Source: a virus
Direction: 5' to 3' (one strand)
Virus record (IMG/VR): IMGVR_UViG_3300044623_000784
Location: 54,085-118,084 of that record
Length of the DNA stretch: 64,000 bases
In this document: positions 1-64,000 of the stretch, in pieces
How positions within the stretch are numbered: position 1 is the first letter of the stretch
Layout of the letters: the number at the start of each line of letters is the position of its first letter
Notes under the pieces: generated by a model
Told to the model about the DNA's origin: nothing
Database searches by the model: none
The model's input: only the letters and a program-made list of their open reading frames with translations
Program-made: the position numbers and the translations under genes

Positions 1-2479
1 GGCCATGTTTTTGAACAACTCCATTCTGTAGTTTAACTACACCATCTTTTTCAAAATACTTTGGCTCAGAGTATATTCTAACCAGTCCTGTTGGATATAT
101 CTTTCCGTTAAATGGCAGTTTTGCAAAATAGTTTTGATAATCTTCGGTTGATGTTATCCAAACATTACCAAACCCAGAAACATTATATTGAACAGCATCA
201 TATTTAATGATTTCTCCTTGAGAGTAGAAGTATCCGCTATACCTAGTGATCCAGTAGGCCGCCTCTCCAAGGCTAAATGTGTTATTAATAACAATGTTAT
301 TTTTTACTTCTGGTACAGAAGCAGTTAGATCTGAGTTAAGAGGAATGGCACTGAGGACATAGGCAGACTGAGTTGCTACTTCGTTATTTATTGACTTAGT
401 ATTCTGTGTGCCAGACACTTCCCATAACAGTGCTGGCTTGTACGTATAGTATCTTTCATCATCTACAAGGCTTGCCTGTCTTAGTGATCCTATAGATCTC
501 TGGATATATCTTGTACTATAGTTAATTGCGCCATCATTGTATACCGCACTATCCTGGGTTGATACAGAAATAACATTTGCTAGTTTTGGCTTATTTGTTT
601 TATTTCTTATTTCTCTATCTTCTACAAAATCTTTTGTGCCCTTAAGATCAAAGGTTGTTGGCCTTTCTTCTATCGTTGGCATAATATAGTTTTTACTCAT
701 CATTACAAAATTATTATATTCATCAAAGAACATTGCTGTCTGAGTTGAAACTGCCAAATCTTGAAGAACCTCTGCAACGCTAGTATCTGGTCCAACAAAG
801 AAATATGGAATTATAATTTCCTTTTCGTTTGCAACTCTTTTAAATGTATAGTTAGAAAAGCCTACATGGTCTAGAAGTAGAGATACTGCAGAACTTACAG
901 AAACCTCTGTCATCAATATCTCTGGAGCCCTGATTGATTCTAGGTACCAGTACAAATCCCTCAAGGTTATAGATACATGCTTTGACATTAGGTCTTGTTT
1001 TGGAAAGGCATCAGAATATAATGCTTTAATTGGAACATAATAGTCCCACCCATTAACATCAACAATGACTTCATAGAATTTAAACTGAACATGTCTTGAA
1101 ATATATTTAGCAATAATACTATTTTTGTTATTAGTATTAAATGCCTGATCGTGATCAAAAAGAGTTATGCTTCCGTTAGATGCTATTAGTTGGCCAACTG
1201 GCAAACCAGAGAGGCCCAGATCGGAGGCACTCTTGTTGATAGAGTAGTCAATTGTTTTATCAGAAACATTCATAACAAGTCTTGGAGAAATCTCAATAAG
1301 GTCAAAAGTAGAATCTTTTACGTTCATTGTTTCTACTATAATTCTTATTCCGTTTATATACTCAAACTCTCTAAACTGCTCTTTCTTATCGATTGCCTTA
1401 ATAAAAACATCTGGGGAGGTTGCGTCTGTTACAAAGTTTGTTAGCCTGTCTACTGTTTCATCTTGTATATACCAGCCATACTTTGGTGTTATTACTGTAT
1501 ATTGCGTACCGTCCCAAATATGGTAGGCACCTACTTCATCCTTATTTGGTTTAATTAGATAGGCATACCCAATTACAGATTGCTCTGGAAGCAGAGAAAC
1601 ACTTGTATATGTTTCTGCAAAAACAAAGTTTGCTCTCCACTCTTCTGGAACAATTAGGCCATAAGCAATTTCGACATACCCATCACTTTTAATAATAGAA
1701 GAGCCATCTCTTCTTGTGATTGATGGATCAAAAGAAACAACTGTTTCCCAACTGGTGTCTCTTAAGAACTGAATCTTCCACTTGCTTGGTGTCTTTTGAT
1801 TTAACTCTCCGTAAAAAGGATCTGCATAGGCTCCTGTTGCTGATGAAAATGGGCCAAGGTTTTCGGTACCCGTATGGGTTTGCATTTTTACTACAACCCT
1901 ATTTGTTGGAACTCTTTCTTTATATACAACAAATGGACAAGCATCCTCTATAGAGTTCTGAGAGTTACGAACCTTAGATGCAATTCCATACTCTTCTCCA
2001 GACTCTGTTCTATAGGATGTCCAGTACTTAAACTTATCATTTTTATCTGGCATGTAGTATCTTGGTCTATCTGCCATAACTAGGTTTGGGTGATGCAGTT
2101 TACCTTTTTCAAAGAACACTGCTTTATTTATTCCAGACCTAGGCCTAAACTGACCAAAGCAATCTTCTAAAGAGTAAAGCGTTTGTAATTTTTCTTTCTT
2201 GGTTAAAAATGTTGTCGGTATATCGTTATTATCAAATTCTCCATCTACAATAATATCTGCATCGGTTGCTCCTGTATAAAAGTTTCCAGCATCATTAACA
2301 TCAAAACTGTTAGGCAGTGAAGAGTATATGGAACCAGACTGCGTTGGTCTATATCTATAGTTTCCTATATGTTTAATGTTTGTTGGAATATTCATATTCC
2401 ATTCAGCAGTTATTATTGACTTATTTCTTATTGTTGAGGATGTTTCTAAGAAATTTTGTAAGTCTTTGTCCTCAAACAT
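1..2479 (-). CDS. Minor tail protein, partial (continues past window start)
   Basis: Open frame of about 826 codons from an ATG at 2479 to the window edge, without a stop; the ATG overlaps the previous stop (TAATG), so translation is probably coupled. It begins MFEDKDLQNFLETSS and reads as a mixed alpha/beta structural protein with many Asn, Tyr and Ser residues, no signal peptide and no membrane segment. Position is the main clue: it follows the tape measure and a distal-tail-type gene, where actinophages encode large minor tail/baseplate proteins that form the tail tip and contact the host. I do not recognise an enzymatic domain in the visible part. The C-terminus is outside the window. Confidence 0.75.
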   Translation of the reverse strand, partial: MFEDKDLQNFLETSSTIRNKSIITAEWNMNIPTNIKHIGNYRYRPTQSGSIYSSLPNSFDVNDAGNFYTGATDADIIVDGEFDNNDIPTTFLTKKEKLQTLYSLEDCFGQFRPRSGINKAVFFEKGKLHHPNLVMADRPRYYMPDKNDKFKYWTSYRTESGEEYGIASKVRNSQNSIEDACPFVVYKERVPTNRVVVKMQTHTGTENLGPFSSATGAYADPFYGELNQKTPSKWKIQFLRDTSWETVVSFDPSITRRDGSSIIKSDGYVEIAYGLIVPEEWRANFVFAETYTSVSLLPEQSVIGYAYLIKPNKDEVGAYHIWDGTQYTVITPKYGWYIQDETVDRLTNFVTDATSPDVFIKAIDKKEQFREFEYINGIRIIVETMNVKDSTFDLIEISPRLVMNVSDKTIDYSINKSASDLGLSGLPVGQLIASNGSITLFDHDQAFNTNNKNSIIAKYISRHVQFKFYEVIVDVNGWDYYVPIKALYSDAFPKQDLMSKHVSITLRDLYWYLESIRAPEILMTEVSVSSAVSLLLDHVGFSNYTFKRVANEKEIIIPYFFVGPDTSVAEVLQDLAVSTQTAMFFDEYNNFVMMSKNYIMPTIEERPTTFDLKGTKDFVEDREIRNKTNKPKLANVISVSTQDSAVYNDGAINYSTRYIQRSIGSLRQASLVDDERYYTYKPALLWEVSGTQNTKSINNEVATQSAYVLSAIPLNSDLTASVPEVKNNIVINNTFSLGEAAYWITRYSGYFYSQGEIIKYDAVQYNVSGFGNVWITSTEDYQNYFAKLPFNGKIYPTGLVRIYSEPKYFEKDGVVKLQNGVVQKHG

Positions 2480-3108
2480 TATACCTCTTCCAAGGTAACT
2501 GAGACATTCCAATAATCAAAATTAGCGCCTCTTTTTTCTACAGAGTATGAAAAACTTGATATAAACATTTCTATAAGTTGGTTATACTGCTGTAGGTGAT
2601 CATAGGGGGCCTCTGTCCCCTTGAAAATTCCTTTTCTATCATATGCTAAGAATACCCAGAAAGACCCCTTGTGTCCGTCATACCACTCAAGCATATCTGC
2701 TCCACCTGCTCCTCCATCTGTTGTGTAGGATGTGTGTGGTGACTTTCCAGTTGTTATATTAAAACTTGGAACATTGGAGTGAGACCTAGAAGGTATCATA
2801 TTCCAACTGGTGCTAATTTTCATTTTGTCTGCAGTGTGATATGATCTCATACGACCATTTATCATTCGCTCACGTTTTTCAATACGCTCATCTGAGAAAT
2901 CAAGCGGAGATCTATTATCATCTGTAAGCATTAAGAATTGGTCTATTAGTTCTGGGTCTACCCCGTCTGTTGCTGCCCCTACTTCATATCCTTGAGGAAT
3001 ATACAAACCATTTAAAAGGGTACCAGAATTTTCAGACCAGAGCATACCGCTAGGCCTATTGTATCTTTTACGGCTCTGCATATAAGTAAACCTTGGATCA
3101 TCTACCAT
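2479..3108 (-). CDS. Distal tail (Dit-like) minor tail protein
   Basis: 209 aa, lying between the tape measure and a large tail-tip protein, the usual place of the distal tail protein that forms the ring capping the tail tube. It starts 11 nt inside the end of the tape measure gene and its stop overlaps the next start, so the three tail genes look translationally coupled. The middle holds a Gly-rich turn (GGAGGADM near 135) followed by WYDGHKGSFWVFLAYDR, and the C-terminus is beta-rich. There are no catalytic motifs. The Dit assignment is by position and size, not by a motif I can prove. Confidence 0.65.
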   Translation of the reverse strand: MVDDPRFTYMQSRKRYNRPSGMLWSENSGTLLNGLYIPQGYEVGAATDGVDPELIDQFLMLTDDNRSPLDFSDERIEKRERMINGRMRSYHTADKMKISTSWNMIPSRSHSNVPSFNITTGKSPHTSYTTDGGAGGADMLEWYDGHKGSFWVFLAYDRKGIFKGTEAPYDHLQQYNQLIEMFISSFSYSVEKRGANFDYWNVSVTLEEV

Positions 3109-6100
3109 TTATTCCAATCCCCCTGATTCTTCTATCGTCAACCTGCTTGATTGTTGACATTACTGCCTGTGCAATTTCATTTGGATTAGCATTTGTCTTT
3201 GCATTAACAGTTAACGTATATGTATTATTATACACTGCCCCGCCAGTTGGCTGACCACTATTTATTGCCTTCATTGTATTTACACCATGAGCATCTACAG
3301 CATACTTACTCATAACAAACTCTCCTGGAGTTAGCATTGCTGGGACCGTATCAGTACCCTTTGCAAAACCGCCAAACGCAAACTTCATTGGATTAATTAG
3401 TCCACCCATGGCAGCCATCTGCATTCCAAATCCACCGCCACTACCACCGCCCGATCCTCCGCCTGGAATCTTAACAGTTGTTCCAGACCAAATCATACTT
3501 CCACCCTTATACTTTGGATCTGTAGTAAACTTTGGATTAGCATCAAGAAGTTCTTCTAGAGAAATTCCATGCTGACTTGCAATTCCAGAAAGAGTGTCTC
3601 CAGGTTTAACAACATAGGTTGTTGCTGTTTTAGGAATTACGCTATATGATGGAGAATCTGATGCATTGTCTACCGCTGCTGCTGCTGCATCTGCTGCAGC
3701 CTTTGCTGCTGCTTCTGCTGCAGCCTTCTCTGCTGCAGCCTTTGCCTCTGCTGCTGCTTTTTCAGTTGCAGCCTTCTCTGCTGCAGCCTTTGCTGCTGCC
3801 TCTGCTGCTGCTCTAGCCTCTGCTTCAGCCTTGGCCTTTGCTTCTGCTGCCTTTCTGGCTGCCTCTGCTGCTGCTGCTTGCTCTGCTGCTGACTTGCCTT
3901 CTGCTGCAGCCTTCTCTGCTGCAGCCTTTGCTGCTGCCTCTGCTGCAGCCTTATCTGCTGCAGCCTTTGCTGCTGCCTCTGCTGCTGCCTTTGCTGCTGC
4001 TTCTGCTGCAGCCTTTGCTGCTGCCTCTGCTGCAGCCTTTGCTGCTGCTTCTGCTGCTGCTCTATCTGCTGCTGCTGTATTTACTGGCTGTGTTTGTACT
4101 CCATACTTCGCTATTAAATCTTTAGCCTGGAATTTGGTTAAGTCTGTTAGCCCCTGATCAAGAGCCTTCATTGCAGACTCAATACCCTTAACAAAATCTA
4201 ATGCTCTTATTCTTGCAATCTCTACATTGCTTTGAATTTGTTCCCAGGCCTCTCTGCTTAAGCCAGCGATCTTGATTCCTGCAATATCTTCCTTTAAGGC
4301 AATTTGCTTAAGTCTAAGAAACTCTTGCTGTGGCTCTATTGCGGCTTCTTCTTTTTCAAATATCTTATCCTGTATTTCTTTAATTTCTTTTTCAAGTTGC
4401 TTTCTAGTTTTAAGTTGACCAAGTTTTGGATCTTTACTTCCCTGCTTGTCAAAACCAGTTGCTGTAGATAGTTCATATTTTCTGGACTGCTCAACTGCAT
4501 CCTTTTGCTTTGTTACTGCATCTGCTGCTTCTTGTGCTCTCATTTCTTGTGCAGCACGGGCTGCTGCTGCAATGTCTCCAGATGTTAGCGCCTCAGCAAG
4601 AGTTAACTGTCCCTTTTGCTGGTTAGCAATATTAGCATTTGCCTTTTCTACTGCATCTAAAGCCTCAATTCTTTTATCATATTTTTCGTTAATTGCTTGC
4701 TCTTGATCTTCAATTGCCTTTAGTGCTGCTTCTTTGTCATCACTAAGATACTGCATTGCTGCAATTTCATTTTGTGCTTTTTCAATTTCTGCATTAGCCT
4801 TCTTATTGTCAATATTCATTTCAAAGTCTATTTGAAGTTTTCTTTCTTCTGCATCAAAAGAATCCATGACATTGCTGAATAAATCATTAAACAAATCTTC
4901 ATATAACCCGACAGTCTTTTTTAACTCAGTGATTCTTTCGTTCATAGCAGCCTCTGCCTCTGCTAAAAGTTTTGCTGCATCTTCTGCTGCTTTAATATCG
5001 GCTTTATCTTTTGTTTTTTTGGCTTTGGCTTCAAGTTTTGCAACATTCTTTTTTTGATTAAAAATAGAAACTTCTAATGCTTTTAGTTCATTGTCTGAAG
5101 AAATAGCAAAAGCATCTAGTCCGTTGCCCCCTGCTGCCATTTGTTTTAATCTTTGCTCTTGAAGCCTATCGTTTTTAAGTTGAGAAGTTGCAGTCTTTGT
5201 ATCTTGAATTGATGCTGAGGCTTTCTGTGCTACAGTCAATGCGTTATATTTTGTAATTAGTTTGCCTAATGATTTTTCAGTTACGCCATTAGCAATTGCC
5301 TGTGCATATGCTTTATTAGATACTAGTTCATAAGCGTCTGCAACTGGAACACCTAACTTTGAAAGTTTATCCATAGCCTTGCTTTGATCACTTATGGCCT
5401 TGGTTTCTGATTCCATGCTTGAGTTCCACTCACCCATAGTTATAGAGTTAAGTGCTTCTTGAATGTTCTTTGCGTCTCTCTTTAGACCAATAATGTTTCC
5501 CTTGTTATCAAATTTAAATAGAGAGTTCTTTCTCTTCTCGTATTCCTTTGGATCCATACCAACGATTAGTTCAATAAAGTCTTGGCTACCGCCCAAACCT
5601 CGTAGATCGTTTTCTATACCGCTAAATACATCTATAGTCTTCTTACCACCAAACAGGCCATCTAGGGCCTTGCGAGAGGCAGCCCAGCCTTCTGTGACCT
5701 TGATCTGGTTCTTTCGTACATCTCTTAGTTTCTTTACTAGGTCATCTAGTGGTGATGCTTGTACTTTACTTCCCGTACCAGTGCCAGTGCTGTTTCCTGG
5801 AATGTTTGTATCTACCTGCTTATTGTCTACAACAGCCTTAAACCCTTGTTGCTCGGTGTAGTGTGCAATCATCATTGCTTCTGGCAAACCCTTATATTGA
5901 CCACCACCATATCTTTTTCCAGCAATTACTTCATCTTGTTTGAGCCAGTCTTGGTAGTCTTTTGTCGCAACAATTTGAGGAGCAGGGACATTTATAAGTG
6001 ATGCAACAGTATAGGTATAAGTTTTTTTCTGATCGTCCGTTAGTGTGTCAAAATATTTTTCATCAAATGCGTCTGTTTTGTCAGTTTTAAGTTCTGGAAT

Positions 6101-9100
6101 AAGGTCATAAACAAATGGAACATCTATATTCTTTTTTGTTTCAATTTGATCAAACATTGAATTTAATTTTTCATATGCGGCTTTGCTTTCTGGGCTTTCA
6201 TTCGTGTAGTAACTAACAAGAACGTCTGATGGAATAACAGTATTAAGGTTGTTTAACTTGATCATGTTCTTTGCAAAGTCTAAGGCATCTGAATCTTTTT
6301 CAAATGCTTGAACTCTTGTAACAAATTCTGTTTGAACTGTAGTGTTAACATCTCCCTTTGCATCAAGAATATTTTCTGCTGCGACTCCAATTGTTTCCGC
6401 AGTTGCTCCCGAAAACTTTGTAATAATTTCCATTATTTTTGGAGCAATTGCAGTGTTATCGGTTGCTAAGAATAAAAGATTTTTAAGGACAGATGGTGGA
6501 AGGTCTCCACTTGCCATCTTTGCTTGAATTAAAAACTCCTGGCCTTTAGTAATTAGTCCAGACGATACAAGATCGGCTGCTTGCTGATCTACTACTGGGG
6601 TGTAAGCAAGTTGGTTTGGATCATTTTTATACCTTGCTGCTGTAGCCTTTTTCATTCCGTTCATCATTGATTCTTGAAGTCCACCAGCAGAATCATACTG
6701 TGCAACAATGTCTCCCTGCAACTTTCCTTGTGCGTCGGTCAGTTTGTCTCTTTCGTTTATATACTTTGTTTGCAGCGCTTCTGCTTCATTGATTTTACCT
6801 TGTGTCCTAAGAAGTTCTATTTTCTTTTGATACTGAAGATCAAATGAGTCTAGAAGTTCTTTGTTTTGTTCCATTGCAATTTTTGCGTCTACTGCATACG
6901 CTGCTCCTAGTGCTCCTGCTCGTTTTGCAAACTTCTTTGATGCTAGGAATCCAAGAACTGCACCTGCTGCTGTTCCAATTCCAGCACCAATTACTGCTCC
7001 AATTGGCCCTCCTATCATACCTCCGATGCCAGCACCTGCTGCTGCGCCTCCTAATGCTGATGCGCCTATTCCCGCTATTTGAACATTTTTTCTTCCAGCA
7101 AGTTTTGTAATAGGGTCTGTGTTTTTAATATTTTTAATACTATTGTCTAGATTTTTTTTATTTTCATTAATCATATTAATTCTAATATTTAGAGGATCAT
7201 TAACAAGATTTTCTCCATTTGGACCAAGAAGACTTTCTAGTTGAGCAATGACCTTTATACCAATAGACATATCTCCTGCTTGTCTAGCAGCATTCATTGC
7301 AAGGCTTTTTGCTTGTGACATATCTATAGCACCAGACATTAAGGATGCAGACAGTTGTCCAGTTAAATCTTTGGCTGCTTCATTACCCTTACCTGCAGCG
7401 CTTTGTTTTGCAAGTCTTCCTGTTAATGCTTTACCTTCTTCTGTTTGAACAAATGCTTCTCCATATGAAGTCTTTCCAGTTGCAGGGCCAAGCATTGAGA
7501 AAGAGTTCTTTCTTTTTAAATCCATCTGCTCTGATGCCGTTACTTTACCACTAAATTCCGCTATGGCCTGAATTGCAGATGAAGACCCCTTAAACTTTTC
7601 ACCCTCTTGTAGTACTTGATCTGCTGCTTTATCAAATGCCATTCTTAAAGCAACAAATGATCCAACTGCTACCATTAATCCAGCAATAACTGCTGAGGTA
7701 GGACTCTTTAGCATTGGAAGAATCATGGATAATCCCATCAAAGGCATCATAACCTTTTGTGATATTTCTCCAACTTTTCCAGGAGCCATGGAGCCAATCA
7801 TGGCTGCTCCAGATGCAACGCCAAGTGCGCCACCCATGCTTATGCGTGATTGCTTGCCTGCTGCTAGATTTGCTGCTCTTTTGTCTTGCCTATTTTGAAC
7901 AAATGCTTTTATTCTTCCAGAAGGTGTTCTTCTTTTTGCTTCTGCTGCTGCTCTTTCAGAAATTACTTGCTGCTGGTATGCTACCTTTTCTGCTAGCCTG
8001 CTTCTTTTTTCTGCTAATTCTGCTTGTTTTCTTTTACCTCTCATCACTGGATCGATTAAACCAGTTGTTCCGTACATAGAGGTTTTGTTTGCATTAATTC
8101 TTGCCTGTGTTTTTGCCCTTACCCTTTCTTGTTTTTCTAATTGACGACGAACAGACTTTGCTTCGGCATCAATTGGACCAGTTCCATATAGCAAAGTTCT
8201 TGATGCTGCTGCTGCAGATTGAGAAATATTTGTTCCAATGTTGGCACCAACTGCTTTTGCCTCTGCAATAGACCCTCTTGCCCCATCTATCAATGCCGTA
8301 GATGATGTTACTCTTGCTTCGGGAGCATTTGCCTTTCCAGGCATTACAAATCTTCCTACCTTTTTAGGAATTCCTTGAACAATACTTTTTCCTTCAGGCT
8401 CTTGCGTCATCAACTTATCTTTTTTGCCTGCAGATGATTTTACATTAGCGGGAAGTTTTTCTGTCTTTGGCTTTGTTATCTTTCCAGTTTTATCATCTTG
8501 TAGAACTTCATCTGGCTTAATTGCAATAGATGTATGAAGTTTATGAATTGATTTCCAGTCTACCTTTTCCTTTAATCTATCAAGCATTGATGTATAGAGT
8601 GGTCTTTCTGCATCACTTAACTGTAACTTTGGAATTAATTTTTCAAGGTTTGCAATAGACTTTTTAACTTCTTTTTTCATCGCTGATTCAAATTGTTCTG
8701 CTGACATACTTTTTGCAATGTCTGCAGTTTGATTTCCAAACCAGAATGGAGATCGTGCTGCTGCATCTCCCTTAACTCCACTTAGATTAGTTTTTGTCAT
8801 CTCTTCAAGAGATGGCATCTTCTCTGCATAGTCTCTTGCGCCAGATGCTTTTGAAAATACTCCAGCAGGACCAACATCTGTTAAAACATTTCCTCCTAGG
8901 TTGCCCCTCTTTAAGTCTTTATCTCCACGAAGTCCTGCTGCAAGCAACTGCTTTATATATTGCTTCTTACTAAACTTTTTTGGAATTGTCTCTGGATCAA
9001 ACTTAGGATTAAATTCAGACTCAAGTGCGTACATTGTCTTACCAGTGATTGGGTCTTGAATTAATCTTAATTCTTGCTTTGGTGTTTCAAGACCGTGAAC

Positions 9101-12100
9101 CTCTCTTGCAATCCTTGTTGCTCTTAGTTCAGCCATGGCAGATTTTTCATCTATCATTGGCTTTACATAAACTTTTCTTCCATCTTCTGTTATGTGTACA
9201 CCAGAAAGGTGCTTGGCTCCAACATTGCTAAACCCTGTTCCTACAGATAGTTGCTCTCTATATTTAGTTATTGGCTTTCCTGCTGCTTTTGCATCTTCTA
9301 GTTTTTGTAATGCTAAAAGCGCTGCCTGACTTCTCTTACCTGAAACCGAAGCAACTTTTATTGTCCCAGACGAGCCGTCAGATCTTCCGCCTTTAAATGC
9401 TCCGTCTTCTAGGACTGCATTGTTCATTGTCTTTTTAAGTTCATTAGTTCTTGCACTTACTTCTGGTCTTTCGTATGCAATTATATTTCCTTTTGCATCC
9501 CTGCTTACTTTTACAATCTGCCCTGGATAGTGATCAAAAAGTCTTTTTGCTGAAGCCTTTGTATTAGGCTTGCTCTTTGACTTCTCTACTGCTTCATAAA
9601 GTTCTTTAGCAGTTGCTGTGCTGTTGTACACCATCTTTGGCTTTTGAAAACTTGTAAGTCCCTGTGGCGCTAGAAGTGCTGAGACTCCTCCAGCATGCCT
9701 TGGGTCTCTTGCTAATCCTCCAAGAATTCCAGACTTAATATTTCCCATTCTTGAGTAAACGTCTTTGTCTCCAATCAAAGGGATGCTGTGGCTACCGTCG
9801 CCAAGTGGTACTCTAGGAATTGCTTCTAATGCTTTGATTAGGTTTGTTCTAATCTGATCTGCTGTTTGGGCTGCTTTAGTTGGGCTCATGTTGCTTGGTG
9901 GCCCCATTAACTTAGATGTCATTGTTTGTACTGATCTTGGCTTCTTTATTTCTTCTAAATACTCTACCAAGTTTGCTCTATTGTGTGTTAGATCTTTGTG
10001 AAGAGATTCTGGTATATCAAACCCCACAGCAGTATATGTTGTTCCCTTTTCAAATCCTCTTACCTTGAGTGTCTGAGCCTTCTCTTTAAACTCATCTGGA
10101 ACATTATTAAGGTCAACCTTTGAATTACCTGTTGCATGTGCAAACACTGTGTCTGGTTTTGATTTTACTTTTGACTTTGCTTTTCCAGATTGTGTAACTT
10201 CATCAGTACCCTCATTAAAACCCTGAAGTCTTTTATTAACCATTGCACTAATGATTGGCTTAAACCTAGGGTCTTGTGCTACTTCTGCTGGGATAACTGC
10301 TTCTCCAGGAGTAAGCATTGATGGAACTGTATCCTGATTTCCACTTCCTGGTACCCTGGTTGTTCCAGTTGAATACTTTCTTCTTGCCTGACTTCCCTTG
10401 CCACCCTTGGCTGGACCAGTGAACCCCATCTGTGCTGCAATTGCTCTCTTATATGCATTTGCTAGTGCATTGACTGCTGTTGCTTCAGATGTAAAGGTTT
10501 GCCTTAATCTTTGATGGACCTGGTCAAGTGATGCTGCTACTGCAGATGCCTCAAGTTGTTCCTTAGTTAAATAATTAGTTTGCTCTCCTAGAACCTTACT
10601 TGCTCCGCCTGTTCTGTTGTACATAGACTTCATGCTTGCAAACATTTTAATAATATTGGCAACTGCGTTTGCTATCAAACCAAATGTCATGAGAAGTACT
10701 GGTCCTATACCTGCAACTGCTACAGTAAAGATAGTTAAAAATTTCTTACTACCATCTCCAAGGTTATTGAACTTATCAAGAATCTTACCAACAAACTCTA
10801 CAATAGGTGTCAGTGCTTTTAGGAACTGCTCTCCAACTGGAGCAATTGCCACCTTGAGGTCTTCCATTGACTTCTTAAACTTATATGTTGTTGTATTTTG
10901 AATCTTGTCTAATTCTCGCTGTGAGAGAATTGAAAGTTCTTCTGTTGTTGCTTGTGTTAATGCTAACACTCTTTGTGCTTGCGTACCCTGGGCTGTTACG
11001 TTTTGAAATAATGTAGATAGTCTTGAGAACTGGAACTTGCCGAATAGTTGCTCAATAGCACGAGCACGGTTAAGTGGGTCAAGTGTGTCAAGTGCTTGTG
11101 CAAATCCAACAACCGTTGCTTTAATATCTCCCTTGTTAGCCTCAACAATTCCTGTGATATTTACTCCAAGGTCTCCAAGGAATGCACTGGCTTTTTTAGA
11201 TGGATTAATTAATGATGCAAGACCAGACTTGAGTGCGTTAGCGCCTTCTGATGCATTAATTCCACCTTCCTTCATTGCTGTAAGGAAGAACGCTAAATCT
11301 TCTACATCTCCTCCAAGTTGCTGAACAACTGGCCCAGCCTTTGGAATTGCTATTGTTAAATCTTCAATAGATACAACAGTCTGGTTTTCAACAGCGTTAA
11401 GGAAATCAATCTTTTTTGCAAGATCTTCTGCTGCAACACCAAATGCATTTGTAACTGAGATAGTTGTTTCTAGTGCTTGTGTTTGTTCTACCCCACCAAG
11501 CACTGCAAGTCTTGTTGCCTGAACAACCTGTGCCGTTAACTCTGCACCTTGCTTACCCATTGCTGCTGCATCGGCAGCCATTTTCATTGTTTCTTCTACT
11601 GCTACACCATACTTTGTATATTCTTTTGCAAGAGTCTGTATCTGCTTAACCATTGCATCAGTTTCTTCTTGGCTTGTAAACATTTCTCCATAAACACGCT
11701 TAAATCTAATTGCCTGCTCTTCAAGTTTCATAAAGGTCTTTGCAGCGGTTGTTCCAAGCATTGCTAGTGGAACCGTAAAGCCAACCATCAACTGACGGCC
11801 TGCCCACTGAGTATTCTTACCAAAGTTTAGAAGATTAGTAGAACCCTGCTTTAATAGTTGATTAAGTAGTTGTTGTCTTTGTGCTGCGATTGCTGTCTGT
11901 GTACCCAAGTTTTTCATGTCAAGGGTTAGCGGTCTTACTGCAATTGCTTGTAGAGCACCGTTTGCTCCACGACCCAACTTTATATATTGGGTTTGAATAT
12001 CTTTTACACGCTCTCGTGCTACTTTGTTTATTGTCTCAAATTCAGACCTAAAAAGTTTACCGAAGGTTTTTGTTGCTGCTCCAGTATATCTAAAATACTC

Positions 12101-12367
12101 TCGTGAGGTTAACTTATTTCTTTCTAAAGCATCAGTAAAATGCTCTGTACTTGTTGTAACTGTTCGCATTGATGCTTGGAATTGTCCAGTAGCATTTATG
12201 CTGTTCATCAAGTTCTGTGCTTGATTTGCTGCCACTGCTGCTGCTGCAGTGCCAGACTTTGCCATCTGTGTATGGAAGGCTGATATTTGACGTTGTAGAA
12301 GTTTTAGACTTGCTAAAGCATCAGACGTATCAATATTTACATGAATATTGGATTCTACATCAGCCAT
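3098..12367 (-). CDS. Giant tail tape measure protein with LysM and kinase-like segment
   Basis: 3089 aa, the largest gene here; it sets tail length and sits inside the tail tube before DNA ejection. At the family's rough 0.15 nm per residue it predicts a tail near 450 nm. Visible parts: a TP901-type core at about 175-480; hydrophobic stretches near 545-580, 1510-1580 and 1760-1815 (the last very Gly/Ala-rich); two TPGE motifs (VPSMLTPGEAVIP near 685, VPAMLTPGEFVM near 3010); a possible kinase-like insert at about 1040-1280; an Ala/Glu/Lys rigid-helix repeat at about 2763-2900; a LysM peptidoglycan-binding domain at about 2919-2968 (TYVVKPGDTLSGIASQHGIS). It follows the tail chaperone genes, as expected. 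Confidence 0.95.
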   Translation of the reverse strand: MADVESNIHVNIDTSDALASLKLLQRQISAFHTQMAKSGTAAAAVAANQAQNLMNSINATGQFQASMRTVTTSTEHFTDALERNKLTSREYFRYTGAATKTFGKLFRSEFETINKVARERVKDIQTQYIKLGRGANGALQAIAVRPLTLDMKNLGTQTAIAAQRQQLLNQLLKQGSTNLLNFGKNTQWAGRQLMVGFTVPLAMLGTTAAKTFMKLEEQAIRFKRVYGEMFTSQEETDAMVKQIQTLAKEYTKYGVAVEETMKMAADAAAMGKQGAELTAQVVQATRLAVLGGVEQTQALETTISVTNAFGVAAEDLAKKIDFLNAVENQTVVSIEDLTIAIPKAGPVVQQLGGDVEDLAFFLTAMKEGGINASEGANALKSGLASLINPSKKASAFLGDLGVNITGIVEANKGDIKATVVGFAQALDTLDPLNRARAIEQLFGKFQFSRLSTLFQNVTAQGTQAQRVLALTQATTEELSILSQRELDKIQNTTTYKFKKSMEDLKVAIAPVGEQFLKALTPIVEFVGKILDKFNNLGDGSKKFLTIFTVAVAGIGPVLLMTFGLIANAVANIIKMFASMKSMYNRTGGASKVLGEQTNYLTKEQLEASAVAASLDQVHQRLRQTFTSEATAVNALANAYKRAIAAQMGFTGPAKGGKGSQARRKYSTGTTRVPGSGNQDTVPSMLTPGEAVIPAEVAQDPRFKPIISAMVNKRLQGFNEGTDEVTQSGKAKSKVKSKPDTVFAHATGNSKVDLNNVPDEFKEKAQTLKVRGFEKGTTYTAVGFDIPESLHKDLTHNRANLVEYLEEIKKPRSVQTMTSKLMGPPSNMSPTKAAQTADQIRTNLIKALEAIPRVPLGDGSHSIPLIGDKDVYSRMGNIKSGILGGLARDPRHAGGVSALLAPQGLTSFQKPKMVYNSTATAKELYEAVEKSKSKPNTKASAKRLFDHYPGQIVKVSRDAKGNIIAYERPEVSARTNELKKTMNNAVLEDGAFKGGRSDGSSGTIKVASVSGKRSQAALLALQKLEDAKAAGKPITKYREQLSVGTGFSNVGAKHLSGVHITEDGRKVYVKPMIDEKSAMAELRATRIAREVHGLETPKQELRLIQDPITGKTMYALESEFNPKFDPETIPKKFSKKQYIKQLLAAGLRGDKDLKRGNLGGNVLTDVGPAGVFSKASGARDYAEKMPSLEEMTKTNLSGVKGDAAARSPFWFGNQTADIAKSMSAEQFESAMKKEVKKSIANLEKLIPKLQLSDAERPLYTSMLDRLKEKVDWKSIHKLHTSIAIKPDEVLQDDKTGKITKPKTEKLPANVKSSAGKKDKLMTQEPEGKSIVQGIPKKVGRFVMPGKANAPEARVTSSTALIDGARGSIAEAKAVGANIGTNISQSAAAASRTLLYGTGPIDAEAKSVRRQLEKQERVRAKTQARINANKTSMYGTTGLIDPVMRGKRKQAELAEKRSRLAEKVAYQQQVISERAAAEAKRRTPSGRIKAFVQNRQDKRAANLAAGKQSRISMGGALGVASGAAMIGSMAPGKVGEISQKVMMPLMGLSMILPMLKSPTSAVIAGLMVAVGSFVALRMAFDKAADQVLQEGEKFKGSSSAIQAIAEFSGKVTASEQMDLKRKNSFSMLGPATGKTSYGEAFVQTEEGKALTGRLAKQSAAGKGNEAAKDLTGQLSASLMSGAIDMSQAKSLAMNAARQAGDMSIGIKVIAQLESLLGPNGENLVNDPLNIRINMINENKKNLDNSIKNIKNTDPITKLAGRKNVQIAGIGASALGGAAAGAGIGGMIGGPIGAVIGAGIGTAAGAVLGFLASKKFAKRAGALGAAYAVDAKIAMEQNKELLDSFDLQYQKKIELLRTQGKINEAEALQTKYINERDKLTDAQGKLQGDIVAQYDSAGGLQESMMNGMKKATAARYKNDPNQLAYTPVVDQQAADLVSSGLITKGQEFLIQAKMASGDLPPSVLKNLLFLATDNTAIAPKIMEIITKFSGATAETIGVAAENILDAKGDVNTTVQTEFVTRVQAFEKDSDALDFAKNMIKLNNLNTVIPSDVLVSYYTNESPESKAAYEKLNSMFDQIETKKNIDVPFVYDLIPELKTDKTDAFDEKYFDTLTDDQKKTYTYTVASLINVPAPQIVATKDYQDWLKQDEVIAGKRYGGGQYKGLPEAMMIAHYTEQQGFKAVVDNKQVDTNIPGNSTGTGTGSKVQASPLDDLVKKLRDVRKNQIKVTEGWAASRKALDGLFGGKKTIDVFSGIENDLRGLGGSQDFIELIVGMDPKEYEKRKNSLFKFDNKGNIIGLKRDAKNIQEALNSITMGEWNSSMESETKAISDQSKAMDKLSKLGVPVADAYELVSNKAYAQAIANGVTEKSLGKLITKYNALTVAQKASASIQDTKTATSQLKNDRLQEQRLKQMAAGGNGLDAFAISSDNELKALEVSIFNQKKNVAKLEAKAKKTKDKADIKAAEDAAKLLAEAEAAMNERITELKKTVGLYEDLFNDLFSNVMDSFDAEERKLQIDFEMNIDNKKANAEIEKAQNEIAAMQYLSDDKEAALKAIEDQEQAINEKYDKRIEALDAVEKANANIANQQKGQLTLAEALTSGDIAAAARAAQEMRAQEAADAVTKQKDAVEQSRKYELSTATGFDKQGSKDPKLGQLKTRKQLEKEIKEIQDKIFEKEEAAIEPQQEFLRLKQIALKEDIAGIKIAGLSREAWEQIQSNVEIARIRALDFVKGIESAMKALDQGLTDLTKFQAKDLIAKYGVQTQPVNTAAADRAAAEAAAKAAAEAAAKAAAEAAAKAAAEAAAKAAADKAAAEAAAKAAAEKAAAEGKSAAEQAAAAEAARKAAEAKAKAEAEARAAAEAAAKAAAEKAATEKAAAEAKAAAEKAAAEAAAKAAADAAAAAVDNASDSPSYSVIPKTATTYVVKPGDTLSGIASQHGISLEELLDANPKFTTDPKYKGGSMIWSGTTVKIPGGGSGGGSGGGFGMQMAAMGGLINPMKFAFGGFAKGTDTVPAMLTPGEFVMSKYAVDAHGVNTMKAINSGQPTGGAVYNNTYTLTVNAKTNANPNEIAQAVMSTIKQVDDRRIRGIGINGR
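3666..4075 (-). repeat. Ala-rich helical repeat inside tape measure gene
   Basis: About 410 bases of tandem GCA/GCT-type codons coding repeated AAAEAAAKAA units (tape measure residues about 2763-2900). The pattern resembles EAAAK rigid helical linkers. The repeats keep the opposite strand open too (an Ala/Ser/Phe-rich frame), which I treat as a shadow, not a gene. Confidence 0.8.
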
Positions 12368-12385
12368 CCATTAACACCTCTTTAT

Positions 12386-12709
12386 TTAGTTATTTGCAAG
12401 ATTGCCAAGTAGTGATGCGTCAGAAAGTTTAATTCCTGATGCCTCTTCGACAATCTTGTATACTGTTGGAAGGTCTAGATTTTCTTCTAGTGCTTCCTTG
12501 TCTTCTGCCAATTCTGGCTTGTATTGCTTCATTGCTATTTGAACGCAGTCCATGAGTAAATCCATAGACTTTTCATTATCTTCTGCGACCTTTGCAATAT
12601 CTTCAAACTTCTTCATGAACGGACGTAGCAAAGAGATCTTAAGTGGTCTTACCTTGATCTTAGTGCCATCAATTAGTGTTACTGTCTTTTCTTCAGTGGC
12701 GGTTGCCAT
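12386..12709 (-). CDS. Tail assembly chaperone, short form (G-like)
   Basis: 107 aa, immediately before the tape measure gene. The start ATG at 12709 has a perfect AGGAGG at the right spacing, and an extended -10 (TGGTATAAT) lies about 30 bases further up, so it has its own promoter. The sequence is a clear paralogue of the N-terminal half of the next gene upstream (shared MAT start, LREF/LRPF segment, IAMQQY/IAMKQY, DLPT-IY/VY, GIKI/GIKL), but ends at residue 107 with LLGNLANN. Family knowledge: siphophages make a short G and a long GT chaperone that coat the tape measure during tail assembly. Here the short form is a separate gene. Confidence 0.8.
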   Translation of the reverse strand: MATATEEKTVTLIDGTKIKVRPLKISLLRPFMKKFEDIAKVAEDNEKSMDLLMDCVQIAMKQYKPELAEDKEALEENLDLPTVYKIVEEASGIKLSDASLLGNLANN

Positions 12710-12764
12710 TTATTCCTCCTTATAAGGTTTAGTTAATTATACCATAGCGCAGGCTTATTTTTGA

Positions 12765-13445
12765 CTAATCGTAAGTCTCATAATCAAGTCCCATGCCTAT
12801 TCCAAAACCAGCCCTCTCAGCATTTGCGCCTTGTAAAGCCAGAATATCATTTCCATCTCCAGCAGCACCTTTACTAAATACTCTGGCCTTCATATCTTCC
12901 CATTCATTACCCCTGCCGTTGTTTTTATCTAAATCTACACCCTGCATGGCAGCAGAAAACTTTTTGTCACTATAGTCTAGTTCTCTTTTTATTTTTAAAG
13001 TTGCTGTTAACTCTTGCATAGACATTGATGATTCTAATTCGTCATAGTCTTTCCATATGCCAATTAAAAAAACTTCTGACTCTAGTTTTGCCAAATCTAA
13101 TGTATCCCAAGAAGATCCACTATCAACGGCTTGTTCTTTAACAGGCTCTTCTGACTTTTCATTAATTTTTATTCCTGCAGCAATATCAATAACATCGTAG
13201 ATAGTTGGCAAGTCTAGGCTGTCTTCTAAATCATCAATAGTTTTAATTGATGGGCAGTACTGCTGCATTGCAATAAGAGCGCAGTGGGCCAGGATAGATA
13301 TTGATTCGTCGTCAGTCTTTGCTTCCTTGATTGTTTCAAAGGTATCTAAAAACTCTCTTAGATATTTTATTTTTAGTGGGGCAGCAATAACAACCCTATC
13401 GTCTACTAGGTATATTTTTTTTGTGTCATATATTTTTGTTGCCAT
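12765..13445 (-). CDS. Tail assembly chaperone, long form (GT-like)
   Basis: 226 aa from the ATG at 13445 (MATKIYDTKK). That start is preferred over a GTG ten codons earlier because a -10 box TGGTATACT ends 6 nt before it, which implies a leaderless mRNA. Residues 1-100 match the short chaperone downstream; residues about 120-205 add a second domain (LAKLESEVFLIGIWKDYDEL, KRELDYSDKKFSAAMQGVDL) typical of the T part that actinophages usually reach by ribosomal frameshift. Here G and T domains are fused in one frame with no slip needed. It probably recruits the tape measure and tube protein during tail assembly. Confidence 0.8.
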   Translation of the reverse strand: MATKIYDTKKIYLVDDRVVIAAPLKIKYLREFLDTFETIKEAKTDDESISILAHCALIAMQQYCPSIKTIDDLEDSLDLPTIYDVIDIAAGIKINEKSEEPVKEQAVDSGSSWDTLDLAKLESEVFLIGIWKDYDELESSMSMQELTATLKIKRELDYSDKKFSAAMQGVDLDKNNGRGNEWEDMKARVFSKGAAGDGNDILALQGANAERAGFGIGMGLDYETYD

Positions 13446-13448
13446 TAT

Positions 13449-13460
13449 ATAAGTATACCA
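13449..13460 (-). promoter_or_regulatory. Extended -10 promoter for leaderless long chaperone mRNA
   Basis: Read on the minus strand: TGG followed by TATACT (13457-13452), six bases, then ATG at 13445. No Shine-Dalgarno sequence is present. The geometry matches leaderless promoters known from actinobacteria. Confidence 0.6.
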
Positions 13461-13467
13461 AACAGAA

Positions 13468-13493
13468 AGGCCCAACCCCGAAGGATTGAGCCT
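13468..13493 (-). terminator. Hairpin with UUCG tetraloop after the major tail protein gene
   Basis: An 11-bp stem (AGGCTCAATCC / GGGTTGGGCCT, two G-U pairs) closes a TTCG tetraloop, immediately after the tail tube gene and just before the next promoter. The following sequence is only moderately T-rich (CTTTCTGTTTGG), so it may be a terminator or an mRNA-stabilising 3' end for the abundant tube protein message. Confidence 0.7.
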
Positions 13494-13509
13494 CTCATAT
13501 TAAGTTGTA

Positions 13510-14169
13510 TTATGCTGATGGTGCTGCGAGTGTGCGGTCTACGATCTTACCGTATGACGCATTGTCATTTGGAAGAAGACGGAATGAAACTTCAAACATT
13601 GAAGCCTCGTCACGCTTTGCAGATACTGTTACATTCTCAATTGAGAGTGCACGGTATGCTACGTAGATTCTTTCCTTGTTGATCGATGCTGAACCAGATC
13701 CTGGTCCTACTGCTACGATACCACGCTCTAGTGGAACGTCGCCAATATCTCCTGCAGACATTCTTAGTGTCGATAGGTTAGATCCTGTTGCGATTTCCTC
13801 ATTTGATGCAATTGCTACTAGAAGATTTTCTAGTGTTGCCTCTGCAAAAGATGTATTTAGATTAACTGTCATACCTTGCTTGAATAAACGAGCAACGTCG
13901 AGAAGTTGATCTACTGCTACATCACCAAAGTCTGGCTGGAATGCGAGTTCCAAACCATTCGATGTGTATCCTATATTTGTGTAGTCAGTGTCATTTGACA
14001 AAGTTTCCTTATAAGATGTTGTGGATGCTGTCATTGCTGGAAGATCTGTTGACGCTTGAGCGTCAGTAATTAATCCAGTATTTGATACGTATCCGATTGG
14101 GCCATCATGCGTAAATAGTGCTGCTGCACCTACGATAATGTTACTACTTGAACCACGGCTGTATGCCAT
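13510..14169 (-). CDS. Major tail tube protein
   Basis: 219 aa from the ATG at 14169, chosen because AGAGGTGA lies 7 nt upstream; an earlier GTG would overlap that ribosome site. It forms the stacked rings of the tail tube. Size, position between the tail terminator and the tail chaperones, and a beta-rich sequence with FEVSFRLLPNDNASYGK near the C-terminus all fit. It has a separate promoter (TATAAT at 14223-14218) and a strong 3' hairpin, as expected for a highly expressed structural gene. No Ig-like extension is visible. Confidence 0.85.
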   Translation of the reverse strand: MAYSRGSSSNIIVGAAALFTHDGPIGYVSNTGLITDAQASTDLPAMTASTTSYKETLSNDTDYTNIGYTSNGLELAFQPDFGDVAVDQLLDVARLFKQGMTVNLNTSFAEATLENLLVAIASNEEIATGSNLSTLRMSAGDIGDVPLERGIVAVGPGSGSASINKERIYVAYRALSIENVTVSAKRDEASMFEVSFRLLPNDNASYGKIVDRTLAAPSA

Positions 14170-14217
14170 ATATTTCACCTCTTTCGTTTTATTAAAAGGG
14201 CTTGTTTCCTCACCTTA

Positions 14218-14223
14218 ATTATA
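14218..14223 (-). promoter_or_regulatory. -10 box of the tail tube promoter
   Basis: TATAAT on the minus strand, about 50 bases before the tail tube start. The transcript would have a short leader with an AGAGGTGA ribosome site. A 6-bp inverted repeat (ACCCTT / AAGGGT, 14226-14241) at the end of the preceding gene may be a weak terminator for upstream transcription. Confidence 0.55.
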
Positions 14224-14233
14224 ACACCCTTTA

Positions 14234-14767
14234 TTAAGGGTTTAGTTCTAGAGGATGCCAGTCGTAGTCTATGATTATCTTATTCCCAGCATAAGTACGG
14301 GCTGTGCCAAAGTCAACAATGTCTCTTGTCTCTTCTAGTTGATAGATCTTAAAATTATGGAAATACACAGGCTTAGAATCTAAGGTTTCATAATCTAGGT
14401 TTGCCACTGCCCACTCGTTTAGGTCTTGTGCTGAGTCATCTGCATTATCAAGCAAATCACTTACTTGCTGTTGAACCTTTATCATGTTTGCTTGTGCTGC
14501 CTCACCTACAGAATAAAAATAGTATAGCAACTGTTCACACTTGATGTATGGGAATGGAGTCCTTCTCATTTTAAACATTCTGTCATATACTCCAAACACA
14601 CCATTACTTTGTGGAAATGTTTCTGTCAATGAATCAATTTCTGTTGGTAGTGTTGGAAAAAAATACGTTGTTCCAACGCTTGTATTTGTATCTGGGTCAA
14701 AGTTTGGGCTTATCTTGGCTGCCAAGTAAGCATTAATAATTGTAGGTGGATGATGAATTGTAGCCAT
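14234..14767 (-). CDS. Tail terminator / tail completion protein
   Basis: 177 aa, immediately upstream of the tail tube gene, where siphophages encode the protein that stops tube growth and joins the head. It starts at the last base of the preceding stop (TAATG). The sequence is mixed alpha/beta with LTETFPQSNGVFGVYDRMFK near the middle and a C-terminal DYDWHPLELNP. No enzyme motif or membrane segment is seen. The assignment is by synteny and size. Confidence 0.65.
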   Translation of the reverse strand: MATIHHPPTIINAYLAAKISPNFDPDTNTSVGTTYFFPTLPTEIDSLTETFPQSNGVFGVYDRMFKMRRTPFPYIKCEQLLYYFYSVGEAAQANMIKVQQQVSDLLDNADDSAQDLNEWAVANLDYETLDSKPVYFHNFKIYQLEETRDIVDFGTARTYAGNKIIIDYDWHPLELNP

Positions 14768-15441
14768 TATGCACCCAACCCTGCGTTAGCAATCCAGCGA
14801 TATCCAGTTGCTATGCCCTTAGATCTACCCAAATTTTTTCCTGCTGGCAGATCTTTTTTGTATACCTGTGGATTTTCAAGATATCTTGCTATCCCGCTTG
14901 TTCTTAAGAATGCTTGTGAAAAATATCTATTAAAGAACATATCAAAGGTTTTTTCAAAACCACCCTCAACTTGTGTTCCTCCAGGATTTAAAACTTCAAC
15001 TGGGCCACGAGTAAAGACTGTTTCTCCATTGTCATCAAATGCCAAAACTTGTGCAGCCCTTGGTCTAATTGTAACTGGAATACCATTTTCCATAATTCTG
15101 GCCTTGTCATAAAAAGGTGTTCGTGATCCATCCTTGATTGATCTTGACTGACTAAAAGATGATTTAAAAGATAGTCCTAAATTACTGACTGTGTAAGATA
15201 TGTCGTAAAGCCTTGCTTCTGGACTTCCAGTTAGATTCCACTCATATATGTGATGAAGCATCTCTGGGTTTACTCTTGCGTTAGAGTCTATAAATTCTTT
15301 CATTACTTCAACAGTTTCCATTCCCAGAGTTTTTAAAAATACTGTCTTGCCTTTGTGTACCCCATCTAAAAATCCAATAGAGTAGTTAACTATATTATTC
15401 ATATCTTTTTTAAACTGCTTTGAGTTAAATGTTGTTATCAT
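14767..15441 (-). CDS. Neck / tail-completion protein (HK97 gp10-like position)
   Basis: 224 aa, third of four small overlapping genes between capsid and tail tube. The N-terminal 60 residues are helical (FKKDMNNIVNYSIGFLDGV), then a positively charged middle and an aromatic C-terminus (YRWIANAGLGA). Overlap with both neighbours points to coupled translation in the head-tail connector module. Family knowledge places HK97-gp10-type proteins here, but I rely on order rather than a diagnostic motif. Confidence 0.6.
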   Translation of the reverse strand: MITTFNSKQFKKDMNNIVNYSIGFLDGVHKGKTVFLKTLGMETVEVMKEFIDSNARVNPEMLHHIYEWNLTGSPEARLYDISYTVSNLGLSFKSSFSQSRSIKDGSRTPFYDKARIMENGIPVTIRPRAAQVLAFDDNGETVFTRGPVEVLNPGGTQVEGGFEKTFDMFFNRYFSQAFLRTSGIARYLENPQVYKKDLPAGKNLGRSKGIATGYRWIANAGLGA

Positions 15442-15887
15442 ACATCACCTGACTGATTCTCTGATCTTCTTATTACTAACTTGTAGGATTCTACAGTTCC
15501 AAACGGTCCAGTAAAAGGCTCAAAGGTTGCTATTTCAAAAAGTGTGCCTTTACCAGATCTAGGACCAGATGTCTCCATGTAGATAAGGTTACCTTCTTGA
15601 TCTTTAATGTCAGATATCAAGATATTGGTTAAAGCATTCTTACTATCAAGAGAAGAGATTCTGATATCAGACTTTGATCTTCCGACAAGAATTGAATTTT
15701 GTGTAATGTTGACATTTGGCTTTACTTCTTCTTTAAATGCAGAACCTCCAGTACTAAAACTACATGCAAAAACTCTATCTAAAACCCAGTGCTTTTTGAT
15801 TGAACCAAAGTCTCCTTGTTCTACTATTGGATGATATACAGATGCCTGCATTGGAAACATGAAGTCGGGGCTTTCGCAAACTGTCAT
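15438..15887 (-). CDS. Head-tail connector (stopper-like) protein
   Basis: 149 aa, beta-rich, with N-terminal DFMFPMQASVYHP and a C-terminal strand pair ending VIRRSENQSGDV. It overlaps the genes on both sides by 1-4 nt. In siphophages the second small gene after the capsid usually encodes the stopper that plugs the DNA exit channel. Position and length fit; there is no independent motif. Confidence 0.55.
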   Translation of the reverse strand: MTVCESPDFMFPMQASVYHPIVEQGDFGSIKKHWVLDRVFACSFSTGGSAFKEEVKPNVNITQNSILVGRSKSDIRISSLDSKNALTNILISDIKDQEGNLIYMETSGPRSGKGTLFEIATFEPFTGPFGTVESYKLVIRRSENQSGDV

Positions 15888-16783
15888 TACAATACCCCAA
15901 GTTTTGTAATAGACTTAGTATACTTTGAAAGTATCTTGTCTACAATTATGTTTCCCGTTCCTTCGAAAAGACCCTTATCAAACTGAATTCTATATTGATC
16001 TGTGTTATAAGAAGAAATAAATCTTTTGTAATAATCTAACTTTCCACACTCTAGATCGTGAATGAGCATCTCTGTTGCTCTAACAATATCTGATGGAACT
16101 GATGTGTACCCATACTCAACAGTTATTAAGTAATCCCAGGTCTTACCAAACCCTCTATAAATAAACTGTGGGTCCAGAGAATCTGATGCTGCTGCTGGTA
16201 AAACTAGTGGAGAAGATTCTGCACGATTAATGTTGTCTGATGATTTCTCAATGATTGCTGTTTTATCTGATGAGACTTCGTATTCTCTATCTTCTACTAA
16301 CTTATTGTTTTCATATACCGCCAAAACTTTCTTTACATCATCCCAGATTGGTAGGTAGTCTGCTCCAGTACCTGTAAAATGTAAAACTTTTTTCTTATAG
16401 TAAAATCCTTCTGTAACTATTGAGTCAATGATTGCTCTTGCAATTTCTTCATTTGCTGTGTAGGTAGCAATGTCTGATGCTGTAGACGCTTTTGTTGATG
16501 GGTCTACATAGGGTCTTACAATTTCATAAGTTTCATCCTGAAGAATTACTTCTCCAACTGCTCCAAGATTTTTAACAATTTCAACTCTATAGGAAGAGTC
16601 GTAGTTTCCTGGCAAAGATATATCAATAATGTTTCCTGATGATTTATTTAAAAAGGTTAGTGTCGATACTGAAAGATCCGCCATATCTGTTACGTTGGCG
16701 GTTATAGTTGATGATGTTATTCCCGCAGGAACTAAAAAATCAACAGAGATTTCTGCATATGGCGAAACTCTCAATATCTCCAT
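15887..16783 (-). CDS. Head-tail adaptor protein
   Basis: 298 aa. An N-terminal beta domain (residues 1-95) is followed by a helical domain from about 100, with TANEEIARAIIDSIV and a C-terminal helix-rich part (IVRATEMLIHDLECGKLDYYKRFISSYNT) typical of gp6/gp15-like adaptor rings that dock on the portal. It starts 6 nt after the preceding stop. The two-domain build is longer than minimal adaptors of about 100-130 aa, so the N-terminal half is an addition of unknown role. Confidence 0.6.
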   Translation of the reverse strand: MEILRVSPYAEISVDFLVPAGITSSTITANVTDMADLSVSTLTFLNKSSGNIIDISLPGNYDSSYRVEIVKNLGAVGEVILQDETYEIVRPYVDPSTKASTASDIATYTANEEIARAIIDSIVTEGFYYKKKVLHFTGTGADYLPIWDDVKKVLAVYENNKLVEDREYEVSSDKTAIIEKSSDNINRAESSPLVLPAAASDSLDPQFIYRGFGKTWDYLITVEYGYTSVPSDIVRATEMLIHDLECGKLDYYKRFISSYNTDQYRIQFDKGLFEGTGNIIVDKILSKYTKSITKLGVL

Positions 16784-16789
16784 CTTTAA

Positions 16790-17215
16790 TTATCCAAAAG
16801 CCTTCTGGACTTCTTCTGGTGAAGCAATGCGAACATGCCCCCGAGTTAGCCATTTATTTGCTTGTGCTTTTGTAACAATGTTGTATCCCTTAGTAAGTGA
16901 GCCAACCTCTTCCCAACGAACGCTTTTTGTTGAGTGAAGTGCCACCTTTTCTAAAAGGTCTACATCTGTGTTAATTGTCTTGCTTGGGCCGTCTGCTGCC
17001 ATTGATCCAATAGCACCTGTCTCTGTAAAGCCTAGTGCTTGAACTGGCTCTACTACTGCTGGTGCTTCTACTGCTGGTGCTTCTACTACTGGCTCAACTA
17101 CAGGCTCTGCTACAGGAACATGTTCTACTGGTGCCTCTACTACTGGCGCATCCACATGTGCTTGCTCTTCAGCATTGTCTACTGAAAACGGCTTATTGTA
17201 ATTATTATTTTCCAT
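16790..17215 (-). CDS. Small head protein with Val/Pro/Ala-rich arm
   Basis: 141 aa, directly after the major capsid gene and with its own promoter. Residues about 18-62 are a low-complexity arm of repeated APVVEAP/EPVVEAP units; residues about 75-141 form a compact domain (WEEVGSLTKGYNIVTKAQAN). GGAGG sits at good spacing before the ATG. A disordered arm plus a small fold next to the capsid gene suggests a head decoration or head-tail linker protein. The function is inferred. Confidence 0.6.
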   Translation of the reverse strand: MENNNYNKPFSVDNAEEQAHVDAPVVEAPVEHVPVAEPVVEPVVEAPAVEAPAVVEPVQALGFTETGAIGSMAADGPSKTINTDVDLLEKVALHSTKSVRWEEVGSLTKGYNIVTKAQANKWLTRGHVRIASPEEVQKAFG

Positions 17216-17254
17216 TGTATCCTCCTTGTTTGTATTATATCATTAAAGTATTAA

Positions 17255-17284
17255 GGGGGACAGGAGAGTGAACTCCCGCCCCCC
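17255..17284 (-). terminator. Terminator hairpin after the major capsid gene
   Basis: 12-bp stem (GGGGGGCGGGAG / CTCCTGTCCCCC with two G-U pairs) and 6-base loop, 21 bases after the capsid stop, then a moderately T-rich stretch. A new extended -10 (TGATATAAT, near 17236-17244) follows, so capsid transcripts appear to be separated from the downstream gene. Confidence 0.75.
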
Positions 17285-17305
17285 ATTAAAGGTACTGTTT
17301 ACAGA

Positions 17306-18439
17306 TTATGAATCTGAAGCAGCGTCAGCGAATGCGATTGCATCCTCTTCTTCCCAGTTGATTCCGAAGCGAACGAATACAGTGTATTCAATTGTATCCT
17401 TCTTCGCTACGTACTCACGGTTTACAGTGATGTCTCTTTGGAATCCCCATACACGGTTTGCAGGGAATGTCAAATCGATATAGCCTGCTGGGTAGTAAGG
17501 AACTTCCTGAACTTCAATTCCGAGAACACGAGTTGTACGTGCTCCACCGAATGTCTGTCCGATACCATCAAGGTATGATTGGCGGTTTGCCTGGGTTGAT
17601 CCTGGGACCTGTCCAGCAAATGCTTCTGCTACTGCATCAGCAAGTGTACCGTTGTTCTTAACGATTCCACCGAATGCATCTGTACCTGCGTAGAACTTAA
17701 GATTGTTCTTAAGTGCACGGTACTTACGTGGCATTGCATTGATGATGCCCTGCATTACATCAGGTGTCCAAGCATTATCTGCTACGGTTACTACTGACTC
17801 ATGTGCATCTCCGTTTGTCTTTGCCTTATTTACAAAGCCATCCATGATTGACAAGAATGATCCTGTTGCACCATCACCATTGATAGCGAGATCTTCGATA
17901 TCATTTGCGAATGCGTTGGTCATCAAGCGTACTAAGTGATCTTCTAGAGCGTCACCTTCTACACCATCTTCCAATGATTCTGCTGTTACTTCCCAATCAA
18001 GACGAATCTTCTTGGTAGTAAGTTCGACCTTAGAGAATGTTGCGCCTGTGTTTGTGTATGTACCAATTGCTTGCGCTGCTGCACGAATTACACGCTCACC
18101 GACATTTACCTTCTCAAGTTCCATTGAATTAGCCTTCATTGTTACACGACGGCCATCCTTTGCTAATACTGTAGCGTCCCAAACATAGTCGATAAAACGA
18201 CGTGCCTGCTCGGGGCGCAAAATTCCAGAAGCCGCTGAACCACTAGGGTTAACAGCGTTTGCTCCGCTTGTAGATCCAAGAGTTGCTGTTGGAATGTTAC
18301 CAAGTGTATCTGCACCTGGGTTTGCTACTCCACCAATTCCACCTGATGCGAAAGCACCTTGGCCCTGGTAAAGTCCTGGTGCTGTTCCACCTAGATCTGA
18401 ACCTGCGCCTGGCTGGTTTTTGATTATTTCTTCTGACAT
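17306..18439 (-). CDS. Major capsid protein (HK97 fold expected)
   Basis: 377 aa from the ATG at 18439, chosen because AGGAGGTGA lies directly before it; an upstream in-frame ATG at 18466 overlaps the protease stop but has no such site. It forms the icosahedral shell. A Gly-rich N-terminal arm (to about 75) is followed by LRPEQARRFIDYVWDATVL and a domain with DWEVTAESLEDGVEGDALED, MTNAFANDIEDLAINGDG and VQEVPYYPAGYIDLTFPANRV, a pattern usual for phage capsid proteins. It follows protease/scaffold and portal genes and ends at a strong terminator. Confidence 0.93.
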   Translation of the reverse strand: MSEEIIKNQPGAGSDLGGTAPGLYQGQGAFASGGIGGVANPGADTLGNIPTATLGSTSGANAVNPSGSAASGILRPEQARRFIDYVWDATVLAKDGRRVTMKANSMELEKVNVGERVIRAAAQAIGTYTNTGATFSKVELTTKKIRLDWEVTAESLEDGVEGDALEDHLVRLMTNAFANDIEDLAINGDGATGSFLSIMDGFVNKAKTNGDAHESVVTVADNAWTPDVMQGIINAMPRKYRALKNNLKFYAGTDAFGGIVKNNGTLADAVAEAFAGQVPGSTQANRQSYLDGIGQTFGGARTTRVLGIEVQEVPYYPAGYIDLTFPANRVWGFQRDITVNREYVAKKDTIEYTVFVRFGINWEEEDAIAFADAASDS

Positions 18440-18462
18440 ATTGTCACCTCCTAGTGATTTGT

Positions 18463-19800
18463 TCATTTGAATAGATCGGCTGTTTTGAGGAAACTACCGC
18501 CCCATAGGGATTTTTCAACCGTTTCAGGTTGATTCTGAAAGATATCGCCGATATCTCCAGACTTTCGGAATGCGGTGTCTGCTTCCACAGCGTCTACTCG
18601 TTTTCCAAATTCATTAAACTCATTTGATACTGCTGCAATATCTTTTGCAACTGCTGCAAATGAATCCTTTACTGTATCAACATCGACCTTTGAAGACTTA
18701 AGAAGTTCTACTTCTGCTTGCAAAGACTTTACTGTTGACACTAGATCGCTAAAGGCTGATTCTAGAGTATTTTTCATTTCAGTAACTGCTTCTGCAATTA
18801 CCTCTTCTGACTTAGATACTTCTACAACTGCTTCTGTTACTGCCTCGACTGCTTCAGCATCTTCTGCTTTTACAATCTCTTCTGCTACAACTTCATCAGT
18901 CTTGACAACATCTGCTGTCTCAACCTCTTCTGCCTTAGCAACTTCCTCAGTAACCTCTGCAACTGATGCATCTGCCTCTGGAGCGACCACAACATCTTCA
19001 ATTACGTCTGTCTTTTCAACTTGTGTTTTTGATTTTGTCATAGGTTGTACCTCCTTGTTAATCTTAGAAGTATTAATGCCTTTAGCACTATCAACTAAGA
19101 ATTTTATCATGTCTGTCTTTTCGTTATCTGTTTTTTCAACGAAACCTATATTTGCCATTTGCTCACCAGTAGTTGGACTTAACTCTGACTCATTTTCTGA
19201 AACCATAACAATGCCTGATTCCTTATCATAAAAAACATTTTCTAGTACTGTCTCGTCGCCCTTAATGATGTCTACTCCATCTACCTTTTCAACAGATACA
19301 ATGTTTGCAAACTGATTTGCTGGGGAATCTACAAGACTCAACTCAACCAAATCATATTGCTTAATAATTCTAATTGCTTTTTCTGACTTTTCGTCATAAC
19401 CGTCATCCCACTTGTTCATTCGTCCACCAATAGAAAAACCAGTTAGCGTTCCATCTAAAACTTTTTCCCAAGTATCTTGTGCACCCTTTGAAACATATGC
19501 TGATACGAATACGCCATTATAAAACTTCTTTGAGTCTGGATCAAAATACTTATCTGCTTTAAATGAAACCATCTTTCCTACTGCTAGTGGCTGATGCATT
19601 TCTCTGATGTTCCCTCGGAATTTTGCAAATGCATCCATTGATGCTTCTGCTGTTACAATATCATCTTGCTTATCAATATTGTCTAAAGAGGCAAATCCAG
19701 AAACGATTCGACGCTCCTTGTCCACCTTAGTAAGTGGCATGGAAAGACGTAAATTTTCCCCATCTGAATTCCAATGGGCTTTGGATATATTGCTCACCAT
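18463..19800 (-). CDS. Prohead protease fused to scaffold domain
   Basis: 445 aa. Residues about 15-175 look like an XkdF/HK97-type prohead serine protease: GFASLDNIDKQDDIV, likely catalytic His69 in REMHQP, likely Ser123 in GFSIGG, then YDLVELSLVDSPANQ. Residues about 250-420 are acidic, Val/Glu/Ala-rich and coiled-coil-like, the features of an internal scaffold. Protease and scaffold are thus one polypeptide, presumably self-cleaved during maturation. It lies between portal and capsid; AAAGGGGG precedes the ATG. Confidence 0.88.
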   Translation of the reverse strand: MVSNISKAHWNSDGENLRLSMPLTKVDKERRIVSGFASLDNIDKQDDIVTAEASMDAFAKFRGNIREMHQPLAVGKMVSFKADKYFDPDSKKFYNGVFVSAYVSKGAQDTWEKVLDGTLTGFSIGGRMNKWDDGYDEKSEKAIRIIKQYDLVELSLVDSPANQFANIVSVEKVDGVDIIKGDETVLENVFYDKESGIVMVSENESELSPTTGEQMANIGFVEKTDNEKTDMIKFLVDSAKGINTSKINKEVQPMTKSKTQVEKTDVIEDVVVAPEADASVAEVTEEVAKAEEVETADVVKTDEVVAEEIVKAEDAEAVEAVTEAVVEVSKSEEVIAEAVTEMKNTLESAFSDLVSTVKSLQAEVELLKSSKVDVDTVKDSFAAVAKDIAAVSNEFNEFGKRVDAVEADTAFRKSGDIGDIFQNQPETVEKSLWGGSFLKTADLFK

Positions 19801-19852
19801 TATATTATAAACCCCCTTTTATAAATATATCACAATGTGGACATATTAGACA

Positions 19853-21445
19853 TTAAGGGTTGCTTCGACCCTCTCCCTTTGGGTTTCTTCCAGCAACGGT
19901 TGAAGTGCTATCAGAATTATTATTTGTTCGTTCAGAGTCTCTTGCTCTTGTTGTATTTGCTTCTGCTGCCGTGGTTGGTTTAAGGTCTAAGACCTCATCG
20001 CCACCATCTCTTTGTGGCATATCCAAAACAACTCTTGCCTCGTTAGGAGTCATGATCTGATTCTTAACATAACGCTCAAGGATTTGAGACTGTGCAATTT
20101 CATCTGTCAATGTCAACTCGTTAAATACAAACTCAATGATATCTGTCTTTTCACGAATAATCTTGTTGATCATTTTTTCAAGTTGTCTCTGTGCTGGTCT
20201 TGCAACCTGCTCCTTAAAGGTACGATCCTGTGCAAGTGCTGCTGCTATAGATCCAGAATCGCCACCTCCAAGTTTAGATAGTGGTACTTGATGTGCTACT
20301 AGGATGTCATCACGGTTTTGTTTACGATACTCTTTAAATGAGCCGTCCTGTATGCCGTCTTCGATGGGCTCCATCTTGAATTCAACTTTGTTATTTTCGC
20401 TATCACCTGGAAGTGGAATATATAGCGTTCTGTGTGACTGCCCTCTGAGATTTGTCTGCAAGAATCGGAACATCTTATCTTCTGCATCTCCAGAAAGTTT
20501 TGCACCCTTTAATGTTACAACGTATCTTGGAACTGCCTTGTTTGCAAAGTAGTCGATGTTATATTGTGAGGCAAGTGAGTCTCCATGTAATGAGTTGATA
20601 GCCGACATAATGTCTGGCACTCCGTAGAATGTATTCAGAGGTGAGTACTGCTTAAAGTGAATAATCTCGTTTGGTCTAGCATCTGTTGTTAGTGGGTTTG
20701 GATTCTTTGCTCCGAAGTTACGGAAGTAGACAATCTTATTTCCAATGATCTGAACATAGCCGTCTTTGATTCTTCTTACTCGCATTGTTGTCGCTGGTAT
20801 ATGTCCAACGTATCCAATTTCTCCACGAGTGGTTCTACCAATTTCAAGGTAACCATTTCCAGTTGACTGTAAGTCTGTGTAAACCTTTTCCATTGTGGCT
20901 GTAAAAGAGTCGTCGTCATTAAGTGACTCTAGCCAGTCTCTTGCTTCAATCTTTGTTCTTTCAATTCTCTTTCTTGCCTTCTGTGTTGCACTGTTATCTT
21001 CTGATGACTCAAGTCTCATCATTGTTCTTTGAGAAACCTTGAACTCATAACCAAGTCCAACGATGTTCTCTACCTTGGCATCAATTGCTGCGTGGTTTGC
21101 AAATGAAGTGTCATAGTAGTTTGCTAATTCATAAAGGTTCCATGGTGGTGTAATGACATCGAACATTCCGTAGCCGTTTACATATACTAACCCTGGGTTT
21201 ATTTCTTTTGACTGTGCTCCATCAATACCGCTTTTTCCAGCAAGTGCTGCAGTTGTATATTGTGTTGTTGGCTCAACCATCTTGGTTGCAGATCTGCTGA
21301 TGCGCCTTTTAAAATTTGCTTCTAGTCCGTCAAGAGACTTTAGTGTATCCCAGTTACCATTAAATGGATCTGACTTTGAAAAGGTGTCATCCTTCTTTAT
21401 TGCATCATCAATTCTTGCACCGATTTCGTACTCATTATATTCCAT
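19853..21445 (-). CDS. Portal protein
   Basis: 530 aa; forms the ring at the head vertex through which DNA is packaged and leaves. The central part has the hallmarks of PBSX/HK97-type portals: LVYVNGYGMFDVITPPWNLYEL, TGNGYLEIGRTTRGEIGYVG, PNEIIHFKQYSPLNTFYGVPD and DILVAHQVPLSKLGG. The C-terminal 40 residues are polar and probably disordered (SERTNNNSDS). It stands first in the head module, but the terminase that normally precedes a portal gene is not next to it. Confidence 0.92.
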   Translation of the reverse strand: MEYNEYEIGARIDDAIKKDDTFSKSDPFNGNWDTLKSLDGLEANFKRRISRSATKMVEPTTQYTTAALAGKSGIDGAQSKEINPGLVYVNGYGMFDVITPPWNLYELANYYDTSFANHAAIDAKVENIVGLGYEFKVSQRTMMRLESSEDNSATQKARKRIERTKIEARDWLESLNDDDSFTATMEKVYTDLQSTGNGYLEIGRTTRGEIGYVGHIPATTMRVRRIKDGYVQIIGNKIVYFRNFGAKNPNPLTTDARPNEIIHFKQYSPLNTFYGVPDIMSAINSLHGDSLASQYNIDYFANKAVPRYVVTLKGAKLSGDAEDKMFRFLQTNLRGQSHRTLYIPLPGDSENNKVEFKMEPIEDGIQDGSFKEYRKQNRDDILVAHQVPLSKLGGGDSGSIAAALAQDRTFKEQVARPAQRQLEKMINKIIREKTDIIEFVFNELTLTDEIAQSQILERYVKNQIMTPNEARVVLDMPQRDGGDEVLDLKPTTAAEANTTRARDSERTNNNSDSTSTVAGRNPKGEGRSNP

Positions 21446-21447
21446 AA

Positions 21448-21834
21448 TTAGTCCTCGTCTCCATACTTAGCAATAGTATCTTTTGCTGCCTGAACTGCAC
21501 CAAGGTCATTTAGAGAAGGAATAAGTCCAGCGTTTAGTCTATCAACTTGCTCAGAATACTCTTCTTCAGAAACTCTTGTTAGTCCTGGAACAAACACACA
21601 GGTACCATCTCCTGGGTCTCCATAATGCATTGCAGTCTTTTTTAATTCTGCCATTCTTGAAATATCGTTTTTGTCTGAAGGAATATTAAGCACAGAGCCA
21701 TTGCCATCTGTAAACCACTTGCCGTTTGCCTTCTTATACACATAAAGACCCCAGTCATAGTTTTTTTCAATGACTTGTCGTCTTACATTCTTTACAATTG
21801 GTTGACCAGTTTTTGGGTCTATTAATGAATCCAT
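21448..21834 (-). CDS. Unknown protein upstream of portal
   Basis: 128 aa from the second ATG (21834). A -10 box TATACT (21847-21842) lies 7 nt before it, and the ATG at 21840 would be upstream of the predicted transcript start, so the mRNA is probably leaderless. The sequence (MDSLIDPKTGQPIVKNVRRQ, then WGLYVYKKANGKWFTDGNGS) has no motif I recognise. It ends 3 nt before the portal ATG, so it belongs to the head operon. Confidence 0.7.
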   Translation of the reverse strand: MDSLIDPKTGQPIVKNVRRQVIEKNYDWGLYVYKKANGKWFTDGNGSVLNIPSDKNDISRMAELKKTAMHYGDPGDGTCVFVPGLTRVSEEEYSEQVDRLNAGLIPSLNDLGAVQAAKDTIAKYGDED

Positions 21835-21841
21835 AACCATA

Positions 21842-21850
21842 AGTATACCA
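21842..21850 (-). promoter_or_regulatory. Extended -10 promoter of the head gene operon
   Basis: TGGTATACT on the minus strand, 7 nt before the ATG at 21834. It is the first promoter before portal, protease and capsid genes. Confidence 0.55.
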
Positions 21851-21852
21851 TA

Positions 21853-24800
21853 TCAAACTGGATCTACTACTACCTGGTTCCAATTTACATCCGAATAGGC
21901 AGTATATTTGTAATTGCCTAGACGTAAAACCTTATCAGTATCGACTATGATCTTGTTTGTTCCAGTATAACTTTTATAAACTTCAGAAGGGTTTACCCCA
22001 TAATAACTTGTTTCTGATAAAACCAGTACCTTATTCCAGTTAAACGAACCAGTATTCCAGAACTTCCAGTCCAAGTCTAGACCATTTAGTACCTTAACCC
22101 TAAACCATGGTCTCTCTGCTACATTCTGGACTTCTTGCAAGTTTGTTGACTGATAGAAAGAAATGTTGTTAAATAACAGTGGGCCAGTCAATCTTATTGC
22201 CCCCTCAAAATATGAAAAGTTTAAACTATCTGCAAACTCAATTCCCAAAAATCCCCAGTCTTCTAATGATATAACTGGCTCTCTTACTATCTTTCCGTTC
22301 CAATAAAAACCAATGCCGTCTTGAACTAGTCCAGTTTTTGTATCTATGGCATATACTTTTGCTCGTCTTCCGCTTGGGTCACAAGCAACCATATAGAACT
22401 TTATGTAAGACTCTTTACTTTCTATCTCAAATATTTCTGTTGGAGCATATGGGAAATACTCACCATCAAACCTAACGGCAAGTTGCAAGGCAATTACTTT
22501 AAACCCGTCTGCTCTGCTTGTATTGACTGGAATCATAAGACCTCTATTTACTAGCGGATCATATGTTCCTTTTAGTTGTACTCCGCTTGTCTTTGTTAAA
22601 TATAAGTATGGTGATGATCCTGTATAAATTGAAAAAGGATTGTTCTTTTTAAAGTTATAATAAATTCCAGTTTTTGTGTATGGATAAATAGGAGTTCCAA
22701 ATGTTGTTCCTATTGGGCTTGCGTCAGATTCATTTAATGCTTGAGAAGCATAAGACAATTTCTTAATGCTGACGTTATTGATTAAAGAGTTTTTTACATT
22801 TACGTCTATGTGTGTAACAATTGATAGGTCATTAAAGTCAACTCCTGATGGTGGATAGATAATCATGTTATCTACTACTTCATATTTTGTTGTCATCCAA
22901 TCGGTTCCTGGAATCAAAACTCCGTTTCTTGCTGGTCTTTCTATTTTAACAAAATAATCTGTTACTGCGTTAGCACCTAATTCTGTATATTGAAATGTAA
23001 CATATGTTTTTACTAATGCTCCATCTGTGTCATATTTGTAATCTTTTGATATCTTATTTTTTAAATCTTCATAATCGTTATATCCTGTAAATAAATAGTT
23101 ATCGAGTGACTCATAACTTCTTTGAACTGGAACTCCATACTCATTTGCAAGATCTGCGTATGTCCAATCAATTGGGTTTGTTTCTATGGCAATTGTTTTT
23201 GATGGGATTGGATAGTTTATGTTAAACTGTATAAAGTCAAGATCAAAATACTGATCCCCCCTTGTGTCAAAAACTGACTCTGCAAAATAGGTAAGAGGTA
23301 AGTTGTCCTCCCAGTATCCATTGGCTGAAACAGCAAGAGTATATGTTTCAAATAAAATGTCTGGACACAATGTATAACTGGCTGTATGTTCAACTAGGTA
23401 ATCTTCCTCTAAAGGTATAACCCCTCCACCAGAGAGTGCTCCAGGGACTAAGTCAGTTAGACCACCGTAAGGAGGTAGAGACACTGTGTCATATCCACCA
23501 TCTATGTCTATTGTTTGATTATTTTGATACATAAAAAATATGTCTTCATGAAGTTTTGGAACTCCGACTGAGTTAAACAAAGTTTTTATTTTTTGAAAAT
23601 TATACTTTGTTGCAAATCCAACATTGTATACCTTACCAGTAAATGTTTTAGTGTTATCTTTTTCTCCTGCAACATATAGTCTTAAATCTGCTAAAGATCC
23701 AAAGAACTCTGCCACAGGGTTTCCAAACAGTTCTACAAACCTTGGTATGTTGATGCCAACTTCAAAAAAGTCGTTTGCGTCTAGAACTTGCGAAGAATAC
23801 AGCGTCTCTGAATTTCCATTGGTGTTAATTACGTATTCTAGGATATTATTCCTTACCCGTATAACAAAAGAATTTGATTTGTTTTCTTTTTCAATCTTAA
23901 AAAGTGTTTGTGGCTCTGTTACATTTCCTCTTAACTGGAAGCATCCATAAAATGCAGAGATAGGGGTTTGCAAAAAGTCAAATTTTTCAAAGAAAAGATG
24001 CCCATTAGTATCATTCCAAGTGCTATTTGGTCTAAAAGAAAAATAATCTTTTGCATCGTAGAAAAAATTTGATATGTCGGCTGTGTTGTTGGCAACCTTG
24101 TTGTCTTGAAATAACTGCTTCTCTGTTTTTGATGATAGAACAACTTTGGGAAGTGGGTGGTTAACTACTGAGATTGCTCTATTTGCAGTTGTAAGGTTAT
24201 CGCTAAACCCTTGATTCCAATTACCAGTATCTGGGTATGAGTAGTTTGCTGTATAGTCTGCAAAAGAATAATCAATTGCAATAGACGTTCCACTATAGGA
24301 TGTATTTATATTTTCTGGTATTTCAACACCCTGACCAAAAACAAATCGTCTTTTTGCAACAGCATTAGGCACTAGGTATGGATAAATGCCAACACAATCT
24401 ATGTCTATTGGAGAAACATCATCATACGCATAAAACCCTATCCAGTCTTGATTTTTTCCATCCGAGTTTAACTCGCTTGGAAGAACTGCTACATCTTGTG
24501 AATATGAGATAGAGATTACCTCTTGACCATTAATCAACAAAGAAGCAGCGTCTTTGCCAACTTTAAAATGAAGAAGCATTGGTCTTGTCCATTCACCAAC
24601 GTAGTTTGTTTTATACTGGTTGTTGACTTTTATTCCTATTGATGGTCCATCTACATATATACCGTCGTTTGATCCAATTGGTCCAATAATTCTTTTAGTT
24701 GCATTTGTGTAGGAGTTTATTCTTATCCAGGTTTCAAGTGTGTATTGTTTGAATTGTCCAACCTCATTTAGCATACCAACTCCAGGAACGATAAGTGATG

Positions 24801-25605
24801 GAAGGTTATTGTTTGGATATAAAATTGTGTGCCCTGGGGTTCCATAAACAATTGGCATACCAGCATTTTTTGCTTTTAGCATGTTGTCAGACACAAGGTA
24901 GTACCCGTCTAACTCTTGAAGACCGTAACACCTTGCAACTACTGCATCTTTCACAGATAATGCAATATTTTTATTAGTTATATCTACAGGCTTTACTCCA
25001 AGAGAAGTGGATGCAAACTCTTCTGACCACTGTCCTAAAGTTAGTCCATTTATTCTAAAAACATTCTCTGAAGCAATTACTCCTACGTAATTTATCTTAA
25101 GCACGAGTCTAATTGCTGTGTCATCTGGAGGAGCATCAAAAGTTTCTGATATAAAGACCCAGTTGGTATTTACAACTGTATCAAAGTTTTTGAGGTGAGT
25201 TATAATTTGATTACTAGTTTGATCTGTATACTGGTAGCCAATTTCAAATCCAGAAATATATGCAGTCTCTGAATAAAAATATGCCCCTACAGAAAATGTT
25301 CTAAGATATTTATTAAACTTTTTTATGTCAAATATATCTTTGCTTGTCAGCATTACAGACGCAGTCTTACTAACTGTTTGATTTGCAGTAATTCGTCCAA
25401 CGTAACTGCCAAGAAATGGCTCCCCTATGGACTCTGGATAGTCGGCAACTGTTCCGCCAACTATGTCCCACTTTGCAGTATTGGATAGAATCCTGTCAGA
25501 CTCTGAGATTAAAGAAATATAGTCTGCATTATCGTCTAATGACCATAACCCAGTAGGGTGCTCGGCAAAGACTTTTTCGGCATATAGGTTTGACGGAGTA
25601 GACAT
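21853..25605 (-). CDS. Large LamG-like minor structural protein
   Basis: 1250 aa, rich in Asn, Tyr, Ser and beta-forming residues, with no signal peptide or membrane segment. A concanavalin/LamG-like jelly-roll is visible at about 285-420 (YTLETWIRINSYTNATKR, LHFKVGKDAASLLINGQEV). Residues 1-200 begin with EHPTGLWSLDDNADYISLI, resembling LamG-linked modules, and a second possible jelly-roll lies near 1030-1190. Such proteins are minor tail or adsorption proteins in actinophages and may bind surface sugars. It stands apart from the tail module, between nrdJ and the head genes. Confidence 0.7.
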   Translation of the reverse strand: MSTPSNLYAEKVFAEHPTGLWSLDDNADYISLISESDRILSNTAKWDIVGGTVADYPESIGEPFLGSYVGRITANQTVSKTASVMLTSKDIFDIKKFNKYLRTFSVGAYFYSETAYISGFEIGYQYTDQTSNQIITHLKNFDTVVNTNWVFISETFDAPPDDTAIRLVLKINYVGVIASENVFRINGLTLGQWSEEFASTSLGVKPVDITNKNIALSVKDAVVARCYGLQELDGYYLVSDNMLKAKNAGMPIVYGTPGHTILYPNNNLPSLIVPGVGMLNEVGQFKQYTLETWIRINSYTNATKRIIGPIGSNDGIYVDGPSIGIKVNNQYKTNYVGEWTRPMLLHFKVGKDAASLLINGQEVISISYSQDVAVLPSELNSDGKNQDWIGFYAYDDVSPIDIDCVGIYPYLVPNAVAKRRFVFGQGVEIPENINTSYSGTSIAIDYSFADYTANYSYPDTGNWNQGFSDNLTTANRAISVVNHPLPKVVLSSKTEKQLFQDNKVANNTADISNFFYDAKDYFSFRPNSTWNDTNGHLFFEKFDFLQTPISAFYGCFQLRGNVTEPQTLFKIEKENKSNSFVIRVRNNILEYVINTNGNSETLYSSQVLDANDFFEVGINIPRFVELFGNPVAEFFGSLADLRLYVAGEKDNTKTFTGKVYNVGFATKYNFQKIKTLFNSVGVPKLHEDIFFMYQNNQTIDIDGGYDTVSLPPYGGLTDLVPGALSGGGVIPLEEDYLVEHTASYTLCPDILFETYTLAVSANGYWEDNLPLTYFAESVFDTRGDQYFDLDFIQFNINYPIPSKTIAIETNPIDWTYADLANEYGVPVQRSYESLDNYLFTGYNDYEDLKNKISKDYKYDTDGALVKTYVTFQYTELGANAVTDYFVKIERPARNGVLIPGTDWMTTKYEVVDNMIIYPPSGVDFNDLSIVTHIDVNVKNSLINNVSIKKLSYASQALNESDASPIGTTFGTPIYPYTKTGIYYNFKKNNPFSIYTGSSPYLYLTKTSGVQLKGTYDPLVNRGLMIPVNTSRADGFKVIALQLAVRFDGEYFPYAPTEIFEIESKESYIKFYMVACDPSGRRAKVYAIDTKTGLVQDGIGFYWNGKIVREPVISLEDWGFLGIEFADSLNFSYFEGAIRLTGPLLFNNISFYQSTNLQEVQNVAERPWFRVKVLNGLDLDWKFWNTGSFNWNKVLVLSETSYYGVNPSEVYKSYTGTNKIIVDTDKVLRLGNYKYTAYSDVNWNQVVVDPV

Positions 25606-25630
25606 TATAAGTCTATTTTACCACAGAAGA

Positions 25631-27664
25631 CTACTTGTTTATTTTAATTTCACAGTAATCTGTTGTGCAGTATGCCTCACCTTGAGCCTCAAGATTATCT
25701 ACACCGTCGTAAATTGCAGCAAAATCAATATGCTTTAACTTACCAACATAGGACTCATATTGCTCTTCAGTAATCTGAGTATATGGTTGTTGCGGATATG
25801 TGTGATTTCCCATTGGTAGGAATGAAACTGCCTTTAGTTGTCCCTCGTACATGTGAAGTGCTGGAACAACATGCTTTGACTCTGTTTCCTTATCAAATGA
25901 CAGTGTTACAGAAACACCATTGTCAGACCAGTACTTCTGAGCAGTTGCAGCAAGTGCAATCTTCTCAAACAATGTTACATCCTTTTCAGATCTTGGATGA
26001 CCTGACTTGATTGGGAAGTAGACTACTGAGGTGTTTGCTGATACTACGTCATCTTCAATTGTGTACCCTGCTGCTTTGAACAAGTGCATCATTGGATCTG
26101 TGTTTCCAAATCGAACTGCACGAAGGAAGAAGTTTCCTCCAGGTCCCCAGTGAACCCCAGGAGTTGCACCAGAAAGAATTGAAACTGATCCTGATGGCTT
26201 AACTGTTGTTACACGAATTGATTCACGAACACAAAGCCATTCTGAATACTGGTGGTCATAGTGACGGATCTTGTTGTATCCCTCATCCATCCACTCACGA
26301 ACAATTGGCAAACCCTTTTGATCTGCAAATGATGCTATACCTGTTAGTGACGTACCAATACGACGGTTGCGTTGCATGATACCGTTTGTTTGTGGCCAGT
26401 GTGTTGGAACAAGTGTTACGGTCTTTCCATAAAGGTATGCAAACTTAAGGGTACGCAGGAAGTCTTCCTTAGATTCATGACGATTCAAGTGCACTTCTAC
26501 AAGTGTACATAGTTCGTATGATTCCAATGGCTGCTCCGCACATGGGTTAAATCCCATCACACGATAATCCTTACCGTCTGGCGCATCCTTTAGTCGTCCA
26601 TAATTACGAGCAACATCTAGCCAGATAAAACCTGGTTCTCCGTTTTCCGTAATTAAATCTACATAGTCTTCGTACTTTGTTCCTACTTCTGCTGAAATAG
26701 AATTGTTTGACATCCAGGCCCAACCTGGATTGTCTGGGTCAAACGAGTTACGCTCTGGAAATAGTTCTGCATTCTTTAGATTCATAAATGTTTCATCGCC
26801 TGCATTACCTAAAGCAAGAGTTGCTGATCTGCGGACATTGCCTGATACCACGCAGGTACCAATGAGGTTTACTAGGTCTACAATAGCACGAGAGTCTAGT
26901 GTTTCTCCGCCTCTGGAGCCGATTACACGGTCTATCTGGTCGTGCAACTTGATAAGAGGTGCAGGTCCTGATGCAACGCCTCCAAAGCCCTTGATAGGGG
27001 CTCCAAGAGGTCTGATCAAATCATAGTTAAACTTCTGAATGCTCTGGTTTGCTCTCAAATATGAGTTGATTAGAAGTCTGACTGACTCTACCCAACCTTC
27101 ACGAGTGTCTGGAATTTCGAACACCTGTTCTGGTTCTGTTGGGGCATAGATTGAAAAATTCTTATCCTGTCCCACTGTATCAAACCCTACACCAATGCCA
27201 AGCATCAATGCATCCATAACCCAGGCAAATAGGGCTCCTGGATCATTCTTATCAAGGTCCTTTGTGGAGACCATGGCACAGTTCTGTAGTGCTGCTGAGT
27301 TCTTCTTCTCCATAGTCATAGGAGTTCCAAATGCCCACATACCACGACCTGGTGGTGTCCACTTTAATTCAAACATTCTTTGGAATGCTTCTTGTGCTGA
27401 CTTCTGAGCCTTATAGTCATTCCATGGCAAACGGTTTTCTTTAGCATGATTCTTTTGAACTGAGTACATTCCCTCGATTACACGACGACAAACCTCGTGC
27501 CATCTTTCCTTAGTTCCATCTTCCTTCATACGAGAGTAAGTACGAATAAAAGTAATTTCTCCAAGTGAATTTTCTGCTGCATCTTTAAACCCGAATGGGC
27601 TTTCTTGGCTTTTGTACTTTTCTACGAAGTCCTCTGGAAGTTTAAAACTAAAAAAATCTGACAT
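25631..27664 (-). CDS. nrdJ: Adenosylcobalamin-dependent ribonucleoside-triphosphate reductase (class II)
   Basis: 677 aa; makes deoxynucleotides from ribonucleotides using a B12-derived radical. The monomeric Lactobacillus leichmannii type is recognised by NPCAEQ with radical Cys375 and Glu377, redox partner Cys386 exactly 11 residues on, the second active-site cysteine Cys129 (QNCAMVS), and a C-terminal shuttle pair CTTDYC (666, 671). VKPSGSVSILSGATPGVHWG is the conserved phosphate-binding region. All key residues are present. It has a promoter (TGCTATACT) and a GAAAGGAC ribosome site. Its place inside the late structural strand is unusual; phages use it to supply dNTPs. Confidence 0.95.
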   Translation of the reverse strand: MSDFFSFKLPEDFVEKYKSQESPFGFKDAAENSLGEITFIRTYSRMKEDGTKERWHEVCRRVIEGMYSVQKNHAKENRLPWNDYKAQKSAQEAFQRMFELKWTPPGRGMWAFGTPMTMEKKNSAALQNCAMVSTKDLDKNDPGALFAWVMDALMLGIGVGFDTVGQDKNFSIYAPTEPEQVFEIPDTREGWVESVRLLINSYLRANQSIQKFNYDLIRPLGAPIKGFGGVASGPAPLIKLHDQIDRVIGSRGGETLDSRAIVDLVNLIGTCVVSGNVRRSATLALGNAGDETFMNLKNAELFPERNSFDPDNPGWAWMSNNSISAEVGTKYEDYVDLITENGEPGFIWLDVARNYGRLKDAPDGKDYRVMGFNPCAEQPLESYELCTLVEVHLNRHESKEDFLRTLKFAYLYGKTVTLVPTHWPQTNGIMQRNRRIGTSLTGIASFADQKGLPIVREWMDEGYNKIRHYDHQYSEWLCVRESIRVTTVKPSGSVSILSGATPGVHWGPGGNFFLRAVRFGNTDPMMHLFKAAGYTIEDDVVSANTSVVYFPIKSGHPRSEKDVTLFEKIALAATAQKYWSDNGVSVTLSFDKETESKHVVPALHMYEGQLKAVSFLPMGNHTYPQQPYTQITEEQYESYVGKLKHIDFAAIYDGVDNLEAQGEAYCTTDYCEIKINK

Positions 27665-27761
27665 GTGTATCGTCCTTTCAAAAACGGAATAGTCTTAAGT
27701 ATAGCAGAGTTTTCTAAAAAGTAAAACTCTACCTAAATGTATTGTTTAGAGTTATGTAAAA

Positions 27762-27784
27762 ACTAATTCAGTAATAGAATTAGT
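27762..27784 (-). terminator. Terminator ending the dioxygenase cluster
   Basis: 8-bp perfect stem ACTAATTC / GAATTAGT with a 7-base loop, overlapping the stop of the last dioxygenase gene and followed on the minus strand by TTTTT. It separates the dioxygenase operon from nrdJ. Confidence 0.75.
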
Positions 27785-28406
27785 GAATCCAGTGTTGCGG
27801 AACCATAATCTTTTCACCACTCTTGACTAAGTGTGCTGTGTGGTGATAAGGTGGTGATGGAGGAAATACAATAATACTTCCTGCTTTTGGCTTAACAAAA
27901 AAATCATAAGCATTTTTATCTGCATTTGCAAAATCTGAATCTGGAGTTGGACCCTGGATAGGACCCTTTGGATCTCTAATTGTAAAAGAGATTTCTCCAC
28001 CCTCATAATTATCATTAAGATACATTACAAAAGAAACCTTAAGTCTTTCGTCTCCTTCTTGCTGATCAAAGTGTGCACCCATAAATGTTCCTGCTTGATA
28101 CTTCTTGATTGGGTATTGAGGAAATAGTTTTGGCTCTTCAGTTATACCGTGGGCTGCTGCGTAGTCTCTTGCTACATCATCAAATGCTTTTTGCAAAGTA
28201 TTATAGATATACTTATTTTGTTCATCGGCATCTGGAGTGAGAGCAATAGTCTTATCTGTTCCGTAGACATAGTGCTGTCCGCTACATGCCATCCACTCTC
28301 CCCATTCATCCTTGTTGTCATTTTCAATTGCCTCAACAAGTTTCTTTGGGTCTTCAATTACATTTGTGTAGTAGTAAACCTTTTCTTCAAGTATTTCTCT
28401 GTCCAT
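27780..28406 (-). CDS. 2-oxoglutarate/Fe(II) dioxygenase (prolyl hydroxylase-like) 1
   Basis: 208 aa, double-stranded beta-helix type. Iron ligands: His112-x-Asp114 (GAHFDQ) and distal His192; Lys199 in KSGEKI probably holds 2-oxoglutarate in place of the usual Arg. VMYLNDNYEGGEISF and KPKAGSIIVFPP are the strand motifs typical of P4H-like enzymes. AAGGAGA precedes the ATG. It is the last gene of a run of dioxygenases and ends in a terminator. The target is unknown; the family hydroxylates Pro or Lys side chains, and some members act on other substrates. Confidence 0.88.
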   Translation of the reverse strand: MDREILEEKVYYYTNVIEDPKKLVEAIENDNKDEWGEWMACSGQHYVYGTDKTIALTPDADEQNKYIYNTLQKAFDDVARDYAAAHGITEEPKLFPQYPIKKYQAGTFMGAHFDQQEGDERLKVSFVMYLNDNYEGGEISFTIRDPKGPIQGPTPDSDFANADKNAYDFFVKPKAGSIIVFPPSPPYHHTAHLVKSGEKIMVPQHWIH

Positions 28407-28417
28407 TTTATATCTCC

Positions 28418-29080
28418 TTAAAATTTATTCTCTTCATAAAAACCTGTAATTTTTATAAAGCCTACTGTAACATAACGAATTGGTCCTTCTGTTACAAAAC
28501 GAACTCCGTGTTCATATTCTTCATTTCCTGGGAAAAGAAGTAATGTTCCTGGCTTTGGCCTTAAGTCTGAATTTTCTTTATTCTTAAAGAATAGAGTTCC
28601 ATCCTTATAGTCATCGTTGATATACAGTATAGCAGCATATTTAATCGATGGGTCTGTGTGTTGGTCTGTGTGAGACTTTAACTCAACTCCAGCCTGCATT
28701 CTCTGGAGTGTTCCAAATCCAGCAAGTTCTAGAGATGGATCTGCTAAGGTTAGAAGTTTTCCAAGTCTTAACTGAAGAGTTCTGCTAATCTCTTTATCTG
28801 TGATGTCTAGGTTTTTATCTTCCCAACCTTGAGTTATTTCAAACTTACCTTCAGCAACTAGGTTGTCAACATCATCTCGTCCAAACTTTTCCATACAAAA
28901 TCTAGCAAGATTCTTTGTATACTCGATTGACCAGTCTTCATTGGGCGTTATCTTGATTATGTCTAGCAACGTATCTAACTCATTGTCTTTTAAAAAGTCG
29001 TTAATAAATAAAACGCCATCGTGAAATACTTCGGTGTTATATCCTGCATCATCAAACTCTTTTTTTAAAAAGACTTCCAT
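28418..29080 (-). CDS. 2-oxoglutarate/Fe(II) dioxygenase 2
   Basis: 220 aa. Iron ligands His137-x-Asp139 (KSHTDQ) and His191 (YEHGVRFV); Arg202 for 2-oxoglutarate; strand motifs ILYINDDYKDGTLFF and KPGTLLLFPG. All catalytic residues are intact. The ATG directly follows the preceding stop. The N-terminal 115 residues (VLFINDFLKDNELDTLL) form the cap usual for P4H-like proteins. Confidence 0.88.
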   Translation of the reverse strand: MEVFLKKEFDDAGYNTEVFHDGVLFINDFLKDNELDTLLDIIKITPNEDWSIEYTKNLARFCMEKFGRDDVDNLVAEGKFEITQGWEDKNLDITDKEISRTLQLRLGKLLTLADPSLELAGFGTLQRMQAGVELKSHTDQHTDPSIKYAAILYINDDYKDGTLFFKNKENSDLRPKPGTLLLFPGNEEYEHGVRFVTEGPIRYVTVGFIKITGFYEENKF

Positions 29081-29827
29081 TTATAGGTCCTCCACCTTAT
29101 ACTTATTTCCATTAGCATCTAACTTCCAACCTTCTTTTAAAAGTTCTTGCCATTCGGCTCTTTCGATTTCTTGCTTGGCTCTAGTCTCTTTCATTTCTGC
29201 AGCCCAAGCATCTCTTAGTTCTTGCGGATAGTCTGACTCTTCTCTGTCATCCCAGAATGATCCAATAGTATATCTCACTCCGCTTGTAATAAGCGAGACT
29301 TCATGCATGTTGTTAAATCCGCCGTCAAACACTGCAAGCATTCCAACCTTTGGCTGAATCTCAATATTCTGATCTGGAAACCTTAATAGTCCACCTTCAA
29401 AGTTATCGTTTAGATAAAGAAATCCTGCATACCTACTTCTTGTAAATGCCCCAGAGTTTCCTTTCTCGTCAGTATTATCTGAATGAATTCTTGCATATGC
29501 TCCAGGTTCCCACTTTTGTGTGTGGTAACCAATCTTAGAAATTATTTTTGGATCTAAATCATGCACTGAGGCAATTGCTTCTGGCATCTTGCTTTCAATA
29601 TCTGAAAAGATTGTTGGCTCTAATCCAGCATCCAGGACTTCCTGATCATTATCTTGTGGAAGAACAGAGGAATATGACTCATAGAATGATATAGGCATCC
29701 AAGAGATTTTTCCGTTGTTTGCCTGAGCGTCTAACGCTTCTATCATTTTTTGACAAGTTTCTTCGTCAATAAAGTTTTCATAAACTACAATATCTTTTGT
29801 AATTCTTTTCTTGTTTTCTAGGTTCAT
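29081..29827 (-). CDS. 2-oxoglutarate/Fe(II) dioxygenase 3
   Basis: 248 aa. Iron ligands His115-x-Asp117 (RIHSDN) and His175 (NNMHEVSLI); Arg185 in SGVRYTIG; strand motif FLYLNDNFEGGLLRFP. The N-terminus has the P4H-like opening VVYENFIDEETCQKMIEAL. A charged C-terminal tail of about 50 residues (AWAAEMKETRAKQEIER) is extra compared with its neighbours and may be a coiled helix. ATGA overlap with the preceding gene. Confidence 0.88.
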   Translation of the reverse strand: MNLENKKRITKDIVVYENFIDEETCQKMIEALDAQANNGKISWMPISFYESYSSVLPQDNDQEVLDAGLEPTIFSDIESKMPEAIASVHDLDPKIISKIGYHTQKWEPGAYARIHSDNTDEKGNSGAFTRSRYAGFLYLNDNFEGGLLRFPDQNIEIQPKVGMLAVFDGGFNNMHEVSLITSGVRYTIGSFWDDREESDYPQELRDAWAAEMKETRAKQEIERAEWQELLKEGWKLDANGNKYKVEDL

Positions 29828-30684
29828 TTTATTCTCTTTTCTTTATCGGCATTCATTTTATTAGGATGGGCATCTCTAAACTTTTGCATAATATCTGGCT
29901 GCATTTCTTTCCAAACATCTTTTCCAAACTCAGCCTCTTTTTCAAACCACTCATCATCACCAATCTCATACTTCATCCAGTACATTCTGGAGATATACTT
30001 CTTTTCTCCTTTGGCTGGCATGACTCCATGAAGATATACTTGACCTTCTTTTGTTAGTATGTCTGGATGACCAGAAGGAAATATCAAGTAGTCTCCTGCT
30101 TCTGGCTTATACATATAGGCTTCTCCATCAACAATAAAGTCAATCTCTCCACCAGTATAATCATCATTAAAGTATGTTAAAGCAGTAATTCCAAACTTAT
30201 ATCCTGGGCTGACAATTGGCTCTCTAATAAAATCAGAGTGATAGGCCATTGCTAATGGGTCTTCTATATCTGTTTTATATCTTGCTATTGCTGGGCCATT
30301 AGTTGTCCACTGATTAAAAGATTCTCCTTCACGATTTACTAAGATTTTTTCTTTATCAAAATCAACATTATTCTTAAGTATGTAATCTTGTGTGGCTAAA
30401 TGAAAGTTTTCAAAGACTTCTAGCACTGCAACTTTTTGTGCTTCTTCTTTTTCTGTATTTGTTTTTATCTTCCTAATTTCTTCAATACTCATAGTGTGTG
30501 GATAATCTTTAAACAATGGATTCATGTACTCTCCGAAGTGAGACCACTTTGTCCAAGGACTAAAAATAGCATCTTCGCTTTCGTCTTTTAATATCTCAAG
30601 TGTCTTAGTGATATCCTTAAAAAGATTCTTGTATACAAATATCTTTGGATAAAGTTCAATATGCTCTAGGAGTTTTTCTGTCAT
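29824..30684 (-). CDS. 2-oxoglutarate/Fe(II) dioxygenase 4
   Basis: 286 aa from the ATG at 30684, chosen because it overlaps the preceding stop as ATGA and AGGAG lies 11 nt upstream; an earlier start would overlap the previous gene by 52 nt. Iron ligands His149-x-Asp151 (AYHSDF) and His219 (YLHGVMP), with basic residues 228-229 for 2-oxoglutarate; strand motifs LTYFNDDYTGGEIDF and KPEAGDYLIFPSG. It is the longest of the group, with a helical segment at about 65-115 not seen in the others. Confidence 0.86.
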   Translation of the reverse strand: MTEKLLEHIELYPKIFVYKNLFKDITKTLEILKDESEDAIFSPWTKWSHFGEYMNPLFKDYPHTMSIEEIRKIKTNTEKEEAQKVAVLEVFENFHLATQDYILKNNVDFDKEKILVNREGESFNQWTTNGPAIARYKTDIEDPLAMAYHSDFIREPIVSPGYKFGITALTYFNDDYTGGEIDFIVDGEAYMYKPEAGDYLIFPSGHPDILTKEGQVYLHGVMPAKGEKKYISRMYWMKYEIGDDEWFEKEAEFGKDVWKEMQPDIMQKFRDAHPNKMNADKEKRIK

Positions 30685-31355
30685 GGTTTTCTGTCTCCTG
30701 TGTGCTCTGTTATCTCCCAGAAGAATGGACATGTGTATCTAATACCACTCTTAATCTCTGTTACTCCGTGGACATAATTCATATCCCCTGGGAAAAAATA
30801 CGCTGCTCCCTTTTTAGGTTTAAACTGTACACCCTGTAATGGGAAGTATAACTCTCCACCTTCATAGTCCTCATTTAAATAAAATAGGCTTGAAAGATCA
30901 TAGTTTGGAAAATCATTTGGAAGTCCAGCATCTGGCCCTTCGTGCAGTTCCTTGTCTGCGTGAGGGTTCTGAAACTGGCCTGGAAGCCATCTGACGATAG
31001 TTGTCCCAGTAGGGGTAACCTTTACCTTATAGAACTCTTCAACGATTGGCTTAAGCCTTTGAAACAGGCCTGCGATTACTGGAGCGATTGTTGGATCATT
31101 TTTATCTAAAGTTGGGCTAGTGGCTACTCGATCTTTCCAGTACTCAGAGTCATATACAACTGTTCCGTTTTCGTTAACGTGGCTTTGAGTTACATCCCAG
31201 ATTGTCAAAGACTTTGCAGCCTTCTCTAAAAACTCTATTTCTTCTTGAGTCATAAAATTTTCTAACTCAACAATCATCTCTTTACCATTACCAAACCAGC
31301 CAGATGGCGTTAGTGACGGTTTTCTAATTACAACAGAAGCATCCATTTTGTCCAT
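30681..31355 (-). CDS. 2-oxoglutarate/Fe(II) dioxygenase 5
   Basis: 224 aa. Iron ligands His132-x-Asp134 (NPHADK) and His196 (YVHGVTEI); Arg206 in SGIRYTCP; strand motifs LFYLNEDYEGGELYFP and KPKKGAAYFFPGD. A -10 TATAAT (31367-31362) ends 6 nt before the ATG with no Shine-Dalgarno, so this gene probably begins a leaderless transcript carrying dioxygenases 5 to 1. Confidence 0.88.
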   Translation of the reverse strand: MDKMDASVVIRKPSLTPSGWFGNGKEMIVELENFMTQEEIEFLEKAAKSLTIWDVTQSHVNENGTVVYDSEYWKDRVATSPTLDKNDPTIAPVIAGLFQRLKPIVEEFYKVKVTPTGTTIVRWLPGQFQNPHADKELHEGPDAGLPNDFPNYDLSSLFYLNEDYEGGELYFPLQGVQFKPKKGAAYFFPGDMNYVHGVTEIKSGIRYTCPFFWEITEHTGDRKP

Positions 31356-31361
31356 AATTGA

Positions 31362-31370
31362 ATTATATCA
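31362..31370 (-). promoter_or_regulatory. Promoter for leaderless dioxygenase operon
   Basis: TGATATAAT on the minus strand with the ATG of dioxygenase 5 six bases on. A short inverted repeat (TAGGG / CCCTA, about 31371-31385) just upstream may end transcription of the preceding gene. Confidence 0.5.
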
Positions 31371-31382
31371 TAGGGTTTTTCC

Positions 31383-31838
31383 CTACAATGTCCTCTCTAT
31401 CTCTAGTTGTTTTAAGAATCTTTCTGTGTTGAATCTCCAATTATCTTTTGCAAAAGAAGTAACAATCTTAATACAGACATCCTCATAGTCTTTCTTGTCT
31501 AACTTATCCTTCAAAGAATGCAATGCTTCGACTGTATCAATATAGTTTTGCCTTACAAATGATGGATCTCCTGCGTGGTTTCTTTTTAAAACTTTTGTAT
31601 TGATTTTCCCAGATGGCTCATACATAGAAACTGTGAGGTAGTCTTTTGCAAAACCAGCATCTTGATACATTTCATAACCCTCTAAGGCCTGCTCTAGATT
31701 ATCAAAGGATATAATAGATCTTACAGGAGACTCTCCATCTCTTGAAACAGTTATCATGTAATGACCAACCTTTCCTTCTTTAGAACTTTTGATGTAGTCA
31801 TTAACTATATCAGAGTGTGTTGGATTTAATTCATTCAT
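31383..31838 (-). CDS. Unknown protein with a domain shared with a small early protein
   Basis: 151 aa, unrecognised. Residues about 25-90 (HYMITVSRDGESPVRSI to YEPSGKINTKVLKRNH) resemble the whole 72-aa protein at 59926-60144, sharing YLITC/YMITV, a central aromatic stretch, then TV-MY/LY-P-S/T-GK-TKV and R. The C-terminal 60 residues are helical and charged. ATGA overlap with the preceding gene puts it in the dioxygenase operon. Function unknown. Confidence 0.75.
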   Translation of the reverse strand: MNELNPTHSDIVNDYIKSSKEGKVGHYMITVSRDGESPVRSIISFDNLEQALEGYEMYQDAGFAKDYLTVSMYEPSGKINTKVLKRNHAGDPSFVRQNYIDTVEALHSLKDKLDKKDYEDVCIKIVTSFAKDNWRFNTERFLKQLEIERTL

Positions 31839-32551
31839 GATCTGCCCTGAGTTGTTTGATCTTCTACAATAAGTTTTAAAGTCTTTACTTCATGAGACCC
31901 TAGAGACTCTTGCTTTTCGTTAACAGCATTTCTATACCAGTCAGTCCATTCTCCAGTAGAGTTTAGAACTTGGGCTGCTTCACCATATGAGATGTTTGCT
32001 TCTACCCTTTTTCTGTCCTCATCTTTATAGTCAACCATTTTTATAACTGTGTTATTTAGTTGTGTCAAAGATATTGGAATAATTGTTGCAACTGGAGTTC
32101 CTGCTTTAATGACTATTCTTTTATTTGCTGTCTTTGCCTTAAGTGCTAAAGGGAAAGGGTTGTCATAGAAAGATGTGCTAATTAGTGAAGACATTGTCTC
32201 AAACTCATCACTAAAATAGTTTACTGGATTTATAGCAAACATGCTAACGTCAGTGTCTGTTCTAAATATCAATCCAGTGTCCATACTTATTGATGATTGT
32301 CCTCTACCAGAATACGCTCTTTCTGGACTAAATATTTTAACACGATCAGGAGTTTGATCGTTTATTCCGTCCCACTCAAACTCTATGTCTTCTTTGCAGG
32401 AAAGGCTATATCCAACTACGTTTGCTTGCGTTACTGGAAAGCATCTGTAGGCATGATTTTCTGAAGTAGCGTCCATCCAGTCTCTTTTAATAGACATAGG
32501 ATTAATTTCAAATATGCAACCTGGAGCCTTTTCTACTAAGATGTTATACAT
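31835..32551 (-). CDS. Unknown beta protein, partner of dioxygenase 6 (DUF6065-like?)
   Basis: 238 aa. It shares an architecture with the 259-aa protein at 33218-33997: an N-terminal CFP or CPA segment followed by GYSL/GYVL and IEF/LEF, a central P-N-F stretch, and IKAGTP/IPAGTP with a nearby P. I believe these resemble the DUF6065 family but cannot verify that. It directly follows a dioxygenase gene (TAATG overlap), in the same arrangement as its paralogue. Confidence 0.75.
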   Translation of the reverse strand: MYNILVEKAPGCIFEINPMSIKRDWMDATSENHAYRCFPVTQANVVGYSLSCKEDIEFEWDGINDQTPDRVKIFSPERAYSGRGQSSISMDTGLIFRTDTDVSMFAINPVNYFSDEFETMSSLISTSFYDNPFPLALKAKTANKRIVIKAGTPVATIIPISLTQLNNTVIKMVDYKDEDRKRVEANISYGEAAQVLNSTGEWTDWYRNAVNEKQESLGSHEVKTLKLIVEDQTTQGRS

Positions 32552-33207
32552 TAGTCTGTATCCGCAACATACATTTCTGGAGTGTGGAACTTTTTATTGT
32601 AGTCAAGCATAGTAACAATAGAGTATTTTGTTCCTGAATGTACTGGCATTGCACGATGAGGATACATGAATGTTGAAGGGAATATAAATAGATCTCCAGC
32701 CTCTGGCTTTACAGTCAAACCTTGTAATCTAAAGTTTAGTTCTCCACCATCGTAATCATCATTTACATAAGCAACAAGAGACACTGTACAGTTGTATGAG
32801 AAGCCGTGATCGTGGTGCTCTTGGAAGTGCTGGCCTGGTCCATACTTAATAAAGTTAAACGCTTCCCAGTACTTTAGTTCATGAATGTTGTGGATCTTGC
32901 AATAGTCTTCAACTGCTGGTGCCTGTGCGTCGTATACATCTTGCCACAGTTCCTGAAGTTTTAAACTTGTGGGGCTTTTATCATACTCTATATCTGTTTT
33001 CTTAAACTTAAAATCATTACAATCTCTATAATCTGGCATTAACTGCTTGTAGCCCACATACGCAGGTAGCCAAGCATATCCTGTGGTATCTCCTACAGGC
33101 TTAAGATTAGACTCTAGTCTATTAATAACATCAATTTCTTTTTTGATTACACCCTTGTAGCAAAAGATTCCATTGCCAAGGTCTTGCTTATCTGTCCATG
33201 TTTGCAT
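32551..33207 (-). CDS. 2-oxoglutarate/Fe(II) dioxygenase 6
   Basis: 218 aa. Iron ligands His131-x-Asp133 (EHHDHG) and His184 (YPHRAMPV); Lys194 (SGTKYSIV) replaces Arg; strand motifs VAYVNDDYDGGELNF and KPEAGDLFIFPS. It is a close paralogue of dioxygenase 7 (both have FNF-I/V-KY, SYNCTVS/AYNCTVS, SGTKY). It is followed at once by a DUF6065-like gene, forming the second copy of a duplicated two-gene cassette. Confidence 0.88.
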   Translation of the reverse strand: MQTWTDKQDLGNGIFCYKGVIKKEIDVINRLESNLKPVGDTTGYAWLPAYVGYKQLMPDYRDCNDFKFKKTDIEYDKSPTSLKLQELWQDVYDAQAPAVEDYCKIHNIHELKYWEAFNFIKYGPGQHFQEHHDHGFSYNCTVSLVAYVNDDYDGGELNFRLQGLTVKPEAGDLFIFPSTFMYPHRAMPVHSGTKYSIVTMLDYNKKFHTPEMYVADTD

Positions 33208-33217
33208 TATGTATTCC

Positions 33218-33997
33218 TTATCTATATTCTCTTCTTGACCAAACTTTGTTCTTATATACCCCGCCGTCTGGCTGTCTATAAGTTTTCATATTAGTAACCA
33301 TTCTATCATAAATTGTAACCTGATCCAATATTTCTATTTCATGATCCCAGTTTTCTCTTTTAAAAGGAAGAAACTGCATGTATGGCGTTCCTGCTGGTAT
33401 CAAGCCTTCCCAACCTTCGGCAACGAAAAATGGAAAAGTTCCTGGTATAGAAACTTTATCACTATCAATAATTCCAGAAGTATTTAGGAATGGCAAATCA
33501 AATCTATTCATAGGAGTCATAAACAAAGCACTATAGCCTTCTGGAAGAGAGACTTCCCAGTCTGGGTACCATGCAAAATGGTGTTGGTAAAACCCCTTTG
33601 GATGTTCAAACTGTGGCATTGGCGGTCTTTTTGTAACAAAGTCTTTATATTTTGGATCACTAATTTTGACATCAATTGTGCCCTGAGCATTTTTAAAAAA
33701 CTCTAAGTCACATGGAGTTTTTAAAACATATCCAGTTATAAAAGCATCAAGTATCGCTGGACAGGCTTTCCAGGTAGGAATTCTTCCATAATCATCATCG
33801 GTTCCTTCTTTAGGAAAAGGACAAGTTCCTTTGGGTGCTTTATAGTATTCTCCATTTGGCATTTTTGCAAATCTGTCAGCATCTTTATACCATTCTGGAA
33901 TTTCATTTTGAGTTGAAGTTGGTACAGATTTGCTGTCTTTGTTTAGCCATGCTCTGAATGATCTAAAGGTTGCTATATTGTATTTTTCATCACTCAT
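33218..33997 (-). CDS. Unknown beta protein, partner of dioxygenase 7 (DUF6065-like?)
   Basis: 259 aa, acidic/aromatic, with EIPEWYKDADRF near the start and PAGTPYMQFLPFKRENWDH near 210. It is homologous in layout to the 238-aa protein two genes downstream. Its start overlaps the stop of dioxygenase 7 (TAATG). Genes of this kind beside 2OG dioxygenases may act on the same substrate, but no catalytic residues are recognisable. Confidence 0.72.
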   Translation of the reverse strand: MSDEKYNIATFRSFRAWLNKDSKSVPTSTQNEIPEWYKDADRFAKMPNGEYYKAPKGTCPFPKEGTDDDYGRIPTWKACPAILDAFITGYVLKTPCDLEFFKNAQGTIDVKISDPKYKDFVTKRPPMPQFEHPKGFYQHHFAWYPDWEVSLPEGYSALFMTPMNRFDLPFLNTSGIIDSDKVSIPGTFPFFVAEGWEGLIPAGTPYMQFLPFKRENWDHEIEILDQVTIYDRMVTNMKTYRQPDGGVYKNKVWSRREYR

Positions 33998-34707
33998 TAG
34001 TGACTCAGTTCATTAATATCTGTCATAATGACTACACAATATTTTGTGCCTGACTTCATTGGAAGTGACGCATGCTCATAAATATAGTTTGAAGGAAATA
34101 CGGCAATATCTCCTACTCTTGGCTTATATACCAAATTATCTAATCTTGGAAACTTTAAGTCTCCGCCTTCGTAGTCATCATTAATATAGATTACAGCAGA
34201 GACAGTGCAGTTATATGCTGGTCCATGGTCAGCATGAATATTAAAATGAGTTCCTTCTCCTTCATACTTAACAAAGTTGAATGCTTCATAATATACAACA
34301 TTGATTCCCCAATATTGTGCATAATCATCTATACACATTTTTAACTTTTGATATATTTCTTCATGAAGATCAATTAGTTCTGCATTATGCTCATCTTTTG
34401 GCCCTAGATTTTCTTGCTTATATTTAAAATCTACACAATCTCTTGCTTTTTTAATTGGTGTTGTTGAGTTTGTTACTTGGGCTTCTGACCATTTGTATTT
34501 ACCTCCATGAGATAAGTTGGATTCAAGAACTCCTATGTATCTGTTTGCGTCTTCTAAAGAAAACGTGTCATGATATACATGTAAGCCCAAACCGAGGTTT
34601 TCAACACTAACGGTCTGATTCATTTGTCTTGTTGGAATTCTATTTGATGCTGTCTCTGATCTATCTTTTGTAAACCAGTGGTTTGAGTTTTCATCATATG
34701 CGCTCAT
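33997..34707 (-). CDS. 2-oxoglutarate/Fe(II) dioxygenase 7
   Basis: 236 aa. Iron ligands His158-x-Asp160 (NIHADH) and His212 (YEHASLP); Lys222 (SGTKYCVV); strand motifs VIYINDDYEGGDLKFP and KPRVGDIAVFPS. Closest paralogue is dioxygenase 6. It is the first gene of the dioxygenase cluster, with a promoter (TATGTTATAAT near 34733-34743) and AAAGGTAG ahead of the ATG. Confidence 0.88.
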   Translation of the reverse strand: MSAYDENSNHWFTKDRSETASNRIPTRQMNQTVSVENLGLGLHVYHDTFSLEDANRYIGVLESNLSHGGKYKWSEAQVTNSTTPIKKARDCVDFKYKQENLGPKDEHNAELIDLHEEIYQKLKMCIDDYAQYWGINVVYYEAFNFVKYEGEGTHFNIHADHGPAYNCTVSAVIYINDDYEGGDLKFPRLDNLVYKPRVGDIAVFPSNYIYEHASLPMKSGTKYCVVIMTDINELSH

Positions 34708-34759
34708 GGAAACTACCTTTCTTTGTTATAACCATTATAACATATACCTATAAAAATAT

Positions 34760-34796
34760 GCCTAAAACATTGAGTGGTAACTCTTTTGCTTTAGAC
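34760..34796 (-). terminator. Terminator upstream of the dioxygenase cluster
   Basis: Imperfect long hairpin: outer GTCTAAA / TTTAGGC and inner GAGT / ACTC around a 4-base loop, followed on the minus strand by ATATTTTTAT. It lies between the 143-aa gene and the cluster promoter. Confidence 0.6.
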
Positions 34797-34819
34797 ATAT
34801 ATTATTAAGATTTTTTATT

Positions 34820-35251
34820 TTATTCAACTAGAGTAAGGTTTGTTCCGTCCCAATTAAAGGTTTTTCCAACCTTATCAATTGGTTCAGTTTCAGTTTTTAC
34901 TAATATTGTTTCTCCATCAAAGGCTGCGTCAATCATTTCTATGTTAGAAGAATCTTTTGCAGCCGTAATTGAAAATACAACTTTATTGTCAGATAAGAAT
35001 ACATATCTATTAATTCCATCTAAATATTCCTGATCTACCGCTATATTAAGGTTTTCTCCAACAAATGAATTTCCGTCCCATACTGCCCCTCTTGTTGCAG
35101 AGGTTTTGTGTAGCGATGCATTCATACCAATAACTGGAAGACCAGCATCAAATGCTGCATCTATAACACTTGTATCTGCTAGGGAATAAGGATCTATTTG
35201 ATCTATTGCGTCCCAGGTGTTGTCACCATTTTTTGTTAATATAACGTACAT
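34820..35251 (-). CDS. Small structural protein with internal duplication
   Basis: 143 aa. Two similar halves: VIDAAFDAGLPVIGMNAS to AVWDGNSF and MIDAAFDGETILVKTE to FNWDGTNLTLVE. The WDG-x-x-LT-type ending is common in small phage virion proteins. Good AAGGAGAT ribosome site and -10 TATAAT-like box just upstream. It follows the Phe-Pro repeat protein; probably part of the virion surface set. Confidence 0.65.
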   Translation of the reverse strand: MYVILTKNGDNTWDAIDQIDPYSLADTSVIDAAFDAGLPVIGMNASLHKTSATRGAVWDGNSFVGENLNIAVDQEYLDGINRYVFLSDNKVVFSITAAKDSSNIEMIDAAFDGETILVKTETEPIDKVGKTFNWDGTNLTLVE

Positions 35252-35288
35252 AAAGTGTATCTCCTTTTATTATAGTATAGCATGTTCA

Positions 35289-36662
35289 TTAGTAGAAGCA
35301 GTTTCCACAGCATGGTGCTGTTGATGGGCAGTTCCACCATGGTCTATAACATGCTGGTCCGCAACCGCCACCGCCACCTGTGAAGTGTGGGAAGAATGGG
35401 AAGAACGGTGGGAAGAACGGGAAGAATGGTGGGAAGAATGGGAAGAACGGGAAGAACGGTGGGAAGAACGGGAAGAACGGTGGGAAGAATGGGAAGAATG
35501 GGAAGAACGGTGGGAAGAACGGGAAGAATGGTGGGAAGAATGGGAAGAACGGGAAGAACGGTGGGAAGAACGGGAAGAACGGTGGGAAGAATGGGAAGAA
35601 TGGTGGGAAGAACGGTGGGAAGAATGGGAAGAATGGTGGGAAGAATGGGAAGAATGGAGGGAAGAATGGGAAGAACGGTGGGAAGAACGGTGGGAAGAAT
35701 GGGAAGAAAGGTGGGAAGAATGGGAAGAAAGGTGGGAAGAATGGGAAAAATGGCGGGAAGAATGGAGGGAAAAATGGCGGGAAGAATGGAAAGAATGGGA
35801 AGAATGGAGCAATAGTAGTTACGCTAGTAGATTCAGCAGATGTTCCAGATGTTCCGTTAGCGTTTATTGCACGAACAGTATAGGTCTGTGCAGTATTTGC
35901 TTCTTGGGTAACTTCTACAGATGTTGCTCCTGTTGAATTGGTCTTACCATCTGATGCTGCCCAAACATAAGAAGTAATTGCACTTCCTCCATTTGATGGG
36001 GCTGTCCAAGAAACTGTATCCTTGTCTACTCCTGCTGTTGCTGTTGGGGCAGATGGAGTTGCTGGAACTGTTGTTGCTGTTATGGCGTTTGTTGTTGTTG
36101 CAGTAGATGTTCCGTTGGCATTTGTAGCAGTTACGCTAAATGTATAAGTAGTTCCACCTGTAAGAGATTGTACTGTTAGTGGTGATGCTCCAGATACTGA
36201 AGAAGCATTGTATGAAGATACTGTTTTTCCTCCGTTTACAGAAGATGCTGTAATTGTTGCTGCGCCATTTCCAAAAGCCCGTCCTGTTCCAACATTTGCT
36301 GCTGAAGCAGTAGGTGCTTGTGGTACAGTTGTTGCTAATACTCCAGCAGAAGCAGCAGAGGATGCTGAAGTTCCTGCAGCGTTAGTCGCTGTTACTGTAA
36401 ATGTTGGTGTTGCTGATGAGGAAATACCAGTTACAGTTAAAGGAGAAGATGCTCCAGTTGCTGTTTGTCCTGTGCTTGCTGTTACTGTAAAGGATGTTGC
36501 ATTAGGGGAAAGGGCTGGTAAAGAAAAAGATACAGATACTGCAGCATCATTAAATGCTCTACCTGTTCCAAGGTCTGTTCCAACAACATTGATTGGTGCT
36601 AATGGCTCCAAAAAGTCATTTGACGCTTGGGACTTCTTACCTATTCTCTTACCTGATGCCAT
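35289..36662 (-). CDS. FN3-like protein with long Phe-Pro repeat and Cys-rich tail
   Basis: 457 aa in three parts: about three fibronectin-III/Ig-like beta domains (residues 15-280; TYTFSVTATNANGTST, TYTVRAINANGTSG); roughly 150 residues of PFFPFFPPFF units (283-430); a Gly/Cys-rich end (GGGGGCGPACYRPWWNC, CCGNCFY) with six cysteines. I know no phage protein with such a repeat. Phe-Pro arrays could form a stiff polyproline-like rod or an adhesive hydrophobic fibre, and the prolines are candidate targets for the neighbouring prolyl-hydroxylase-like enzymes. There is an alternative open frame on the same strand (Ser/His-rich) that I reject because the FN3 frame is clearly coding. Confidence 0.8.
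   Translation of the reverse strand: MASGKRIGKKSQASNDFLEPLAPINVVGTDLGTGRAFNDAAVSVSFSLPALSPNATSFTVTASTGQTATGASSPLTVTGISSSATPTFTVTATNAAGTSASSAASAGVLATTVPQAPTASAANVGTGRAFGNGAATITASSVNGGKTVSSYNASSVSGASPLTVQSLTGGTTYTFSVTATNANGTSTATTTNAITATTVPATPSAPTATAGVDKDTVSWTAPSNGGSAITSYVWAASDGKTNSTGATSVEVTQEANTAQTYTVRAINANGTSGTSAESTSVTTIAPFFPFFPFFPPFFPPFFPPFFPFFPPFFPFFPPFFPFFPPFFPPFFPFFPPFFPFFPPFFPFFPPFFPPFFPFFPPFFPFFPPFFPFFPFFPPFFPFFPPFFPFFPFFPPFFPFFPPFFPFFPFFPPFFPFFPPFFPFFPHFTGGGGGCGPACYRPWWNCPSTAPCCGNCFY
35385..35815. repeat. 430-bp polypurine/polypyrimidine tandem repeat
   Basis: The plus strand is almost pure purine with GGGAAGAAT, GGGAAGAAC and GGT units in 9- and 12-base steps; the minus strand codes PFFP units. 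It is open in several frames on both strands because of its composition. GGG every 9-12 bases could also allow G-quadruplex or triplex DNA, and the repeat should be prone to length change by slippage. Confidence 0.85.
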
Positions 36663-36695
36663 TTTTAATCTCCTAATTTCTTATTGAATTTTGTA

Positions 36696-38552
36696 TTACG
36701 CTGTCAAGTCGCCAAAGACAACCCATGTATTTGCTGCTCTTTTAAGGAGAGTTGCAGATGACCAAGTTGTACGAAGTTTCAAGCCAGGTGTTGCATTAAC
36801 TGTAACTGTTCCTGATACTGGGGCAATTGTTACTTGTCCCGCTCCAGTTTGGAGAATATCAATTGAAGTTCCAATTGGGAAGTTTAGTGTTGCATCTGTT
36901 GGAATTGTAAGGGTAATTGGTGATGCTGAACCCATTTCAATTAGGTCGTCTCTTTCAGTTAGTGATGAAAGTGTGTATGATGCTGTCTTTTGTGAAATTG
37001 GGGTTAAAGAATCTACCTTTAATCCAAGGTTAGTTGTTACTGTTGCTGCAAAGTTTTCGTCATCTCCAAGTGCTGCAGCAAGTTCATCAAGTGTGTTAAG
37101 GGCTGCTGGTGCTCCTGTTAATAGTGCATTAACTTGTGCTGTTGCATCTGCGATTGCTTCTGCCTTTGCAGTTGCGATTGCTTGTGACTGTGCAGTAGAT
37201 ACTGGCTTTGATGTATCTGCTGTATTATCAACATTTCCAAGGCCTAGAGTAGTCTTTGTTACTGCTGCTACATCTGCTGTTGTTGCAAGTAATGATGTGT
37301 CTGCAATACCGTGAACATTTGTTGTGTCATTATTGTGTGTTGTAACTGCAGCGTCTGCATATACCTTTGTAGCAAGTGCTGCTGTGTCAGCAATGCCGTG
37401 AACGCTTGTAGTATCAGAGTTGTGTGTACCAATCTCAGTTCCCACATATGTTGTTGTTGCTACTGTTGAGTCAATATCAAAAGCATTTGTTGCGGAGTTG
37501 TAATCAAGTCCAACACCAGCAAGGAGTGATTGATCTACTGCTGAGTTGCCAACTGCTGTATCAACATAATCTTGGGTTGCAAGAAGTGTAGTATTTGCAA
37601 TTCCATGGACATTTAGTGTCTCATTATTGTGATCTGTTAAGTCTGAAAGGTAAGCAAGGTTTCCTGTGTTTGAAATTCCATGAACATTTAGTGTCTCACT
37701 ATTATGATCTGTAATGTCTACAACATAGGCAAGGTTTGCTGTATTTGAAATTCCATGGATATTTTCTGTAAGTGCAGCATGTGTTGACACTGCTGTATCT
37801 GCATATGTTTTTGTAGCAAGGTCTGCGGTGTTTGTAATTCCATGAACACCTAATGTGTCATCTGAGTGTGTTGATACCGCTGTATCTGCATAATTTTTTG
37901 TTGCAAGATCTGCGGTGTTAGCAATACCGTGAACATTTTCTACATCGTTGTCATGTGTTTGAACTGCTGTGTCAGCATAAGTCTTTGTTGCGAGTGCTGC
38001 AGTGTCTGCGATTCCATGAACTTCTGTTGAATCTGATTGGTGTGTTGACACTGCTGAGTCAGCATAATTCTTTGTAGCAAGATCTGCTGTATTAGCAATA
38101 CCATGAACATCTGATATATCTGAGTTATGTGTTGTTACTGCATTTCCAGCAAAAGTCTCTGCTGCTGTTTGTGCTGTAGAAACATTTGTTGTAGTTGCAA
38201 GTAGGGCAGTGTTTACAATTCCATGAACATTTGTTGTCCCATTGTGCTGGTTGATAGATCCTGCAATGCTGGCTGCAATATTAGTAAAGAATGCTGGGTC
38301 ATCACCGATTGCTGCTGCCAATTCATTAAGGGTGTCTAGCGTTCCTGGAGCAGCATCTATAAGGTTGGAAATTGCTGCATTAAGTTCTGTTGCGTTAGTA
38401 AAATATGTTAATGCTGCCCATGCTGAGGAGCCATTACCCATTTTAAACTTACTTGTATCGGTTTCAAATCCGATCTCGCCTGCTGCTAATACTGGGTTTG
38501 CAGCCGTCCATTGTGCTGCAGTACCTCTGCGCTGTTGCATTCTTGTTGCCAT
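36696..38552 (-). CDS. Tail fibre with ten HGI repeats
   Basis: 618 aa. The N-terminus MATRMQQRRGTAAQWTAANP is a common phage fibre/receptor-binding N-module. It has APGTLDTLNELAAAIGDDP near 70, then ten copies of a unit of about 29 residues, V-HGI-x-NT-x-x-LATK-x-YADTAV-STHN, expected to make a trimeric beta/coiled rod. A C-terminal beta domain (about 515-618, SYTLSSLTERDDLIEM to TWVVFGDLTA) also occurs in the 916-aa Thr-rich protein. AGGAGATATAA precedes the ATG. Confidence 0.85.
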   Translation of the reverse strand: MATRMQQRRGTAAQWTAANPVLAAGEIGFETDTSKFKMGNGSSAWAALTYFTNATELNAAISNLIDAAPGTLDTLNELAAAIGDDPAFFTNIAASIAGSINQHNGTTNVHGIVNTALLATTTNVSTAQTAAETFAGNAVTTHNSDISDVHGIANTADLATKNYADSAVSTHQSDSTEVHGIADTAALATKTYADTAVQTHDNDVENVHGIANTADLATKNYADTAVSTHSDDTLGVHGITNTADLATKTYADTAVSTHAALTENIHGISNTANLAYVVDITDHNSETLNVHGISNTGNLAYLSDLTDHNNETLNVHGIANTTLLATQDYVDTAVGNSAVDQSLLAGVGLDYNSATNAFDIDSTVATTTYVGTEIGTHNSDTTSVHGIADTAALATKVYADAAVTTHNNDTTNVHGIADTSLLATTADVAAVTKTTLGLGNVDNTADTSKPVSTAQSQAIATAKAEAIADATAQVNALLTGAPAALNTLDELAAALGDDENFAATVTTNLGLKVDSLTPISQKTASYTLSSLTERDDLIEMGSASPITLTIPTDATLNFPIGTSIDILQTGAGQVTIAPVSGTVTVNATPGLKLRTTWSSATLLKRAANTWVVFGDLTA

Positions 38553-38605
38553 TTATATCTCCTTATGGGGGCTGCCCATTAACTTATCTTATTATAACCC
38601 CTGTT

Positions 38606-39055
38606 TTAATTGAAGTTATCTACTACACTGCCGCCATCGAATACAACTGTCCAAACTGTTGAGTCTGGTCCACCTGCATCCAAACCTACACCCAATGGGC
38701 TGTTGAATGATCCACCTTCATAGAACTGAGATACTATGAAACCAGTTCCATCAATTGCGGTATCGTGAATGTGCTGTGGTAAATTATTTGTATCATCAAT
38801 AGTTGCTTGGGTATACCAAGAACCATCGTAATAAAAATTAACTCTGTTTGTTAGAGTGTCTAACCACATTGTTCCATTAGTTGGTGAAGAAGGAGCAGTT
38901 GCGCCTACGGCCATTGAACGACTATCGACATACTCCTTGGTTGCTGCATGGGCATTAAGAGTTGGGGCTCCTACTGTTACTGCATCTCCGAATGTACCGC
39001 CGTTTGCTACGACTAACCCATTCTTGACCTTAAAGTCTTTATCGACTGTTGCCAT
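38606..39055 (-). CDS. Short tail-fibre-like protein
   Basis: 149 aa. The N-terminal 20 residues (MATVDKDFKVKNGLVVANGG) match those of the 671-aa fibre next to it (MATVNKDFKIKSGLIVEG), so both probably attach to the same virion site. APTLNAHAATKEYVDSR and SSPTNGTMWLDTLTNRVNFYYDGSW are standard phage fibre motifs. The C-terminus is Gly/Phe-rich. Probably an accessory fibre or cap. Confidence 0.8.
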   Translation of the reverse strand: MATVDKDFKVKNGLVVANGGTFGDAVTVGAPTLNAHAATKEYVDSRSMAVGATAPSSPTNGTMWLDTLTNRVNFYYDGSWYTQATIDDTNNLPQHIHDTAIDGTGFIVSQFYEGGSFNSPLGVGLDAGGPDSTVWTVVFDGGSVVDNFN

Positions 39056-39090
39056 TTACTGCTCCTTCTTCCAACTATTTTTATTTTTTA

Positions 39091-41106
39091 TTACTTAAGA
39101 AGTGTACCCATAACAGTAACTGTTGAGTCATTGTTAGCGGTTGTTACCTGTAGTTGTACGTTTGCTCCTGAAATACCTGCTGAAACTGATGACGCTGAGC
39201 CATTTGTTCCAACAATTCCGTATTCAGTGATTGCAATGTTATCTGAAGAGTCAAGTGTCAAAAGGACCTTTGATATTTCAGTATGTGTTCCGTAGGCAAC
39301 CTTTACAAGGTATTCTGCTGAACGGTAGTCAGCCTTTGCGAAGGCGTGTGCTACTTGAATTCCTGCTGTTGGTGCTGAAAGTGTTGCTGCAACCTGCTTA
39401 GCAACTGAGTTTAACTCAACTGCTGTAAAGTTTGGAACAACTGCTTCAAGAGCGTCTACTGCACGAACATCTGTGAAGTACTTGTTTGTTGTACCTTCTA
39501 CAAGGTCATCAGTATCAGAATCTGCTACACCGTTTTCTGCGGTAATAGTAAGTCCTGAACCATTTCCTGTAATTGTGATATTAGTCTTTGTAGCACCAAC
39601 CAAAAGGTCTGCTGCTGAAGTCTTGGCACGAGCATCTGTGAAGTAAAGGTTTGTAGAACCCTCTTCAATGTCATCTGTGTTAAGTTCATCAATTGCATCG
39701 CCAATTGTTCCACCTACAGCGTCAATTGCTCGCTGGTTTGTGAAGTAAAGGTTTGCTGAACCTTCTTCAATATCATCTGTGTCAAGTGCGTCTGCGTGAT
39801 CAATTGCTGCTTGCTGTGCAAGACCAATTTCTGTGCCTGTCTTATATGCTGACCAAACTTCTGCTGAAGAAGATGATGCATCATTGATCAAGTCGTCTGC
39901 GTAGTCTTTTGCATCTTGTTCTGCTGTATCAGCGTATGACTGGTAAGCAGTTGTGATTAAGCCTTCACGAGTGTCTGTGTATGCCTTAGCATCGTCTTCT
40001 GCTGTGTTAGCATAACCCTGTGCTGCTGCATCAAGAGTTGAAATTTCTCCATCTACATAACCCTTTGTTGCTGCATGTAATGTAAGTGTTGGTGCACCTG
40101 GAAGAACCAAGTCTCCAGTCATTGTATCGCCAGACTTTGCTACTCTACCAGCAACGGCTGCTGCTGCATCTGTAGCATAGTTTGGATTATCTGCAATTGC
40201 TGCAGCCAATTCATTAAGTGTATCTAGAAGTTCTGGTGCTGAATCTACAAGATCTGCAACCTTGCCGTCTGTGTAAGAGTTAGCGTCTGCAATTGCTTGA
40301 CCCTTAGCAGTTGCAATAGCAGAGTTACGGTTTGTAACTTCTGTGTTAATTGCTGAAGTAATTGCTGAGTTACGATCTGTAACTTCTGTTGCAATCTTTC
40401 CATCTGTGTAAGTGTTTGCATCCGCTTCTGCTGTATTAGCCTTTGAGGTAGCGTCTGCTGATGCTGTTGAAATTGCATCTGCTTCTGCTTGATCTGCATA
40501 GCCTTGTGTTGCAAGAACATCTGCACCCCACTTGACTGAAGAACCTGCTGCTGGAGTAAGAACGATATGAGAATCAGAATTGATTGTCATTGCTCCTGCG
40601 CCAGTGAAGTTAAGTGTATCTCCAATAGTCTTGTTTGTTAATGTTTGTGTGTTGGTTGTTCCAACTACCGCACCTGTTGCACCGTGTGCGACTGTAGCAT
40701 TTTCGTGATCTGTAAGATCTGATGCTACTGCGTTTGCTGCTGTAGTTGCTGATCCTGCTGCATCATATGCAGCGTTAGTTGCATCAAGTGCTCTTTGGTT
40801 TGTGAAGTAAAGGTTTGAACCTTCTGCAAGATCTCCAGTGTCATGGTTTGAAATATCTGATACTTGACCAGTTACGTCACCAGTTAAATCTGCTGTAATT
40901 GTTCCTGCAGCAAAGTTACCATTAGCATCACGCTTTACAACTTTGTTTGCTTCGTTAGCAGATGTGGCTGTTCCGCCAATAAGATTAACTACGTAATCTT
41001 GATCTGCTTGCTTCTTTGTAAGAACGTCAAAACCGTTAACTGTCGCTGTTGTACCTTCAACGATTAAACCACTCTTAATTTTAAAATCTTTATTTACTGT
41101 TGCCAT
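39091..41106 (-). CDS. Long tail fibre protein
   Basis: 671 aa. Conserved N-anchor, then four copies of the fibre motif DTDDIEEGSANLYFTNQRA (varied), a LADTLNELAAAIADNP-type module near 280, and long Ala/Asp/Thr heptad-like stretches (QAEADAISTASADATSKANT) that suggest a trimeric coiled rod. The last 110 residues form a beta domain that recurs in the next upstream gene (EYGIVGTNGSAS). Receptor binding or fibre-shaft role. Confidence 0.85.
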   Translation of the reverse strand: MATVNKDFKIKSGLIVEGTTATVNGFDVLTKKQADQDYVVNLIGGTATSANEANKVVKRDANGNFAAGTITADLTGDVTGQVSDISNHDTGDLAEGSNLYFTNQRALDATNAAYDAAGSATTAANAVASDLTDHENATVAHGATGAVVGTTNTQTLTNKTIGDTLNFTGAGAMTINSDSHIVLTPAAGSSVKWGADVLATQGYADQAEADAISTASADATSKANTAEADANTYTDGKIATEVTDRNSAITSAINTEVTNRNSAIATAKGQAIADANSYTDGKVADLVDSAPELLDTLNELAAAIADNPNYATDAAAAVAGRVAKSGDTMTGDLVLPGAPTLTLHAATKGYVDGEISTLDAAAQGYANTAEDDAKAYTDTREGLITTAYQSYADTAEQDAKDYADDLINDASSSSAEVWSAYKTGTEIGLAQQAAIDHADALDTDDIEEGSANLYFTNQRAIDAVGGTIGDAIDELNTDDIEEGSTNLYFTDARAKTSAADLLVGATKTNITITGNGSGLTITAENGVADSDTDDLVEGTTNKYFTDVRAVDALEAVVPNFTAVELNSVAKQVAATLSAPTAGIQVAHAFAKADYRSAEYLVKVAYGTHTEISKVLLTLDSSDNIAITEYGIVGTNGSASSVSAGISGANVQLQVTTANNDSTVTVMGTLLK

Positions 41107-41123
41107 TTTTTATATCTCCTTAG

Positions 41124-41570
41124 TTATGCCTTAAGTCCAATTCGTGCAAAACGAACTGTGACTGGCTTGATCGCTGGGTCTGGAGTGACTGTTAAGGCCA
41201 CGGTATTTCCAGTGCGAGAGACATTAATGGTGCCAATATTCCCATCATTGTCGATTGTTCCGTATTCGCTGACACTTACATTTGTACCGTCAACGAGAAT
41301 TGTTAGTTCGGTTGCATAGAACTTATTGTCCCCTGCAGAGGTCTTTGATATTGAAACAATATACTTGACCATACGCCAAACTGTAGCGTCAAAGTTATCA
41401 ACAACAGTTACGTTCTCAATACCAGTGATTGTATTTTCATTGTTACCAGCAGAACCCAAATCTGTTGCTTGGGCTGATGCGGTGTCAATTAAATCTTCAT
41501 AATTTTCTTGAGTAGGTCTATCTCCTGTTTGAAATAGAGTCTTAACTGATGGAATTGATACTTTAGCCAT
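41124..41570 (-). CDS. Fibre-tip-like protein sharing the long fibre's C-terminal domain
   Basis: 148 aa. Residues about 55-148 (WRMVKYIVSISKTSAG, SVSEYGTIDNDGNIG, ARIGLKA) match the last domain of the 671-aa fibre in order and spacing. A -10 TATAAT (41582-41577) ends 6 nt before the ATG with no ribosome site, so the mRNA is probably leaderless. It could be a free copy of a fibre-end domain or a fibre chaperone. Confidence 0.75.
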   Translation of the reverse strand: MAKVSIPSVKTLFQTGDRPTQENYEDLIDTASAQATDLGSAGNNENTITGIENVTVVDNFDATVWRMVKYIVSISKTSAGDNKFYATELTILVDGTNVSVSEYGTIDNDGNIGTINVSRTGNTVALTVTPDPAIKPVTVRFARIGLKA

Positions 41571-41602
41571 ATCGATATTATATCACCTGTTTAATAAGAC
41601 TA

Positions 41603-41827
41603 TTAGAGGATGTAGTTGCTATATCCAATAACCTGTAGTGGAATTGCTGGGGTATTGCCCAAACCAATAGCCACAATTTGAATGGCTGAAAACTTAACTC
41701 TAAAAGGAAGTATGTCTGTGATTACGGTGTTTCTTGTTATTTCTTCTACTTGAACTACAGGATAATCAATAGAAAAAATTTTTTTGGTTTTACCATTAAG
41801 TTCATCAAGTATTAATGCCGTGGCCAT
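41603..41827 (-). CDS. Small beta protein, unknown
   Basis: 74 aa, hydrophobic/beta-rich (YPVVQVEEITRNTVITDILP). The start overlaps the stop of the preceding gene (TAATG). No motif recognised. By context a minor virion or assembly protein of the fibre region. Confidence 0.65.
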   Translation of the reverse strand: MATALILDELNGKTKKIFSIDYPVVQVEEITRNTVITDILPFRVKFSAIQIVAIGLGNTPAIPLQVIGYSNYIL

Positions 41828-42243
41828 TAATCTGTTACATCTTCAAGGATAACCATGCTACCCTGGCAAACTGTCCAGACTCTTGTTGGGTCGCTAACCT
41901 GAATATCAAAGATGTCTCCTGTCTGCAAGACATTGGATTCTTCTGCTGTAAGCCAAACTGTAAACTCTCCAACAAGGTCATCTTCATCTGCAACTGGATG
42001 CAAAGCCATTATTGTAGTTGCATTATCAGTGATGACTCCTTTGTCTGATGCAAGGGTTGGTCTTTTAATCTTCATGGCAATGTCCCACTCAGATCCAACA
42101 CCCTTTAAAATTAACGGGACCTTTGCATCATCTGTAACATAAACCTTAAACCCAGAAGTATCTCCACGAACTACAGTCCAGACAACAGTTGGAGGCGGAT
42201 TGCCTACATTGTATAATGATTGAGATCCTCTTAAAGTTGCCAT
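41827..42243 (-). CDS. Baseplate/fibre-associated beta-sandwich protein A
   Basis: 138 aa. It contains VVWTVVRGDTSGFKVYVTDD near the start; the same W-x-VRGDTS pattern appears in the 126-aa protein at 51901-52281 and YKGDTFEFRIYPKKDDG in the 251-aa protein at 50300-51055. This strand-turn motif is seen in BppU-like N-domains of phage baseplates. Leaderless by the 6-nt -10 to ATG spacing (TATAAT 42255-42250). Confidence 0.65.
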   Translation of the reverse strand: MATLRGSQSLYNVGNPPPTVVWTVVRGDTSGFKVYVTDDAKVPLILKGVGSEWDIAMKIKRPTLASDKGVITDNATTIMALHPVADEDDLVGEFTVWLTAEESNVLQTGDIFDIQVSDPTRVWTVCQGSMVILEDVTD

Positions 42244-42255
42244 AATGTTATTATA

Positions 42256-42822
42256 TCACGACAAACCGTCCTTGAGTGCACCCCAAGTACCGTTTCCTTT
42301 TGTTTGAACTATAATCATTCCACCAAGTGATTTAATTGCTTGAACTGCAACCACTCCAACATATCTTGCTGGGCCAGTTGATGGACGACCACTTACCAAG
42401 GCTCCGTTTTGATCTACATAAATTTTTGTTCCAGAAGTACCTAAATCTGTTGTGTTCATTTGTATAATTCCAGAAACAACAACAACTCCGTTTGTAGAAG
42501 GCAGTGTGTCCGATTGCATTAATCCAAGAATTGGGACATCTGGGTTATGAGTAGGACTTGATGGGTTGTATAATTCTACAGTTGGAATTGCTTTTCCTTC
42601 ATAAGTCGTTACCCCCGAAATAAATACTGGCTTTCCTGTTAAAATAGAAATAGATGAACTTACATTTCTTACGGGAGATGAAACACTTGTCATTCCTAAA
42701 GATGGCAGTATATTATTTAAAGCATCAACCAGTACTTTAAAGTCTCCGTGTACATTAACAGGATCTGACGCAATAGGGTACGTCATAGTAGGATAATTAG
42801 ATGCTGAGGATGTCTGTGGCAT
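42256..42822 (-). CDS. Virion fibre-type beta protein
   Basis: 188 aa. Residues about 50-188 follow the phage fibre domain pattern (VRNVSSSISILTGKPVFIS, IPTVELYNP, VVVVSGIIQMNTTDLG, KIYVDQNGALVSGRPS). -10 TATAAT (42835-42830) lies 7 nt before the ATG and there is no ribosome site, so probably leaderless. Divergent from the lysozyme gene. Confidence 0.7.
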   Translation of the reverse strand: MPQTSSASNYPTMTYPIASDPVNVHGDFKVLVDALNNILPSLGMTSVSSPVRNVSSSISILTGKPVFISGVTTYEGKAIPTVELYNPSSPTHNPDVPILGLMQSDTLPSTNGVVVVSGIIQMNTTDLGTSGTKIYVDQNGALVSGRPSTGPARYVGVVAVQAIKSLGGMIIVQTKGNGTWGALKDGLS

Positions 42823-42848
42823 AATCTTTATTATACCACCCTCTAAAG

Positions 42849-42878
42849 TTGACTTTTGATAAATTTTTGTGTTATACT
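42849..42878 (+). promoter_or_regulatory. Promoter of the plus-strand lysozyme gene
   Basis: TTGACT (42849-42854), an 18-base spacer, TATACT (42873-42878). It faces away from the minus-strand fibre operon; the two promoters are about 13 bases apart. Confidence 0.7.
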
Positions 42879-42879
42879 A

Positions 42880-42904
42880 GGTAGTAACACCTACCAAGGT
42901 GTTA
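42880..42904 (+). promoter_or_regulatory. Two overlapping hairpins in the lysozyme leader
   Basis: Hairpin A pairs GGTAG with CTACC (42880-42895); hairpin B pairs TAACACCT with AGGTGTTA (42885-42904, perfect 8 bp, ACCA loop). They share bases and cannot form together. B could also be a double-stranded operator at the transcription start. The ribosome site AAGGAGG follows 10 bases later. Confidence 0.55.
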
Positions 42905-42925
42905 TTGTTTTCTAAGGAGGAAACT

Positions 42926-43489
42926 ATGATTAAATTTATCGAAAGAAACAAAGAGATCATTAGCACACTCAGTATCGTAGCATTAGTAACTGTTTTGTCG
43001 AACGGAGCCAATGCTGATTCGGGTCTTGATACTAAAAACAACTTGAGCATAGAACAGGCTCAGACATCGGAAACCGCCTCGAAAGAGGTTTTTTTGGTTT
43101 CTAAAGCAAAAAAACTAGAGAGTTTTGAGAACAAGGTTTCTCTGACTGATTTAGAACTAAAGGAACTGCTTTCGCTAGTAGGATTCAAGGGTAAAGACCT
43201 TGTAGTTGCTTGGGCAGTTGCTAAAAAGGAGTCTAATGGGCGACCACTGGCTTTTAATGGCAACCACAAGACTGGTGATTCATCTTATGGAATGTTCCAA
43301 ATCAATATGATTGATACCCTTGGTCCTGATCGTAGGACTAAGTTTGATCTTGACTCTAATGCCGAACTCTTCAACCCCGTCAAGAATGCAGAGATTGCAT
43401 ACTACATGACAAATGGTGGAGAAGATTGGTCTTCTTGGAAGGGCATTACTCCAAAGACCAGAATGTGGATGAATAAATTTCCTAAATAA
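42926..43489 (+). CDS. Exported lysozyme-like transglycosylase (candidate endolysin)
   Basis: 187 aa from the ATG at 42926 (AAGGAGG 5 nt upstream). A Sec signal peptide runs to about residue 30 (IISTLSIVALVTVLSNGANA, cut before DS). The catalytic part has Glu102 in VAKKESNGRP and YGMFQIN near 124, the pattern of lysozyme-like SLT transglycosylases that cleave peptidoglycan. It is the only plus-strand gene in the first 53 kb and has its own promoter and terminator. It may serve host lysis, or may be a captured host wall enzyme. A signal peptide means export would not need a holin. Confidence 0.85.
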   Translation: MIKFIERNKEIISTLSIVALVTVLSNGANADSGLDTKNNLSIEQAQTSETASKEVFLVSKAKKLESFENKVSLTDLELKELLSLVGFKGKDLVVAWAVAKKESNGRPLAFNGNHKTGDSSYGMFQINMIDTLGPDRRTKFDLDSNAELFNPVKNAEIAYYMTNGGEDWSSWKGITPKTRMWMNKFPK

Positions 43490-43503
43490 TCTATAAAATA
43501 ATA

Positions 43504-43531
43504 TACCCCCTTGGAGAAATCCTTGGGGGTA
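43504..43531. terminator. Bidirectional terminator between lysozyme and epimerase genes
   Basis: TACCCCC / GGGGGTA stem with an internal GG/CC pair and a T-rich flank on both sides (ATTTTATTAT on plus; TATATTATTTTAT on minus). It serves the convergent ends of the two genes. Confidence 0.8.
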
Positions 43532-43536
43532 TTTTA

Positions 43537-44337
43537 TTATCTAAAATTAACTTCTGACTTAACCCCATCTGAGAAAGTGTAAGAAGGGAACCAGCCAAGA
43601 AGATCTCTGTTATCTATTTCTGATAGAACTGTTAGGTCTGGCAAATTTAAAACGGTATAAGTAATAGTAACACCATTAGCCTTATACTCGTTTACCAGAT
43701 CAATCATAGTAAACTGGTTTCCAGTAAAAATATCTGTAAGCAAAAAGTCGTTATCCTTAAGATACTCAATAGATAGTACATTGGCTTTTGCTATATCTAA
43801 AATATGGACATAGTCTCTTGTTGAAGAAACGCTATTAATGTTTATATTTGGATTTTTACTAATTATTGAAAATATGTTTCCACCTTGCTCATCCTTTATT
43901 TTGTCAGATTTTCCAACAATGTTAAAATATCTTAAAATAACAAGTTTTTTACATAAAATTTTTAATATTTTTTCTTCTAAAAGTTTTGATTTGGCATATG
44001 GGTTGTATGGATTATATATTGCTGCAGAGGATGCAAATATAACTGGTATATTTAAAACCTTAGAAACTAAAGCAACAGACAAGGTAGATCCTATATTGTT
44101 TAAATAATAAAGAATAGGGTTTTTTACAGACTCTGTAATTGATTTTTTAGCAGACAGGTGAATTATTGCTTTTGGTTTTTTTAAAGACAAACAAAATAGT
44201 TTAAATATGTTTCTTGTGTCATTGTTATTTTTTTTATCAAACTCTATAACGTTATATCCATTTTTTATTAAAAGTTCTTTTGTTGCTGATCCAACATAAC
44301 CAAATGATCCAGTCAAAACTACGCTAGCAGTTTTCAA
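43537..44337 (-). CDS. NAD-dependent sugar epimerase/dehydratase
   Basis: 266 aa, extended short-chain dehydrogenase fold. Nucleotide-binding TGSFGYVGS (9-17), FASSAAIY with the catalytic Ser region near 104, and the catalytic Tyr114-x3-Lys118 (YAKSK) are present, with RDYVHILDIAKA near 188. The family includes UDP-glucose and UDP-GlcNAc 4-epimerases; at 266 aa it is shorter than the usual 310-340, so the specificity is open. TTG start with GGTGA 6 nt upstream, overlapping the glycosyltransferase stop. It is Lys/Asn-rich and looks more AT-rich than its neighbours, a hint of separate acquisition. Probably supplies a sugar nucleotide to the adjacent transferase. Confidence 0.85.
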   Translation of the reverse strand: MKTASVVLTGSFGYVGSATKELLIKNGYNVIEFDKKNNNDTRNIFKLFCLSLKKPKAIIHLSAKKSITESVKNPILYYLNNIGSTLSVALVSKVLNIPVIFASSAAIYNPYNPYAKSKLLEEKILKILCKKLVILRYFNIVGKSDKIKDEQGGNIFSIISKNPNININSVSSTRDYVHILDIAKANVLSIEYLKDNDFLLTDIFTGNQFTMIDLVNEYKANGVTITYTVLNLPDLTVLSEIDNRDLLGWFPSYTFSDGVKSEVNFR

Positions 44338-45241
44338 CTATTTCACCATTTATAAAATCAAGCCCAGCAAATGTTCCATATTCTAGAAGAGTTCTTTCAT
44401 TTCCAAGCAACATATCTCCAACTGTTCCTTCTGTTAAAGTTTTATAGATTAATTGTTTAGATACTAAATCTAAACGGTTAAATTCATCAGGGTAGTCTGT
44501 CCAAAGAATCTTTCTCTTATTTATTTCACCTGCAATGTTGTGATTATAGTAAAGATGATACATATACTGCTCATCAGGAACTAATATGTCATACCCATGC
44601 GTGTAGGCCCTTGCTGCCAACCATATTTCTTCTCCGTAAAATGCAATGTCTGTGTTGAAAGGTAAAAATCCTTTAACAGTAAATATTGATCCTCCAGATA
44701 CTGACTTTACAAATCTATTTCCATCGAGGATCGGCATTGCTGTTTGTTGTGGAATTCTTGTTAGCCTAAACTGATCTGGCTTTTCATGAAATGAGATATT
44801 AGATAAGTGGCCAGGTGGTAGAAAATCTTTTTCTACAAACTTAGCGGTTGCAGATGGATACCAGTAATTTGCTGGGTACATTGTAAGAAGTGGTTTGTGA
44901 ATTCCCTGAATTTGATAATTTAAAACCGAGTTTATGGCAACTTCGTCCCAACCACTAATAAATCTAGAATGTGAGTCGCATTGAAGATAATAATCTTCGC
45001 CATCATAAAATTGATGAGCAAGGGCTCTTCCGATTCCCAAACCAATATTTTCTGGAGCCTTGCTTTCAGCATGCTTAACATTAGGCAAATCAGGAACATT
45101 AATCTCTGATTCATCTACATAAACTGTGTGAACACCAAAATTAATTGTGTGGTTCCCAGATGACTGCTTTATTGCATCTAGAATTGTAGGGGTTACCTCT
45201 AAATCTCTATATGCTGCTATCTGAACAAATATGCTGGCCAT
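44324..45241 (-). CDS. GlcNAc transferase, GT60-like (hydroxyproline GlcNAc transferase family)
   Basis: 305 aa. The opening IFVQIAAYRDLEVTPTILDA and the DSHSRFISGWDE motif (89-100, with Asp89/His91 as likely metal site) are hallmarks I associate with the GT60 GlcNAc family (PF11397), whose characterised member adds GlcNAc to a hydroxyproline on Skp1 in Dictyostelium. PFNTDIAFYGEEIWLAARAYTHGYD near 213 is the conserved acceptor-side region. It is coupled to the radical SAM gene before it (TAATG) and overlaps the epimerase after it. The substrate here is unknown; virion proteins hydroxylated by the dioxygenases are the natural guess. Confidence 0.75.
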   Translation of the reverse strand: MASIFVQIAAYRDLEVTPTILDAIKQSSGNHTINFGVHTVYVDESEINVPDLPNVKHAESKAPENIGLGIGRALAHQFYDGEDYYLQCDSHSRFISGWDEVAINSVLNYQIQGIHKPLLTMYPANYWYPSATAKFVEKDFLPPGHLSNISFHEKPDQFRLTRIPQQTAMPILDGNRFVKSVSGGSIFTVKGFLPFNTDIAFYGEEIWLAARAYTHGYDILVPDEQYMYHLYYNHNIAGEINKRKILWTDYPDEFNRLDLVSKQLIYKTLTEGTVGDMLLGNERTLLEYGTFAGLDFINGEIVENC

Positions 45242-46245
45242 TAGTCACCCCAAATCGCATGAACGCATGTTCTGCAGAAGTTTTCAAATGACTTAACTGT
45301 CATTAACTTATGCTCAATGCTCATCCATATATCGCTAATTGGCTTATCGTTTATATTTCCAAATACCGTTTCAAAATCGTAGTCATTACAACAAATAAAG
45401 GTGTCTCCATTAGCAGCAACGTGTAGCCATCCATTTGGTCTGCCACCTACTTCTCTTCCGTTACCACAACCAACTACTCTTTCCTTGCCTTTTTTCTCTT
45501 TGCTCTCAATAGCAGCCTTATTTGTAATAATTTGATGAGTATCTAAGTGACCATTTCTATCTACAAGGTATGGCATTTCGTATACTTGTAGTCCAGGAAA
45601 CTTTTCTCTCCAACCATTTGTCATTCTTGCAAGTAATCCAGTTTCAAGATCTATGTCCATTTCTGGAGCATTTTTTAACTGTTGAATCCAACCACCATAC
45701 TCTACAAGAGAATTTTTATTAATACCGTTTACTTGTATTGACATGGCTTTGCTTGTTACCATATCTGGCAACTGCTCTACCGCATATGTCACCTGCTCTA
45801 TTAATTTATCAAACATTTTTACGGGTTTTCCTGTTGCTTTTGCCCATTCTTCTGGATCTGATGCAGGAATATTAAAACAAATACCATGAACAACATCTTG
45901 ATATTCTCTAATAAGGTCAGTTCTTGCTTTAGTTAGTGGCGTTCCATTAGTTAACACAATGGTTCTTATCTTGTTTTTTCTTAAAACCTCTAGCATTTCT
46001 GGAAAGTACTTATAAAGAAGAACTTCGTTGTAGTGTGCCGTATATATAAAATCAAAATTATCAGAAACAAACGTGCCTTTACCTGCAACAAGTTGATTAA
46101 TAATGCTTTCAAAGGTTTCAATTGGCATATTTGTTCTTTGTGCCAAAGGATTTTCTGCATATCTTACTGGACAAAACCAACAGCCTACATTACAAAGACC
46201 ATTGGGGTCAATTTGTGCCATTGATATTTTGTATTGATATTTCAT
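45241..46245 (-). CDS. Radical SAM/SPASM enzyme
   Basis: 334 aa. CNVGCWFC (Cys18, Cys22, Cys25) binds the [4Fe-4S] cluster used to split S-adenosylmethionine. The C-terminal SPASM region has Cys residues in VVGCGNGRE, FICCNDYDF and FCRTCVHAIWGD for auxiliary clusters. Such enzymes modify peptides (maturases) or sugars. Its cassette contains a small Cys protein before it and a glycosyltransferase and epimerase after it, which suggests modification of a protein or glycan. Start is coupled to the 76-aa gene (TAATATG). Confidence 0.88.
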   Translation of the reverse strand: MKYQYKISMAQIDPNGLCNVGCWFCPVRYAENPLAQRTNMPIETFESIINQLVAGKGTFVSDNFDFIYTAHYNEVLLYKYFPEMLEVLRKNKIRTIVLTNGTPLTKARTDLIREYQDVVHGICFNIPASDPEEWAKATGKPVKMFDKLIEQVTYAVEQLPDMVTSKAMSIQVNGINKNSLVEYGGWIQQLKNAPEMDIDLETGLLARMTNGWREKFPGLQVYEMPYLVDRNGHLDTHQIITNKAAIESKEKKGKERVVGCGNGREVGGRPNGWLHVAANGDTFICCNDYDFETVFGNINDKPISDIWMSIEHKLMTVKSFENFCRTCVHAIWGD

Positions 46246-46246
46246 A

Positions 46247-46477
46247 TTACCACTTACCTATTGGACACTTGGCTGCTTCAAGTTTAGTTTTTATAGACAT
46301 AATGCATCCACACTTTTTGCATTGAGAGGTTAAAGAAATTAACTCTGGGCATGCTCTACATATTGACATTCTTGATGCTGCTAAATCATCGGCAGCATGT
46401 TTTGTCATTGGGTTTAGTAAGTCTAATGGAGTTACTCCATTTTTTTCTTTATATTTTTCCCATGCTGACTTTGACAT
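46247..46477 (-). CDS. Small Cys-rich (zinc-ribbon-like) protein
   Basis: 76 aa with CRACPELI, then CKKCGC and a final CPIGKW: five to six cysteines in a C-x2-C ... C-x2-C-x-C pattern that should bind zinc or an Fe-S cluster. Such small proteins often stand next to radical SAM genes in phage modification cassettes. It might be a partner or even a substrate of the SPASM enzyme. Its ATG has a GGGAGAA-type ribosome site. Confidence 0.75.
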   Translation of the reverse strand: MSKSAWEKYKEKNGVTPLDLLNPMTKHAADDLAASRMSICRACPELISLTSQCKKCGCIMSIKTKLEAAKCPIGKW

Positions 46478-46517
46478 TTGTTCTCCCTAAATAGTTGTTA
46501 TTCTATTATACACGATA

Positions 46518-46934
46518 TCACTCAGTGTATTGTGGCTGTGTTGGAGCCCAAGGAATTAAATCTGCCATGTCTCTATTCGTTATAGTAAATTTTTCTCCGT
46601 CAAAAGTGGCATTTGGAGATTGAACATATCTTCCATATGGGTAGTCTCTTAAATCAAGAACTAATGGATTGCTTAATAAGACGCTTCCAAAATATTCAGA
46701 AGTTTGTAATTCATTGATCATTGATCCATCTTTAATAAATCTAACTGTTATCCCGTCATGATTTGGATAACTTTGAGATACATCAATTACTGTATTGCTA
46801 GACATAAACATTTCTTTATATTCGTTCCATGTTGGTATATCATATATGCATTGTCCATCAATTACCCAAACTAACGGTACTCCATTTATACCGTCGTTTC
46901 CTCTAACAAACTGTATATCTATATCTGTTAACAA
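46518..46934 (-). CDS. Unknown virion-region protein
   Basis: 138 aa from a TTG at 46934, chosen because GGAGG stands 6 nt upstream and the TTG overlaps the stop of the Thr-rich gene (AATTGTTAA). The sequence (QFVRGNDGINGVPLVWVIDG, NATFDGEKFTITN) is beta-rich and has the FDGEKF-type end seen in small phage surface proteins. No known domain. Confidence 0.65.
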   Translation of the reverse strand: MLTDIDIQFVRGNDGINGVPLVWVIDGQCIYDIPTWNEYKEMFMSSNTVIDVSQSYPNHDGITVRFIKDGSMINELQTSEYFGSVLLSNPLVLDLRDYPYGRYVQSPNATFDGEKFTITNRDMADLIPWAPTQPQYTE

Positions 46935-49678
46935 TTGTATCCTCCTCCGAAACACCTATCAAATGGTGGGTTTGAACAACTTGCTCCGCTTCCACAGCCA
47001 GTACTACATCCAGTAGAAGCACAACATCCAATAGATACGTCAAACGATGTACAGGTTACCCCAGATGTTGGTGCTGCAGTTGTGGTTGCTGCAGTTGTGG
47101 CTGCAGTTGTGGTTGCTGCAGTTGTGGCTGCGGTTGTAGTTGCTGCGGTCGTAGTAGTTGTTGGTGCTGCAGTTGTAGTTGCTGCAGTCGTTGTTGTGGT
47201 TGGTGCTGGGGTCGTAGTTGCTGCAGTCGTTGTTGTGGTTGGTGCTGGGGTCGTAGTTGCTGCAGTCGTTGTTGTGGTTGGTGCTGGGGTCGTAGTTGCT
47301 GCAGTCGTAGTTGTTGCAGGAGCAAAATATGGGAAGAATGGAGGTGCTGCAGTTGTAGTTGTACAATTTGGCAATGCTGGTGCAGACCCTTGTTGATAAG
47401 TAATATTGCTTACGCCATCATAATTTCCACTTATCCAATTAGCAAGTGATGATTGAGTTGTAAAGGAAGATCCTCCGTCTGATATTGCAACTCCGTTTGT
47501 ACAGAATGAAGCAAACCATCCAGTTGCTGCTGTCGTAGTTGTTGTAGTTGTTGGTGCTGGGGTCGTAGTAGTTGTTGGTGCTGGCGAAGTTGATGCTGCA
47601 GTCGTAGTTGCTGCTGTCGTTGTTGTTGTAGTTGTTGGTGCTGCAGTCGTAGTAGTTGTTGCAGTAGTTACTCCACAACTTGCTGGTGAAACAGAAGGTG
47701 TATTTGATGTTCCTGCTGCACAGTTCCATCCTGAACCAATTTCTCCCATAGATGTCATTTCATTAAATATCGCACTACACGTTGTTCCTGCTTCAAACAG
47801 TGGTCCGACAACTGTTCCAGGACTATAACCTGCGCTTACGCTGCCACAATATGTGTACCAGACTCCTGATGTTACTGGTGCTACGGTAGTTGTAGTTGTT
47901 GTTGCTGCGGTCGTGGTTGTAGTTGTTGCTGGTGTTGAAGATGTAGTTCCTGGTGCGACTGTTGTTGTAGTAGTTGTAGTAGGATTACATCCAGTTGGTG
48001 TTGTAGAAACCCCACCCTGTGTAGTATTTCCTATTCCTGGCTCATCTGCATCACATGCAGCGTTTAGACCTGTTACTGCAGCACTACTGTTAGCGTAAGT
48101 TCCACTGACTCCTGCTCCATTAGTACAGCAAGCATAATAAGTTGTTCCTGTTGGTGCTGGAGTAGTTGTAGTGGTTGTAGTTGTTCCAGCACATCCAGTT
48201 GGTAGTGCAGGAGCAGATCCTTGCTGGTAAGTAACATTACTTACATTTTCATAATTACCATTTATCCATGCTTCAAGTGCTCCAACGGATGTATACTGAG
48301 ATCCTCCGTCTGTCATTGCAATTCCATTAGAACAGAATGAGGCAAAATATCCACTTGTTGGTGCAGCAGTTGTTGTTGTAGTCGTGGTTGTACTTGTAGT
48401 GACACCTGAAGGAACAGTGTAACTTATTGTTGAAGAAGCAGATGCTCCTTGTTGATTGTCAGAAGCATAAACAGTTAATGTTAAAGTATAAGTTGTTCCC
48501 TTGTTTGCCATTCCAAGGTATGCGTCAGTATCTGAGTTAGCATTACTTGTATAAGTGCTTCCATTAGCAGTTGAAGGAGACGCAGTTATTTGATAAGATG
48601 ATGCATTTGAATAGTTAAATATTGTCCAGATAGCCTGTTGTGTTTGTGTATCGGTACATCCTCCTACGTCAGGGTTTTCACACTGAGCAGAGAAAGAACT
48701 AATTGTTGGTGTAATTACTGGCGCTACAGTCGTAGTTGTAGTTGTTGTTGCTGCAGTCGTGGTTGTAGTTGTTGCTGGTGTTGAAGATGTAGTTCCTGGT
48801 GCGACTGTTGTTGTAGTAGTTGTAGTGGCTGGTGCTGGTGTTGAAGATGTAGTTCCTGGCGCTGCTGTAGTAGTTGTAGTGGCTGGCGCTGCTGTAGTAG
48901 TTGTAGTGGTTGTCGGTGCTGCGGTTGTAGTAGTTGCTACAGCAACACCTTCATATATATCTCCATACAAAACCCAACTATCTGTTGCAACTTTTATTAA
49001 AGTTCCCTTGCTATATCTTCCATCTAAGAATAATTGTGAATTTTTACTATTAATAGTCACACCAGATGCTGGAACAAAAGTTGTTTTTTCTGAACCAAAT
49101 TCAATAAAATGATATTGATATCCAACTGGAATTGCAACTGAAGAATTTAGCGGGATAGTTAAATTCATTGGTGAAGATGTTGACAAAAGAATAGTCTTGC
49201 TAACATCTGCCAACTCTAATGTAAAACTAGAATTTTTTGTAATAACTGTTGAGGTATTTGAAATGCTTGGCTCAAGATCAAATTGGAATGTTCCTGAGTT
49301 CCAGTCAATTCCAACTCCTGCAAGCGTTGACTGATTTACGGTAGAGTTATCTATTCCAGAATCAACATATGCTTTTGTTGCAAGAAGGGCTGTGTTTGCT
49401 ATTCCGTGAACATTTATTGTGGCTGCATTGTGTGCTGCGATGGCTGCATCTCTATTTACTATTTCTGCTGCGTCGGCATCTACAAGGTTTTGAAGGTGTT
49501 TTGCTATTGAAGGGGATACAAGGTTTGATGGTGTTGTATTTGCGCCATCATAAGTATAGGATCCATAGTGATATAGTCTGAGCGCTGCCTGAATATCGGC
49601 TGCATCTCCAAGACCTGGGATTTTGGCATTAAATAGTCCAGTACCATTAACGGTATTGTCAATATTTTCTGCTGCCAC
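46928..49678 (-). CDS. Mucin-like Thr-rich virion protein with Cys modules
   Basis: 916 aa from a GTG at 49678 (GGGTGAT-type site; TGGTATAAT promoter near 49705). Residues 1-250 are fibre-like, with one HGI repeat (NVHGIANTALLATKAYVDS) and the beta domain found at the C-terminus of the 618-aa fibre. The rest alternates long Thr/Ala/Pro linkers with four small Cys-containing modules; the first and fourth are near copies (GYFASFCSNGIAMTDGGS and GWFASFCTNGVAISDGGS, both with VTYQQGSAPALP or ITYQQGSAPALP). Near the end is PPFFPYFAP, echoing the Phe-Pro protein, then a tail with about 10 Cys. Thr/Pro linkers like these are O-glycosylated in other systems. Confidence 0.85.
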   Translation of the reverse strand: MAAENIDNTVNGTGLFNAKIPGLGDAADIQAALRLYHYGSYTYDGANTTPSNLVSPSIAKHLQNLVDADAAEIVNRDAAIAAHNAATINVHGIANTALLATKAYVDSGIDNSTVNQSTLAGVGIDWNSGTFQFDLEPSISNTSTVITKNSSFTLELADVSKTILLSTSSPMNLTIPLNSSVAIPVGYQYHFIEFGSEKTTFVPASGVTINSKNSQLFLDGRYSKGTLIKVATDSWVLYGDIYEGVAVATTTTAAPTTTTTTTAAPATTTTTAAPGTTSSTPAPATTTTTTTVAPGTTSSTPATTTTTTAATTTTTTTVAPVITPTISSFSAQCENPDVGGCTDTQTQQAIWTIFNYSNASSYQITASPSTANGSTYTSNANSDTDAYLGMANKGTTYTLTLTVYASDNQQGASASSTISYTVPSGVTTSTTTTTTTTAAPTSGYFASFCSNGIAMTDGGSQYTSVGALEAWINGNYENVSNVTYQQGSAPALPTGCAGTTTTTTTTPAPTGTTYYACCTNGAGVSGTYANSSAAVTGLNAACDADEPGIGNTTQGGVSTTPTGCNPTTTTTTTVAPGTTSSTPATTTTTTAATTTTTTVAPVTSGVWYTYCGSVSAGYSPGTVVGPLFEAGTTCSAIFNEMTSMGEIGSGWNCAAGTSNTPSVSPASCGVTTATTTTTAAPTTTTTTTAATTTAASTSPAPTTTTTPAPTTTTTTTAATGWFASFCTNGVAISDGGSSFTTQSSLANWISGNYDGVSNITYQQGSAPALPNCTTTTAAPPFFPYFAPATTTTAATTTPAPTTTTTAATTTPAPTTTTTAATTTPAPTTTTTAATTTAAPTTTTTAATTTAATTAATTTAATTAATTTAAPTSGVTCTSFDVSIGCCASTGCSTGCGSGASCSNPPFDRCFGGGYNC

Positions 49679-49697
49679 TATAGATCACCCTTTTTCA

Positions 49698-50297
49698 TTA
49701 TACCACCGTAATAAATAGGTGGACAAGTTTAGGCCCAGTCATATCTGACCAGACTCCATCTACATATTCTACTCCCTTTATTTCAAGTGGTAGTGCTAAG
49801 AATCCCTGTGTTGTTATTAAGTCTTTTACTATAAGGTTTGTTGCTAGTGGTCCAGATGTTTCTGACGAAGATATTGAGTACTGAATGCTGAATCTGGAAG
49901 AACTCACAGTCCCATCTGATAAAGCATAGATATCTGTAACATTGATTGGTGGAATTGTTATCTTTCCATTTACTGGACTAAAAGGACCTTTTATATCTGA
50001 GTAAAAATCTGTTTTTAAACTAACAAGAGGAGTCCACTGAGGAGTACCTGATGGAGTGGAGATATATTGAAAAACTGTTCTGTATGTATCTGAACTTGGA
50101 CTATAATCAACAGCAAGGTCTAATGCTTGAACATCTTGAGCAATTAAATTTGCTACACTAGCGTTTCTTGGATCTCCCTGAACGCCAACAATAATACTTC
50201 CACGGTCACCTGGTGGTCCAAAATCTAAATCAAGTTTTATTTCTGCTGGCCCACCAAAGACCGCCATATCATCATTTGATAATAGTATGTCTGCCAT
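49698..50297 (-). CDS. Virion beta protein with short collagen-like motif
   Basis: 199 aa. Contains FGPPGDRGSIIVGVQGDPR near 26-44, a short Gly-Pro stretch like the collagen-type gene two genes away. The C-terminus (VDGVWSDMTGPKLVHLFITVV) is beta-rich. Tight spacing within the decoration operon (2 nt after the previous stop). Function unknown; likely structural. Confidence 0.65.
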   Translation of the reverse strand: MADILLSNDDMAVFGGPAEIKLDLDFGPPGDRGSIIVGVQGDPRNASVANLIAQDVQALDLAVDYSPSSDTYRTVFQYISTPSGTPQWTPLVSLKTDFYSDIKGPFSPVNGKITIPPINVTDIYALSDGTVSSSRFSIQYSISSSETSGPLATNLIVKDLITTQGFLALPLEIKGVEYVDGVWSDMTGPKLVHLFITVV

Positions 50298-50299
50298 TA

Positions 50300-51055
50300 T
50301 TAAGCACCTGTTGCAGGGAATACTGCAGTAACTATTCCTGAGTCAATTGGATTTGTAACAAGTGTTGCGTGTTCTACTGTAAACTTATTTGCTGGAGTTC
50401 CAATAAGAGAATATGGCTGCTTTGCACTTACTGTAATTTTTGCAAGATACACTGTTGAAGCAACAAAATTTCCAACCAAAGGAGTTGTTCCATTAGATTC
50501 AAACCAGGAGACTGTTCCTGAATGTTCTGCTGTTTCAAATACTGATGAAACTGGTGTTGCTCCTTTAACTGGTTTTGTGACTCCTCTAATATTATAGTTT
50601 GAAAGTGTTGGACGGTTATTTGGATTTGCTCCAGTAACTTGGTCTGTAATAGTTATCTTGCCTGTCATCAGCGTGTATACTTTTTCATAAAAAGGATTTT
50701 CGTAATTTCCTTCTGCTGCCCTTACCTCAACGTCATAGACATACTCTGTTCCAGCATTTAGTTCTACTGAGTCAGACGGTCTAATTGCACACTGAACAAA
50801 TGTTCCGTCATCTGATATTTTAGCAAAACATTTAATTGGGGTTCCTGCAGATCCACGAACGGTAGATATTGTAAACTGAGCGCTATCATATGGGGCTGAA
50901 ACGTCCAAAGCATAGTCTGGACTATTTGCAAAATTTGTTGGCACTGTAAAAGCACCTAAAAGGTGAGATGTTCCGTCGTCCTTTTTCGGGTAGATACGAA
51001 ACTCAAAGGTATCACCCTTATAATAATTAAAGTCATAGGTCGCTGGAAATGCCAT
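50300..51055 (-). CDS. Baseplate/fibre-associated beta-sandwich protein B
   Basis: 251 aa. Opens with YDFNYYKGDTFEFRIYPKKD, the GDT-type beta motif shared with two other small proteins of this region, then an Ig-like second half (KPVKGATPVSSVFETAEHS, TVSWFESNGTTPLVG, VYLAKITVSAKQPYSLIGTP) typical of phage surface-exposed Ig modules. Leaderless by the 6-nt spacing from TATAAT (51067-51062). Confidence 0.65.
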   Translation of the reverse strand: MAFPATYDFNYYKGDTFEFRIYPKKDDGTSHLLGAFTVPTNFANSPDYALDVSAPYDSAQFTISTVRGSAGTPIKCFAKISDDGTFVQCAIRPSDSVELNAGTEYVYDVEVRAAEGNYENPFYEKVYTLMTGKITITDQVTGANPNNRPTLSNYNIRGVTKPVKGATPVSSVFETAEHSGTVSWFESNGTTPLVGNFVASTVYLAKITVSAKQPYSLIGTPANKFTVEHATLVTNPIDSGIVTAVFPATGA

Positions 51056-51062
51056 GGTTTTA

Positions 51063-51794
51063 TTATACCACGCTGACGTAGACAGAATTGAGGATTACGG
51101 ATGAGTCAAAGTCTGTTCTGATTTGAGGCACTGCTCCATTGCCCCACATGGCTTGATCTTCAATAAATATTTGCTGTGTTGCTGATAAGTTATAAACGTT
51201 TTGATATTTAAAAGACCCAACCAACTGGACAAACTCTTTGTCTTTGCTTGCAAAATATGTCCTTAGCCAAACTTCTGTATTAGCGGTATATGTCGTTAGT
51301 TCAAAGTTATATGTTACAAATACTTGGGATCCTTCTTTGATACCATGAAAGTTTAGGGCTCGCTGGTGGCTGTTCCAAAGACTGGTACATCCTTTTGGAA
51401 GGTATGTCTCATTCTGAGTTTTTTCTTTTGTGTCTAATGACAATGTCACCCACCCATCATCGCCTTGAGAGATTCCAAGTTTTATTGGTTTGTCAATAGT
51501 GTTTTCATATGAGGCCCAACCAGCCTGTTGTCCTGAAGAAGATAAAGAACTTAACCCGTTTTGTCCAGTTGCTCCCTTTTCTCCCTTTTGCCCCTTTTGT
51601 CCTTCTGGACCTATAGGACCTGGCAATCCATCTTTACCATCTCTTCCTGCTGGTCCTTGAGGACCTTGTGGTCCAGGAACTGGTAGAAATGAAAGAGTAT
51701 TTTCTTGATATGTAGAGATTTGACTTTGCTCTACTTGAGCAGCATAAGAAGATTTTTTTGCACCAGGGAAGTCCATAGATTTAGAAGCAGCCAT
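51063..51794 (-). CDS. Collagen-like virion protein
   Basis: 243 aa. Residues 41-80 are thirteen unbroken Gly-X-Y triplets (GPQGPQGPAG, DGLPGPIGPEG, QKGQKGEKG); Pro58 and Lys67/70/73 occupy the Y position, where animal collagen is hydroxylated by 2OG enzymes. The N-terminus may anchor to the virion; the C-terminal 160 residues form a beta domain (LGISQGDDGWVTLSLDT, VFVTYNFELTTYTANTEVWLR), perhaps the trimerising head or receptor-binding tip. Leaderless by spacing (GATAAT 51806-51801). Confidence 0.88.
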   Translation of the reverse strand: MAASKSMDFPGAKKSSYAAQVEQSQISTYQENTLSFLPVPGPQGPQGPAGRDGKDGLPGPIGPEGQKGQKGEKGATGQNGLSSLSSSGQQAGWASYENTIDKPIKLGISQGDDGWVTLSLDTKEKTQNETYLPKGCTSLWNSHQRALNFHGIKEGSQVFVTYNFELTTYTANTEVWLRTYFASKDKEFVQLVGSFKYQNVYNLSATQQIFIEDQAMWGNGAVPQIRTDFDSSVILNSVYVSVV

Positions 51795-51814
51795 AAGGAC
51801 ATTATCTCACGGGA

Positions 51815-51901
51815 TTATTTATTTACTTTAAAAGTTTTGTTTTTAATTCTAACCACTGATGGTAACTCAGGTCTAGGGGTTGTAATTTTTACTACTGCCA
51901 T
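51815..51901 (-). CDS. 28-residue basic peptide gene
   Basis: MAVVKITTPRPELPSVVRIK and eight more residues, ending at 51815. Its ATG overlaps the stop of the preceding gene (TAATG), which supports translation by coupling. Basic, with Pro-rich centre; no known family. It could be a small structural peptide or only a chance frame. Confidence 0.45.
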   Translation of the reverse strand: MAVVKITTPRPELPSVVRIKNKTFKVNK

Positions 51902-52281
51902 TATAGGCTACCTGTAACATCGCCAATTACTGAGATGGTTCCAATCAGAGGAGTCCAGATTGTGTCTGAGTCAATTGTAACCTGTAGATCAAAGGTTAGT
52001 TCTGTTACTATTGTTTTATAGCCAGTACCCCATAGTTCTGTAATTGATGCTGGTGCCATAATGTCTACATATCCTGCTCCAGGTGTAATTTCCAGGGAAT
52101 CAAGAGCATCAGATTGAGGATCATAAGAAGTAGCCTCATACGTCCAATCAGAGGTATCAAAATATGTGGTTTCATCATCATCTAAAAATTCAACACGAAG
52201 TGGGGAGGTGTCGCCTCTAACAATTTGCCATTTAATTCTGGCTGGATCTGCTCCAAAAACCTCTGGTCCATGCATAGTCAT
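51901..52281 (-). CDS. Baseplate/fibre-associated beta-sandwich protein C
   Basis: 126 aa with IKWQIVRGDTSPLRVEFLDDD at 16-36, the same motif as protein A at 41827-42243. Leaderless by spacing: TGGTATAAT (-10 at 52293-52288) then 6 nt to the ATG. It is first in its transcript, after a terminator at 52305-52348. Confidence 0.65.
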   Translation of the reverse strand: MTMHGPEVFGADPARIKWQIVRGDTSPLRVEFLDDDETTYFDTSDWTYEATSYDPQSDALDSLEITPGAGYVDIMAPASITELWGTGYKTIVTELTFDLQVTIDSDTIWTPLIGTISVIGDVTGSL

Positions 52282-52287
52282 AATGTG

Positions 52288-52296
52288 ATTATACCA
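52288..52296 (-). promoter_or_regulatory. Promoter for leaderless decoration operon
   Basis: TGGTATAAT on the minus strand, 6 nt before the ATG at 52281 and directly after the T run of the upstream terminator. Confidence 0.6.
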
Positions 52297-52304
52297 TAAA
52301 AAAG

Positions 52305-52348
52305 ACTAATACCTTGATTGGTGGGTATAGGACAAACCAAGGTATTAG
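52305..52348 (-). terminator. Strong terminator or attenuator with its own promoter
   Basis: 11-bp perfect stem CTAATACCTTG / CAAGGTATTAG with a 22-base loop, then TTTTTT at 52303-52298. A separate TGGTATAAT (52367-52360) starts about 5 bases before the stem, so a transcript of about 57 nt made only of this hairpin is predicted. Confidence 0.75.
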
Positions 52349-52359
52349 CCAGTAATAAA

Positions 52360-52367
52360 ATTATACC
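52360..52367 (-). promoter_or_regulatory. Promoter feeding directly into the 52.3-kb hairpin
   Basis: GGTATAAT on the minus strand (-10 at 52365-52360) with predicted start near 52353, just before the hairpin at 52348. The rest of the gap up to 52526 is AT-rich and holds a palindrome ATAGTTTTAAAAACTAT (52507-52523), flanked by direct repeats of AACTATCTTTAT. No gene seen. Confidence 0.5.
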
Positions 52368-52526
52368 ATAATAGACAAAATGGACATTGATATTTAAAGT
52401 TATCAAATTGTTATAATAAAGAATGTCCGATTTGATACCATAAGTCTGTTTTAGCCAGGATTGCGATAGTGTATACTTTAAATATATAAGAAAAAAGAAC
52501 TATCTTTATAGTTTTAAAAACTATCT

Positions 52527-53198
52527 TTATATATAGTATATAGGCCAATTCATATTAATGCAAAGTGTGTGATAATTAATTTTTTCTTTGTTAAATACAA
52601 CATCTAAATTACTATTAAACAAGGTTTTGTATTCAGCAGCGTGACTATAATAATCATTATTAAAAAATATTAATTCCTTGTTTTTCATTGCTACTTCTGA
52701 TACAATTCTATTTTCTAAAGATGCAAAAGGTAAATTTGGAATATCTTTTATGTCTGTATTTCTATATTCTAAAATAATTTTATCTATCATTTCTTTAATA
52801 ATTTTATTATTTTTTACTGCGCCAAAATTTGAAGATCCTATACCTGAATGTTGAAATCCCTCTGGAGAAAATACAAGGTCTTTACCGTCATAAATATTTA
52901 ATAATGTTTCATCTATACCTTTAACACATACAGCATCCATATCGGAATAAAATCCTCCGTGATTATAAATTGTAACTAATCTCCAAATATCTGATTGGTG
53001 TGTTTTAGCAGACTCTAAATAATAACTATGTAAAAATTCATCATATTCTTTTACTGCCAAAGATCTTTCTTCTGCTCCGACATATCTATATTCCCACCCT
53101 GGATTTAGATTTTTCCAAGTGTTTGTAATGTCTTTTTGAAATGGTAACAGATCGTTATATTTGTTTTCGTGAGTTTGCCAAATAATCTTTGGTATCAT
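52527..53198 (-). CDS. Glycosyltransferase with DXD motif (GT32/OCH1-like)
   Basis: 223 aa. The family signature is clear: MIPKIIWQTHENKYNDLLPF at the start, TWKNLNPGWEYRYVG, SDIWRLVTIYNHGGFYSDMD with the metal-binding Asp86-Met-Asp88, and SPEGFQHSGIGSSNFGAVKNN. Such enzymes add sugars from nucleotide donors to glycans or proteins. There is no membrane anchor, so it would act in the cytoplasm. It is AT-rich. It ends just after the putative holin gene, and fits with the GT60-like enzyme as a second step in a glycan pathway, or modifies host surface sugars. Confidence 0.85.
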   Translation of the reverse strand: MIPKIIWQTHENKYNDLLPFQKDITNTWKNLNPGWEYRYVGAEERSLAVKEYDEFLHSYYLESAKTHQSDIWRLVTIYNHGGFYSDMDAVCVKGIDETLLNIYDGKDLVFSPEGFQHSGIGSSNFGAVKNNKIIKEMIDKIILEYRNTDIKDIPNLPFASLENRIVSEVAMKNKELIFFNNDYYSHAAEYKTLFNSNLDVVFNKEKINYHTLCINMNWPIYYI

Positions 53199-53203
53199 TT
53201 TAA

Positions 53204-53473
53204 TTACTTCTTGTCATTTTTAGCAATATGTTCAAGCAAAATTCTATACAATTCGTCTAGTTTTCTTTCTTGGCGATCTCGTGATTCTTCGGAATTAATT
53301 TTTTGTTCCTGAACAGCCAACTCTAATCTTGACATTTGGTCTTTCATCGATGATCCAGAATTGGGCTTAAGTTCGCTGAGATAATGTTTTACCATCCACT
53401 TGATTGCAAAGGCGATTGATGATACAATTGTAAGTATCGCTACGATTAAGGAAGCCCAGTCTTGTATTGTCAT
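53204..53473 (-). CDS. Putative holin (one membrane segment plus coiled coil)
   Basis: 89 aa from the ATG at 53473, chosen because TATAAT lies 9 nt upstream and an earlier start has no signal and reads across the opposite gene's start. One clear membrane helix at about 7-29 (ASLIVAILTIVSSIAFAIKW), followed by a charged helix with heptads (SRLELAVQEQKINSEESRDR). Phage proteins of this build at the start of late regions are often annotated as holins. Not linked to the lysozyme gene; it could also be a membrane anchor. Confidence 0.6.
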   Translation of the reverse strand: MTIQDWASLIVAILTIVSSIAFAIKWMVKHYLSELKPNSGSSMKDQMSRLELAVQEQKINSEESRDRQERKLDELYRILLEHIAKNDKK

Positions 53474-53507
53474 AACTATATTATTATAACAGGAGTATTT
53501 GAATAAA
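53474..53507. promoter_or_regulatory. Divergent promoter between late and right-hand genes
   Basis: 34 bases hold TATAAT for the minus-strand holin (53488-53483) and an overlapping TATAAC (53485-53490) facing right, with AGGAG for the plus-strand DHH-like gene. Use of the two start points should compete. Confidence 0.5.
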
Positions 53508-54278
53508 ATGAAAACAGAGATACTTAACACACTAGAGCATTCGACGAATCTTATTATATCCCCTGACATGGATGGTTTTATGTCCGCAAAATTACTAGAG
53601 CGTTTTAACGGTTCGAAAATAGTGGGTTCGTACGATAAAAATCTTTTATGTCTCGCCGACGGGATCAATCCAGAAGAATGTTTGTTCGTCGACTGCGATA
53701 TGAATCGACAAGAGTTTGTATCTCTCGGAAACCATATGCGACTCTTGGAAGATAATATGTCTGTCGAGTCGTTTAATCCAAATGTTCACTTTGGCGTTTC
53801 GACATATAGCGACAAGTTTCCTTTCGCAACCGCTTTTTTGATAAGTTTCGCAATAGAGGCTGATCTCTCCGAACAAGACCTTATACGCATGGCTTTCGCT
53901 GACTCAACTCTCAAGAACATGGAGAAATACAGCGACAACATGCGAAACTGGTCTACACGGATGGATCATTTTGCAACAAGGTACATAATAGACAATTCGG
54001 ACATTGCAAGAAAGAATGATGCACAAGCAAGGTTTGATTATGTTGATCAATCATTTGTGTCAAAACGTTATGGCAAGGAACGTTACTTGGATACCCTTAA
54101 TAAGGCCCTAGAAGGGCAGGGGATGAAGTTCCAGGAACTAACCAATGGTAGGAAGTACCTGTGTGACAAAGTTGGCAAAGAAACCCTTATAAGGTATAAT
54201 AGAGATATCATCTCTTATGCAGAGATATTTACAGGGGAGTACTCTGTAACTTACGACCAAGAAAAGGAATGGGTATGA
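53508..54278 (+). CDS. DHH phosphoesterase-like protein with degenerate motif
   Basis: 256 aa from the ATG at 53508 (AGGAG 12 nt upstream; a TTG nine bases earlier is too close). IISPDMDGFMSAKLL resembles motif I of DHH-family phosphoesterases (RecJ, NrnA, Orn-like), and LFVDCDMNR resembles motif II; where DHH is expected there is GNHM, so activity may be lost or changed. The family acts on small nucleotides or single-stranded DNA. The first 320 bases are rich in TCGA (six sites) and TCG/CGA codons, unlike the rest of the gene. Confidence 0.65.
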   Translation: MKTEILNTLEHSTNLIISPDMDGFMSAKLLERFNGSKIVGSYDKNLLCLADGINPEECLFVDCDMNRQEFVSLGNHMRLLEDNMSVESFNPNVHFGVSTYSDKFPFATAFLISFAIEADLSEQDLIRMAFADSTLKNMEKYSDNMRNWSTRMDHFATRYIIDNSDIARKNDAQARFDYVDQSFVSKRYGKERYLDTLNKALEGQGMKFQELTNGRKYLCDKVGKETLIRYNRDIISYAEIFTGEYSVTYDQEKEWV

Positions 54279-54460
54279 CAAAAGAACAAGCAGTAGACAT
54301 AATGATGGAAAGCATCAATGCAGATAATCTTGCATTAGGCCTCCAGGCTGGACTAGATGAGACAGCGCTAAAGTCTCAAATTGAGCAATCACAGCCAAGC
54401 CTTGGCTTTATGATGTCAAACATCTATGACAAGTTAAAAGCAGGTGGCGTAATTGCCTAA
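54275..54460 (+). CDS. Small unknown acidic protein
   Basis: 61 aa from the ATG at 54275, 6 nt after AAGGA and overlapping the preceding stop (ATGA); a start 6 nt earlier is possible. Helical (KEQAVDIMMESINADNLALG). Operon with the DHH-like gene. Confidence 0.65.
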   Translation: MTKEQAVDIMMESINADNLALGLQAGLDETALKSQIEQSQPSLGFMMSNIYDKLKAGGVIA

Positions 54461-54653
54461 GTTTTATTACAAACCAATTTTAGAAAAGATTCAAGAAGCA
54501 TATCTGGCAAATGCCCAAAAAGAGTACGAGCCAGGGTTTGATGTCGAGTCAAATGTAAGACTTGTTATTGAAGCAGATACTGAGGAGTTGGCTGATCTAT
54601 CTCGTTATGGGTTTGTTGATATTCGTATGTGGGAATTAGCCAGTGAAGGTTAA
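54453..54653 (+). CDS. Small unknown protein
   Basis: 66 aa from a TTG (AGGTGG upstream) overlapping the previous stop by 8 nt. Sequence KFYYKPILEKIQEAYLANAQ then RLVIEADTEELADLSRYGF. No recognised family. Its stop overlaps the next gene's GTG start. Confidence 0.65.
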   Translation: MPKFYYKPILEKIQEAYLANAQKEYEPGFDVESNVRLVIEADTEELADLSRYGFVDIRMWELASEG

Positions 54654-55233
54654 CCTTCTATCCCCCGACATTTACGAGATTGAAGACTTTGTAAGTATCC
54701 AAGAGCAAGAAGAGGTTTTGAACTATTGCAAAACCTTAGATGAGGCTGAATGGTGGAAATCTTATAACGAAGAATACGAAAAAGGTTTCTTTTTTGGAAA
54801 GCAAAAAATAGGAGAACTTCCACCAGTCTTTTATCAAATTAGCGACAAAGTAAAAACCTTGTTTGACGATGTTTTATACTTTGATCACGTTTCGTTGCAA
54901 AGACACCCAAGTGGAAACTTTATGGAAGTACATAAAGACTATTGGAATAAAGAGATTGATTACTATATTCGTTATGGGATTGTTATATATTACAATGACG
55001 ATTATCTAGGTGGAGAGATACATTATCCATCCCTGGATTTTTCTCACAAACCAAAAGCCAGGTCTTTAGTTATGCATGGTGGAAATATACCACATGGAAC
55101 CACAGAAGTTACAAGTGATGGCTATAGGTATTTTTCTACTTCGTTTGTTAGAGGAACTGTCGACAAACCAGTTATCTTAAACCCAGAGTTATTTGGTGAT
55201 GTTGAGAAAACTGATGGATCTGCTTATCCTTAA
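54643..55233 (+). CDS. 2-oxoglutarate/Fe(II) dioxygenase 8
   Basis: 196 aa from a GTG. Iron ligands His97-x-Asp99 (EVHKDY) and His151 (IPHGTTEV); Arg162 in DGYRYFST; strand motif IVIYYNDDYLGGEIHYP. All catalytic residues are intact. Unlike the other seven it lies on the plus strand among early-type genes, so it may be made earlier and have a different target. It ends convergently (3-nt overlap) with the next minus-strand gene. Confidence 0.85.
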   Translation: MKVNLLSPDIYEIEDFVSIQEQEEVLNYCKTLDEAEWWKSYNEEYEKGFFFGKQKIGELPPVFYQISDKVKTLFDDVLYFDHVSLQRHPSGNFMEVHKDYWNKEIDYYIRYGIVIYYNDDYLGGEIHYPSLDFSHKPKARSLVMHGGNIPHGTTEVTSDGYRYFSTSFVRGTVDKPVILNPELFGDVEKTDGSAYP

Positions 55234-55400
55234 GCGCTATTTCTTATAAACTGTGCTATATCGTGTGACGCATTATGATACATACCGTGAAATTTATTCT
55301 CAACTTGTTTTGCAATAGCAAACCTTATTCTCTGCTCAATCTGAAATAATAAAATTGCTTGTGCTTGTTCTGGAGTTAGTTGTTGTTGATCGCTATCCAT
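55230..55400 (-). CDS. Small Gln-rich unknown protein
   Basis: 56 aa from the ATG at 55400, which overlaps the stop of the upstream gene (ATGGATAG). N-terminus DSDQQQLTPEQAQAILLFQI, then a basic helical part with His. No family recognised. Confidence 0.6.
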   Translation of the reverse strand: MDSDQQQLTPEQAQAILLFQIEQRIRFAIAKQVENKFHGMYHNASHDIAQFIRNSA

Positions 55401-55560
55401 TTTTGCAACCACATTCTGTGCAACAGGTTTCTGAAAATAATTTTACAGCCAGGTTGGGCTCTTCTATTGACCTTCCCATATTGTCTGTTACTGGTATAGG
55501 CTTGGATTCGAATAAGAATTCGTCATCCCAGGCATTTTCTAGATTATCTAAGATTCCCAT
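55393..55560 (-). CDS. Small protein with C-terminal Cys cluster
   Basis: 55 aa: MGILDNLENAWDDEFLFESK, ending SETCCTECGCKNG with four cysteines likely to bind a metal. AGGAGATC at good spacing. Stop overlaps the next start. Such small acidic proteins with a Cys tail occur in actinophage clusters; the role is unknown. Confidence 0.65.
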   Translation of the reverse strand: MGILDNLENAWDDEFLFESKPIPVTDNMGRSIEEPNLAVKLFSETCCTECGCKNG

Positions 55561-55591
55561 ATTGATCTCCTAATGATTCTGAAAAATAAAA

Positions 55592-55852
55592 TTAGATGGA
55601 AAGTTTCCAGTTTGCATAATCTGCTTGTTCTTCTTCAGAGCCAAATTTTTCAAACAAGATATCATACATCTCTACCAAAGTTTTACCATCTGCCCACTCT
55701 TGAGTGATAGTGATGCCAACTTCCTGTCTTTCATCGGCTGACATTGCGCTTTGATCCAAACCTTTTTCGACAGTTATGCTTAAAACCAGTTTGGCCATAA
55801 ACGTCTCTAGTAACTCAGGTTTTTCTGAAGCCTCAAAATAGTTAGTTAACAT
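55592..55852 (-). CDS. Unknown helical protein
   Basis: 86 aa, acidic helical (LLETFMAKLVLSITVEKGLD, MYDILFEKFGSEEEQADYAN). AGGAGGAATT before the ATG; promoter TGCTATAAT near 55884. No family recognised. Confidence 0.7.
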   Translation of the reverse strand: MLTNYFEASEKPELLETFMAKLVLSITVEKGLDQSAMSADERQEVGITITQEWADGKTLVEMYDILFEKFGSEEEQADYANWKLSI

Positions 55853-55990
55853 AATTCCTCCTACAAGAACTCTATATAATTATAGCACCTCTTTCATTGA
55901 GCCTTTCTATACCATGCCCAAAACCCAAATAGCCTAAAATCTGAATATTTTGTCCAGATGTATGATACATAGTATTGAGAATAAAAACAT

Positions 55991-56021
55991 AAAAAAATAG
56001 TGCGCCCATAACGGACACACT
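55991..56021 (-). terminator. Terminator of the left-going early cluster
   Basis: 9-bp stem AGTGTGTCC / GGGCGCACT (two G-U pairs) with a 5-6 base loop and TTTTTTT on the minus strand. It ends the run of small genes started near 56.9 kb. The gap 55853-56044 holds this and the promoter of the 86-aa gene. Confidence 0.75.
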
Positions 56022-56044
56022 ACTAGTTTGATCTATCTAGTTGC

Positions 56045-56326
56045 TTAGATTTTGGGTGCCTTACCCTGTATCCACCCACTATGGATGCCTACTAGTGGCG
56101 CATCAATGTTGACTGCCGTACCTAATGGTAGTGCCGACTCAAACAATTCAATAAACTCTAGTAGGTGTTCCTTAGTATCGAATTCCATACCCTTAGTAGT
56201 ACCCATTGTTGTTGTTAATGTTGCTTTTATCATTTGTTCTTCTTTCTTGTAATGGCTTCTGTCGTAGTTACTTATTGTTCCCCCGCTTTTGAGGTGTGCC
56301 CTTCGTCTATCTCGTTCGGATAACAT
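56045..56326 (-). CDS. Small protein, paralogue of 58176-58361
   Basis: 93 aa from 56326 (AGGAG 10 nt upstream), or 62 aa from an internal ATG at 56233. The 62-aa part (MIKATLTTTMGTTKGMEF, ALPLGTAVNI, GWIQGKAP) lines up end to end with the 61-aa plus-strand protein at 58176 (GSTKKI, QLPVGVSVKM, GVLRGKA), which starts at the matching Met. The basic 31-residue extension is therefore in doubt. Function unknown; small beta fold likely. Confidence 0.65.
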   Translation of the reverse strand: MLSERDRRRAHLKSGGTISNYDRSHYKKEEQMIKATLTTTMGTTKGMEFDTKEHLLEFIELFESALPLGTAVNIDAPLVGIHSGWIQGKAPKI

Positions 56327-56331
56327 AGTTC

Positions 56332-56448
56332 TTATGCTCCTAGTGTAAAGGCTAACACTAATGCTATGCCTAAGCCTATAAATGCTCCAATAGGGGCATA
56401 GTCTGCGTTCTCATCTAACCAATCAATCAATGATGTAAAAGGGTTCAT
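56332..56448 (-). CDS. 38-residue membrane protein
   Basis: MNPFTSLIDWLDENADYAPI followed by one membrane helix (GAFIGLGIALVLAFTLGA). GGAGAAA before the ATG; 2 nt after the previous stop. Small one-pass proteins recur in this early region. Confidence 0.65.
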   Translation of the reverse strand: MNPFTSLIDWLDENADYAPIGAFIGLGIALVLAFTLGA

Positions 56449-56450
56449 TC

Positions 56451-56597
56451 TTATTTCTCCATAACGCTAATAATAACCTTGAAATCTTTTTCTGTTAGTA
56501 ATACACCAGCGCAACCCCATAGACCTGCTAACCAGTTATCGCCGTACTTCTCTTTTGCTAACTTAACGGCTTCATCTCTTAATTCGTCTTTTATCAT
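56451..56597 (-). CDS. 48-residue unknown protein
   Basis: MIKDELRDEAVKLAKEKYGD then NWLAGLWGCAGVLLTEKDF; AAAGGACAG before the ATG and the class-A promoter at 56630-56653 just upstream. No family recognised. Confidence 0.65.
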   Translation of the reverse strand: MIKDELRDEAVKLAKEKYGDNWLAGLWGCAGVLLTEKDFKVIISVMEK

Positions 56598-56629
56598 TTA
56601 CTGTCCTTTGTTTGATTCTTATACTTAGT

Positions 56630-56653
56630 ATTCTACACTAGGGGACTGACAAA
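56630..56653 (-). promoter_or_regulatory. Class-A promoter (TGTCA-11-TAGAAT), minus strand
   Basis: TTTGTCAGTCCCC, then TAGAAT (56635-56630); exactly 11 bases separate TGTCA from the -10, as in three plus-strand copies at 57107, 58121 and 59351. Confidence 0.6.
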
Positions 56654-56686
56654 ACCAGCCCTATTTGGGGGTGTGTTGGTGTGTGC

Positions 56687-56863
56687 TTAGTCACACTGTC
56701 CGCATGGGCACTGTGGGAACTCACGCTCCTGCTTAATGCGGTTAGCCATACGCTCAACCTTGATGTAGGTATCGGCAGAGGCTCCTCTAAAGGACACTAC
56801 CTGACCATTTGCTACCATGTGGGCAGCCTTAGCGATTTTTTGTTCTAATGTTAGTGAATTCAT
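56687..56863 (-). CDS. 58-residue protein with C-terminal CPCGQC motif
   Basis: MNSLTLEQKIAKAAHMVANG, a basic helical middle (KVERMANRIKQERE), then PQCPCGQCD, a likely metal-binding tail. GAAAGGAATT before the ATG. It is the first gene of the left-going cluster. The 54-aa protein at 57371 also has CPCGQ. Confidence 0.7.
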   Translation of the reverse strand: MNSLTLEQKIAKAAHMVANGQVVSFRGASADTYIKVERMANRIKQEREFPQCPCGQCD

Positions 56864-57043
56864 TTTGAATTCCTTTCTTTATTTTCTATAGTAGAATACT
56901 ATCACACAATACCCCAAAAGTCAAGTCCAAACACGGCGTGTCGTATGTGATTTATACCACACTGATCGCACGTGCCATTTTGTCAAGTCGACACACCGAT
57001 ACTACTAGGATTGTTACGCTATTGTTATAATTCCCCCGATAAA

Positions 57044-57075
57044 TGTGACCTACCTCTCATGTGATACACCTCACA
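57044..57075. promoter_or_regulatory. Tandem Crp/GlxR-type sites
   Basis: TGTGACCTACCTCTCA then TGTGATACACCTCACA; the second fits TGTGA-N6-TCACA perfectly. Its centre is about 69 bases before the predicted start of the class-A promoter, a usual place for a Crp-family activator. Confidence 0.65.
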
Positions 57076-57106
57076 ATGTCCGATTTATCCCATTTATACC
57101 CCTCAA

Positions 57107-57130
57107 TTTGTCAGACCCCCCTGCTATACT
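57107..57130 (+). promoter_or_regulatory. Class-A promoter 1
   Basis: TTTGTCAGACCCCCCTGC then TATACT (57125-57130). There is no good -35 at 17 bases; the conserved TTTGTCAG-CCCC block at fixed distance suggests a special factor. Confidence 0.6.
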
Positions 57131-57185
57131 TACAGTATCAAGAAAAAATGAGGTAAAGAAATCCTCTAAAGAAAGGTGGTCTAAA

Positions 57186-57374
57186 ATGACTACACTAACA
57201 ATAACAAAATGCTCAGAGTTTTCAGAGCATAACCCTATGAAATCTGCTATCTCAGAAATTGGAGATGAGCAATTTACTTTCTGCCAAGATTGTGAAAATA
57301 ACATTGAGCGTTGGTATGATGATACCGACCCTGAGCGTCTACCTATGTGGACAAGATGGAAGGTGTCTAAATGA
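57186..57374 (+). CDS. Small Cys-containing unknown protein
   Basis: 62 aa from the ATG at 57186 (AAAGGTGG upstream), not from an earlier frame-open ATG that lies before the promoter. TLTITKCSEFSEHNPMKS then FCQDCENNIERWYDD; CQDC may bind a metal. First gene of the right-going cluster. Confidence 0.7.
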   Translation: MTTLTITKCSEFSEHNPMKSAISEIGDEQFTFCQDCENNIERWYDDTDPERLPMWTRWKVSK

Positions 57375-57535
57375 GTATTTGGACTAAATTCGCTACTGTA
57401 AGCGATTACCCTAAAGGCTTAATGAACCTATGCCCATGCGGTCAGGTTGTATTAGCCCCCGCCCTCTACCATGAGGGTCAGCCTTATTGGGAAAATCCTA
57501 ATAAGTGTAAAGAATTATTCGAAGGAGTAAAATAA
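57371..57535 (+). CDS. 54-residue CPCGQ protein
   Basis: ATGA overlap with the previous stop. MSIWTKFATVSDYPKGLMNL then CPCGQVVLAP and a final CKELFEGVK. Zinc-ribbon-like. Confidence 0.68.
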   Translation: MSIWTKFATVSDYPKGLMNLCPCGQVVLAPALYHEGQPYWENPNKCKELFEGVK

Positions 57536-57702
57536 TGAGTACCTATGTAAACCTCGCCTCAGTATGTGGCGCAACATCAGCAAGCGTTGATGTCTATGAC
57601 TTAGACCTTAACCCTCACGGGGTTATCTGTTGCGATAACTGTAAGTCTATCGTGTTATGCCGTAAGGCTTGGGATTTTCTTTATAAGGAGAATAAAAAAT
57701 GA
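57535..57702 (+). CDS. 55-residue Cys-rich protein
   Basis: TAATG overlap. MSTYVNLASVCGATSASVDV then VICCDNCKSIVLCRKAWDF; five Cys in zinc-ribbon-like spacing. Unknown role. Confidence 0.68.
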   Translation: MSTYVNLASVCGATSASVDVYDLDLNPHGVICCDNCKSIVLCRKAWDFLYKENKK

Positions 57703-57794
57703 AAACACTCCAACAAAAATTAGATGAAAGCGCAATTGCGTTAGAACCAATACTTTGGGAATTGCTAAATGAAATTGAGGAAACTAATGAATAA
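57699..57794 (+). CDS. 31-residue acidic helical peptide
   Basis: MKTLQQKLDESAIALEPILW then ELLNEIEETNE; ATGA overlap with the gene before and overlap with the gene after, AAGGAG upstream. An amphipathic helix is likely. Short, so moderate confidence. Confidence 0.6.
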   Translation: MKTLQQKLDESAIALEPILWELLNEIEETNE

Positions 57795-57876
57795 CTTTTT
57801 TGTAAGCGGTAACGCATTGTTTTGGTTTTCTTTTATTTGTTTATTTTATGGCGCTTATTTATTTGTAAAAGAATAA
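57787..57876 (+). CDS. 29-residue membrane peptide
   Basis: MNNFFVSGNALFWFSFICLF then YGAYLFVKE: one hydrophobic helix. Overlaps the previous gene and ends 9 nt before a terminator, as the last gene of the operon. Confidence 0.55.
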   Translation: MNNFFVSGNALFWFSFICLFYGAYLFVKE

Positions 57877-57884
57877 ATAAAAAA

Positions 57885-57914
57885 GATCGCAGAAATAAAA
57901 CACTGCGATTTTTC
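57885..57914 (+). terminator. Terminator of the first right-going operon
   Basis: ATCGCA / TGCGAT stem (57886-57909), 12-base loop, then TTTTT. CACGTG follows at once (57915-57920). Confidence 0.75.
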
Positions 57915-57923
57915 CACGTGGCG

Positions 57924-57944
57924 TTTTCCACAGGCTGTGGATAA
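57924..57944. promoter_or_regulatory. Inverted pair of DnaA-box-like sites
   Basis: TTTTCCACA (57924-57932) facing TTATCCACA on the other strand (57944-57936), 3 bases apart. Could be DnaA boxes of a replication origin or simply a TCCACA/TGTGGA hairpin. CACGTG stands 3 bases upstream. Confidence 0.5.
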
Positions 57945-57948
57945 CTAA

Positions 57949-57964
57949 TGTGTTTAAGGTCACA
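57949..57964. promoter_or_regulatory. Crp-type site, one mismatch
   Basis: TGTGTTTAAGGTCACA. The TTAAGG spacer is shared with the one-mismatch site at 62111-62126. Confidence 0.45.
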
Positions 57965-57995
57965 CAAATATTTTCCCATTTTACGGCGTGTCGAT

Positions 57996-58024
57996 TTGAC
58001 TTTTTGACTTTTATCTGCTAGTAT
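57996..58024 (+). promoter_or_regulatory. Standard promoter before the second right-going operon
   Basis: TTGACT, 17-base spacer, TAGTAT; just after GGCGTGTC (57985-57992). Its transcript would run through the repeats and second promoter at 58121. Confidence 0.5.
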
Positions 58025-58060
58025 TGCTACTATAACAATTAAATAAAGATAAATAAGCAA

Positions 58061-58115
58061 TGAGCCTTAGCAAATAAATGTGACCAGTATCACAGTGAGC
58101 CTAAGCAAATAAGTG
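58061..58115 (+). repeat. Direct repeats flanking a perfect Crp-type site
   Basis: TGAGCCTTAGCAAATAAATG (58061-58080) and TGAGCCTAAGCAAATAAGTG (58096-58115) differ at two positions, repeat distance 35 bases. TGTGACCAGTATCACA (58079-58094, perfect TGTGA-N6-TCACA) lies between them. Candidate activator/operator cluster for the promoter at 58121. Confidence 0.65.
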
Positions 58116-58120
58116 CCTAA

Positions 58121-58144
58121 TTTGTCAGCCCCCCCTGTTATACT
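58121..58144 (+). promoter_or_regulatory. Class-A promoter 2
   Basis: TTTGTCAGCCCCCCCTGT then TATACT (58139-58144), 11 bases between TGTCA and the -10. Confidence 0.6.
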
Positions 58145-58175
58145 TAATTATACAAACAAACGAAAGGTAGTCAAA

Positions 58176-58361
58176 ATGACTTACACTATAACACTAGAAA
58201 CCTTTACAGGTTCTACCAAAAAAATCAGCCTTGCCTCTAAAGGTGCGGTTGCTCAATTCATCTCAACTTATCCAACACAATTACCTGTTGGCGTATCTGT
58301 AAAAATGTCGTGTGACGCTTTAGGCGTTAGCGGTGTTCTTAGAGGAAAGGCGGTTCTATAA
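58176..58361 (+). CDS. Small protein, paralogue of 56045-56326
   Basis: 61 aa from the ATG at 58176 (AAAGGTAG upstream). MTYTITLETFTGSTKKISLA to VLRGKAVL matches the minus-strand paralogue across its length. Two related genes on opposite sides of the divergent control region suggest an old duplication. Unknown function. Confidence 0.7.
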   Translation: MTYTITLETFTGSTKKISLASKGAVAQFISTYPTQLPVGVSVKMSCDALGVSGVLRGKAVL

Positions 58362-58517
58362 ATGATAAACTCCGTCTTAACAATTCCCTGCGAGGAATGC
58401 CACTCAACAGGTTTAATCTTTTTTGGCGATAATGATAATTTCGATGTCGAAACTTGCGTATGCGATTTCGGTATGGAACAAGACTTAAACTTATTTAACA
58501 CACCCGAAGCAAACTAA
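58362..58517 (+). CDS. 51-residue Cys protein
   Basis: MINSVLTIPCEECHSTGLIF, later ETCVCDFG: C-x2-C and C-x-C pairs, probably a zinc-binding fold like a single DnaJ-type repeat (CEECHSTG). Follows the previous stop directly. Confidence 0.68.
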   Translation: MINSVLTIPCEECHSTGLIFFGDNDNFDVETCVCDFGMEQDLNLFNTPEAN

Positions 58518-58537
58518 AAGAATAGGAAATAAAATAA

Positions 58538-58744
58538 ATGGTAAAAGTAGAACACTCACTAAAGTTCGTAACAGAGTTTGATGAAACTCATCCAGTGGCA
58601 CAACATGCCTTATCGATACCTCACTCAGATTTAATTGCTATGCTTGAGGGAATGCTAAAAGATTTAGTAGCGCCTGCGCTAAAAGAAACACTTGACGAGA
58701 TAAATGCTCGTGGGTCCTACGCAATTCTAAAGGTGGCCGAATAA
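58538..58744 (+). CDS. Unknown 68-aa protein
   Basis: MVKVEHSLKFVTEFDETHPV then a helical part (HSDLIAMLEGMLKDLVAPAL). TAGGAAATAA before the ATG. No family recognised. Confidence 0.7.
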   Translation: MVKVEHSLKFVTEFDETHPVAQHALSIPHSDLIAMLEGMLKDLVAPALKETLDEINARGSYAILKVAE

Positions 58745-58944
58745 TGATGACTCGTAAAGACTATGTAAAGGTTGCCGAAATTCTTAGCAATTACTTTGCT
58801 ACATCTGTTTTTGATGAGCAAGGAGAAATGCTGTTCGCTGATTTAGTGGATGAATTTTCTCTAATGTTTGAAACAGATAATCCAAGATTTGACGCAAACA
58901 GATTTGCTCTTGCTTGCTATAAAGAATTGGAGATGAGTAAATGA
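58744..58944 (+). CDS. Unknown 66-aa protein
   Basis: Starts at overlapping TAATGATG (58744 or 58747). TRKDYVKVAEILSNYFATSV, then DEFSLMFETDNPRFDANRF. This pattern is common among small actinophage hypothetical proteins; function unknown. Confidence 0.7.
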   Translation: MMTRKDYVKVAEILSNYFATSVFDEQGEMLFADLVDEFSLMFETDNPRFDANRFALACYKELEMSK

Positions 58945-59093
58945 TTTTAGATAACGGAACACTAATTGCAATTGTAATTGCTTTGGCTGGATCTCTTTCA
59001 ATGATGTTATTATTTTGGAAACAAAATGTAGAACAACAAAAAGAAATTCGCAGACTTCAAGTTGCTTTGCGAACTGAACGACTTAAAAAATAA
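58941..59093 (+). CDS. 50-residue membrane protein with basic tail
   Basis: MILDNGTLIAIVIALAGSLS then MMLLFWKQN: one membrane helix, followed by a charged helix (QQKEIRRLQVALRTERLKK). ATGA overlap with the gene before. Last gene of its operon, as with the membrane peptide at 57787. Confidence 0.65.
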   Translation: MILDNGTLIAIVIALAGSLSMMLLFWKQNVEQQKEIRRLQVALRTERLKK

Positions 59094-59103
59094 AATAAAT
59101 TCC

Positions 59104-59126
59104 TGAGCATGAATAAAAACTGCTCA
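59104..59126 (+). ncRNA. Conserved hairpin, copy 1
   Basis: TGAGCA, 11-base loop TGAATAAAAAC, TGCTCA, followed by AAAATTT. Same loop length and loop ends (TG...AAAC) as copies at 62677, 63177 and 63464; stem bases covary. Confidence 0.65.
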
Positions 59127-59142
59127 AAATTTCACGTGGGGT

Positions 59143-59163
59143 TTATCCACAGGGTTATACACA
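59143..59163 (+). promoter_or_regulatory. Two direct DnaA-box-like sites
   Basis: TTATCCACA (59143-59151) and TTATACACA (59155-59163), both fitting the TTATNCACA DnaA consensus, 12 bases apart. Candidate origin or DnaA-titration site. Confidence 0.55.
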
Positions 59164-59350
59164 GGGTGATTTATGATGTTGGTTACGACACTCCCGAAAT
59201 TTTGTGAGATTAATCACACGACTTGAGCGTCTCACTATTTAAGATTACTCGCTAGTAGGTTGATAATTTATGAGTAATAGGCTAGACTTACATAGTAAGA
59301 AAAAATAAATAAAAGAAAGTCTATCCGCATACGGCGTGTCTAACCGAAAA

Positions 59351-59372
59351 TGTCAGACCCCTATGATAGGAT
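59351..59372 (+). promoter_or_regulatory. Class-A promoter 3
   Basis: TGTCAGACCCCTATGA then TAGGAT (59367-59372), again 11 bases between TGTCA and the -10. Confidence 0.55.
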
Positions 59373-59403
59373 AGAATTATCAACAAAAAGAAAGAGGCAA
59401 TAA

Positions 59404-59616
59404 ATGTCCGCAAATGTCTACACTATCGAAAGCCTACTTGTAGGAAAAACTTATCACTCTCGCACACTAAAGGGAGAAATTATCTCAGCAGAAAAGTCTG
59501 ATGTCTGGTATGGAACAGATACAGAAAGTTATCGTGTTCAGGTTCGCCCTCACTACTCAGCCCCACTTAATCTAAAAGATACTTATCGTATTCTCGCAGT
59601 AAGGATAAATGACTAA
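59404..59616 (+). CDS. Small SH3-like beta protein, member 1
   Basis: 70 aa; AAAGAGGC before the ATG. YTIESLLVGKTYHSRTLKGE, IISAEKSDVWYGTDTESYR. It weakly resembles the two paralogues at 62220 and 62496 (V/I-G-x-T/F-x-x-x-x-x-x-G-x-I). Function unknown. Confidence 0.68.
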   Translation: MSANVYTIESLLVGKTYHSRTLKGEIISAEKSDVWYGTDTESYRVQVRPHYSAPLNLKDTYRILAVRIND

Positions 59617-59783
59617 TGCTAAAAGAATACATTGACGAAAACGAGTTTTATTTAATTAAAGATGAGATGAGATTTTGTTGTGATGAGTCACAATTTAAAT
59701 ACACTTGTAAAGCCCACGGCGAGGCTATGGGTTGCTATTACCACGAGTTTGACTATACACAGAATTGCGAGGAACAACACTAA
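59616..59783 (+). CDS. 55-residue Cys/His protein
   Basis: TAATG overlap. MLKEYIDENEFYLIKDEMRF, then CCDESQFKYTCKAHGEAMGC and a last Cys; may bind metal. Unknown. Confidence 0.65.
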   Translation: MLKEYIDENEFYLIKDEMRFCCDESQFKYTCKAHGEAMGCYYHEFDYTQNCEEQH

Positions 59784-59926
59784 TGGGATACATTGAAATT
59801 TTTAGAATTGACAACGAGGGCGCAGGTTGGATAGACTTGTCTCAGGCTAATAGCGATGAATTGTTTAATTTAGAGTTAGGCTTACTTAATGAAGGCGCAC
59901 TATTTACAACGAAAGAGGCAGAATAA
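59783..59926 (+). CDS. 47-residue unknown protein
   Basis: TAATG overlap on both sides. MGYIEIFRIDNEGAGWIDLS, then DELFNLELGLLNEGALFTT. No family recognised. Confidence 0.62.
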   Translation: MGYIEIFRIDNEGAGWIDLSQANSDELFNLELGLLNEGALFTTKEAE

Positions 59927-60144
59927 TGGACTATGAATACTTAATCACTTGCCAGTATGACTCAGAGGCACAACCTCATTGGGAACAACGCTATGAAAAT
60001 GAATTTGGCGCATGGGAAAGTTTTTTTCGATTTACTGATTGGGGACTTGCTAACGAATACTCAACAGTTAATCTTTACACTCCAACAGGAAAGTGTTACA
60101 CCAAAGTATTTTATCGTGACGGAAGGGTACAGGTAAAAGCATAA
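59926..60144 (+). CDS. 72-residue protein sharing a domain with 31383-31838
   Basis: MDYEYLITCQYDSEAQPHWE, then NEYSTVNLYTPTGKCYTKVF. It matches the N-terminal domain of the 151-aa protein in the dioxygenase operon over its whole length. TAATG overlap. Function unknown. Confidence 0.68.
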   Translation: MDYEYLITCQYDSEAQPHWEQRYENEFGAWESFFRFTDWGLANEYSTVNLYTPTGKCYTKVFYRDGRVQVKA

Positions 60145-60269
60145 TGCCACTATACGAATTTACTACTTTCATAACTATCGAGGCAGATAACGAAGAAGAT
60201 GCCGTCCGTTGGTTTGATTGGAAAACCGAAGATTTAGAAACCTATGTCGCAGAAATTGAGGAGAAATAA
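60144..60269 (+). CDS. 41-residue acidic protein
   Basis: MPLYEFTTFITIEADNEEDA then VRWFDWKTEDLETYVAEI; TAATG overlap. The pattern (F-x-x-x-I-x-I-E-A-x-x-E-E-D-A) resembles a short version of the C-terminal domain at 63561-63980 (SITVNARDEESAQ). Confidence 0.6.
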   Translation: MPLYEFTTFITIEADNEEDAVRWFDWKTEDLETYVAEIEEK

Positions 60270-60271
60270 TA

Positions 60272-60559
60272 ATGGGAAGCGTAACAGCAATTGGATTAGC
60301 AGATAGCGTATTAGATTTAGAAACGCAGTTAGCGTATCACTTACAGGGTAATCACTATCCACCAGTACCACTAAGCATGGTGCAACCTTGCATAGATGCT
60401 ATTGACGCATACTATGATGAGGACTATGACCGATTTATTGCTATGCCTGAAGGCGTATTCTATAAGGGTATGAGTCATGCCCCTGCCCATGCTATTGTAG
60501 ACCAACACCACTTATCATGGTTCATTGACCCAGTAGATAACTATGAAGATGAGGAATAA
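60272..60559 (+). CDS. Unknown 95-aa acidic protein
   Basis: GSVTAIGLADSVLDLETQLA, then CIDAIDAYYDEDYDRFIAMP and HHLSWFIDP. Starts 2 nt after the previous stop with GAGGAGA upstream. No family recognised. Confidence 0.68.
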   Translation: MGSVTAIGLADSVLDLETQLAYHLQGNHYPPVPLSMVQPCIDAIDAYYDEDYDRFIAMPEGVFYKGMSHAPAHAIVDQHHLSWFIDPVDNYEDEE

Positions 60560-60560
60560 A

Positions 60561-60803
60561 TTGTCTGATACAATGATTGCTATGGAACTAATTCACGCTG
60601 ATGATCTAACACCAAGCCAATTGATGATTGGCGATTTAATTAAAGTTGGTGATGACATTGTTGAAGTTATTTATTTAGAAAGTGATTCAACAGGAGATAA
60701 CTATTCAGTAGAAACTCAAAACGAATTTGGTGAAAAAGAAGTTATCTTGTATAGTTATACTGATACAATTCCGTTTTATGTTTTTATTGAAGATGAAGAA
60801 TAG
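60561..60803 (+). CDS. Unknown 80-aa beta protein
   Basis: TTG start at 60561 chosen for GAGGA 6 nt upstream, right after the previous stop. SDTMIAMELIHADDLTPSQL, then GDLIKVGDDIVEVIYLESDS, FGEKEVILYSYTDTIPFYV: a small barrel-like fold is likely. Confidence 0.68.
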   Translation: MSDTMIAMELIHADDLTPSQLMIGDLIKVGDDIVEVIYLESDSTGDNYSVETQNEFGEKEVILYSYTDTIPFYVFIEDEE

Positions 60804-60811
60804 TTAAAGTA

Positions 60812-60837
60812 TTTTTGTGTGCTTCCCCGCACAAAAA
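60812..60837 (+). terminator. Terminator of the third right-going operon
   Basis: TTTTTGTG / CACAAAAA-type stem (60812-60837) with a C-rich loop; CACGTG follows at 60841-60846. Confidence 0.6.
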
Positions 60838-60861
60838 TGCCACGTGCTACACGTCCCGCCC

Positions 60862-60877
60862 TGTGAGATTTGTCACA
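60862..60877. promoter_or_regulatory. Perfect Crp/GlxR-type site
   Basis: TGTGAGATTTGTCACA fits TGTGA-N6-TCACA; centred about 54 bases before the predicted start of the promoter at 60887-60916. Confidence 0.65.
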
Positions 60878-60886
60878 GTTTAAGAT

Positions 60887-60916
60887 TTGACATTTTTTCC
60901 CCATGTATGCTAAGAT
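60887..60916 (+). promoter_or_regulatory. Standard promoter for a leaderless gene
   Basis: TTGACA (60887-60892), 18-base spacer, TAAGAT (60911-60916), then 6 nt to the ATG at 60923. Confidence 0.65.
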
Positions 60917-60922
60917 TAATTT

Positions 60923-61075
60923 ATGAAGAAAAATCCAGAGGAATTACGCAGGCTTATGGAATTACGCCGTAGCAACGCTGCCTCTGCCGTACCCTCTAAA
61001 AAGAAATATACTCGCAAGGGTAGAAAATGTCAGTCAGAAATGCTACAATTAGATAAACAACAAAAAGGAGAATAG
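60923..61075 (+). CDS. 50-residue basic protein
   Basis: MKKNPEELRRLMELRRSNAA, SAVPSKKKYTRKGRKCQS. Strongly basic, so nucleic-acid binding is plausible. Leaderless by promoter spacing. Confidence 0.65.
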   Translation: MKKNPEELRRLMELRRSNAASAVPSKKKYTRKGRKCQSEMLQLDKQQKGE

Positions 61076-61079
61076 CCCC

Positions 61080-61256
61080 ATGGGAAATATCGCAGATGAA
61101 TTTTATGATGAATACTACGCAACAACCTGCCCTGAATGTAAAGAAAATGCCGTTGACGCATATGAGGAAAAATGTACTCATTGCTTGCTAGAAGAAATGT
61201 CCGCACACTACAATGAAGACATTGCTCTAGAAATGAGTCTAGGCCTTGACTACTAA
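61080..61256 (+). CDS. 58-residue zinc-ribbon-like protein
   Basis: MGNIADEFYDEYYATTCPEC then YEEKCTHCLLEEMSAHY: CPEC and CTHC, 12 residues apart, a classic zinc-ribbon arrangement in an otherwise acidic protein. AAAGGAGA before the ATG. Confidence 0.72.
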   Translation: MGNIADEFYDEYYATTCPECKENAVDAYEEKCTHCLLEEMSAHYNEDIALEMSLGLDY

Positions 61257-61980
61257 TACACTTAAACTAAAAAGATCTAAAGACAGAAAGGTCGCTAATG
61301 CCGTCACCTCTAATGGAAAACAAGCAAGTATCGCAAATACCTTTGGCCTACCTGCTGGAAAGGCTTTCTCGTGCCCTGGTGCCACTAGTGTATGTGAAAG
61401 CGTATGCTACGCAGGAAAACTCGAAAAGGTATTCCCAACCGTAAAGGTTAACCTATTACACAATTGGGCCCTGCTAAAAGACGCAGACTATTTAACTATG
61501 CTTAATCTCATTGCTGAGATGATTGCTGATTTCAAGGCTGATTGTATAAAGAAAGACGCACCTATGCTATTTCGCATTCACTGGGACGGAGATTTCTTTA
61601 ACGATACTTATGCCACTGCCTGGTCCGATGTAATCAAACTTAATCCTGATATTCAATTCTGGGTATACACTCGTGTTAAGTCTGCTGCTCTAATCCTTAA
61701 AGACATTGAAAACCTATCACTTTACTTTTCTGCTGATAGTGAGAATGTTAAAACTGCCGTTGATCTAAAAATTAATAGCGGTGTTCGCATGGCATACCTT
61801 GCTAAGAATTTTGCTATCGGTCAAGCCGATGTAAAAGAAATGATTGGTAAGCCTGCTGCTAAGTGTCCTGAGAATAATAAACAAATTCCACTTATCTCAT
61901 CCGCTGGCTCCGCTTGCGTTTCTTGCTCATTGTGTGTATACTCTAAGAGTGACATAATTTTTTCTGCGACTAAGAAATGA
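61246..61980 (+). CDS. GP88-like Cys-rich phage protein
   Basis: 244 aa from a TTG overlapping the previous gene by 11 nt; no closer start exists, so translation is likely coupled. Resembles the phage GP88 family: CPGATSVCESVCYAGK near 42, FRIHWDGDFFNDTYATAW, FWVYTRVKSA, then CPENNKQIP and CVSCSLCVYSKSD. Seven or more cysteines suggest an Fe-S cluster or zinc. The family's function is not known to me; it is common in actinophages. Confidence 0.75.
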   Translation: MTTNTLKLKRSKDRKVANAVTSNGKQASIANTFGLPAGKAFSCPGATSVCESVCYAGKLEKVFPTVKVNLLHNWALLKDADYLTMLNLIAEMIADFKADCIKKDAPMLFRIHWDGDFFNDTYATAWSDVIKLNPDIQFWVYTRVKSAALILKDIENLSLYFSADSENVKTAVDLKINSGVRMAYLAKNFAIGQADVKEMIGKPAAKCPENNKQIPLISSAGSACVSCSLCVYSKSDIIFSATKK

Positions 61981-61985
61981 GATAA

Positions 61986-62048
61986 ATGAATTCCTTGCAA
62001 TTAATATTTTTATTTTGGTTGTTAATACTTTTATTTTTTCACCAATAA
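61986..62048 (+). CDS. Possible 20-residue membrane peptide
   Basis: MNSLQLIFLFWLLILLFFHQ. It overlaps a long inverted repeat and has only a weak ribosome site, so it may be chance. Listed because two other operons here also end with a tiny membrane protein. Confidence 0.3.
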   Translation: MNSLQLIFLFWLLILLFFHQ

Positions 62049-62060
62049 AAATTGCAAGGA
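61992..62060 (+). terminator. Long inverted repeat after the GP88-like gene
   Basis: TCCTTGCAATT (61992-62002) and AATTGCAAGGA (62050-62060), perfect 11 bp, loop 47 bases; CACGTG follows at 62063-62068. Same order (hairpin, then CACGTG) as at 57.9, 59.1 and 60.8 kb. Confidence 0.55.
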
Positions 62061-62110
62061 TCCACGTGGGCAAAACTTTTGGTTTGTCAAGTTGCGACAC
62101 GCCTTTAAGA

Positions 62111-62126
62111 TGTGATTAAGGACACA
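62111..62126. promoter_or_regulatory. Crp-type site, one mismatch
   Basis: TGTGATTAAGGACACA, shortly after TTTGTCAAGTTGCGACACGCC (near 62079-62100). A promoter with CTGACA and TATACT (62155-62181, spacer 15) follows. Confidence 0.4.
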
Positions 62127-62219
62127 CCCCAAAACCCTCCCTTGATTGGCATTTCTGACATTTTTCTGCTAGAATTATACTATAAGCAATTAACCCCCAC
62201 AACAGAAAGGCAAGACCCA

Positions 62220-62390
62220 ATGACACTTCACGGATACACTTACCAAATTGGTGATTTATTTACAACCAGCAAGACAGGCGTTACAGGTCGTATCGCAGGT
62301 TTTACACCAATGTCTAATAAGGTTACCAGAGTTAGTCTAATCTTGGCAAATGGCGCACAACGCCTTGCTATGGTCAAGACAAGCAAATAA
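62220..62390 (+). CDS. Small SH3-like beta protein, member 2
   Basis: 56 aa from the ATG at 62220 (AGAAAGG upstream). MTLHGYTYQIGDLFTTSKTG, NKVTRVSLILANGAQRLAM. It aligns with the 54-aa protein in the next operon (Y-x-V-GD-x-FTT-x-K, V-x-G-x-I, TP, RV-x-L, NGA-x-R). Likely a KOW/SH3-type barrel; function unknown. Confidence 0.7.
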   Translation: MTLHGYTYQIGDLFTTSKTGVTGRIAGFTPMSNKVTRVSLILANGAQRLAMVKTSK

Positions 62391-62405
62391 TCTCACAATG
62401 TGAGA
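62391..62405. promoter_or_regulatory. Palindrome, possible operator
   Basis: TCTCACA-A-TGTGAGA, perfect 7-bp arms, right after the stop at 62390 and about 16 bases before the next -35. No T run, so an operator is more likely than a terminator. Confidence 0.5.
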
Positions 62406-62420
62406 AATGTCGAAATGGAT

Positions 62421-62450
62421 TTGACATTTTTATCCCCAAAATGTTATACT
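62421..62450 (+). promoter_or_regulatory. Strong standard promoter
   Basis: TTGACA, 18-base spacer with a CCCC run, TATACT. Confidence 0.7.
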
Positions 62451-62495
62451 TAGGTATAACCAAATAACAACCCCTAAACAGAAAAGAGAAACAAA

Positions 62496-62660
62496 ATGGC
62501 AGTAGCAACAGCAACTTACAAAGTCGGAGATACTTTCACGACACAGAAGTCAAAGGTCAGCGGAGTAATCACAGAGATTACACCACAGGCTAATGGAAAT
62601 GTTCGTGTAAAGTTAGATGTAAATGGCGCAACTCGTTATACAACTTGGACGGCTAAGTAA
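62496..62660 (+). CDS. Small SH3-like beta protein, member 3
   Basis: 54 aa: MAVATATYKVGDTFTTQKSK, VSGVITEITP, VRVKLDVNGATRYTTWTAK. Paralogue of member 2. AAAAGAGAAAC before the ATG and its own promoter suggest strong expression. Confidence 0.72.
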   Translation: MAVATATYKVGDTFTTQKSKVSGVITEITPQANGNVRVKLDVNGATRYTTWTAK

Positions 62661-62676
62661 GTAAATAGTTTATTCC

Positions 62677-62699
62677 TGAGTATGAATTAAAACTACTCA
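62677..62699 (+). ncRNA. Conserved hairpin, copy 2
   Basis: TGAGTA, loop TGAATTAAAAC, TACTCA. The stem differs from copy 1 at both partners (C-G to T-A), a compensatory change. Followed by an A/C-rich CACCCCCAAC. Confidence 0.65.
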
Positions 62700-62739
62700 A
62701 CACCCCCAACTAATACCCCACAAAAGAAAAGAGAAACAA

Positions 62740-63162
62740 ATGGCTAGAGCAAAAGCAATCTCAGTTAAAATCGCAACACCAAAGGTAATCAAGGCACTAG
62801 AAAGCGCACTTTCTAAGTTAGAAAAAGACTTCTCAACACAAGAAGCAAACGAAGCAAAGTATCAGAAGTCACACGAAGCATGGAAAAAGGAAATTGGAAA
62901 GTGGGCTATTGCTAACTTCTCAAAGGCTGAAAACCTACGCACCAACTATCGTAATTGGAACAACACTCTCAATGTTGATTTCGACATTGTTACTAAGGAA
63001 GGCACTTTCCCTGCCGAGCCTGAGCGTGAGTTCGAGCAAATCGGTCATCACACTTATCGTGAGTCAAAGAAGGAATTGGAAAACGCAATCCGTATTCTTA
63101 AAATGACAGATGAGGAAACTGTAAATACTAGCACCTATAATGCGGTTGCTCAGTATCTCTAA
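62740..63162 (+). CDS. Unknown 140-aa basic helical protein
   Basis: ARAKAISVKIATPKVIKALE, then a coiled, Lys-rich middle (LSKLEKDFSTQEANEAKYQ) and NYRNWNNTLNVDFDIVTKEG. AAAAGAGAAAC before the ATG. No family recognised. Codon choice looks optimised (GCA, AAG, CTA), like its neighbours with strong promoters. Confidence 0.72.
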   Translation: MARAKAISVKIATPKVIKALESALSKLEKDFSTQEANEAKYQKSHEAWKKEIGKWAIANFSKAENLRTNYRNWNNTLNVDFDIVTKEGTFPAEPEREFEQIGHHTYRESKKELENAIRILKMTDEETVNTSTYNAVAQYL

Positions 63163-63176
63163 TTAAACCAACAACC

Positions 63177-63199
63177 TGAGTATGTTGATAAACTGCTCA
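63177..63199 (+). ncRNA. Conserved hairpin, copy 3
   Basis: TGAGTA, loop TGTTGATAAAC, TGCTCA (one G-U pair). Followed by CCCACCCCCAC. Confidence 0.65.
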
Positions 63200-63229
63200 C
63201 CCACCCCCACTCAACGAAAAGGATTTAAA

Positions 63230-63382
63230 ATGTATAATTTCACTATCACACAAGGCAAGAAGACTATTCTCCAGTTTACAGATAAGACTGCTATCAAGGC
63301 TCATGCTATCGTAACTACCGCCAACGAATTGGCTAAGTATAAGAGCCAGCACCTATCGTATACATACCAGTACGCAAAGTAA
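63230..63382 (+). CDS. 50-residue unknown protein
   Basis: MYNFTITQGKKTILQFTDKT, AIKAHAIVTTANELAKYKSQ. GAAAAGGATT before the ATG. Small alpha/beta protein, unknown role. Confidence 0.65.
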   Translation: MYNFTITQGKKTILQFTDKTAIKAHAIVTTANELAKYKSQHLSYTYQYAK

Positions 63383-63463
63383 TTAGACTTCGCCAGGCTG
63401 ATTAGGGCGATCATATAAATACTATAGAGCCAGTTCACACCAACTGCAAGAAGTGTAACTACC

Positions 63464-63486
63464 TGAGTATGTATCAAAACTGCTCC
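63464..63486 (+). ncRNA. Conserved hairpin, copy 4
   Basis: TGAGTA, loop TGTATCAAAAC, TGCTCC (outer pair lost, one G-U). The gap 63383-63560 otherwise holds the promoter at 63499-63528. Confidence 0.6.
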
Positions 63487-63498
63487 CCGCAAGGGCCC

Positions 63499-63528
63499 TT
63501 GACAAATATCCTTGGGCACCTGTACAAT
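63499..63528 (+). promoter_or_regulatory. Strong standard promoter
   Basis: TTGACA, 18-base spacer, TACAAT; just after a GGGCCCTT stretch. Confidence 0.7.
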
Positions 63529-63560
63529 TGAATTAACCAACAAACAGAAAGAGGGCCCCC

Positions 63561-63980
63561 ATGGACCAAGTAACAAAAGTAGACAATCACTACATGACAC
63601 GAGAGTTTTTAGAAACTCAGTTAGTAGAAAACAAAAAGCGTATTGAACAACTTGAAGAGCACATTCAGAAAGTAACTCAGCGTTCATATGGTGAGGCTGC
63701 AGAGCGCAACCGTATGCGTAATGAAATGCAAGAGTGGACCTTGGAAGCGCTAGAGAATGCAAACATCAATGAATCAGAAGCAGAAGAGATTGCTAGCATT
63801 TGTGGATTTGAGTTAACAAAAGAATTCGAATTGGAAGTTTCAGTTCAGTATTCAATTACAGTTAATGCAAGAGATGAAGAGAGTGCACAAAACTTAATTC
63901 ATGACATTGATTTTGATTCAGTCTCATATGGTGAAGAAGTAACTTACTTATCATCCAGTGTTGACAGAATAGATATTTAG
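63561..63980 (+). CDS. Coiled-coil protein with small C-terminal domain
   Basis: 139 aa. Residues 10-65 form a coiled coil (FLETQLVENKKRIEQLEEHI); the C-terminal 60 residues are beta-alpha-beta (ELEVSVQYSITVNARDEES, AQNLIHDIDFDSVSYGEEV). AGAAAGAGG before the ATG. Similar proteins of unknown role occur in actinophage early regions. The 41-aa protein at 60144 resembles its C-terminal domain. Confidence 0.72.
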   Translation: MDQVTKVDNHYMTREFLETQLVENKKRIEQLEEHIQKVTQRSYGEAAERNRMRNEMQEWTLEALENANINESEAEEIASICGFELTKEFELEVSVQYSITVNARDEESAQNLIHDIDFDSVSYGEEVTYLSSSVDRIDI

Positions 63981-64000
63981 TAGGGGGCTACTAAAGGACC

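Follow-up and report, generated by a model that had tools for sequence, protein, structure and literature searches.

The 64,000-nt window analyzed here, in whose numbering all coordinates are given, spans positions 54,085 to 118,084 of IMG/VR record IMGVR_UViG_3300044623_000784 (record length ~118 kb). On its minus strand the window encodes, from upstream to downstream, a small Cys protein (46247-46477, 76 aa), a radical SAM enzyme with matches to PF04055 and PF13186 (45241-46245, 334 aa), a GT60-like transferase of family PF11397 (44324-45241, 305 aa), and an SDR epimerase (43537-44337, 266 aa; PF01370, E=3e-22). A single base separates the Cys protein and radical SAM genes, the radical SAM and transferase genes overlap by 1 nt (TAATG), and the transferase and SDR genes overlap by 14 nt, with TTG as the SDR start codon. 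The first-pass annotation had described four overlapping or near-touching, translationally coupled genes; this holds, coordinates included, but the unit reaches further upstream, to a tail-fibre/adhesin gene (46928-49678, minus strand, 916 aa). Between the fibre and Cys protein genes is a conserved but optional minus-strand gene (46518-46955, 145 aa) that matches no PHROG and, above the cut-off, nothing in Pfam.

In almost every one of 59 related viral loci, at identities as low as ~45-50%, the radical SAM and GT60 genes are direct neighbors; thus, their coupling in the window exceeds chance, and the pair is a conserved association rather than two genes that occur independently in relatives. 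The proposed four-gene cassette therefore stands as a conserved radical SAM/GT60 core, to which the epimerase is an optional addition and the Cys protein one that is not specific to the radical SAM enzyme.

The fibre has a conserved N-terminal domain (about 48944-49678), beyond which small Cys-rich modules are spaced by mucin-like Thr tracts (TTTTAAPTTTT). It contains 240 Thr residues, with 29 runs of at least three Thr and 60 TTTT words, and no other ORF of the 118 kb record has poly-Thr. In the minus-strand region of TTTTAAP-type linkers (47078-48934), Thr is encoded by a mixture of all four codons (ACA 56, ACT 55, ACC 19, and ACG 17), which argues against the tracts having arisen as a simple DNA microsatellite. 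The fibre thus provides, close to the transferase gene, the Thr/Pro/Ala-rich tandem-tract acceptor expected of a mucin-type system, and it is the likely substrate of the transferase, with Thr as the acceptor residue. This candidate, located one gene beyond the Cys protein, had been overlooked in the first-pass annotation.

The transferase scores 110 bits (E=2e-31) with PF11397 (GlcNAc; CAZy GT60), for which the cut-off is 21. Its AlphaFold2 model (pLDDT 92) adopts a GT-A fold, and the metal-binding DxH motif (D89, H91) and a C-terminal His (H229) are invariant (23/23). Polypeptide GalNAc-transferases make up all of the best 29 structures aligned to the model (Z 18.3-21.5, rmsd 3.1-3.6, ~250-268 residues), the next fold following at Z 16.4, and Foldseek concurs on the best match. 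The phage enzyme shares the metal ligands of these GT27 enzymes, which act on mucin-type Ser/Thr acceptors; however, GT27 enzymes are eukaryotic, and the phage enzyme has no lectin domain and only 10-15% sequence identity to them. The DxH motif and polypeptide Ser/Thr O-glycosylation are common to GT60 and GT27 (PMC7185993). A PDB sequence search with the transferase gave no match, nor did a tblastn search of the cultured phages in INPHARED; a distant GT60 (L127) matched only three jumbo phages in INPHARED, at 26% identity, and in both of the two examined there is no poly-Thr ORF beside the GT60 gene. Together, the modeled fold and the family match suggest a GT60-like polypeptide glycosyltransferase.

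Phage glycosyltransferases are usually interpreted as modifying DNA or the host, as in Nanopelagicales phages (PMC10202952), and this role is known for many of them. The transferase and SDR could likewise act on the DNA of the phage or on the surface of its host, for anti-restriction or superinfection exclusion, with the proximity of the fibre being incidental. We consider this quite improbable here, given that GT60 and ppGalNAc-T enzymes of known activity target polypeptide and that the type of acceptor tract covaries with both the presence and the clade of GT60.

This covariation is evident in several sets of loci. Across 52 homologous fibres, the transferase adjoins 8/8 with Thr linkers vs 6/44 with Pro linkers (p=4e-6), and the Thr content of the fibre tail separates fibres with GT60 from those without (AUC 0.93, p=3e-6). 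A tract is present in the upstream gene at 55 of 66 distinct GT60 loci (poly-Thr in 42, Pro-Thr in 13), and among 101 lineage-related loci without a GT60 match of at least 150 bits only four have poly-Thr, all four with a divergent GT60. A nearby glycosyltransferase and a Thr or Pro-Thr tract occur together in 40 of 47 distinct radical SAM loci, and no tract is present where a glycosyltransferase is missing; five loci have neither, which indicates that the radical SAM enzyme is not everywhere tied to glycosylation. Conversely, 4/8 of the Thr-linker fibres are without a radical SAM gene, and poly-Thr ORFs in unrelated viral contigs (L387, L402, and L431) are often without a recognizable glycosyltransferase. 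At the strict threshold, a 2OG-Fe(II) oxygenase accompanies 0/8 Thr-linker vs 28/44 Pro-linker fibres; the stronger statement, that Pro linkers alone have oxygenases, was withdrawn, as sub-threshold matches reveal a small, divergent oxygenase with 4/8 Thr-linker fibres.

Low-complexity linkers and enzymes might also simply move jointly within a hypervariable tail island, without any enzyme-substrate relation. The island is clearly swapped as a block, and independent switches are few: Thr linkers changed state ~5 times on the fibre tree, with three independent pairs on well-supported branches, so that a test corrected for relatedness gives the same direction but cannot reach significance. Nevertheless, such hitchhiking appears unlikely. 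The chemistry of the linker, beyond its mere presence, corresponds to the class of enzyme (GT60 for Thr, GT60 and an oxygenase for Pro-Thr, and oxygenases for PPFFP), and in other phages poly-Thr ORFs repeatedly have non-homologous glycosyltransferases as neighbors. In distant phages, such an unrelated glycosyltransferase adjoins, or forms a fusion with, a member of the same radical SAM family, and in Chryseobacterium phage MA9V-3 (PV245944.1) poly-Thr ORFs directly precede an unrelated glycosyltransferase of the type that is linked to radical SAM in other phages. The mixed Thr codons of the tracts also speak against hitchhiking.

The radical SAM enzyme exceeds the Pfam cut-offs for PF04055 (E=1e-9) and PF13186 (SPASM; E=1e-8), and the Cys residues of its CxxxCxxC motif (C18, C22, and C25), characteristic of the superfamily, are invariant. 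Its previous description as a SPASM enzyme is accurate as regards the PF13186 match; however, conserved Cys in the C-terminal domain number only four or five (C260, C285/C286, C324, and C327; invariant in 24/24), in place of the seven-Cys motif of two-cluster SPASM domains, and the domain thus better fits a one-cluster "twitch" domain. The nearest solved relative is BtrN, a twitch dehydrogenase of butirosin synthesis, both by sequence profile (PDB profile search, E=4e-11) and by fold (Z 17.8, with the next structure at 15.7), and the ligands for one auxiliary cluster are shared with it. BtrN is a sugar-alcohol dehydrogenase (PMC9012708) that acts on a free aminocyclitol, whereas the phage enzyme is longer and is genetically linked to a protein glycosyltransferase. 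We infer a BtrN-like tailoring enzyme, most likely for sugar oxidation and otherwise for a change to the linker peptide.

In the latter case, Thr would be epimerized, oxidized, or cross-linked by the radical SAM enzyme, and the glycosyltransferase would decorate or skip the altered residues. Several peptide and protein modifiers (SkfB, SuiB, ChlB, anSME, and EpeE) are close behind BtrN in fold (Z 12-16), the additional invariant Cys of the C285/C286 pair is a possible hydrogen donor, and there are two kinds of locus in which the radical SAM gene is without a glycosyltransferase and has oxygenases nearby (L024/L025/L303; L339), one of them with PPFFP repeats. We nonetheless regard a peptide target as somewhat unlikely: the best relative by both sequence and fold acts on a sugar alcohol, the 334 aa correspond to the core fold with no apparent extra leader-binding domain, and the radical SAM enzyme accompanies a glycosyltransferase in 42/47 loci and is fused to one in several.

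The Cys protein has six invariant Cys in a zinc-ribbon-like arrangement (CxxC..CxxCGC..CPxxKW); it scores 23.2 bits against DUF6171 (PF19668), below the gathering score of 27, and matches phrog_13558 (E=7e-17). Its gene is directly upstream of, and coupled to, the radical SAM gene, as would suit a RiPP-like system in which the SPASM-type enzyme matures the Cys protein as its precursor and the transferase glycosylates the product. This arrangement is highly improbable: conservation extends over the C-terminal half of the protein, with no leader/core layout; at L036, L037, and L041, one to several genes intervene between it and the radical SAM gene; and it follows the fibre gene in 48/52 homologous loci with or without a radical SAM gene, has a second copy elsewhere at L010, L011, L014, L019, and L026, and is present in 63 INPHARED phage records, none of which matches the radical SAM enzyme of the window. 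We therefore rejected a RiPP maturase system, and the notion that the Cys protein is a specific partner or substrate of the radical SAM enzyme gives way to that of a small protein that follows fibres regardless. The SDR is an extended, GalE-like SDR with TGxxGxxG and YxxxK motifs; it is absent from many related loci, and we presume it to be an optional nucleotide-sugar epimerase for donor supply.

Taken together, the cassette probably represents phage-encoded mucin-type O-glycosylation of the linkers of its own tail fibre, with the radical SAM enzyme as a tailoring step. The fibre would be made first and the sugar added afterwards: with UDP-GlcNAc or UDP-GalNAc as the donor, which the GalE-like SDR would provide or modify, the GT60-like enzyme would attach a first sugar to the side chains of Thr residues in the TTTTAAP linkers. 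The result would be stiff, extended, and protease-resistant glycosylated stalks that separate the Cys-rich modules of the fibre. The radical SAM/twitch enzyme would then tailor the same product, most likely oxidizing the sugar in the manner of BtrN and otherwise changing the linker peptide.

Mucin-type O-glycosylation of Thr-rich tracts is chiefly known from eukaryotes; thus, a phage encoding both a mucin-like fibre and a GT60-like transferase would constitute a compact version of this process in a bacterial virus. Such a system would also assign a testable function to a large number of mostly unannotated phage glycosyltransferases and 2OG-Fe(II) oxygenases that are now called DNA- or host-modifying. 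The closest parallel, TcOGNT of Trypanosoma cruzi, is also a PF11397/GT60 enzyme with a DxH motif and Thr acceptors in mucin-like proteins, forming GlcNAc-alpha-O-Thr (PMC9472816), but it is a eukaryotic Golgi enzyme with separate genes and no radical SAM partner, in contrast to the phage operon that includes the proposed substrate. Among phages, virion proteins of mycobacteriophages are described as being glycosylated by the phage (Freeman et al., 2023, via PMC12691614 and PMC12619734), as is predicted here from the genes; there, the glycans are located on capsid and tail-tube C-termini, unlike the fibre linkers, GT60, and radical SAM enzyme of the present locus. Our literature search, in an incomplete open-access set, found nothing on phage mucin-type glycosylation, radical SAM enzymes in protein glycosylation, or prolyl hydroxylation of fibres. 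Radical SAM enzymes are, to our knowledge, not normally seen in protein glycosylation, and tailoring of a protein-bound glycan, if true, would be a radical-SAM reaction for which we know of no precedent in protein O-glycosylation. The radical SAM family itself would be new, and a specific hypothesis is at hand for its substrate. INPHARED tblastn searches with the enzyme of the window and with a distant member (L335) gave no match, and a scan of cellular genome contigs found no relatives, which is a weak negative given the strict search patterns.

In the Skp1 pathway of Dictyostelium and Toxoplasma, a prolyl-hydroxylase and the GT60 enzyme Gnt1 act on a single HyPro of a cytosolic protein. A similar combination occurs in a sister branch of the phage loci: acceptor class tracks GT60 clade, the loci with Pro-Thr linkers and a 2OG-Fe(II) oxygenase all belonging to one 100%-supported clade apart from L139, while the remaining tract-bearing GT60 loci are all poly-Thr. 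By analogy, this branch may operate a pathway resembling that for hydroxyproline, with GT60 and an oxygenase acting on Pro. The "hydroxyproline-type" label first given to the transferase of the window would suit these relatives but not the enzyme itself, for which the acceptor is likely Thr: its locus has Thr tracts and the cassette is without an oxygenase.

More tentatively, and with considerable doubt, we propose a fibre-modification code in which interchangeable linkers (poly-Thr, Pro-Thr, Pro-Val-Ala, or PPFFP) are each paired with matching enzymes (GT60 or other glycosyltransferases, and 2OG-Fe(II) oxygenases), and in which twitch radical SAM enzymes of a new phage family additionally tailor the protein-bound glycan. 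If the code is true, the phage of the window has two such islands, as it encodes a second repeat-type fibre on the minus strand (35289-36662, 457 aa), which begins with a fibronectin-like part and contains a long PPFFPFFP tract. This fibre, which provides a comparison within one phage, is followed by its own enzyme set, namely seven minus-strand 2OG-Fe(II) oxygenase genes (33997-34707, 32551-33207, 30681-31355, 29824-30732, 29081-29827, 28418-29080, and 27780-28406), with a minus-strand DUF6065 gene (31835-32551) within the oxygenase run (27780-34707).

The 64-kb window of the 118,084-base IMG/VR virus record encodes, on the minus strand, a run of four genes from 46477 to 43537: a small Cys protein (46247-46477; 76 aa), a radical SAM protein (334 aa; radical SAM and SPASM by Pfam), a glycosyltransferase (305 aa; PF11397, GT60), and an SDR (266 aa; PF01370), with the Pfam matches of the latter three above cut-off. 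The spacing between the first two genes is +1 nt, the radical SAM and glycosyltransferase genes overlap by 1 nt (TAATG), and the glycosyltransferase gene overlaps the SDR gene (start codon TTG) by 14 nt; these ORFs, spacings, and Pfam domains confirm the coupled four-gene cassette of the first-pass annotation. The Cys protein matches phrog_13558 and is DUF6171-like only, with a score below the Pfam cut-off. Proteins of this type (six-Cys, zinc-ribbon-like, ending in CPxGKW) are common among large phages, where their contexts vary; they also occur in T4-like cyanophages and in Rhizobium and Stenotrophomonas phages.

Upstream of the cassette, with one small gene between, is a 916-aa fibre (46928-49678, minus strand), which on sequence grounds is likely to be the substrate missing from the cassette as first described. 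Its N-terminal domain, common to other phages, is followed by small Cys-rich modules with tracts such as TTTTTTTAAPATTTTTAAP between them. The fibre contains 240 Thr, including 29 runs of at least three; all four Thr codons are intermixed, unlike a DNA microsatellite, and this is the only poly-Thr ORF in the complete record.

AlphaFold2 models built on alignments of phage homologues had pLDDT values of 86 (radical SAM) and 92 (GT60). The GT60 model resembles ppGalNAc-transferases over ~260 residues (Z 18.3-21.5; next fold 16.4), and D89, H91, and H229 are invariant, at the positions of the ligands expected for GT27/GT60 (PMC7185993). By both sequence and fold (Z 17.8), the nearest relative of the radical SAM protein is BtrN, which oxidises an aminocyclitol (PMC9012708). 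Its initial description as a radical SAM/SPASM enzyme agrees with the Pfam matches to both domains, but the cysteine set (C260, C285/C286, C324, C327) suggests one auxiliary cluster, as in a twitch rather than a full SPASM domain. We propose as most likely that the SDR would adjust the UDP-sugar pool and that GT60 would glycosylate Thr of the fibre linkers. The radical SAM enzyme would act in tailoring, for which the glycan is the leading, if tentative, target; the linker peptide is a less probable one. The product would be stiff, extended, protease-resistant stalks between binding modules, by analogy with mucins and glycosylated linkers generally.

The radical SAM query retrieved 59 viral loci (identity 100-47%), and GT60 adjoins the radical SAM gene in nearly all of them, so that the gene-neighbourhood survey upholds their association. 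The Cys protein is likewise upstream in nearly all, sometimes with other genes intervening, and an SDR is present in roughly half or more. More distant radical SAM relatives, reached by profile search, are fused with or next to an unrelated GT-A-like transferase; a Pfam search with the latter gave no match, and its putative assignment derives from a DxD-type motif and kinship to phage homologues. A poly-Thr ORF is again directly upstream in these distant loci (L331, L332, L335-L338, L343, and others). In L331, L332, L336, L342, and L343, this unannotated glycosyltransferase is naturally fused to a member of that radical SAM family, immediately downstream of a poly-Thr ORF. A GT2 takes the partner's place in L341 and in L351, the latter with a match to PF00535. 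Of the distinct radical SAM loci, 47 had sufficient flanking sequence: 40 of these combine a glycosyltransferase with a tract (Thr or Pro-Thr), two have a glycosyltransferase without a tract, five have neither, and none has a tract alone (Fisher p = 1e-5, inflated by relatedness). Mapped onto the GT60 tree, the radical SAM gene switches between presence and absence ten times, and therefore behaves as an add-on. In one viral locus (L037, 3708-4202), a PPPIIAT-repeat fibre is followed by several oxygenase-like and JmjC-like genes, then by radical SAM and GT60.

Fibre homologues were fetched by their N-terminal domain, independently of the enzymes, and together with those from other searches gave 52 distinct fibres, each with at least 3.5 kb downstream. 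GT60 accompanies 8/8 fibres with Thr linkers vs 6/44 with Pro-rich linkers (p = 4e-6); the direction is consistent, with Fisher p-values inflated by relatedness. Thr linkers changed state ~5 times on the fibre tree, and its well-supported branches provide three independent pairs; none of these runs the other way, but significance cannot be reached with so small a number. GT60 presence can be predicted from the share of Thr in the fibre tail (AUC 0.93). As the Cys protein is found in 48/52 fibre loci irrespective of radical SAM, the earlier suggestion that it could be the radical SAM enzyme's partner or substrate is not borne out. Linker and enzymes switch between close relatives within one clade of the fibre tree: L004 (Thr linker) has GT60 and radical SAM, L138 (Thr) has GT60, L137 (Pro) has an oxygenase without GT60, and L139 (Pro-Thr) has GT60 and an oxygenase. 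HMM thresholds matter for the oxygenases: Thr fibres had at first been described as lacking them, which does not hold once weak homologues are counted. Downstream of the Pro-rich fibres of L146 and L242, where GT60 and the main oxygenase are missing, come an oxygenase-like protein with an HKDDNACTY motif, an unassigned protein, and an SDR, which suggests further linker-enzyme pairs.

In a second survey, starting from GT60 (66 distinct loci), an upstream ORF is poly-Thr in 42 and Pro-Thr in 13. One fully supported clade of the GT60 tree (n = 16) contains every Pro-Thr locus but L139, and nearly all of its members encode a 2OG-Fe(II) oxygenase between the Cys protein and radical SAM; tract-bearing branches outside it are all poly-Thr (L139 excepted). 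The Skp1 pathway combines a prolyl-hydroxylase with a GT60 transferase, a logic that the Pro-Thr sister branch resembles. The GT60 branch of the window resembles instead the mucin logic of Trypanosoma cruzi, GT60 mucin glycosylation having already been described in protists (PMC9472816). For mycobacteriophages, glycosylation of the virion is already on record (cited in PMC12691614 and in PMC12619734). The literature searched held no precedent for a phage operon joining GT60, its own mucin-like fibre, and radical SAM.

A second minus-strand island of the window (27780-36662) comprises a repeat fibre with a long PPFFPFFP tract (35289-36662), followed at 27780-34707 by genes for seven 2OG-Fe(II) oxygenases and a DUF6065 protein, and looks like a fibre-hydroxylation island. 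This genome carries two fibres, two repeat chemistries, and two enzyme sets. Two other loci (L024 and L025) have the same PPFFPFFP/oxygenase island with radical SAM and without GT60. L477 encodes a 754-aa Pro-rich protein elsewhere in its record (11665-13926, minus strand).

A reverse survey covered 80 viral contigs with an (ACN)8 run, ~56 of which have an ORF with at least seven consecutive Thr. Among these ~56, the unrelated GT-A-like glycosyltransferase is present in seven (directly beside the poly-Thr ORF in five) and GT60 with radical SAM in one; further contigs with long tracts have no recognisable glycosyltransferase, and therefore poly-Thr alone does not predict one. In Chryseobacterium phage MA9V-3 (L481; PV245944.1; 3609-6915), two poly-Thr ORFs are directly upstream of a member of the unannotated glycosyltransferase family, and no radical SAM was recognised; this cultured phage is a good bench system. 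Enterococcus phage 9183 (L482; 6001-6870 and 8575-9195) encodes a homologue of the unannotated glycosyltransferase between head and head-tail genes, and its major tail protein has a Thr-rich C-terminal tail (ATTTDPVTTTSTTRQ).

Follow-up and report, generated by a model that had tools for sequence, protein, structure and literature searches.

What fixes the character of a low-complexity linker in a viral fibre, when the codons for it drift, and why should that character change with the gene next door? The question is raised by one gene in a 64,000-nucleotide stretch of viral DNA (the window; positions 54,085 to 118,084 of IMG/VR record IMGVR_UViG_3300044623_000784), the virus probably being a tailed phage of freshwater Actinobacteria. 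On the minus strand, as are all features described here, the gene is a single 916-aa ORF with a GTG start at 46928..49678, exactly where a sequence-only reading had placed a mucin-like protein; upstream of the GTG is AAAAGGGTGAT, which resembles a ribosome binding site. Among its relatives (69 distinct fibre genes, 66 of them complete, with 57 representatives once near-copies are removed) mucin-like linkers vary with the downstream enzyme gene, and the virus may therefore glycosylate its own fibre.

The fibre gene has a conserved position in a tail-fibre locus, as judged by synteny in 57 loci. Upstream of it are us199 (49698..50297), conserved in 54 of the 57, and a gene for a collagen-like protein (51063..51794) present in 49. 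Downstream, a 138-aa gene with a TTG start (46518..46934), which has a similar gene in seven loci, is followed by a region of enzyme genes whose far border is the conserved gene f188 (42256..42822). This region encodes a radical SAM/SPASM protein (45241..46245), found in nine loci, every one with Val-poor linkers; a GlcNAc-transferase (GT) of family PF11397 (44324..45241), the proposed modifier of the Thr linkers; and an NAD-dependent sugar epimerase/dehydratase (43537..44337). Assignment of the GT is well above the curated cut-off for its family (110.4 bits against 21; E 1.7e-31), and its D89 and H91, invariant in nine aligned rows, satisfy the D-x-H motif of PF11397-type GlcNAc-transferases.

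Residues 1-241 of the fibre are kept across the 57 representative genes at the same syntenic place and so are a family trait, not a recent patch. They had been thought to be patched from the 618-aa fibre. Likeness to that protein does exist for residues 83-145 (49244..49432; 57% identity with its residues 308-370) and, at low identity, for residues 146-241 with its C-terminal domain, but residues 1-76 gave no alignment to it and recent borrowing is unsupported. The conserved attachment segment, residues 1-82 (49433..49678; KIPGLxDAADIQAALRLYHYG), has a low-confidence model with a long helix at 58-87. Residues 139-241 (48956..49264) are predicted to fold as a beta domain of the T4 gp9/gp10 type, the best match in structure comparison of the predicted fold being the Pa223 capsid spike (Z 15.0, rmsd 1.9, 97 aligned), with T4 gp9 at Z 8.2 and 5iv5 chain AC at Z 8.1. 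Spike-type domains are trimeric in known relatives and this one may be also. By sequence, these residues match minor tail proteins from phages, those of Gordonia among them, and the match of the full protein to isolate phage records is confined to residues ~109-241, both among the best 40 of 168 records; a profile search of genome contigs with the N-terminal block gave no bacterial homologues. The earlier description of the product as a filament fits a fibre, given the tail-fibre locus and the match of residues 139-241 to spike and baseplate domains, and the protein would be expected on the virion.

After residue 241 the fibre is a series of small modules strung on low-complexity linkers. Module D (residues 322-423, 102 residues; 48410..48715) has two Cys and is common to the relative L013. 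The four Cys modules on Thr/Pro/Ala strings that had been discerned by eye are A1 (residues 443-496; 48191..48352), B (514-564; 47987..48139) and C (604-668; 47675..47869), the latter two with four Cys each, and A2 (721-772; 47363..47518), and at the C-terminus there is a knob with eight Cys (873-916; 46931..47062). A1 and A2 align as related modules, but with 65% identity they are not the near-duplicates they were taken for. For A1 a beta-beta-alpha-beta fold is predicted (mean pLDDT 97.4); comparison of the fold with the PDB (Foldseek, VIA-align) gave Foldseek E values above 2 and a best Z of 4.0, which does not of itself make the fold new. Two candidate kin of module A were rejected: PBCV-1 P22 (8h2i) has a profile E of 8e-26, but its single repeats have i-Evalues of 0.75 or worse and the match is read as a short GNYxNVxN likeness within a repetitive protein, and integrin beta-2 (E 0.29) likewise has a short motif likeness. 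No isolate phage record matched the A1-B-C string at E 0.01.

The number of Cys is even in 349 of 384 Cys-bearing modules, and when 54 module families are counted, 47 are even, two odd and five without Cys. Gains and losses come pairwise, with covarying alignment columns: in the alignment of A modules, columns 30 and 49 carry Cys in the same nine of 16 rows. Because of these even numbers and paired changes, the modules are probably disulfide-stapled beads. The proposal of domain shuffling is borne out by 52 strict module families that occur in at least two genes, 33 of them in at least two linker dialects.

The linkers of the window fibre total 304 aa (T 57%, A 21%, P 11%, V 3%) and are the long Thr/Pro-rich domain that characterises mucin-type proteins. 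Linker 1 (48716..48949) is of Thr, Ala and Pro, and the last long linker (47063..47326) has a 39-base tandem repeat inside it. Four dialects, Thr runs, PTPT, TPVAP and VTP, are found among the fibres (the classes, a crude first cut initially, were recut before gene association was examined), with a single dialect throughout each fibre: linker 3-mer similarity is 0.717 within genes against 0.289 between, a level reached in none of 1000 shuffles. On the fibre tree the dialects cluster somewhat, with 24 changes against 30.2 in shuffles. The synonymous codons are nearly random, repeated 5-mers sharing 0.566 of their codons against 0.483 in shuffles. In 27 of the 57 genes the longest exact inter-linker match exceeds that in every one of 19 codon shuffles, so DNA exchange too homogenises linkers; in the window fibre it is 71 bases, against at most 27 in the shuffles, with one copy in linker 1 (48756..48826) and an identical one in the B-C linker (47910..47980). 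DNA homogenisation alone is insufficient as the cause of dialect, since the codons are nearly scrambled while the residues are kept. Within the 57 loci the fibre's dialect is found in none of the remaining ORFs, and the idea of a dialect acting in trans on several proteins of the same phage was dropped. Several genes have a longest inter-linker match below the mean of their shuffles, to which assembly bias or selection acting against exact repeats may contribute.

The dialect goes with the enzyme gene downstream. The association was assessed with 17 gene families in the 43 loci with a whole enzyme region, the other 14 of 57 being excluded because the far border, f188, is not covered. A PF11397 GT is present in 8/8 Thr-run loci, 8/13 PTP, 4/14 TPVAP and 0/8 VTP, and the cupin-like family Q5 in 8/8 VTP, 3/14 TPVAP, 1/13 PTP and 0/8 Thr-run loci (permutation p 0.0002 for each). 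First noticed post hoc, the association was then tested with a fixed rule and fixed models on held-out loci, 11 of which were left when 179 with the fibre were reduced to 135 with the far border, and these freed of near-copies and loci already used; Q5 was in all three VTP loci and none of the eight others, and the GT in both Thr-run loci. Independent pairs drawn from the N-terminal tree agree for low-Val linkers with GT (nine pairs, on average 7.1 in the same direction and 0.0 opposite, median p 0.016) and for VTP with Q5 (seven pairs, 6.4 and 0.0, p 0.031). TPVAP has a weaker partner in family Q2, the tie being significant by permutation but not in independent pairs, which are 5.2 same and 1.1 opposite (p 0.22). 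Linker Val is 0.018 with the GT and 0.194 without it (p 7e-8), and the modules have no such difference; the low-/high-Val split is 21/33 unrounded, and 20/34, from Val at two decimals, was used for the all-GT p-value. Three dialect changes suffice on the GT tree, whereas five are required on the fibre tree for the same 25 rows; in the GT family comparison the 100-bit closeness cut-off was chosen after the data were seen. There are exceptions. Four Val-rich loci (L020, L090, L100 and L102) have a PF11397-family GT, all of one divergent subgroup, and two Val-poor ones (L042, L048) are without it but have another GT-like gene, with GT11 likeness by eye and no Pfam hit. 2OG oxygenases were considered as linker modifiers and rejected, family Q0 not being tied to low-Val linkers; Q2 had an HxD...H pattern suggestive of a 2OG enzyme, for which profile comparison gives no support and Pfam no hit.

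Three pairs of closely related loci bear on whether adjoining linkers and enzyme gene might simply be exchanged as a single block with no functional tie. In each, the two members have different linkers and different enzyme genes, yet the intervening DNA is still homologous (L084/L076, -91 to +960, 88%; L054/L062, -91 to +285, 86%; window/L030, -125 to +682, 77%). The two elements do adjoin, whole-string swaps do happen (L054, L062), and the enzyme region of the window is 85% identical to that of L060 over 4.2 kb; but that same pair, with dialect and GT in common, has different end knobs, and control families Q0 and Q1 from the same region have no association (pairs same/opposite 1.7/1.5 and 2.4/2.4). 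We regard block exchange as an unlikely source of the pattern. It is likewise doubtful that the enzymes act elsewhere, on the host surface, phage DNA or another virion protein, with dialect and enzyme both tracking the host: such roles are the ones usually assigned to phage GTs (PMC10202952, PMC12619734), but composition shifts with the GT in the linkers only, and the dialect is private to the fibre in the 57 loci. Least probable is that the linkers are inert spacers made by slippage and inter-linker exchange, the dialect merely recording the seeding repeat, for though the exact inter-linker tracts and the near-identical record L009, with one 13-aa unit fewer in the last long linker, are in its favour, residues are kept over near-random synonymous codons and the neighbouring gene is predictable from the dialect.

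The reading that we prefer, and hold on balance to be probable, is of a phage fibre with a conserved anchor and with beads on linkers glycosylated by the adjacent enzyme. A dialect that changes in step with the adjacent enzyme gene points to a virus that puts sugars on its own fibre, and through the association with the PF11397 GT the original 'mucin-like, possibly O-glycosylated' reading gains support. Residues 1-241 would anchor the protein in the fibre assembly, ending in the spike-type domain, from which the stapled beads would extend on stiff linkers as exchangeable modules that may bind targets. The dialect of each fibre would be the acceptor sequence for the modifying enzyme encoded just downstream; in the window, the GT would put GlcNAc on Thr runs to give a mucin-like, extended, protease-resistant rod. 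A more tentative generalisation, which we rate as a serious possibility without expecting it, is an enzyme-acceptor code in which the enzymes encoded beside each fibre have that fibre's dialect as their substrate and anchor, beads and enzymes recombine separately, the linkers being rewritten to match. Its pairs may be Thr runs with the PF11397 GT, VTP with the cupin-like protein with or without GT61, and TPVAP with Q2 and an O-FucT-like protein; GT61 is in just three of the eight fully covered VTP loci, and Q5 itself is cupin-like and not a glycosyltransferase.

Phage glycosyltransferases are common and most are without a known target. If the adjacent fibre is the target, nature offers dozens of pairs in which acceptor and enzyme can be read together, and enzyme specificity becomes directly testable. 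Self-glycosylation would account for linker residues being kept while codons drift, would mean that a bacterial virus produces a mucin-like glycoprotein, and its rods could affect how far the fibre reaches, how well it resists proteases and how hosts or grazers recognise it. A general code would give phages a counterpart to mucins and hydroxyproline-rich glycoproteins. The beads themselves make up a catalogue of small modules, probably disulfide-stapled, that phages share.

TcOGNT-2 of Trypanosoma cruzi and Gnt2 of Dictyostelium, which we take to be PF11397 members, act in protist mucin-type O-glycosylation, where, as in the window, the acceptor is Thr-rich and Val-poor; the window GT belongs to PF11397 by score. 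According to PMC3769586, a polypeptide alpha-GlcNAc-transferase starts mucin-type glycosylation on Thr in T. cruzi; the mucins of that species, in which GlcNAc on Thr is the first sugar of the glycans, contain ~46-54% Thr and 2-3% Val. In contrast to the protist case, the window is from a bacterial virus, with no Golgi, the acceptor and enzyme genes adjoin and switch together, and the glycan is a predicted one. Mycobacteriophages carry glycans on structural proteins of actinophage virions, as proposed here; there, as far as the work cited in PMC12619734 goes, it is the C-termini of capsid and tail-tube proteins that are glycosylated, whereas the candidate here is a fibre with long low-complexity linkers. 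T4 gp9/gp10-type spikes (Pa223 capsid spike, CBA120 TSP4) have the same predicted fold as fibre residues 139-241, and the window fibre differs from the latter two in that a bead-on-string tail follows the domain. Plant hydroxyproline-rich glycoproteins have AP, TP and VP motifs, which the TPVAP-type linkers of relatives resemble; unlike the plant case, low-Val linkers here have no tie to the 2OG family Q0. Metaviromic islands are variable regions in which fibre genes occur with collagen-like ones, as at the window locus, and the passages of PMC10202952 covered describe no linker-enzyme tie of the kind found here. In the literature covered, with subscription journals mostly outside it, no account was found of a linker dialect that goes with the enzyme encoded beside it.

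Two smaller features of the 3′ part of the gene may be added. The GGAGG site of the 138-aa downstream gene sits within the final codons of the fibre. Kinship with a Phe-Pro protein had been seen in a PPFFPYFAP element and in the Cys-rich end; the end has no detectable similarity to that protein, but the element is present within a linker, at 47318..47344, and PPFFP-type elements reappear in the linkers of several relatives.

The 916-amino acid fibre ORF at 46928-49678 on the minus strand was confirmed, and its product gave no match when Pfam and PHROG were searched. Its anchor (residues 1-241) is kept in relatives, with 53-100% identity among the matches of the first listing, and the gene order of the locus is fixed: us126, a collagen-like gene, us251, us199, fibre, a variable enzyme region, f188, f138, f148 and two more fibres. 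The AlphaFold model of the anchor has a mean pLDDT of 80, with ten-residue means of 93-97 from residue 141 onward, and the predicted structure of residues 139-241 gave Z scores of 15.0 with the Pa223 capsid spike, 9.0 with CBA120 TSP4 and 8.2 with T4 gp9. The fibre protein is matched by sequence in 168 phage records, chiefly of Gordonia phages; among the 40 of these matches listed, the matching part is residues 109-241. [The plus-strand ORFs over the fibre (46935-47396, 47853-48098 and 48759-49112) are antisense readings of low-complexity linkers, with Val/Ala runs, and are not likely to be genes.]

When the post-anchor part of 57 representative genes was split into low-complexity linkers and modules, each gene proved to have one linker type, or dialect. 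Switches between the four classes (Thr-run, as in the window, PTP, TPVAP and VTP) are frequent, with 24 changes on the N-terminal tree of the 57 genes. The closest relatives of the window, 87-89% identical in the anchor, have other dialects, and loci L076 and L084 share one series of modules and the same 8-Cys knob, the Cys-rich fibre end, yet one has TPVAP linkers and the other PTPT. The window linkers are 57% T, 21% A, 11% P and 3% V. Codon choice in linkers is close to random, and those of close relatives show silent-site changes and gain or loss of units with the residues kept (misalignment of repeats makes the silent rate too high).

Enzyme genes are found between the fibre and f188. Clustered without prior labels, they yielded 17 families for testing, of which three, Q3, Q5 and Q2, reached the lowest attainable permutation p. 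Q3 is a PF11397 GlcNAc-transferase (44324-45241, minus strand, in the window), Q5 is cupin-like and Q2 has no Pfam match. At the 43 fully covered loci Q3 is present with 8/8 Thr-run, 8/13 PTP, 4/14 TPVAP and 0/8 VTP fibres; Q5 with 8/8 VTP, 3/14 TPVAP, 1/13 PTP and 0/8 Thr-run; and Q2 with 13/14 TPVAP, 7/13 PTP, 1/8 VTP and 0/8 Thr-run. Among 11 held-out loci Q5 was found in all three VTP loci and none of the eight others, Q3 in both Thr-run loci and Q2 in three of four TPVAP loci. In an independent-pairs test the association with dialect stands for Q3 and Q5 and fails for Q2; Q0 (2OG) and Q1 (epimerase), from the same region, show none on independent pairs. With Q3 presence, Val and Thr content shifts in linkers, not in modules. 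The Q3 tree groups by dialect, 10 of 11 Thr-run genes falling in one starred group (long branches in this tree call for caution), and the fibres of those genes are scattered over different parts of the fibre tree.

The tie between dialect and enzyme does not appear to be simply one of linkage. Within each of three sister pairs the two members have different linkers and a different enzyme gene, yet the intervening DNA, fibre end included, is still homologous. The window and L060 have the same dialect and an enzyme region 85% identical over 4.2 kb; their knobs differ, as do most beads.

From this covariation it is proposed that the downstream PF11397 transferase would glycosylate the fibre linkers. 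Protist GlcNAc-transferases, of Trypanosoma cruzi and Dictyostelium, also belong to PF11397. With 57% T and 3% V, the window linkers would suit as an acceptor of the T. cruzi mucin type. In T. cruzi a polypeptide alpha-GlcNAc-transferase adds GlcNAc to mucin Thr residues, and Thr makes up around one half of these mucins, Val only a small share (PMC3769586); a related enzyme acting on Dictyostelium Skp1 starts on hydroxyproline (PMC8724618). Modular fibres and virion glycosylation are already known; a literature search found no description of linker sequence changing with a neighbouring modifying enzyme.

Of the 384 modules with Cys (69 genes; homologues counted repeatedly), 349 have an even number of these residues, and by loose module family the count is even in 47, odd in two and zero in five. 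In an alignment of 16 A-type modules (the end of one row trimmed by hand), two Cys columns are both present in nine rows and both absent in seven. The predicted fold of module A is beta-beta-alpha-beta (mean pLDDT 97.4), for which a PDB search gave no convincing match. PASTA domains, above cut-off, serve as beads in fibres of L099 and L101 and may bind peptidoglycan; TSP1-like and Hint-like parts among other beads score below cut-off. The same modules reappear in different genes and linker types, with up to 100% identity across 50 residues. A Hint-like self-processing domain, below the Pfam threshold, ends the fibre in 8/57 genes (cluster F6, the list completed by eye: L043, L074, L075, L079, L082, L089, L091 and L098), in some preceded by TINTINT or FGAFGAF spacers.

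Among 47 module-bearing loci checked, four (L144, L145, L147 and L126) carry the same beads and one-dialect pattern on a second anchor type; in the remainder either the anchor is that of the family or the ORF runs off the contig end. The dialect is PTPT with PFFP in the first three and YSFTP in L126, whose end is Hint-like by eye and whose anchor has a weak PASTA-kinase match. The strings on PASTA-like anchors at L126 3734-5314, L145 4933-6597 and L147 4897-6624 have a separate ORF with a spike-type domain nearby, which in L145 and L126 ends, by coordinates, just ahead of the string ORF.

The host is likely actinobacterial, since the 118,084-base virus record to which the window belongs has a WhiB gene scoring above the Pfam cut-off (WhiB is used as an actinophage marker; PMC6802176) and a PstS whose relatives, just 29-35% identical, are titled Actinomycetota, Acidimicrobiia and Ilumatobacteraceae in the top three. 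The PstS-like phosphate-binding protein used in this comparison, named by eye, is at 15477-16679 (minus strand) of phage record L105. The look of the relatives suggests a freshwater origin.

Elsewhere in the window, the Phe-Pro protein (35289-36662, minus strand) has fn3/PKD-like domains, a long PFFP repeat run and a Cys-rich end; related genes occur in 4/57 loci, and PFFP elements are also found within linkers of several fibre relatives. At 27780-34707 (minus) and 54643-55233 (plus) are eight genes resembling 2OG-Fe(II) oxygenases, of which seven pass the Pfam cut-off; one more is at record position 11216. A lysozyme-like SLT_3 protein is encoded on the opposite, plus strand at 42899-43489, just past the fibre locus.

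Follow-up and report, generated by a model that had tools for sequence, protein, structure and literature searches.

Candidate PafBC-type (RecA-NDp) promoters in a small-gene cluster of a freshwater actinobacterial phage family

What reads a promoter whose conserved upstream element stands too close to the -10 box to act as a -35? The question arose from a 118,084-base linear phage record in IMG/VR, of which we analyzed bases 54085-118084 (the window, 64,000 nucleotides). An initial annotation had singled out four copies of TGTCA, each with a C run and exactly 11 bases before a -10 box, and had suggested a special sigma factor or an activator as their reader. All four copies are where it placed them, and the 11-base distance is exact in each; a fifth one, at 61028 of the window, had been missed. 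Record bases 776 and 1436, outside the window, hold two further copies, each accompanied by an ordinary TTGAC(A/T) at -35. The finding sits in a cluster of small ORFs close to the right end of the window, with few known functions besides a GP88-family gene at 61246 (61246-61980). The predicted promoters, with their scores on a weight matrix built from related phages, and two promoters of ordinary type for contrast, are as follows.

56630-56651, minus strand: candidate PafBC-type promoter, -26 element TGTCAG at 56651-56646 and -10 TAGAAT at 56635-56630, reading TGTCA-GTCCCCTAGTG-TAGAAT; matrix score 24.6; first ORF downstream 56597-56454 (minus)
57109-57130, plus strand: candidate PafBC-type promoter, TGTCAG with TGC before the -10 TATACT, reading TGTCA-GACCCCCCTGC-TATACT; matrix score 33.5; predicted to drive ORF 57186-57374 together with the small ORFs that follow it
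57996-58024, plus strand: promoter of the ordinary housekeeping type, TTGACT-17-TAGTAT, ahead of the 58123 promoter (contrast)
58123-58144, plus strand: candidate PafBC-type promoter, TGTCAG with TGT before the -10 TATACT, reading TGTCA-GCCCCCCCTGT-TATACT; matrix score 31.6; predicted to drive ORF 58176-58361 and the ORFs behind it
59351-59372, plus strand: candidate PafBC-type promoter, TGTCAG with TGA before the -10 TAGGAT, reading TGTCA-GACCCCTATGA-TAGGAT; matrix score 29.2; predicted to drive ORF 59404-59616 and the ORFs behind it
60887-60916, plus strand: ordinary housekeeping-type promoter TTGACA-18-TAAGAT (contrast)
61028-61049, plus strand: candidate PafBC-type promoter, the fifth in the window, TGTCAG with TGC before the -10 TACAAT, reading TGTCA-GTCAGAAATGC-TACAAT, without a C run; matrix score 27.4; upstream of ORF 61080-61256 and the GP88 gene

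Spacing, core and conservation of the element

When a good -10 was required, TGTCAG-N10-TAnnnT was counted eight times across the record, compared to 0.27 expected from 30 shuffles under a second-order Markov model (maximum of 1 in any shuffle), and spacings of 8-10 and 12-14 gave 0-1 match each with a good -10. The weak one of the eight, at record base 50821, failed to score on the family weight matrix, which recognized seven sites in the record at a threshold of ≥18 and none in the shuffles.

Relatives were gathered as 159 viral contig loci by means of two protein queries, DUF932 (record base 1489) and GP88 (window position 61246). The spacing peak was reproduced there, with 695 distinct sites at spacing 11 versus 2-15 at neighbouring spacings. 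TGTCGG also peaked at spacing 11 (26 sites in the 159 loci), while TGTC[CT]G and TGTCA[ACT] gave no such peak in these loci; TGTC is followed by A or G only. Shared ancestry was rejected as the source of the peak, since 173-178 sites remained in a non-redundant set thinned to <70% identity. The family logo reads AA[AT][AT]TGTCAG-[TAC]-[CG]-[CG]-C...TGn-TATAAT, with TGn preceding the -10 in about half of the sites. The C run is present in the four copies named at the outset, but we rejected it as the defining feature of the class because it is missing at 61028 and shows in the family as three positions with 50-57% C. The C run is only preferred; what does not vary is the core TGTC(A/G)G.

The sites are placed as promoters would be. 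Of 174 non-redundant sites, 134 have a ribosome site and start codon downstream, compared with 25 when the opposite strand is read, and for 91 of the 134 the distance between the T of TGTCAG and the start is 50-59 bases. All 49 long related records tested carried the pattern, and a reversed control gave few matches; among the matches listed for the longest records, most sites fell within one stretch of ~10-20 kb.

A scan of 2.9 million viral contigs with a recA-like pattern gave at least 120 matching stretches; among those listed, 113 encode homologues of this phage's proteins. General use of the class by actinophages was rejected, as three Streptomyces phages, isolated relatives of this one, and one cluster A-type Mycobacterium phage had no excess at spacing 11. 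The class is conserved across a large, widespread family of freshwater actinobacterial viruses.

What reads the -26 element

Actinobacterial promoters that respond to DNA damage independently of LexA/RecA share the consensus tTGTCRgtg-8 nt-TAnnnT (PMC5656591). The phage element equals this RecA-NDp consensus in its core, in the purine after TGTC, in the 11-base spacing and in TAnnnT. Of the lower-case gtg, the G is present in the phage sites and the next two letters vary: T is found in 57% and G in 32%, and TC, AC and CC are the more frequent pairs. It counts against the identification that AC or TC is frequent in the phages at the place where the mycobacterial consensus has TG. From this sequence identity we consider it likely that the promoters of the small phage gene cluster are of the PafBC type (RecA-NDp) and that PafBC of the host serves them. 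Searches of this record and 49 relatives (some records may be incomplete) revealed no WYL domain, and a phage-encoded WYL activator was rejected on these grounds; the activator is therefore most likely the host's. LexA control was rejected as well, because only 13 LexA-type SOS boxes occurred in 2.7 Mb of viral loci. In the papers covered by our literature searches on PafBC and phages, no description of PafBC promoters in a phage came to light.

Who the host might be is suggested by a single bacterial MAG, the only one in which a related phage contig was found. We took the order of this MAG, represented by 61 genomes, as the candidate host order of the phage family; with genomes of 1.2-2.2 Mb it would fit 'Ca. 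Nanopelagicales'. In this order, 16 of 30 recA loci have a promoter with TGTCAG at the spacing seen in the phages, and in several the element overlaps an SOS box (for example, TTGTCAGTGGCGCCTGCTACCTT, running into the box). The strict consensus gave ~50 matches in the 61 genomes versus 6 for the reversed pattern. These matches precede recA and also genes that, read from their protein starts, we take to be recR, CarD and a LexA-boxed DUF6504-like gene. HTH_PafC is present in all 61 genomes. At several sites of the order an ATG lies 29-30 bases downstream, as expected of leaderless messages, which would put the transcription start ~28 bases after the T of TGTCAG. Against the proposed reading, the DUF932 promoter of the contig in the MAG (L168) uses TTGACA and not the class described here, and the isolated Streptomyces relatives are without the class although their hosts belong to a phylum in which PafBC is widespread.

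Each of the other explanations accounts for less of this evidence than host PafBC does. The one that survives best holds that a phage-encoded activator, WhiB-like or an unrecognized small protein, reads TGTCAG at -26, and that the likeness to PafBC sites reflects convergence or mimicry. Among the proteins of the phage are one that is WhiB-like and many small ones without a known function, and MotA of phage T4 is a precedent for an activator box near the -10. We nevertheless regard this as unlikely, given that the element agrees with a host-type consensus in core, A/G choice, spacing and -10, that neither a WYL nor a PafBC-like protein turned up in the record and its 49 relatives, and that the cluster genes could be read only once such an activator had been synthesized or injected.

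A further alternative is ordinary extended -10 promoters of the housekeeping sigma, with TGTCAG as a phage repressor operator or general silencer. Stoperators of cluster A mycobacteriophages contain TGTCA, and both the TGn motif noted above and a -35-like hexamer kept in about one fifth of the non-redundant sites would suit this explanation. Stoperators, however, are scattered, whereas 424 of 447 copies of the phage element keep one orientation and a -10 precisely 11 bases away, and at most sites the -35 is no better than chance. Upstream of the DUF932 gene, moreover, the element is retained in all 80 viral relatives: 78 have TGTCAG or TGTCGG, and none matches fewer than five of the six letters. 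The -35 hexamer, by contrast, has drifted from TTGACT to TTTGCA or TTGTAT. The comparison suggests that selection acts on the -26 element and not on the -35. We hold an operator to be very improbable. The hexamers that are kept could allow some basal activity without PafBC.

Least credible is an alternative sigma factor, of host or phage, that reads TGTCAG and the -10 across a short spacer: it was proposed in the initial annotation, and there are a weak region-4-like match among this phage's proteins (E 0.003) and a sigma-70 factor in two isolated Nanopelagicales phages (PMC10202952), but the -10 has the housekeeping form TAnnnT, the usual sigma-70 geometry does not include a spacer of 11, and at about one fifth of the sites the element lies over a normal -35 sharing the same -10. 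Since the class equals PafBC promoters in sequence and spacing, in which the activator at -26 works with the housekeeping sigma, no special sigma factor would be needed. Of the two readers originally suggested, then, the activator stands, as far as sequence can tell, and an activator-dependent class that works through the ordinary housekeeping sigma is supported.

A possible second input from CRP-type palindromes

Several of the promoters in the window, of both types, are accompanied by CRP-type palindromes.

56680-56695: palindrome TGTGTGCTTAGTCACA, one mismatch, centred 36.5 bases upstream of the T of the minus-strand promoter, the commonest spacing
57060-57075: palindrome TGTGATACACCTCACA, centred 41.5 bases upstream of the T of the 57109 promoter, half a turn off the commonest phase
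58079-58094: palindrome TGTGACCAGTATCACA, centred 36.5 bases upstream of the T of the 58123 promoter, in the commonest phase
59203-59218: palindrome TGTGAGATTAATCACA, farther upstream of the 59351 promoter
60862-60877: palindrome TGTGAGATTTGTCACA, before a TTGACA promoter

TGTGA-N6-TCACA occurred 424 times with a gap of 6 versus 0-6 times with other gaps. At non-redundant promoters the palindrome centres, counted from the T of TGTCAG, cluster at -36, -46 and -56/-57, in helical steps of ~10 bp, and TTGAC promoters show the same phasing at 42, 52 and 62 bases from the -10. HTH_Crp is present in 58 of the 61 candidate-order genomes, and one copy was read next to a gene resembling nth. The chromosomes of the order show no enrichment of perfect CRP sites, which were therefore rejected as a host regulon there. 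We propose that host Crp may act at the phage palindromes as a class-I-like activator; conceivably, the reader is instead a phage protein, or the host comes from another group.

These elements can be combined in a model. In mycobacteria, the helix-turn-helix of PafB takes the -26 element and that of PafC contacts sigma region 4, the activating signal being single-stranded DNA bound to the WYL domains (PMC11804915). At the phage promoters, TGTC(A/G)G at about -28 to -23 would by analogy replace the -35, with PafB reading it and PafC touching the housekeeping sigma at its region 4, and the (TGn)TAnnnT -10 would be opened by RNA polymerase, a case of sigma adaptation. PafBC would be active only when bound to single-stranded DNA, which infection may expose through entry, replication or breakdown of host DNA, and the genes would then be driven; host Crp would often assist from its palindrome, in 10-bp steps upstream. 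Both PafBC binding and dependence on single-stranded DNA at these promoters are presumed from the likeness. The cluster is probably expressed early, because homologous genes lie near the ends of the Streptomyces relatives, twice per record.

It was only recently that PafBC, known from the chromosomes of bacteria, was recognized as the activator chiefly responsible for the mycobacterial response to DNA damage. We give an even chance to the broader proposal that lytic actinophages have wired a probable host-takeover block to host PafBC (plus Crp, perhaps DnaA), so that the single-stranded DNA of infection feeds back on expression. If true, damage-linked timing would be added to the ways in which phage genes are controlled, besides their own sigma factors or activators and LexA-type induction. 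The host DNA-damage response would be a resource for the phage too, and the expression of phage genes in lakes would be linked to DNA damage, as from sunlight. The natural variants of the promoter, several hundred in number, form a data set for how PafBC reads the -26 element.

Among known systems, the closest are mycobacterial recA P1 and other RecA-NDp promoters, which have in common with the phage class a TTGTCR core, the G that follows, 11 bases to TAnnnT and a -35 that is not needed. The phage promoters differ from these chromosomal ones in their setting (lytic-type phage genomes, with ~5-15 copies in one cluster), in a C-rich spacer, in the CRP-type palindrome often present, and in having ac or tc in many cases where tg follows the core. 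Class I CRP-dependent promoters likewise have TGTGA-N6-TCACA upstream at positions phased by 10 bp; the phage centres, estimated at -64, -74 and -85 from the start, compare with -61.5, -71.5 and -82.5 in E. coli. Unlike class I sites, the phage palindromes are combined with a PafBC-type element, and their reader is putative. The Streptomyces phages Navo, Yaboi and Annadreamy (Stanwilliamsviridae) share with this phage a homologous DUF932 gene, and Navo and Yaboi also a GP88 gene and a similar gene cluster, but all three use TTGAC-17-TAnnnT, with no excess of TGTCRG at spacing 11. Lastly, T4 middle promoters, which depend on a MotA box at about -30 together with AsiA, resemble the phage class in that an activator box stands in for the -35 of the housekeeping sigma. 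T4, however, makes its own activator and anti-sigma factor, whereas in this phage family, in which no WYL protein was found, an activator of the host is the likely reader.

Recurrent elements of the small-gene cluster

Within the cluster of small ORFs near the right end of the window, intergenic regions carrying PafBC-type promoters (a TGTC(A/G)G element followed by a TAnnnT -10 box) also hold a recurrent element, GGCGTGTC(G), both in the window and across 159 related viral loci. The cluster contains DnaA-box-like sequences as well, and an inverted repeat lies downstream of genes.

Window 56935, 57985 and 59333, plus strand: GGCGTGTC(G) element
Window 62096-62103, minus strand: GGCGTGTC(G) element
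Window 57924-57944 and 59143-59163: DnaA-box-like TTATCCACA
Window 59104-59126, 62677-62699 and 63177-63199: inverted repeat TGAGCA-N11-TGCTCA, downstream of genes

Across the 159 loci, GGCGTGTC(G) occurred 611 times (reversed control, 3), often with a TTGAC -35 box 3 or 5 bases downstream. DnaA-box-like TTATCCACA was strongly enriched in the cluster (860 copies versus 13 for the reversed control), which perhaps reflects an origin or additional input from the host. The TGAGCA/TGCTCA repeat had a gap of exactly 11 in 490 cases, whereas any other single gap accounted for at most 34 and gaps of 4-10 for none.

Ends of the phage record

Similar but non-identical gene copies occupy both ends of the record (window 62590-63990 and, at the opposite end, record bases 1-1270). 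Their promoters differ, with TGTCAG present at record base 776 and lacking at window 63499. The contig seems to terminate within a repeated region.

Promoters in other phages

In Microbacterium phage Blett, TGTCGGTG-CCCGCTCG-TAAGAT at 28654, 78 bases upstream of the ssDNA-binding-protein gene, is a good PafBC-type match, though it may be a chance occurrence. Contig RGSB01000062.1, which is included in an actinobacterial MAG and comes from a related phage, has the same gene cluster with TTGACA-type rather than TGTCAG-type promoters, indicating that promoter type varies across the wider phage family.
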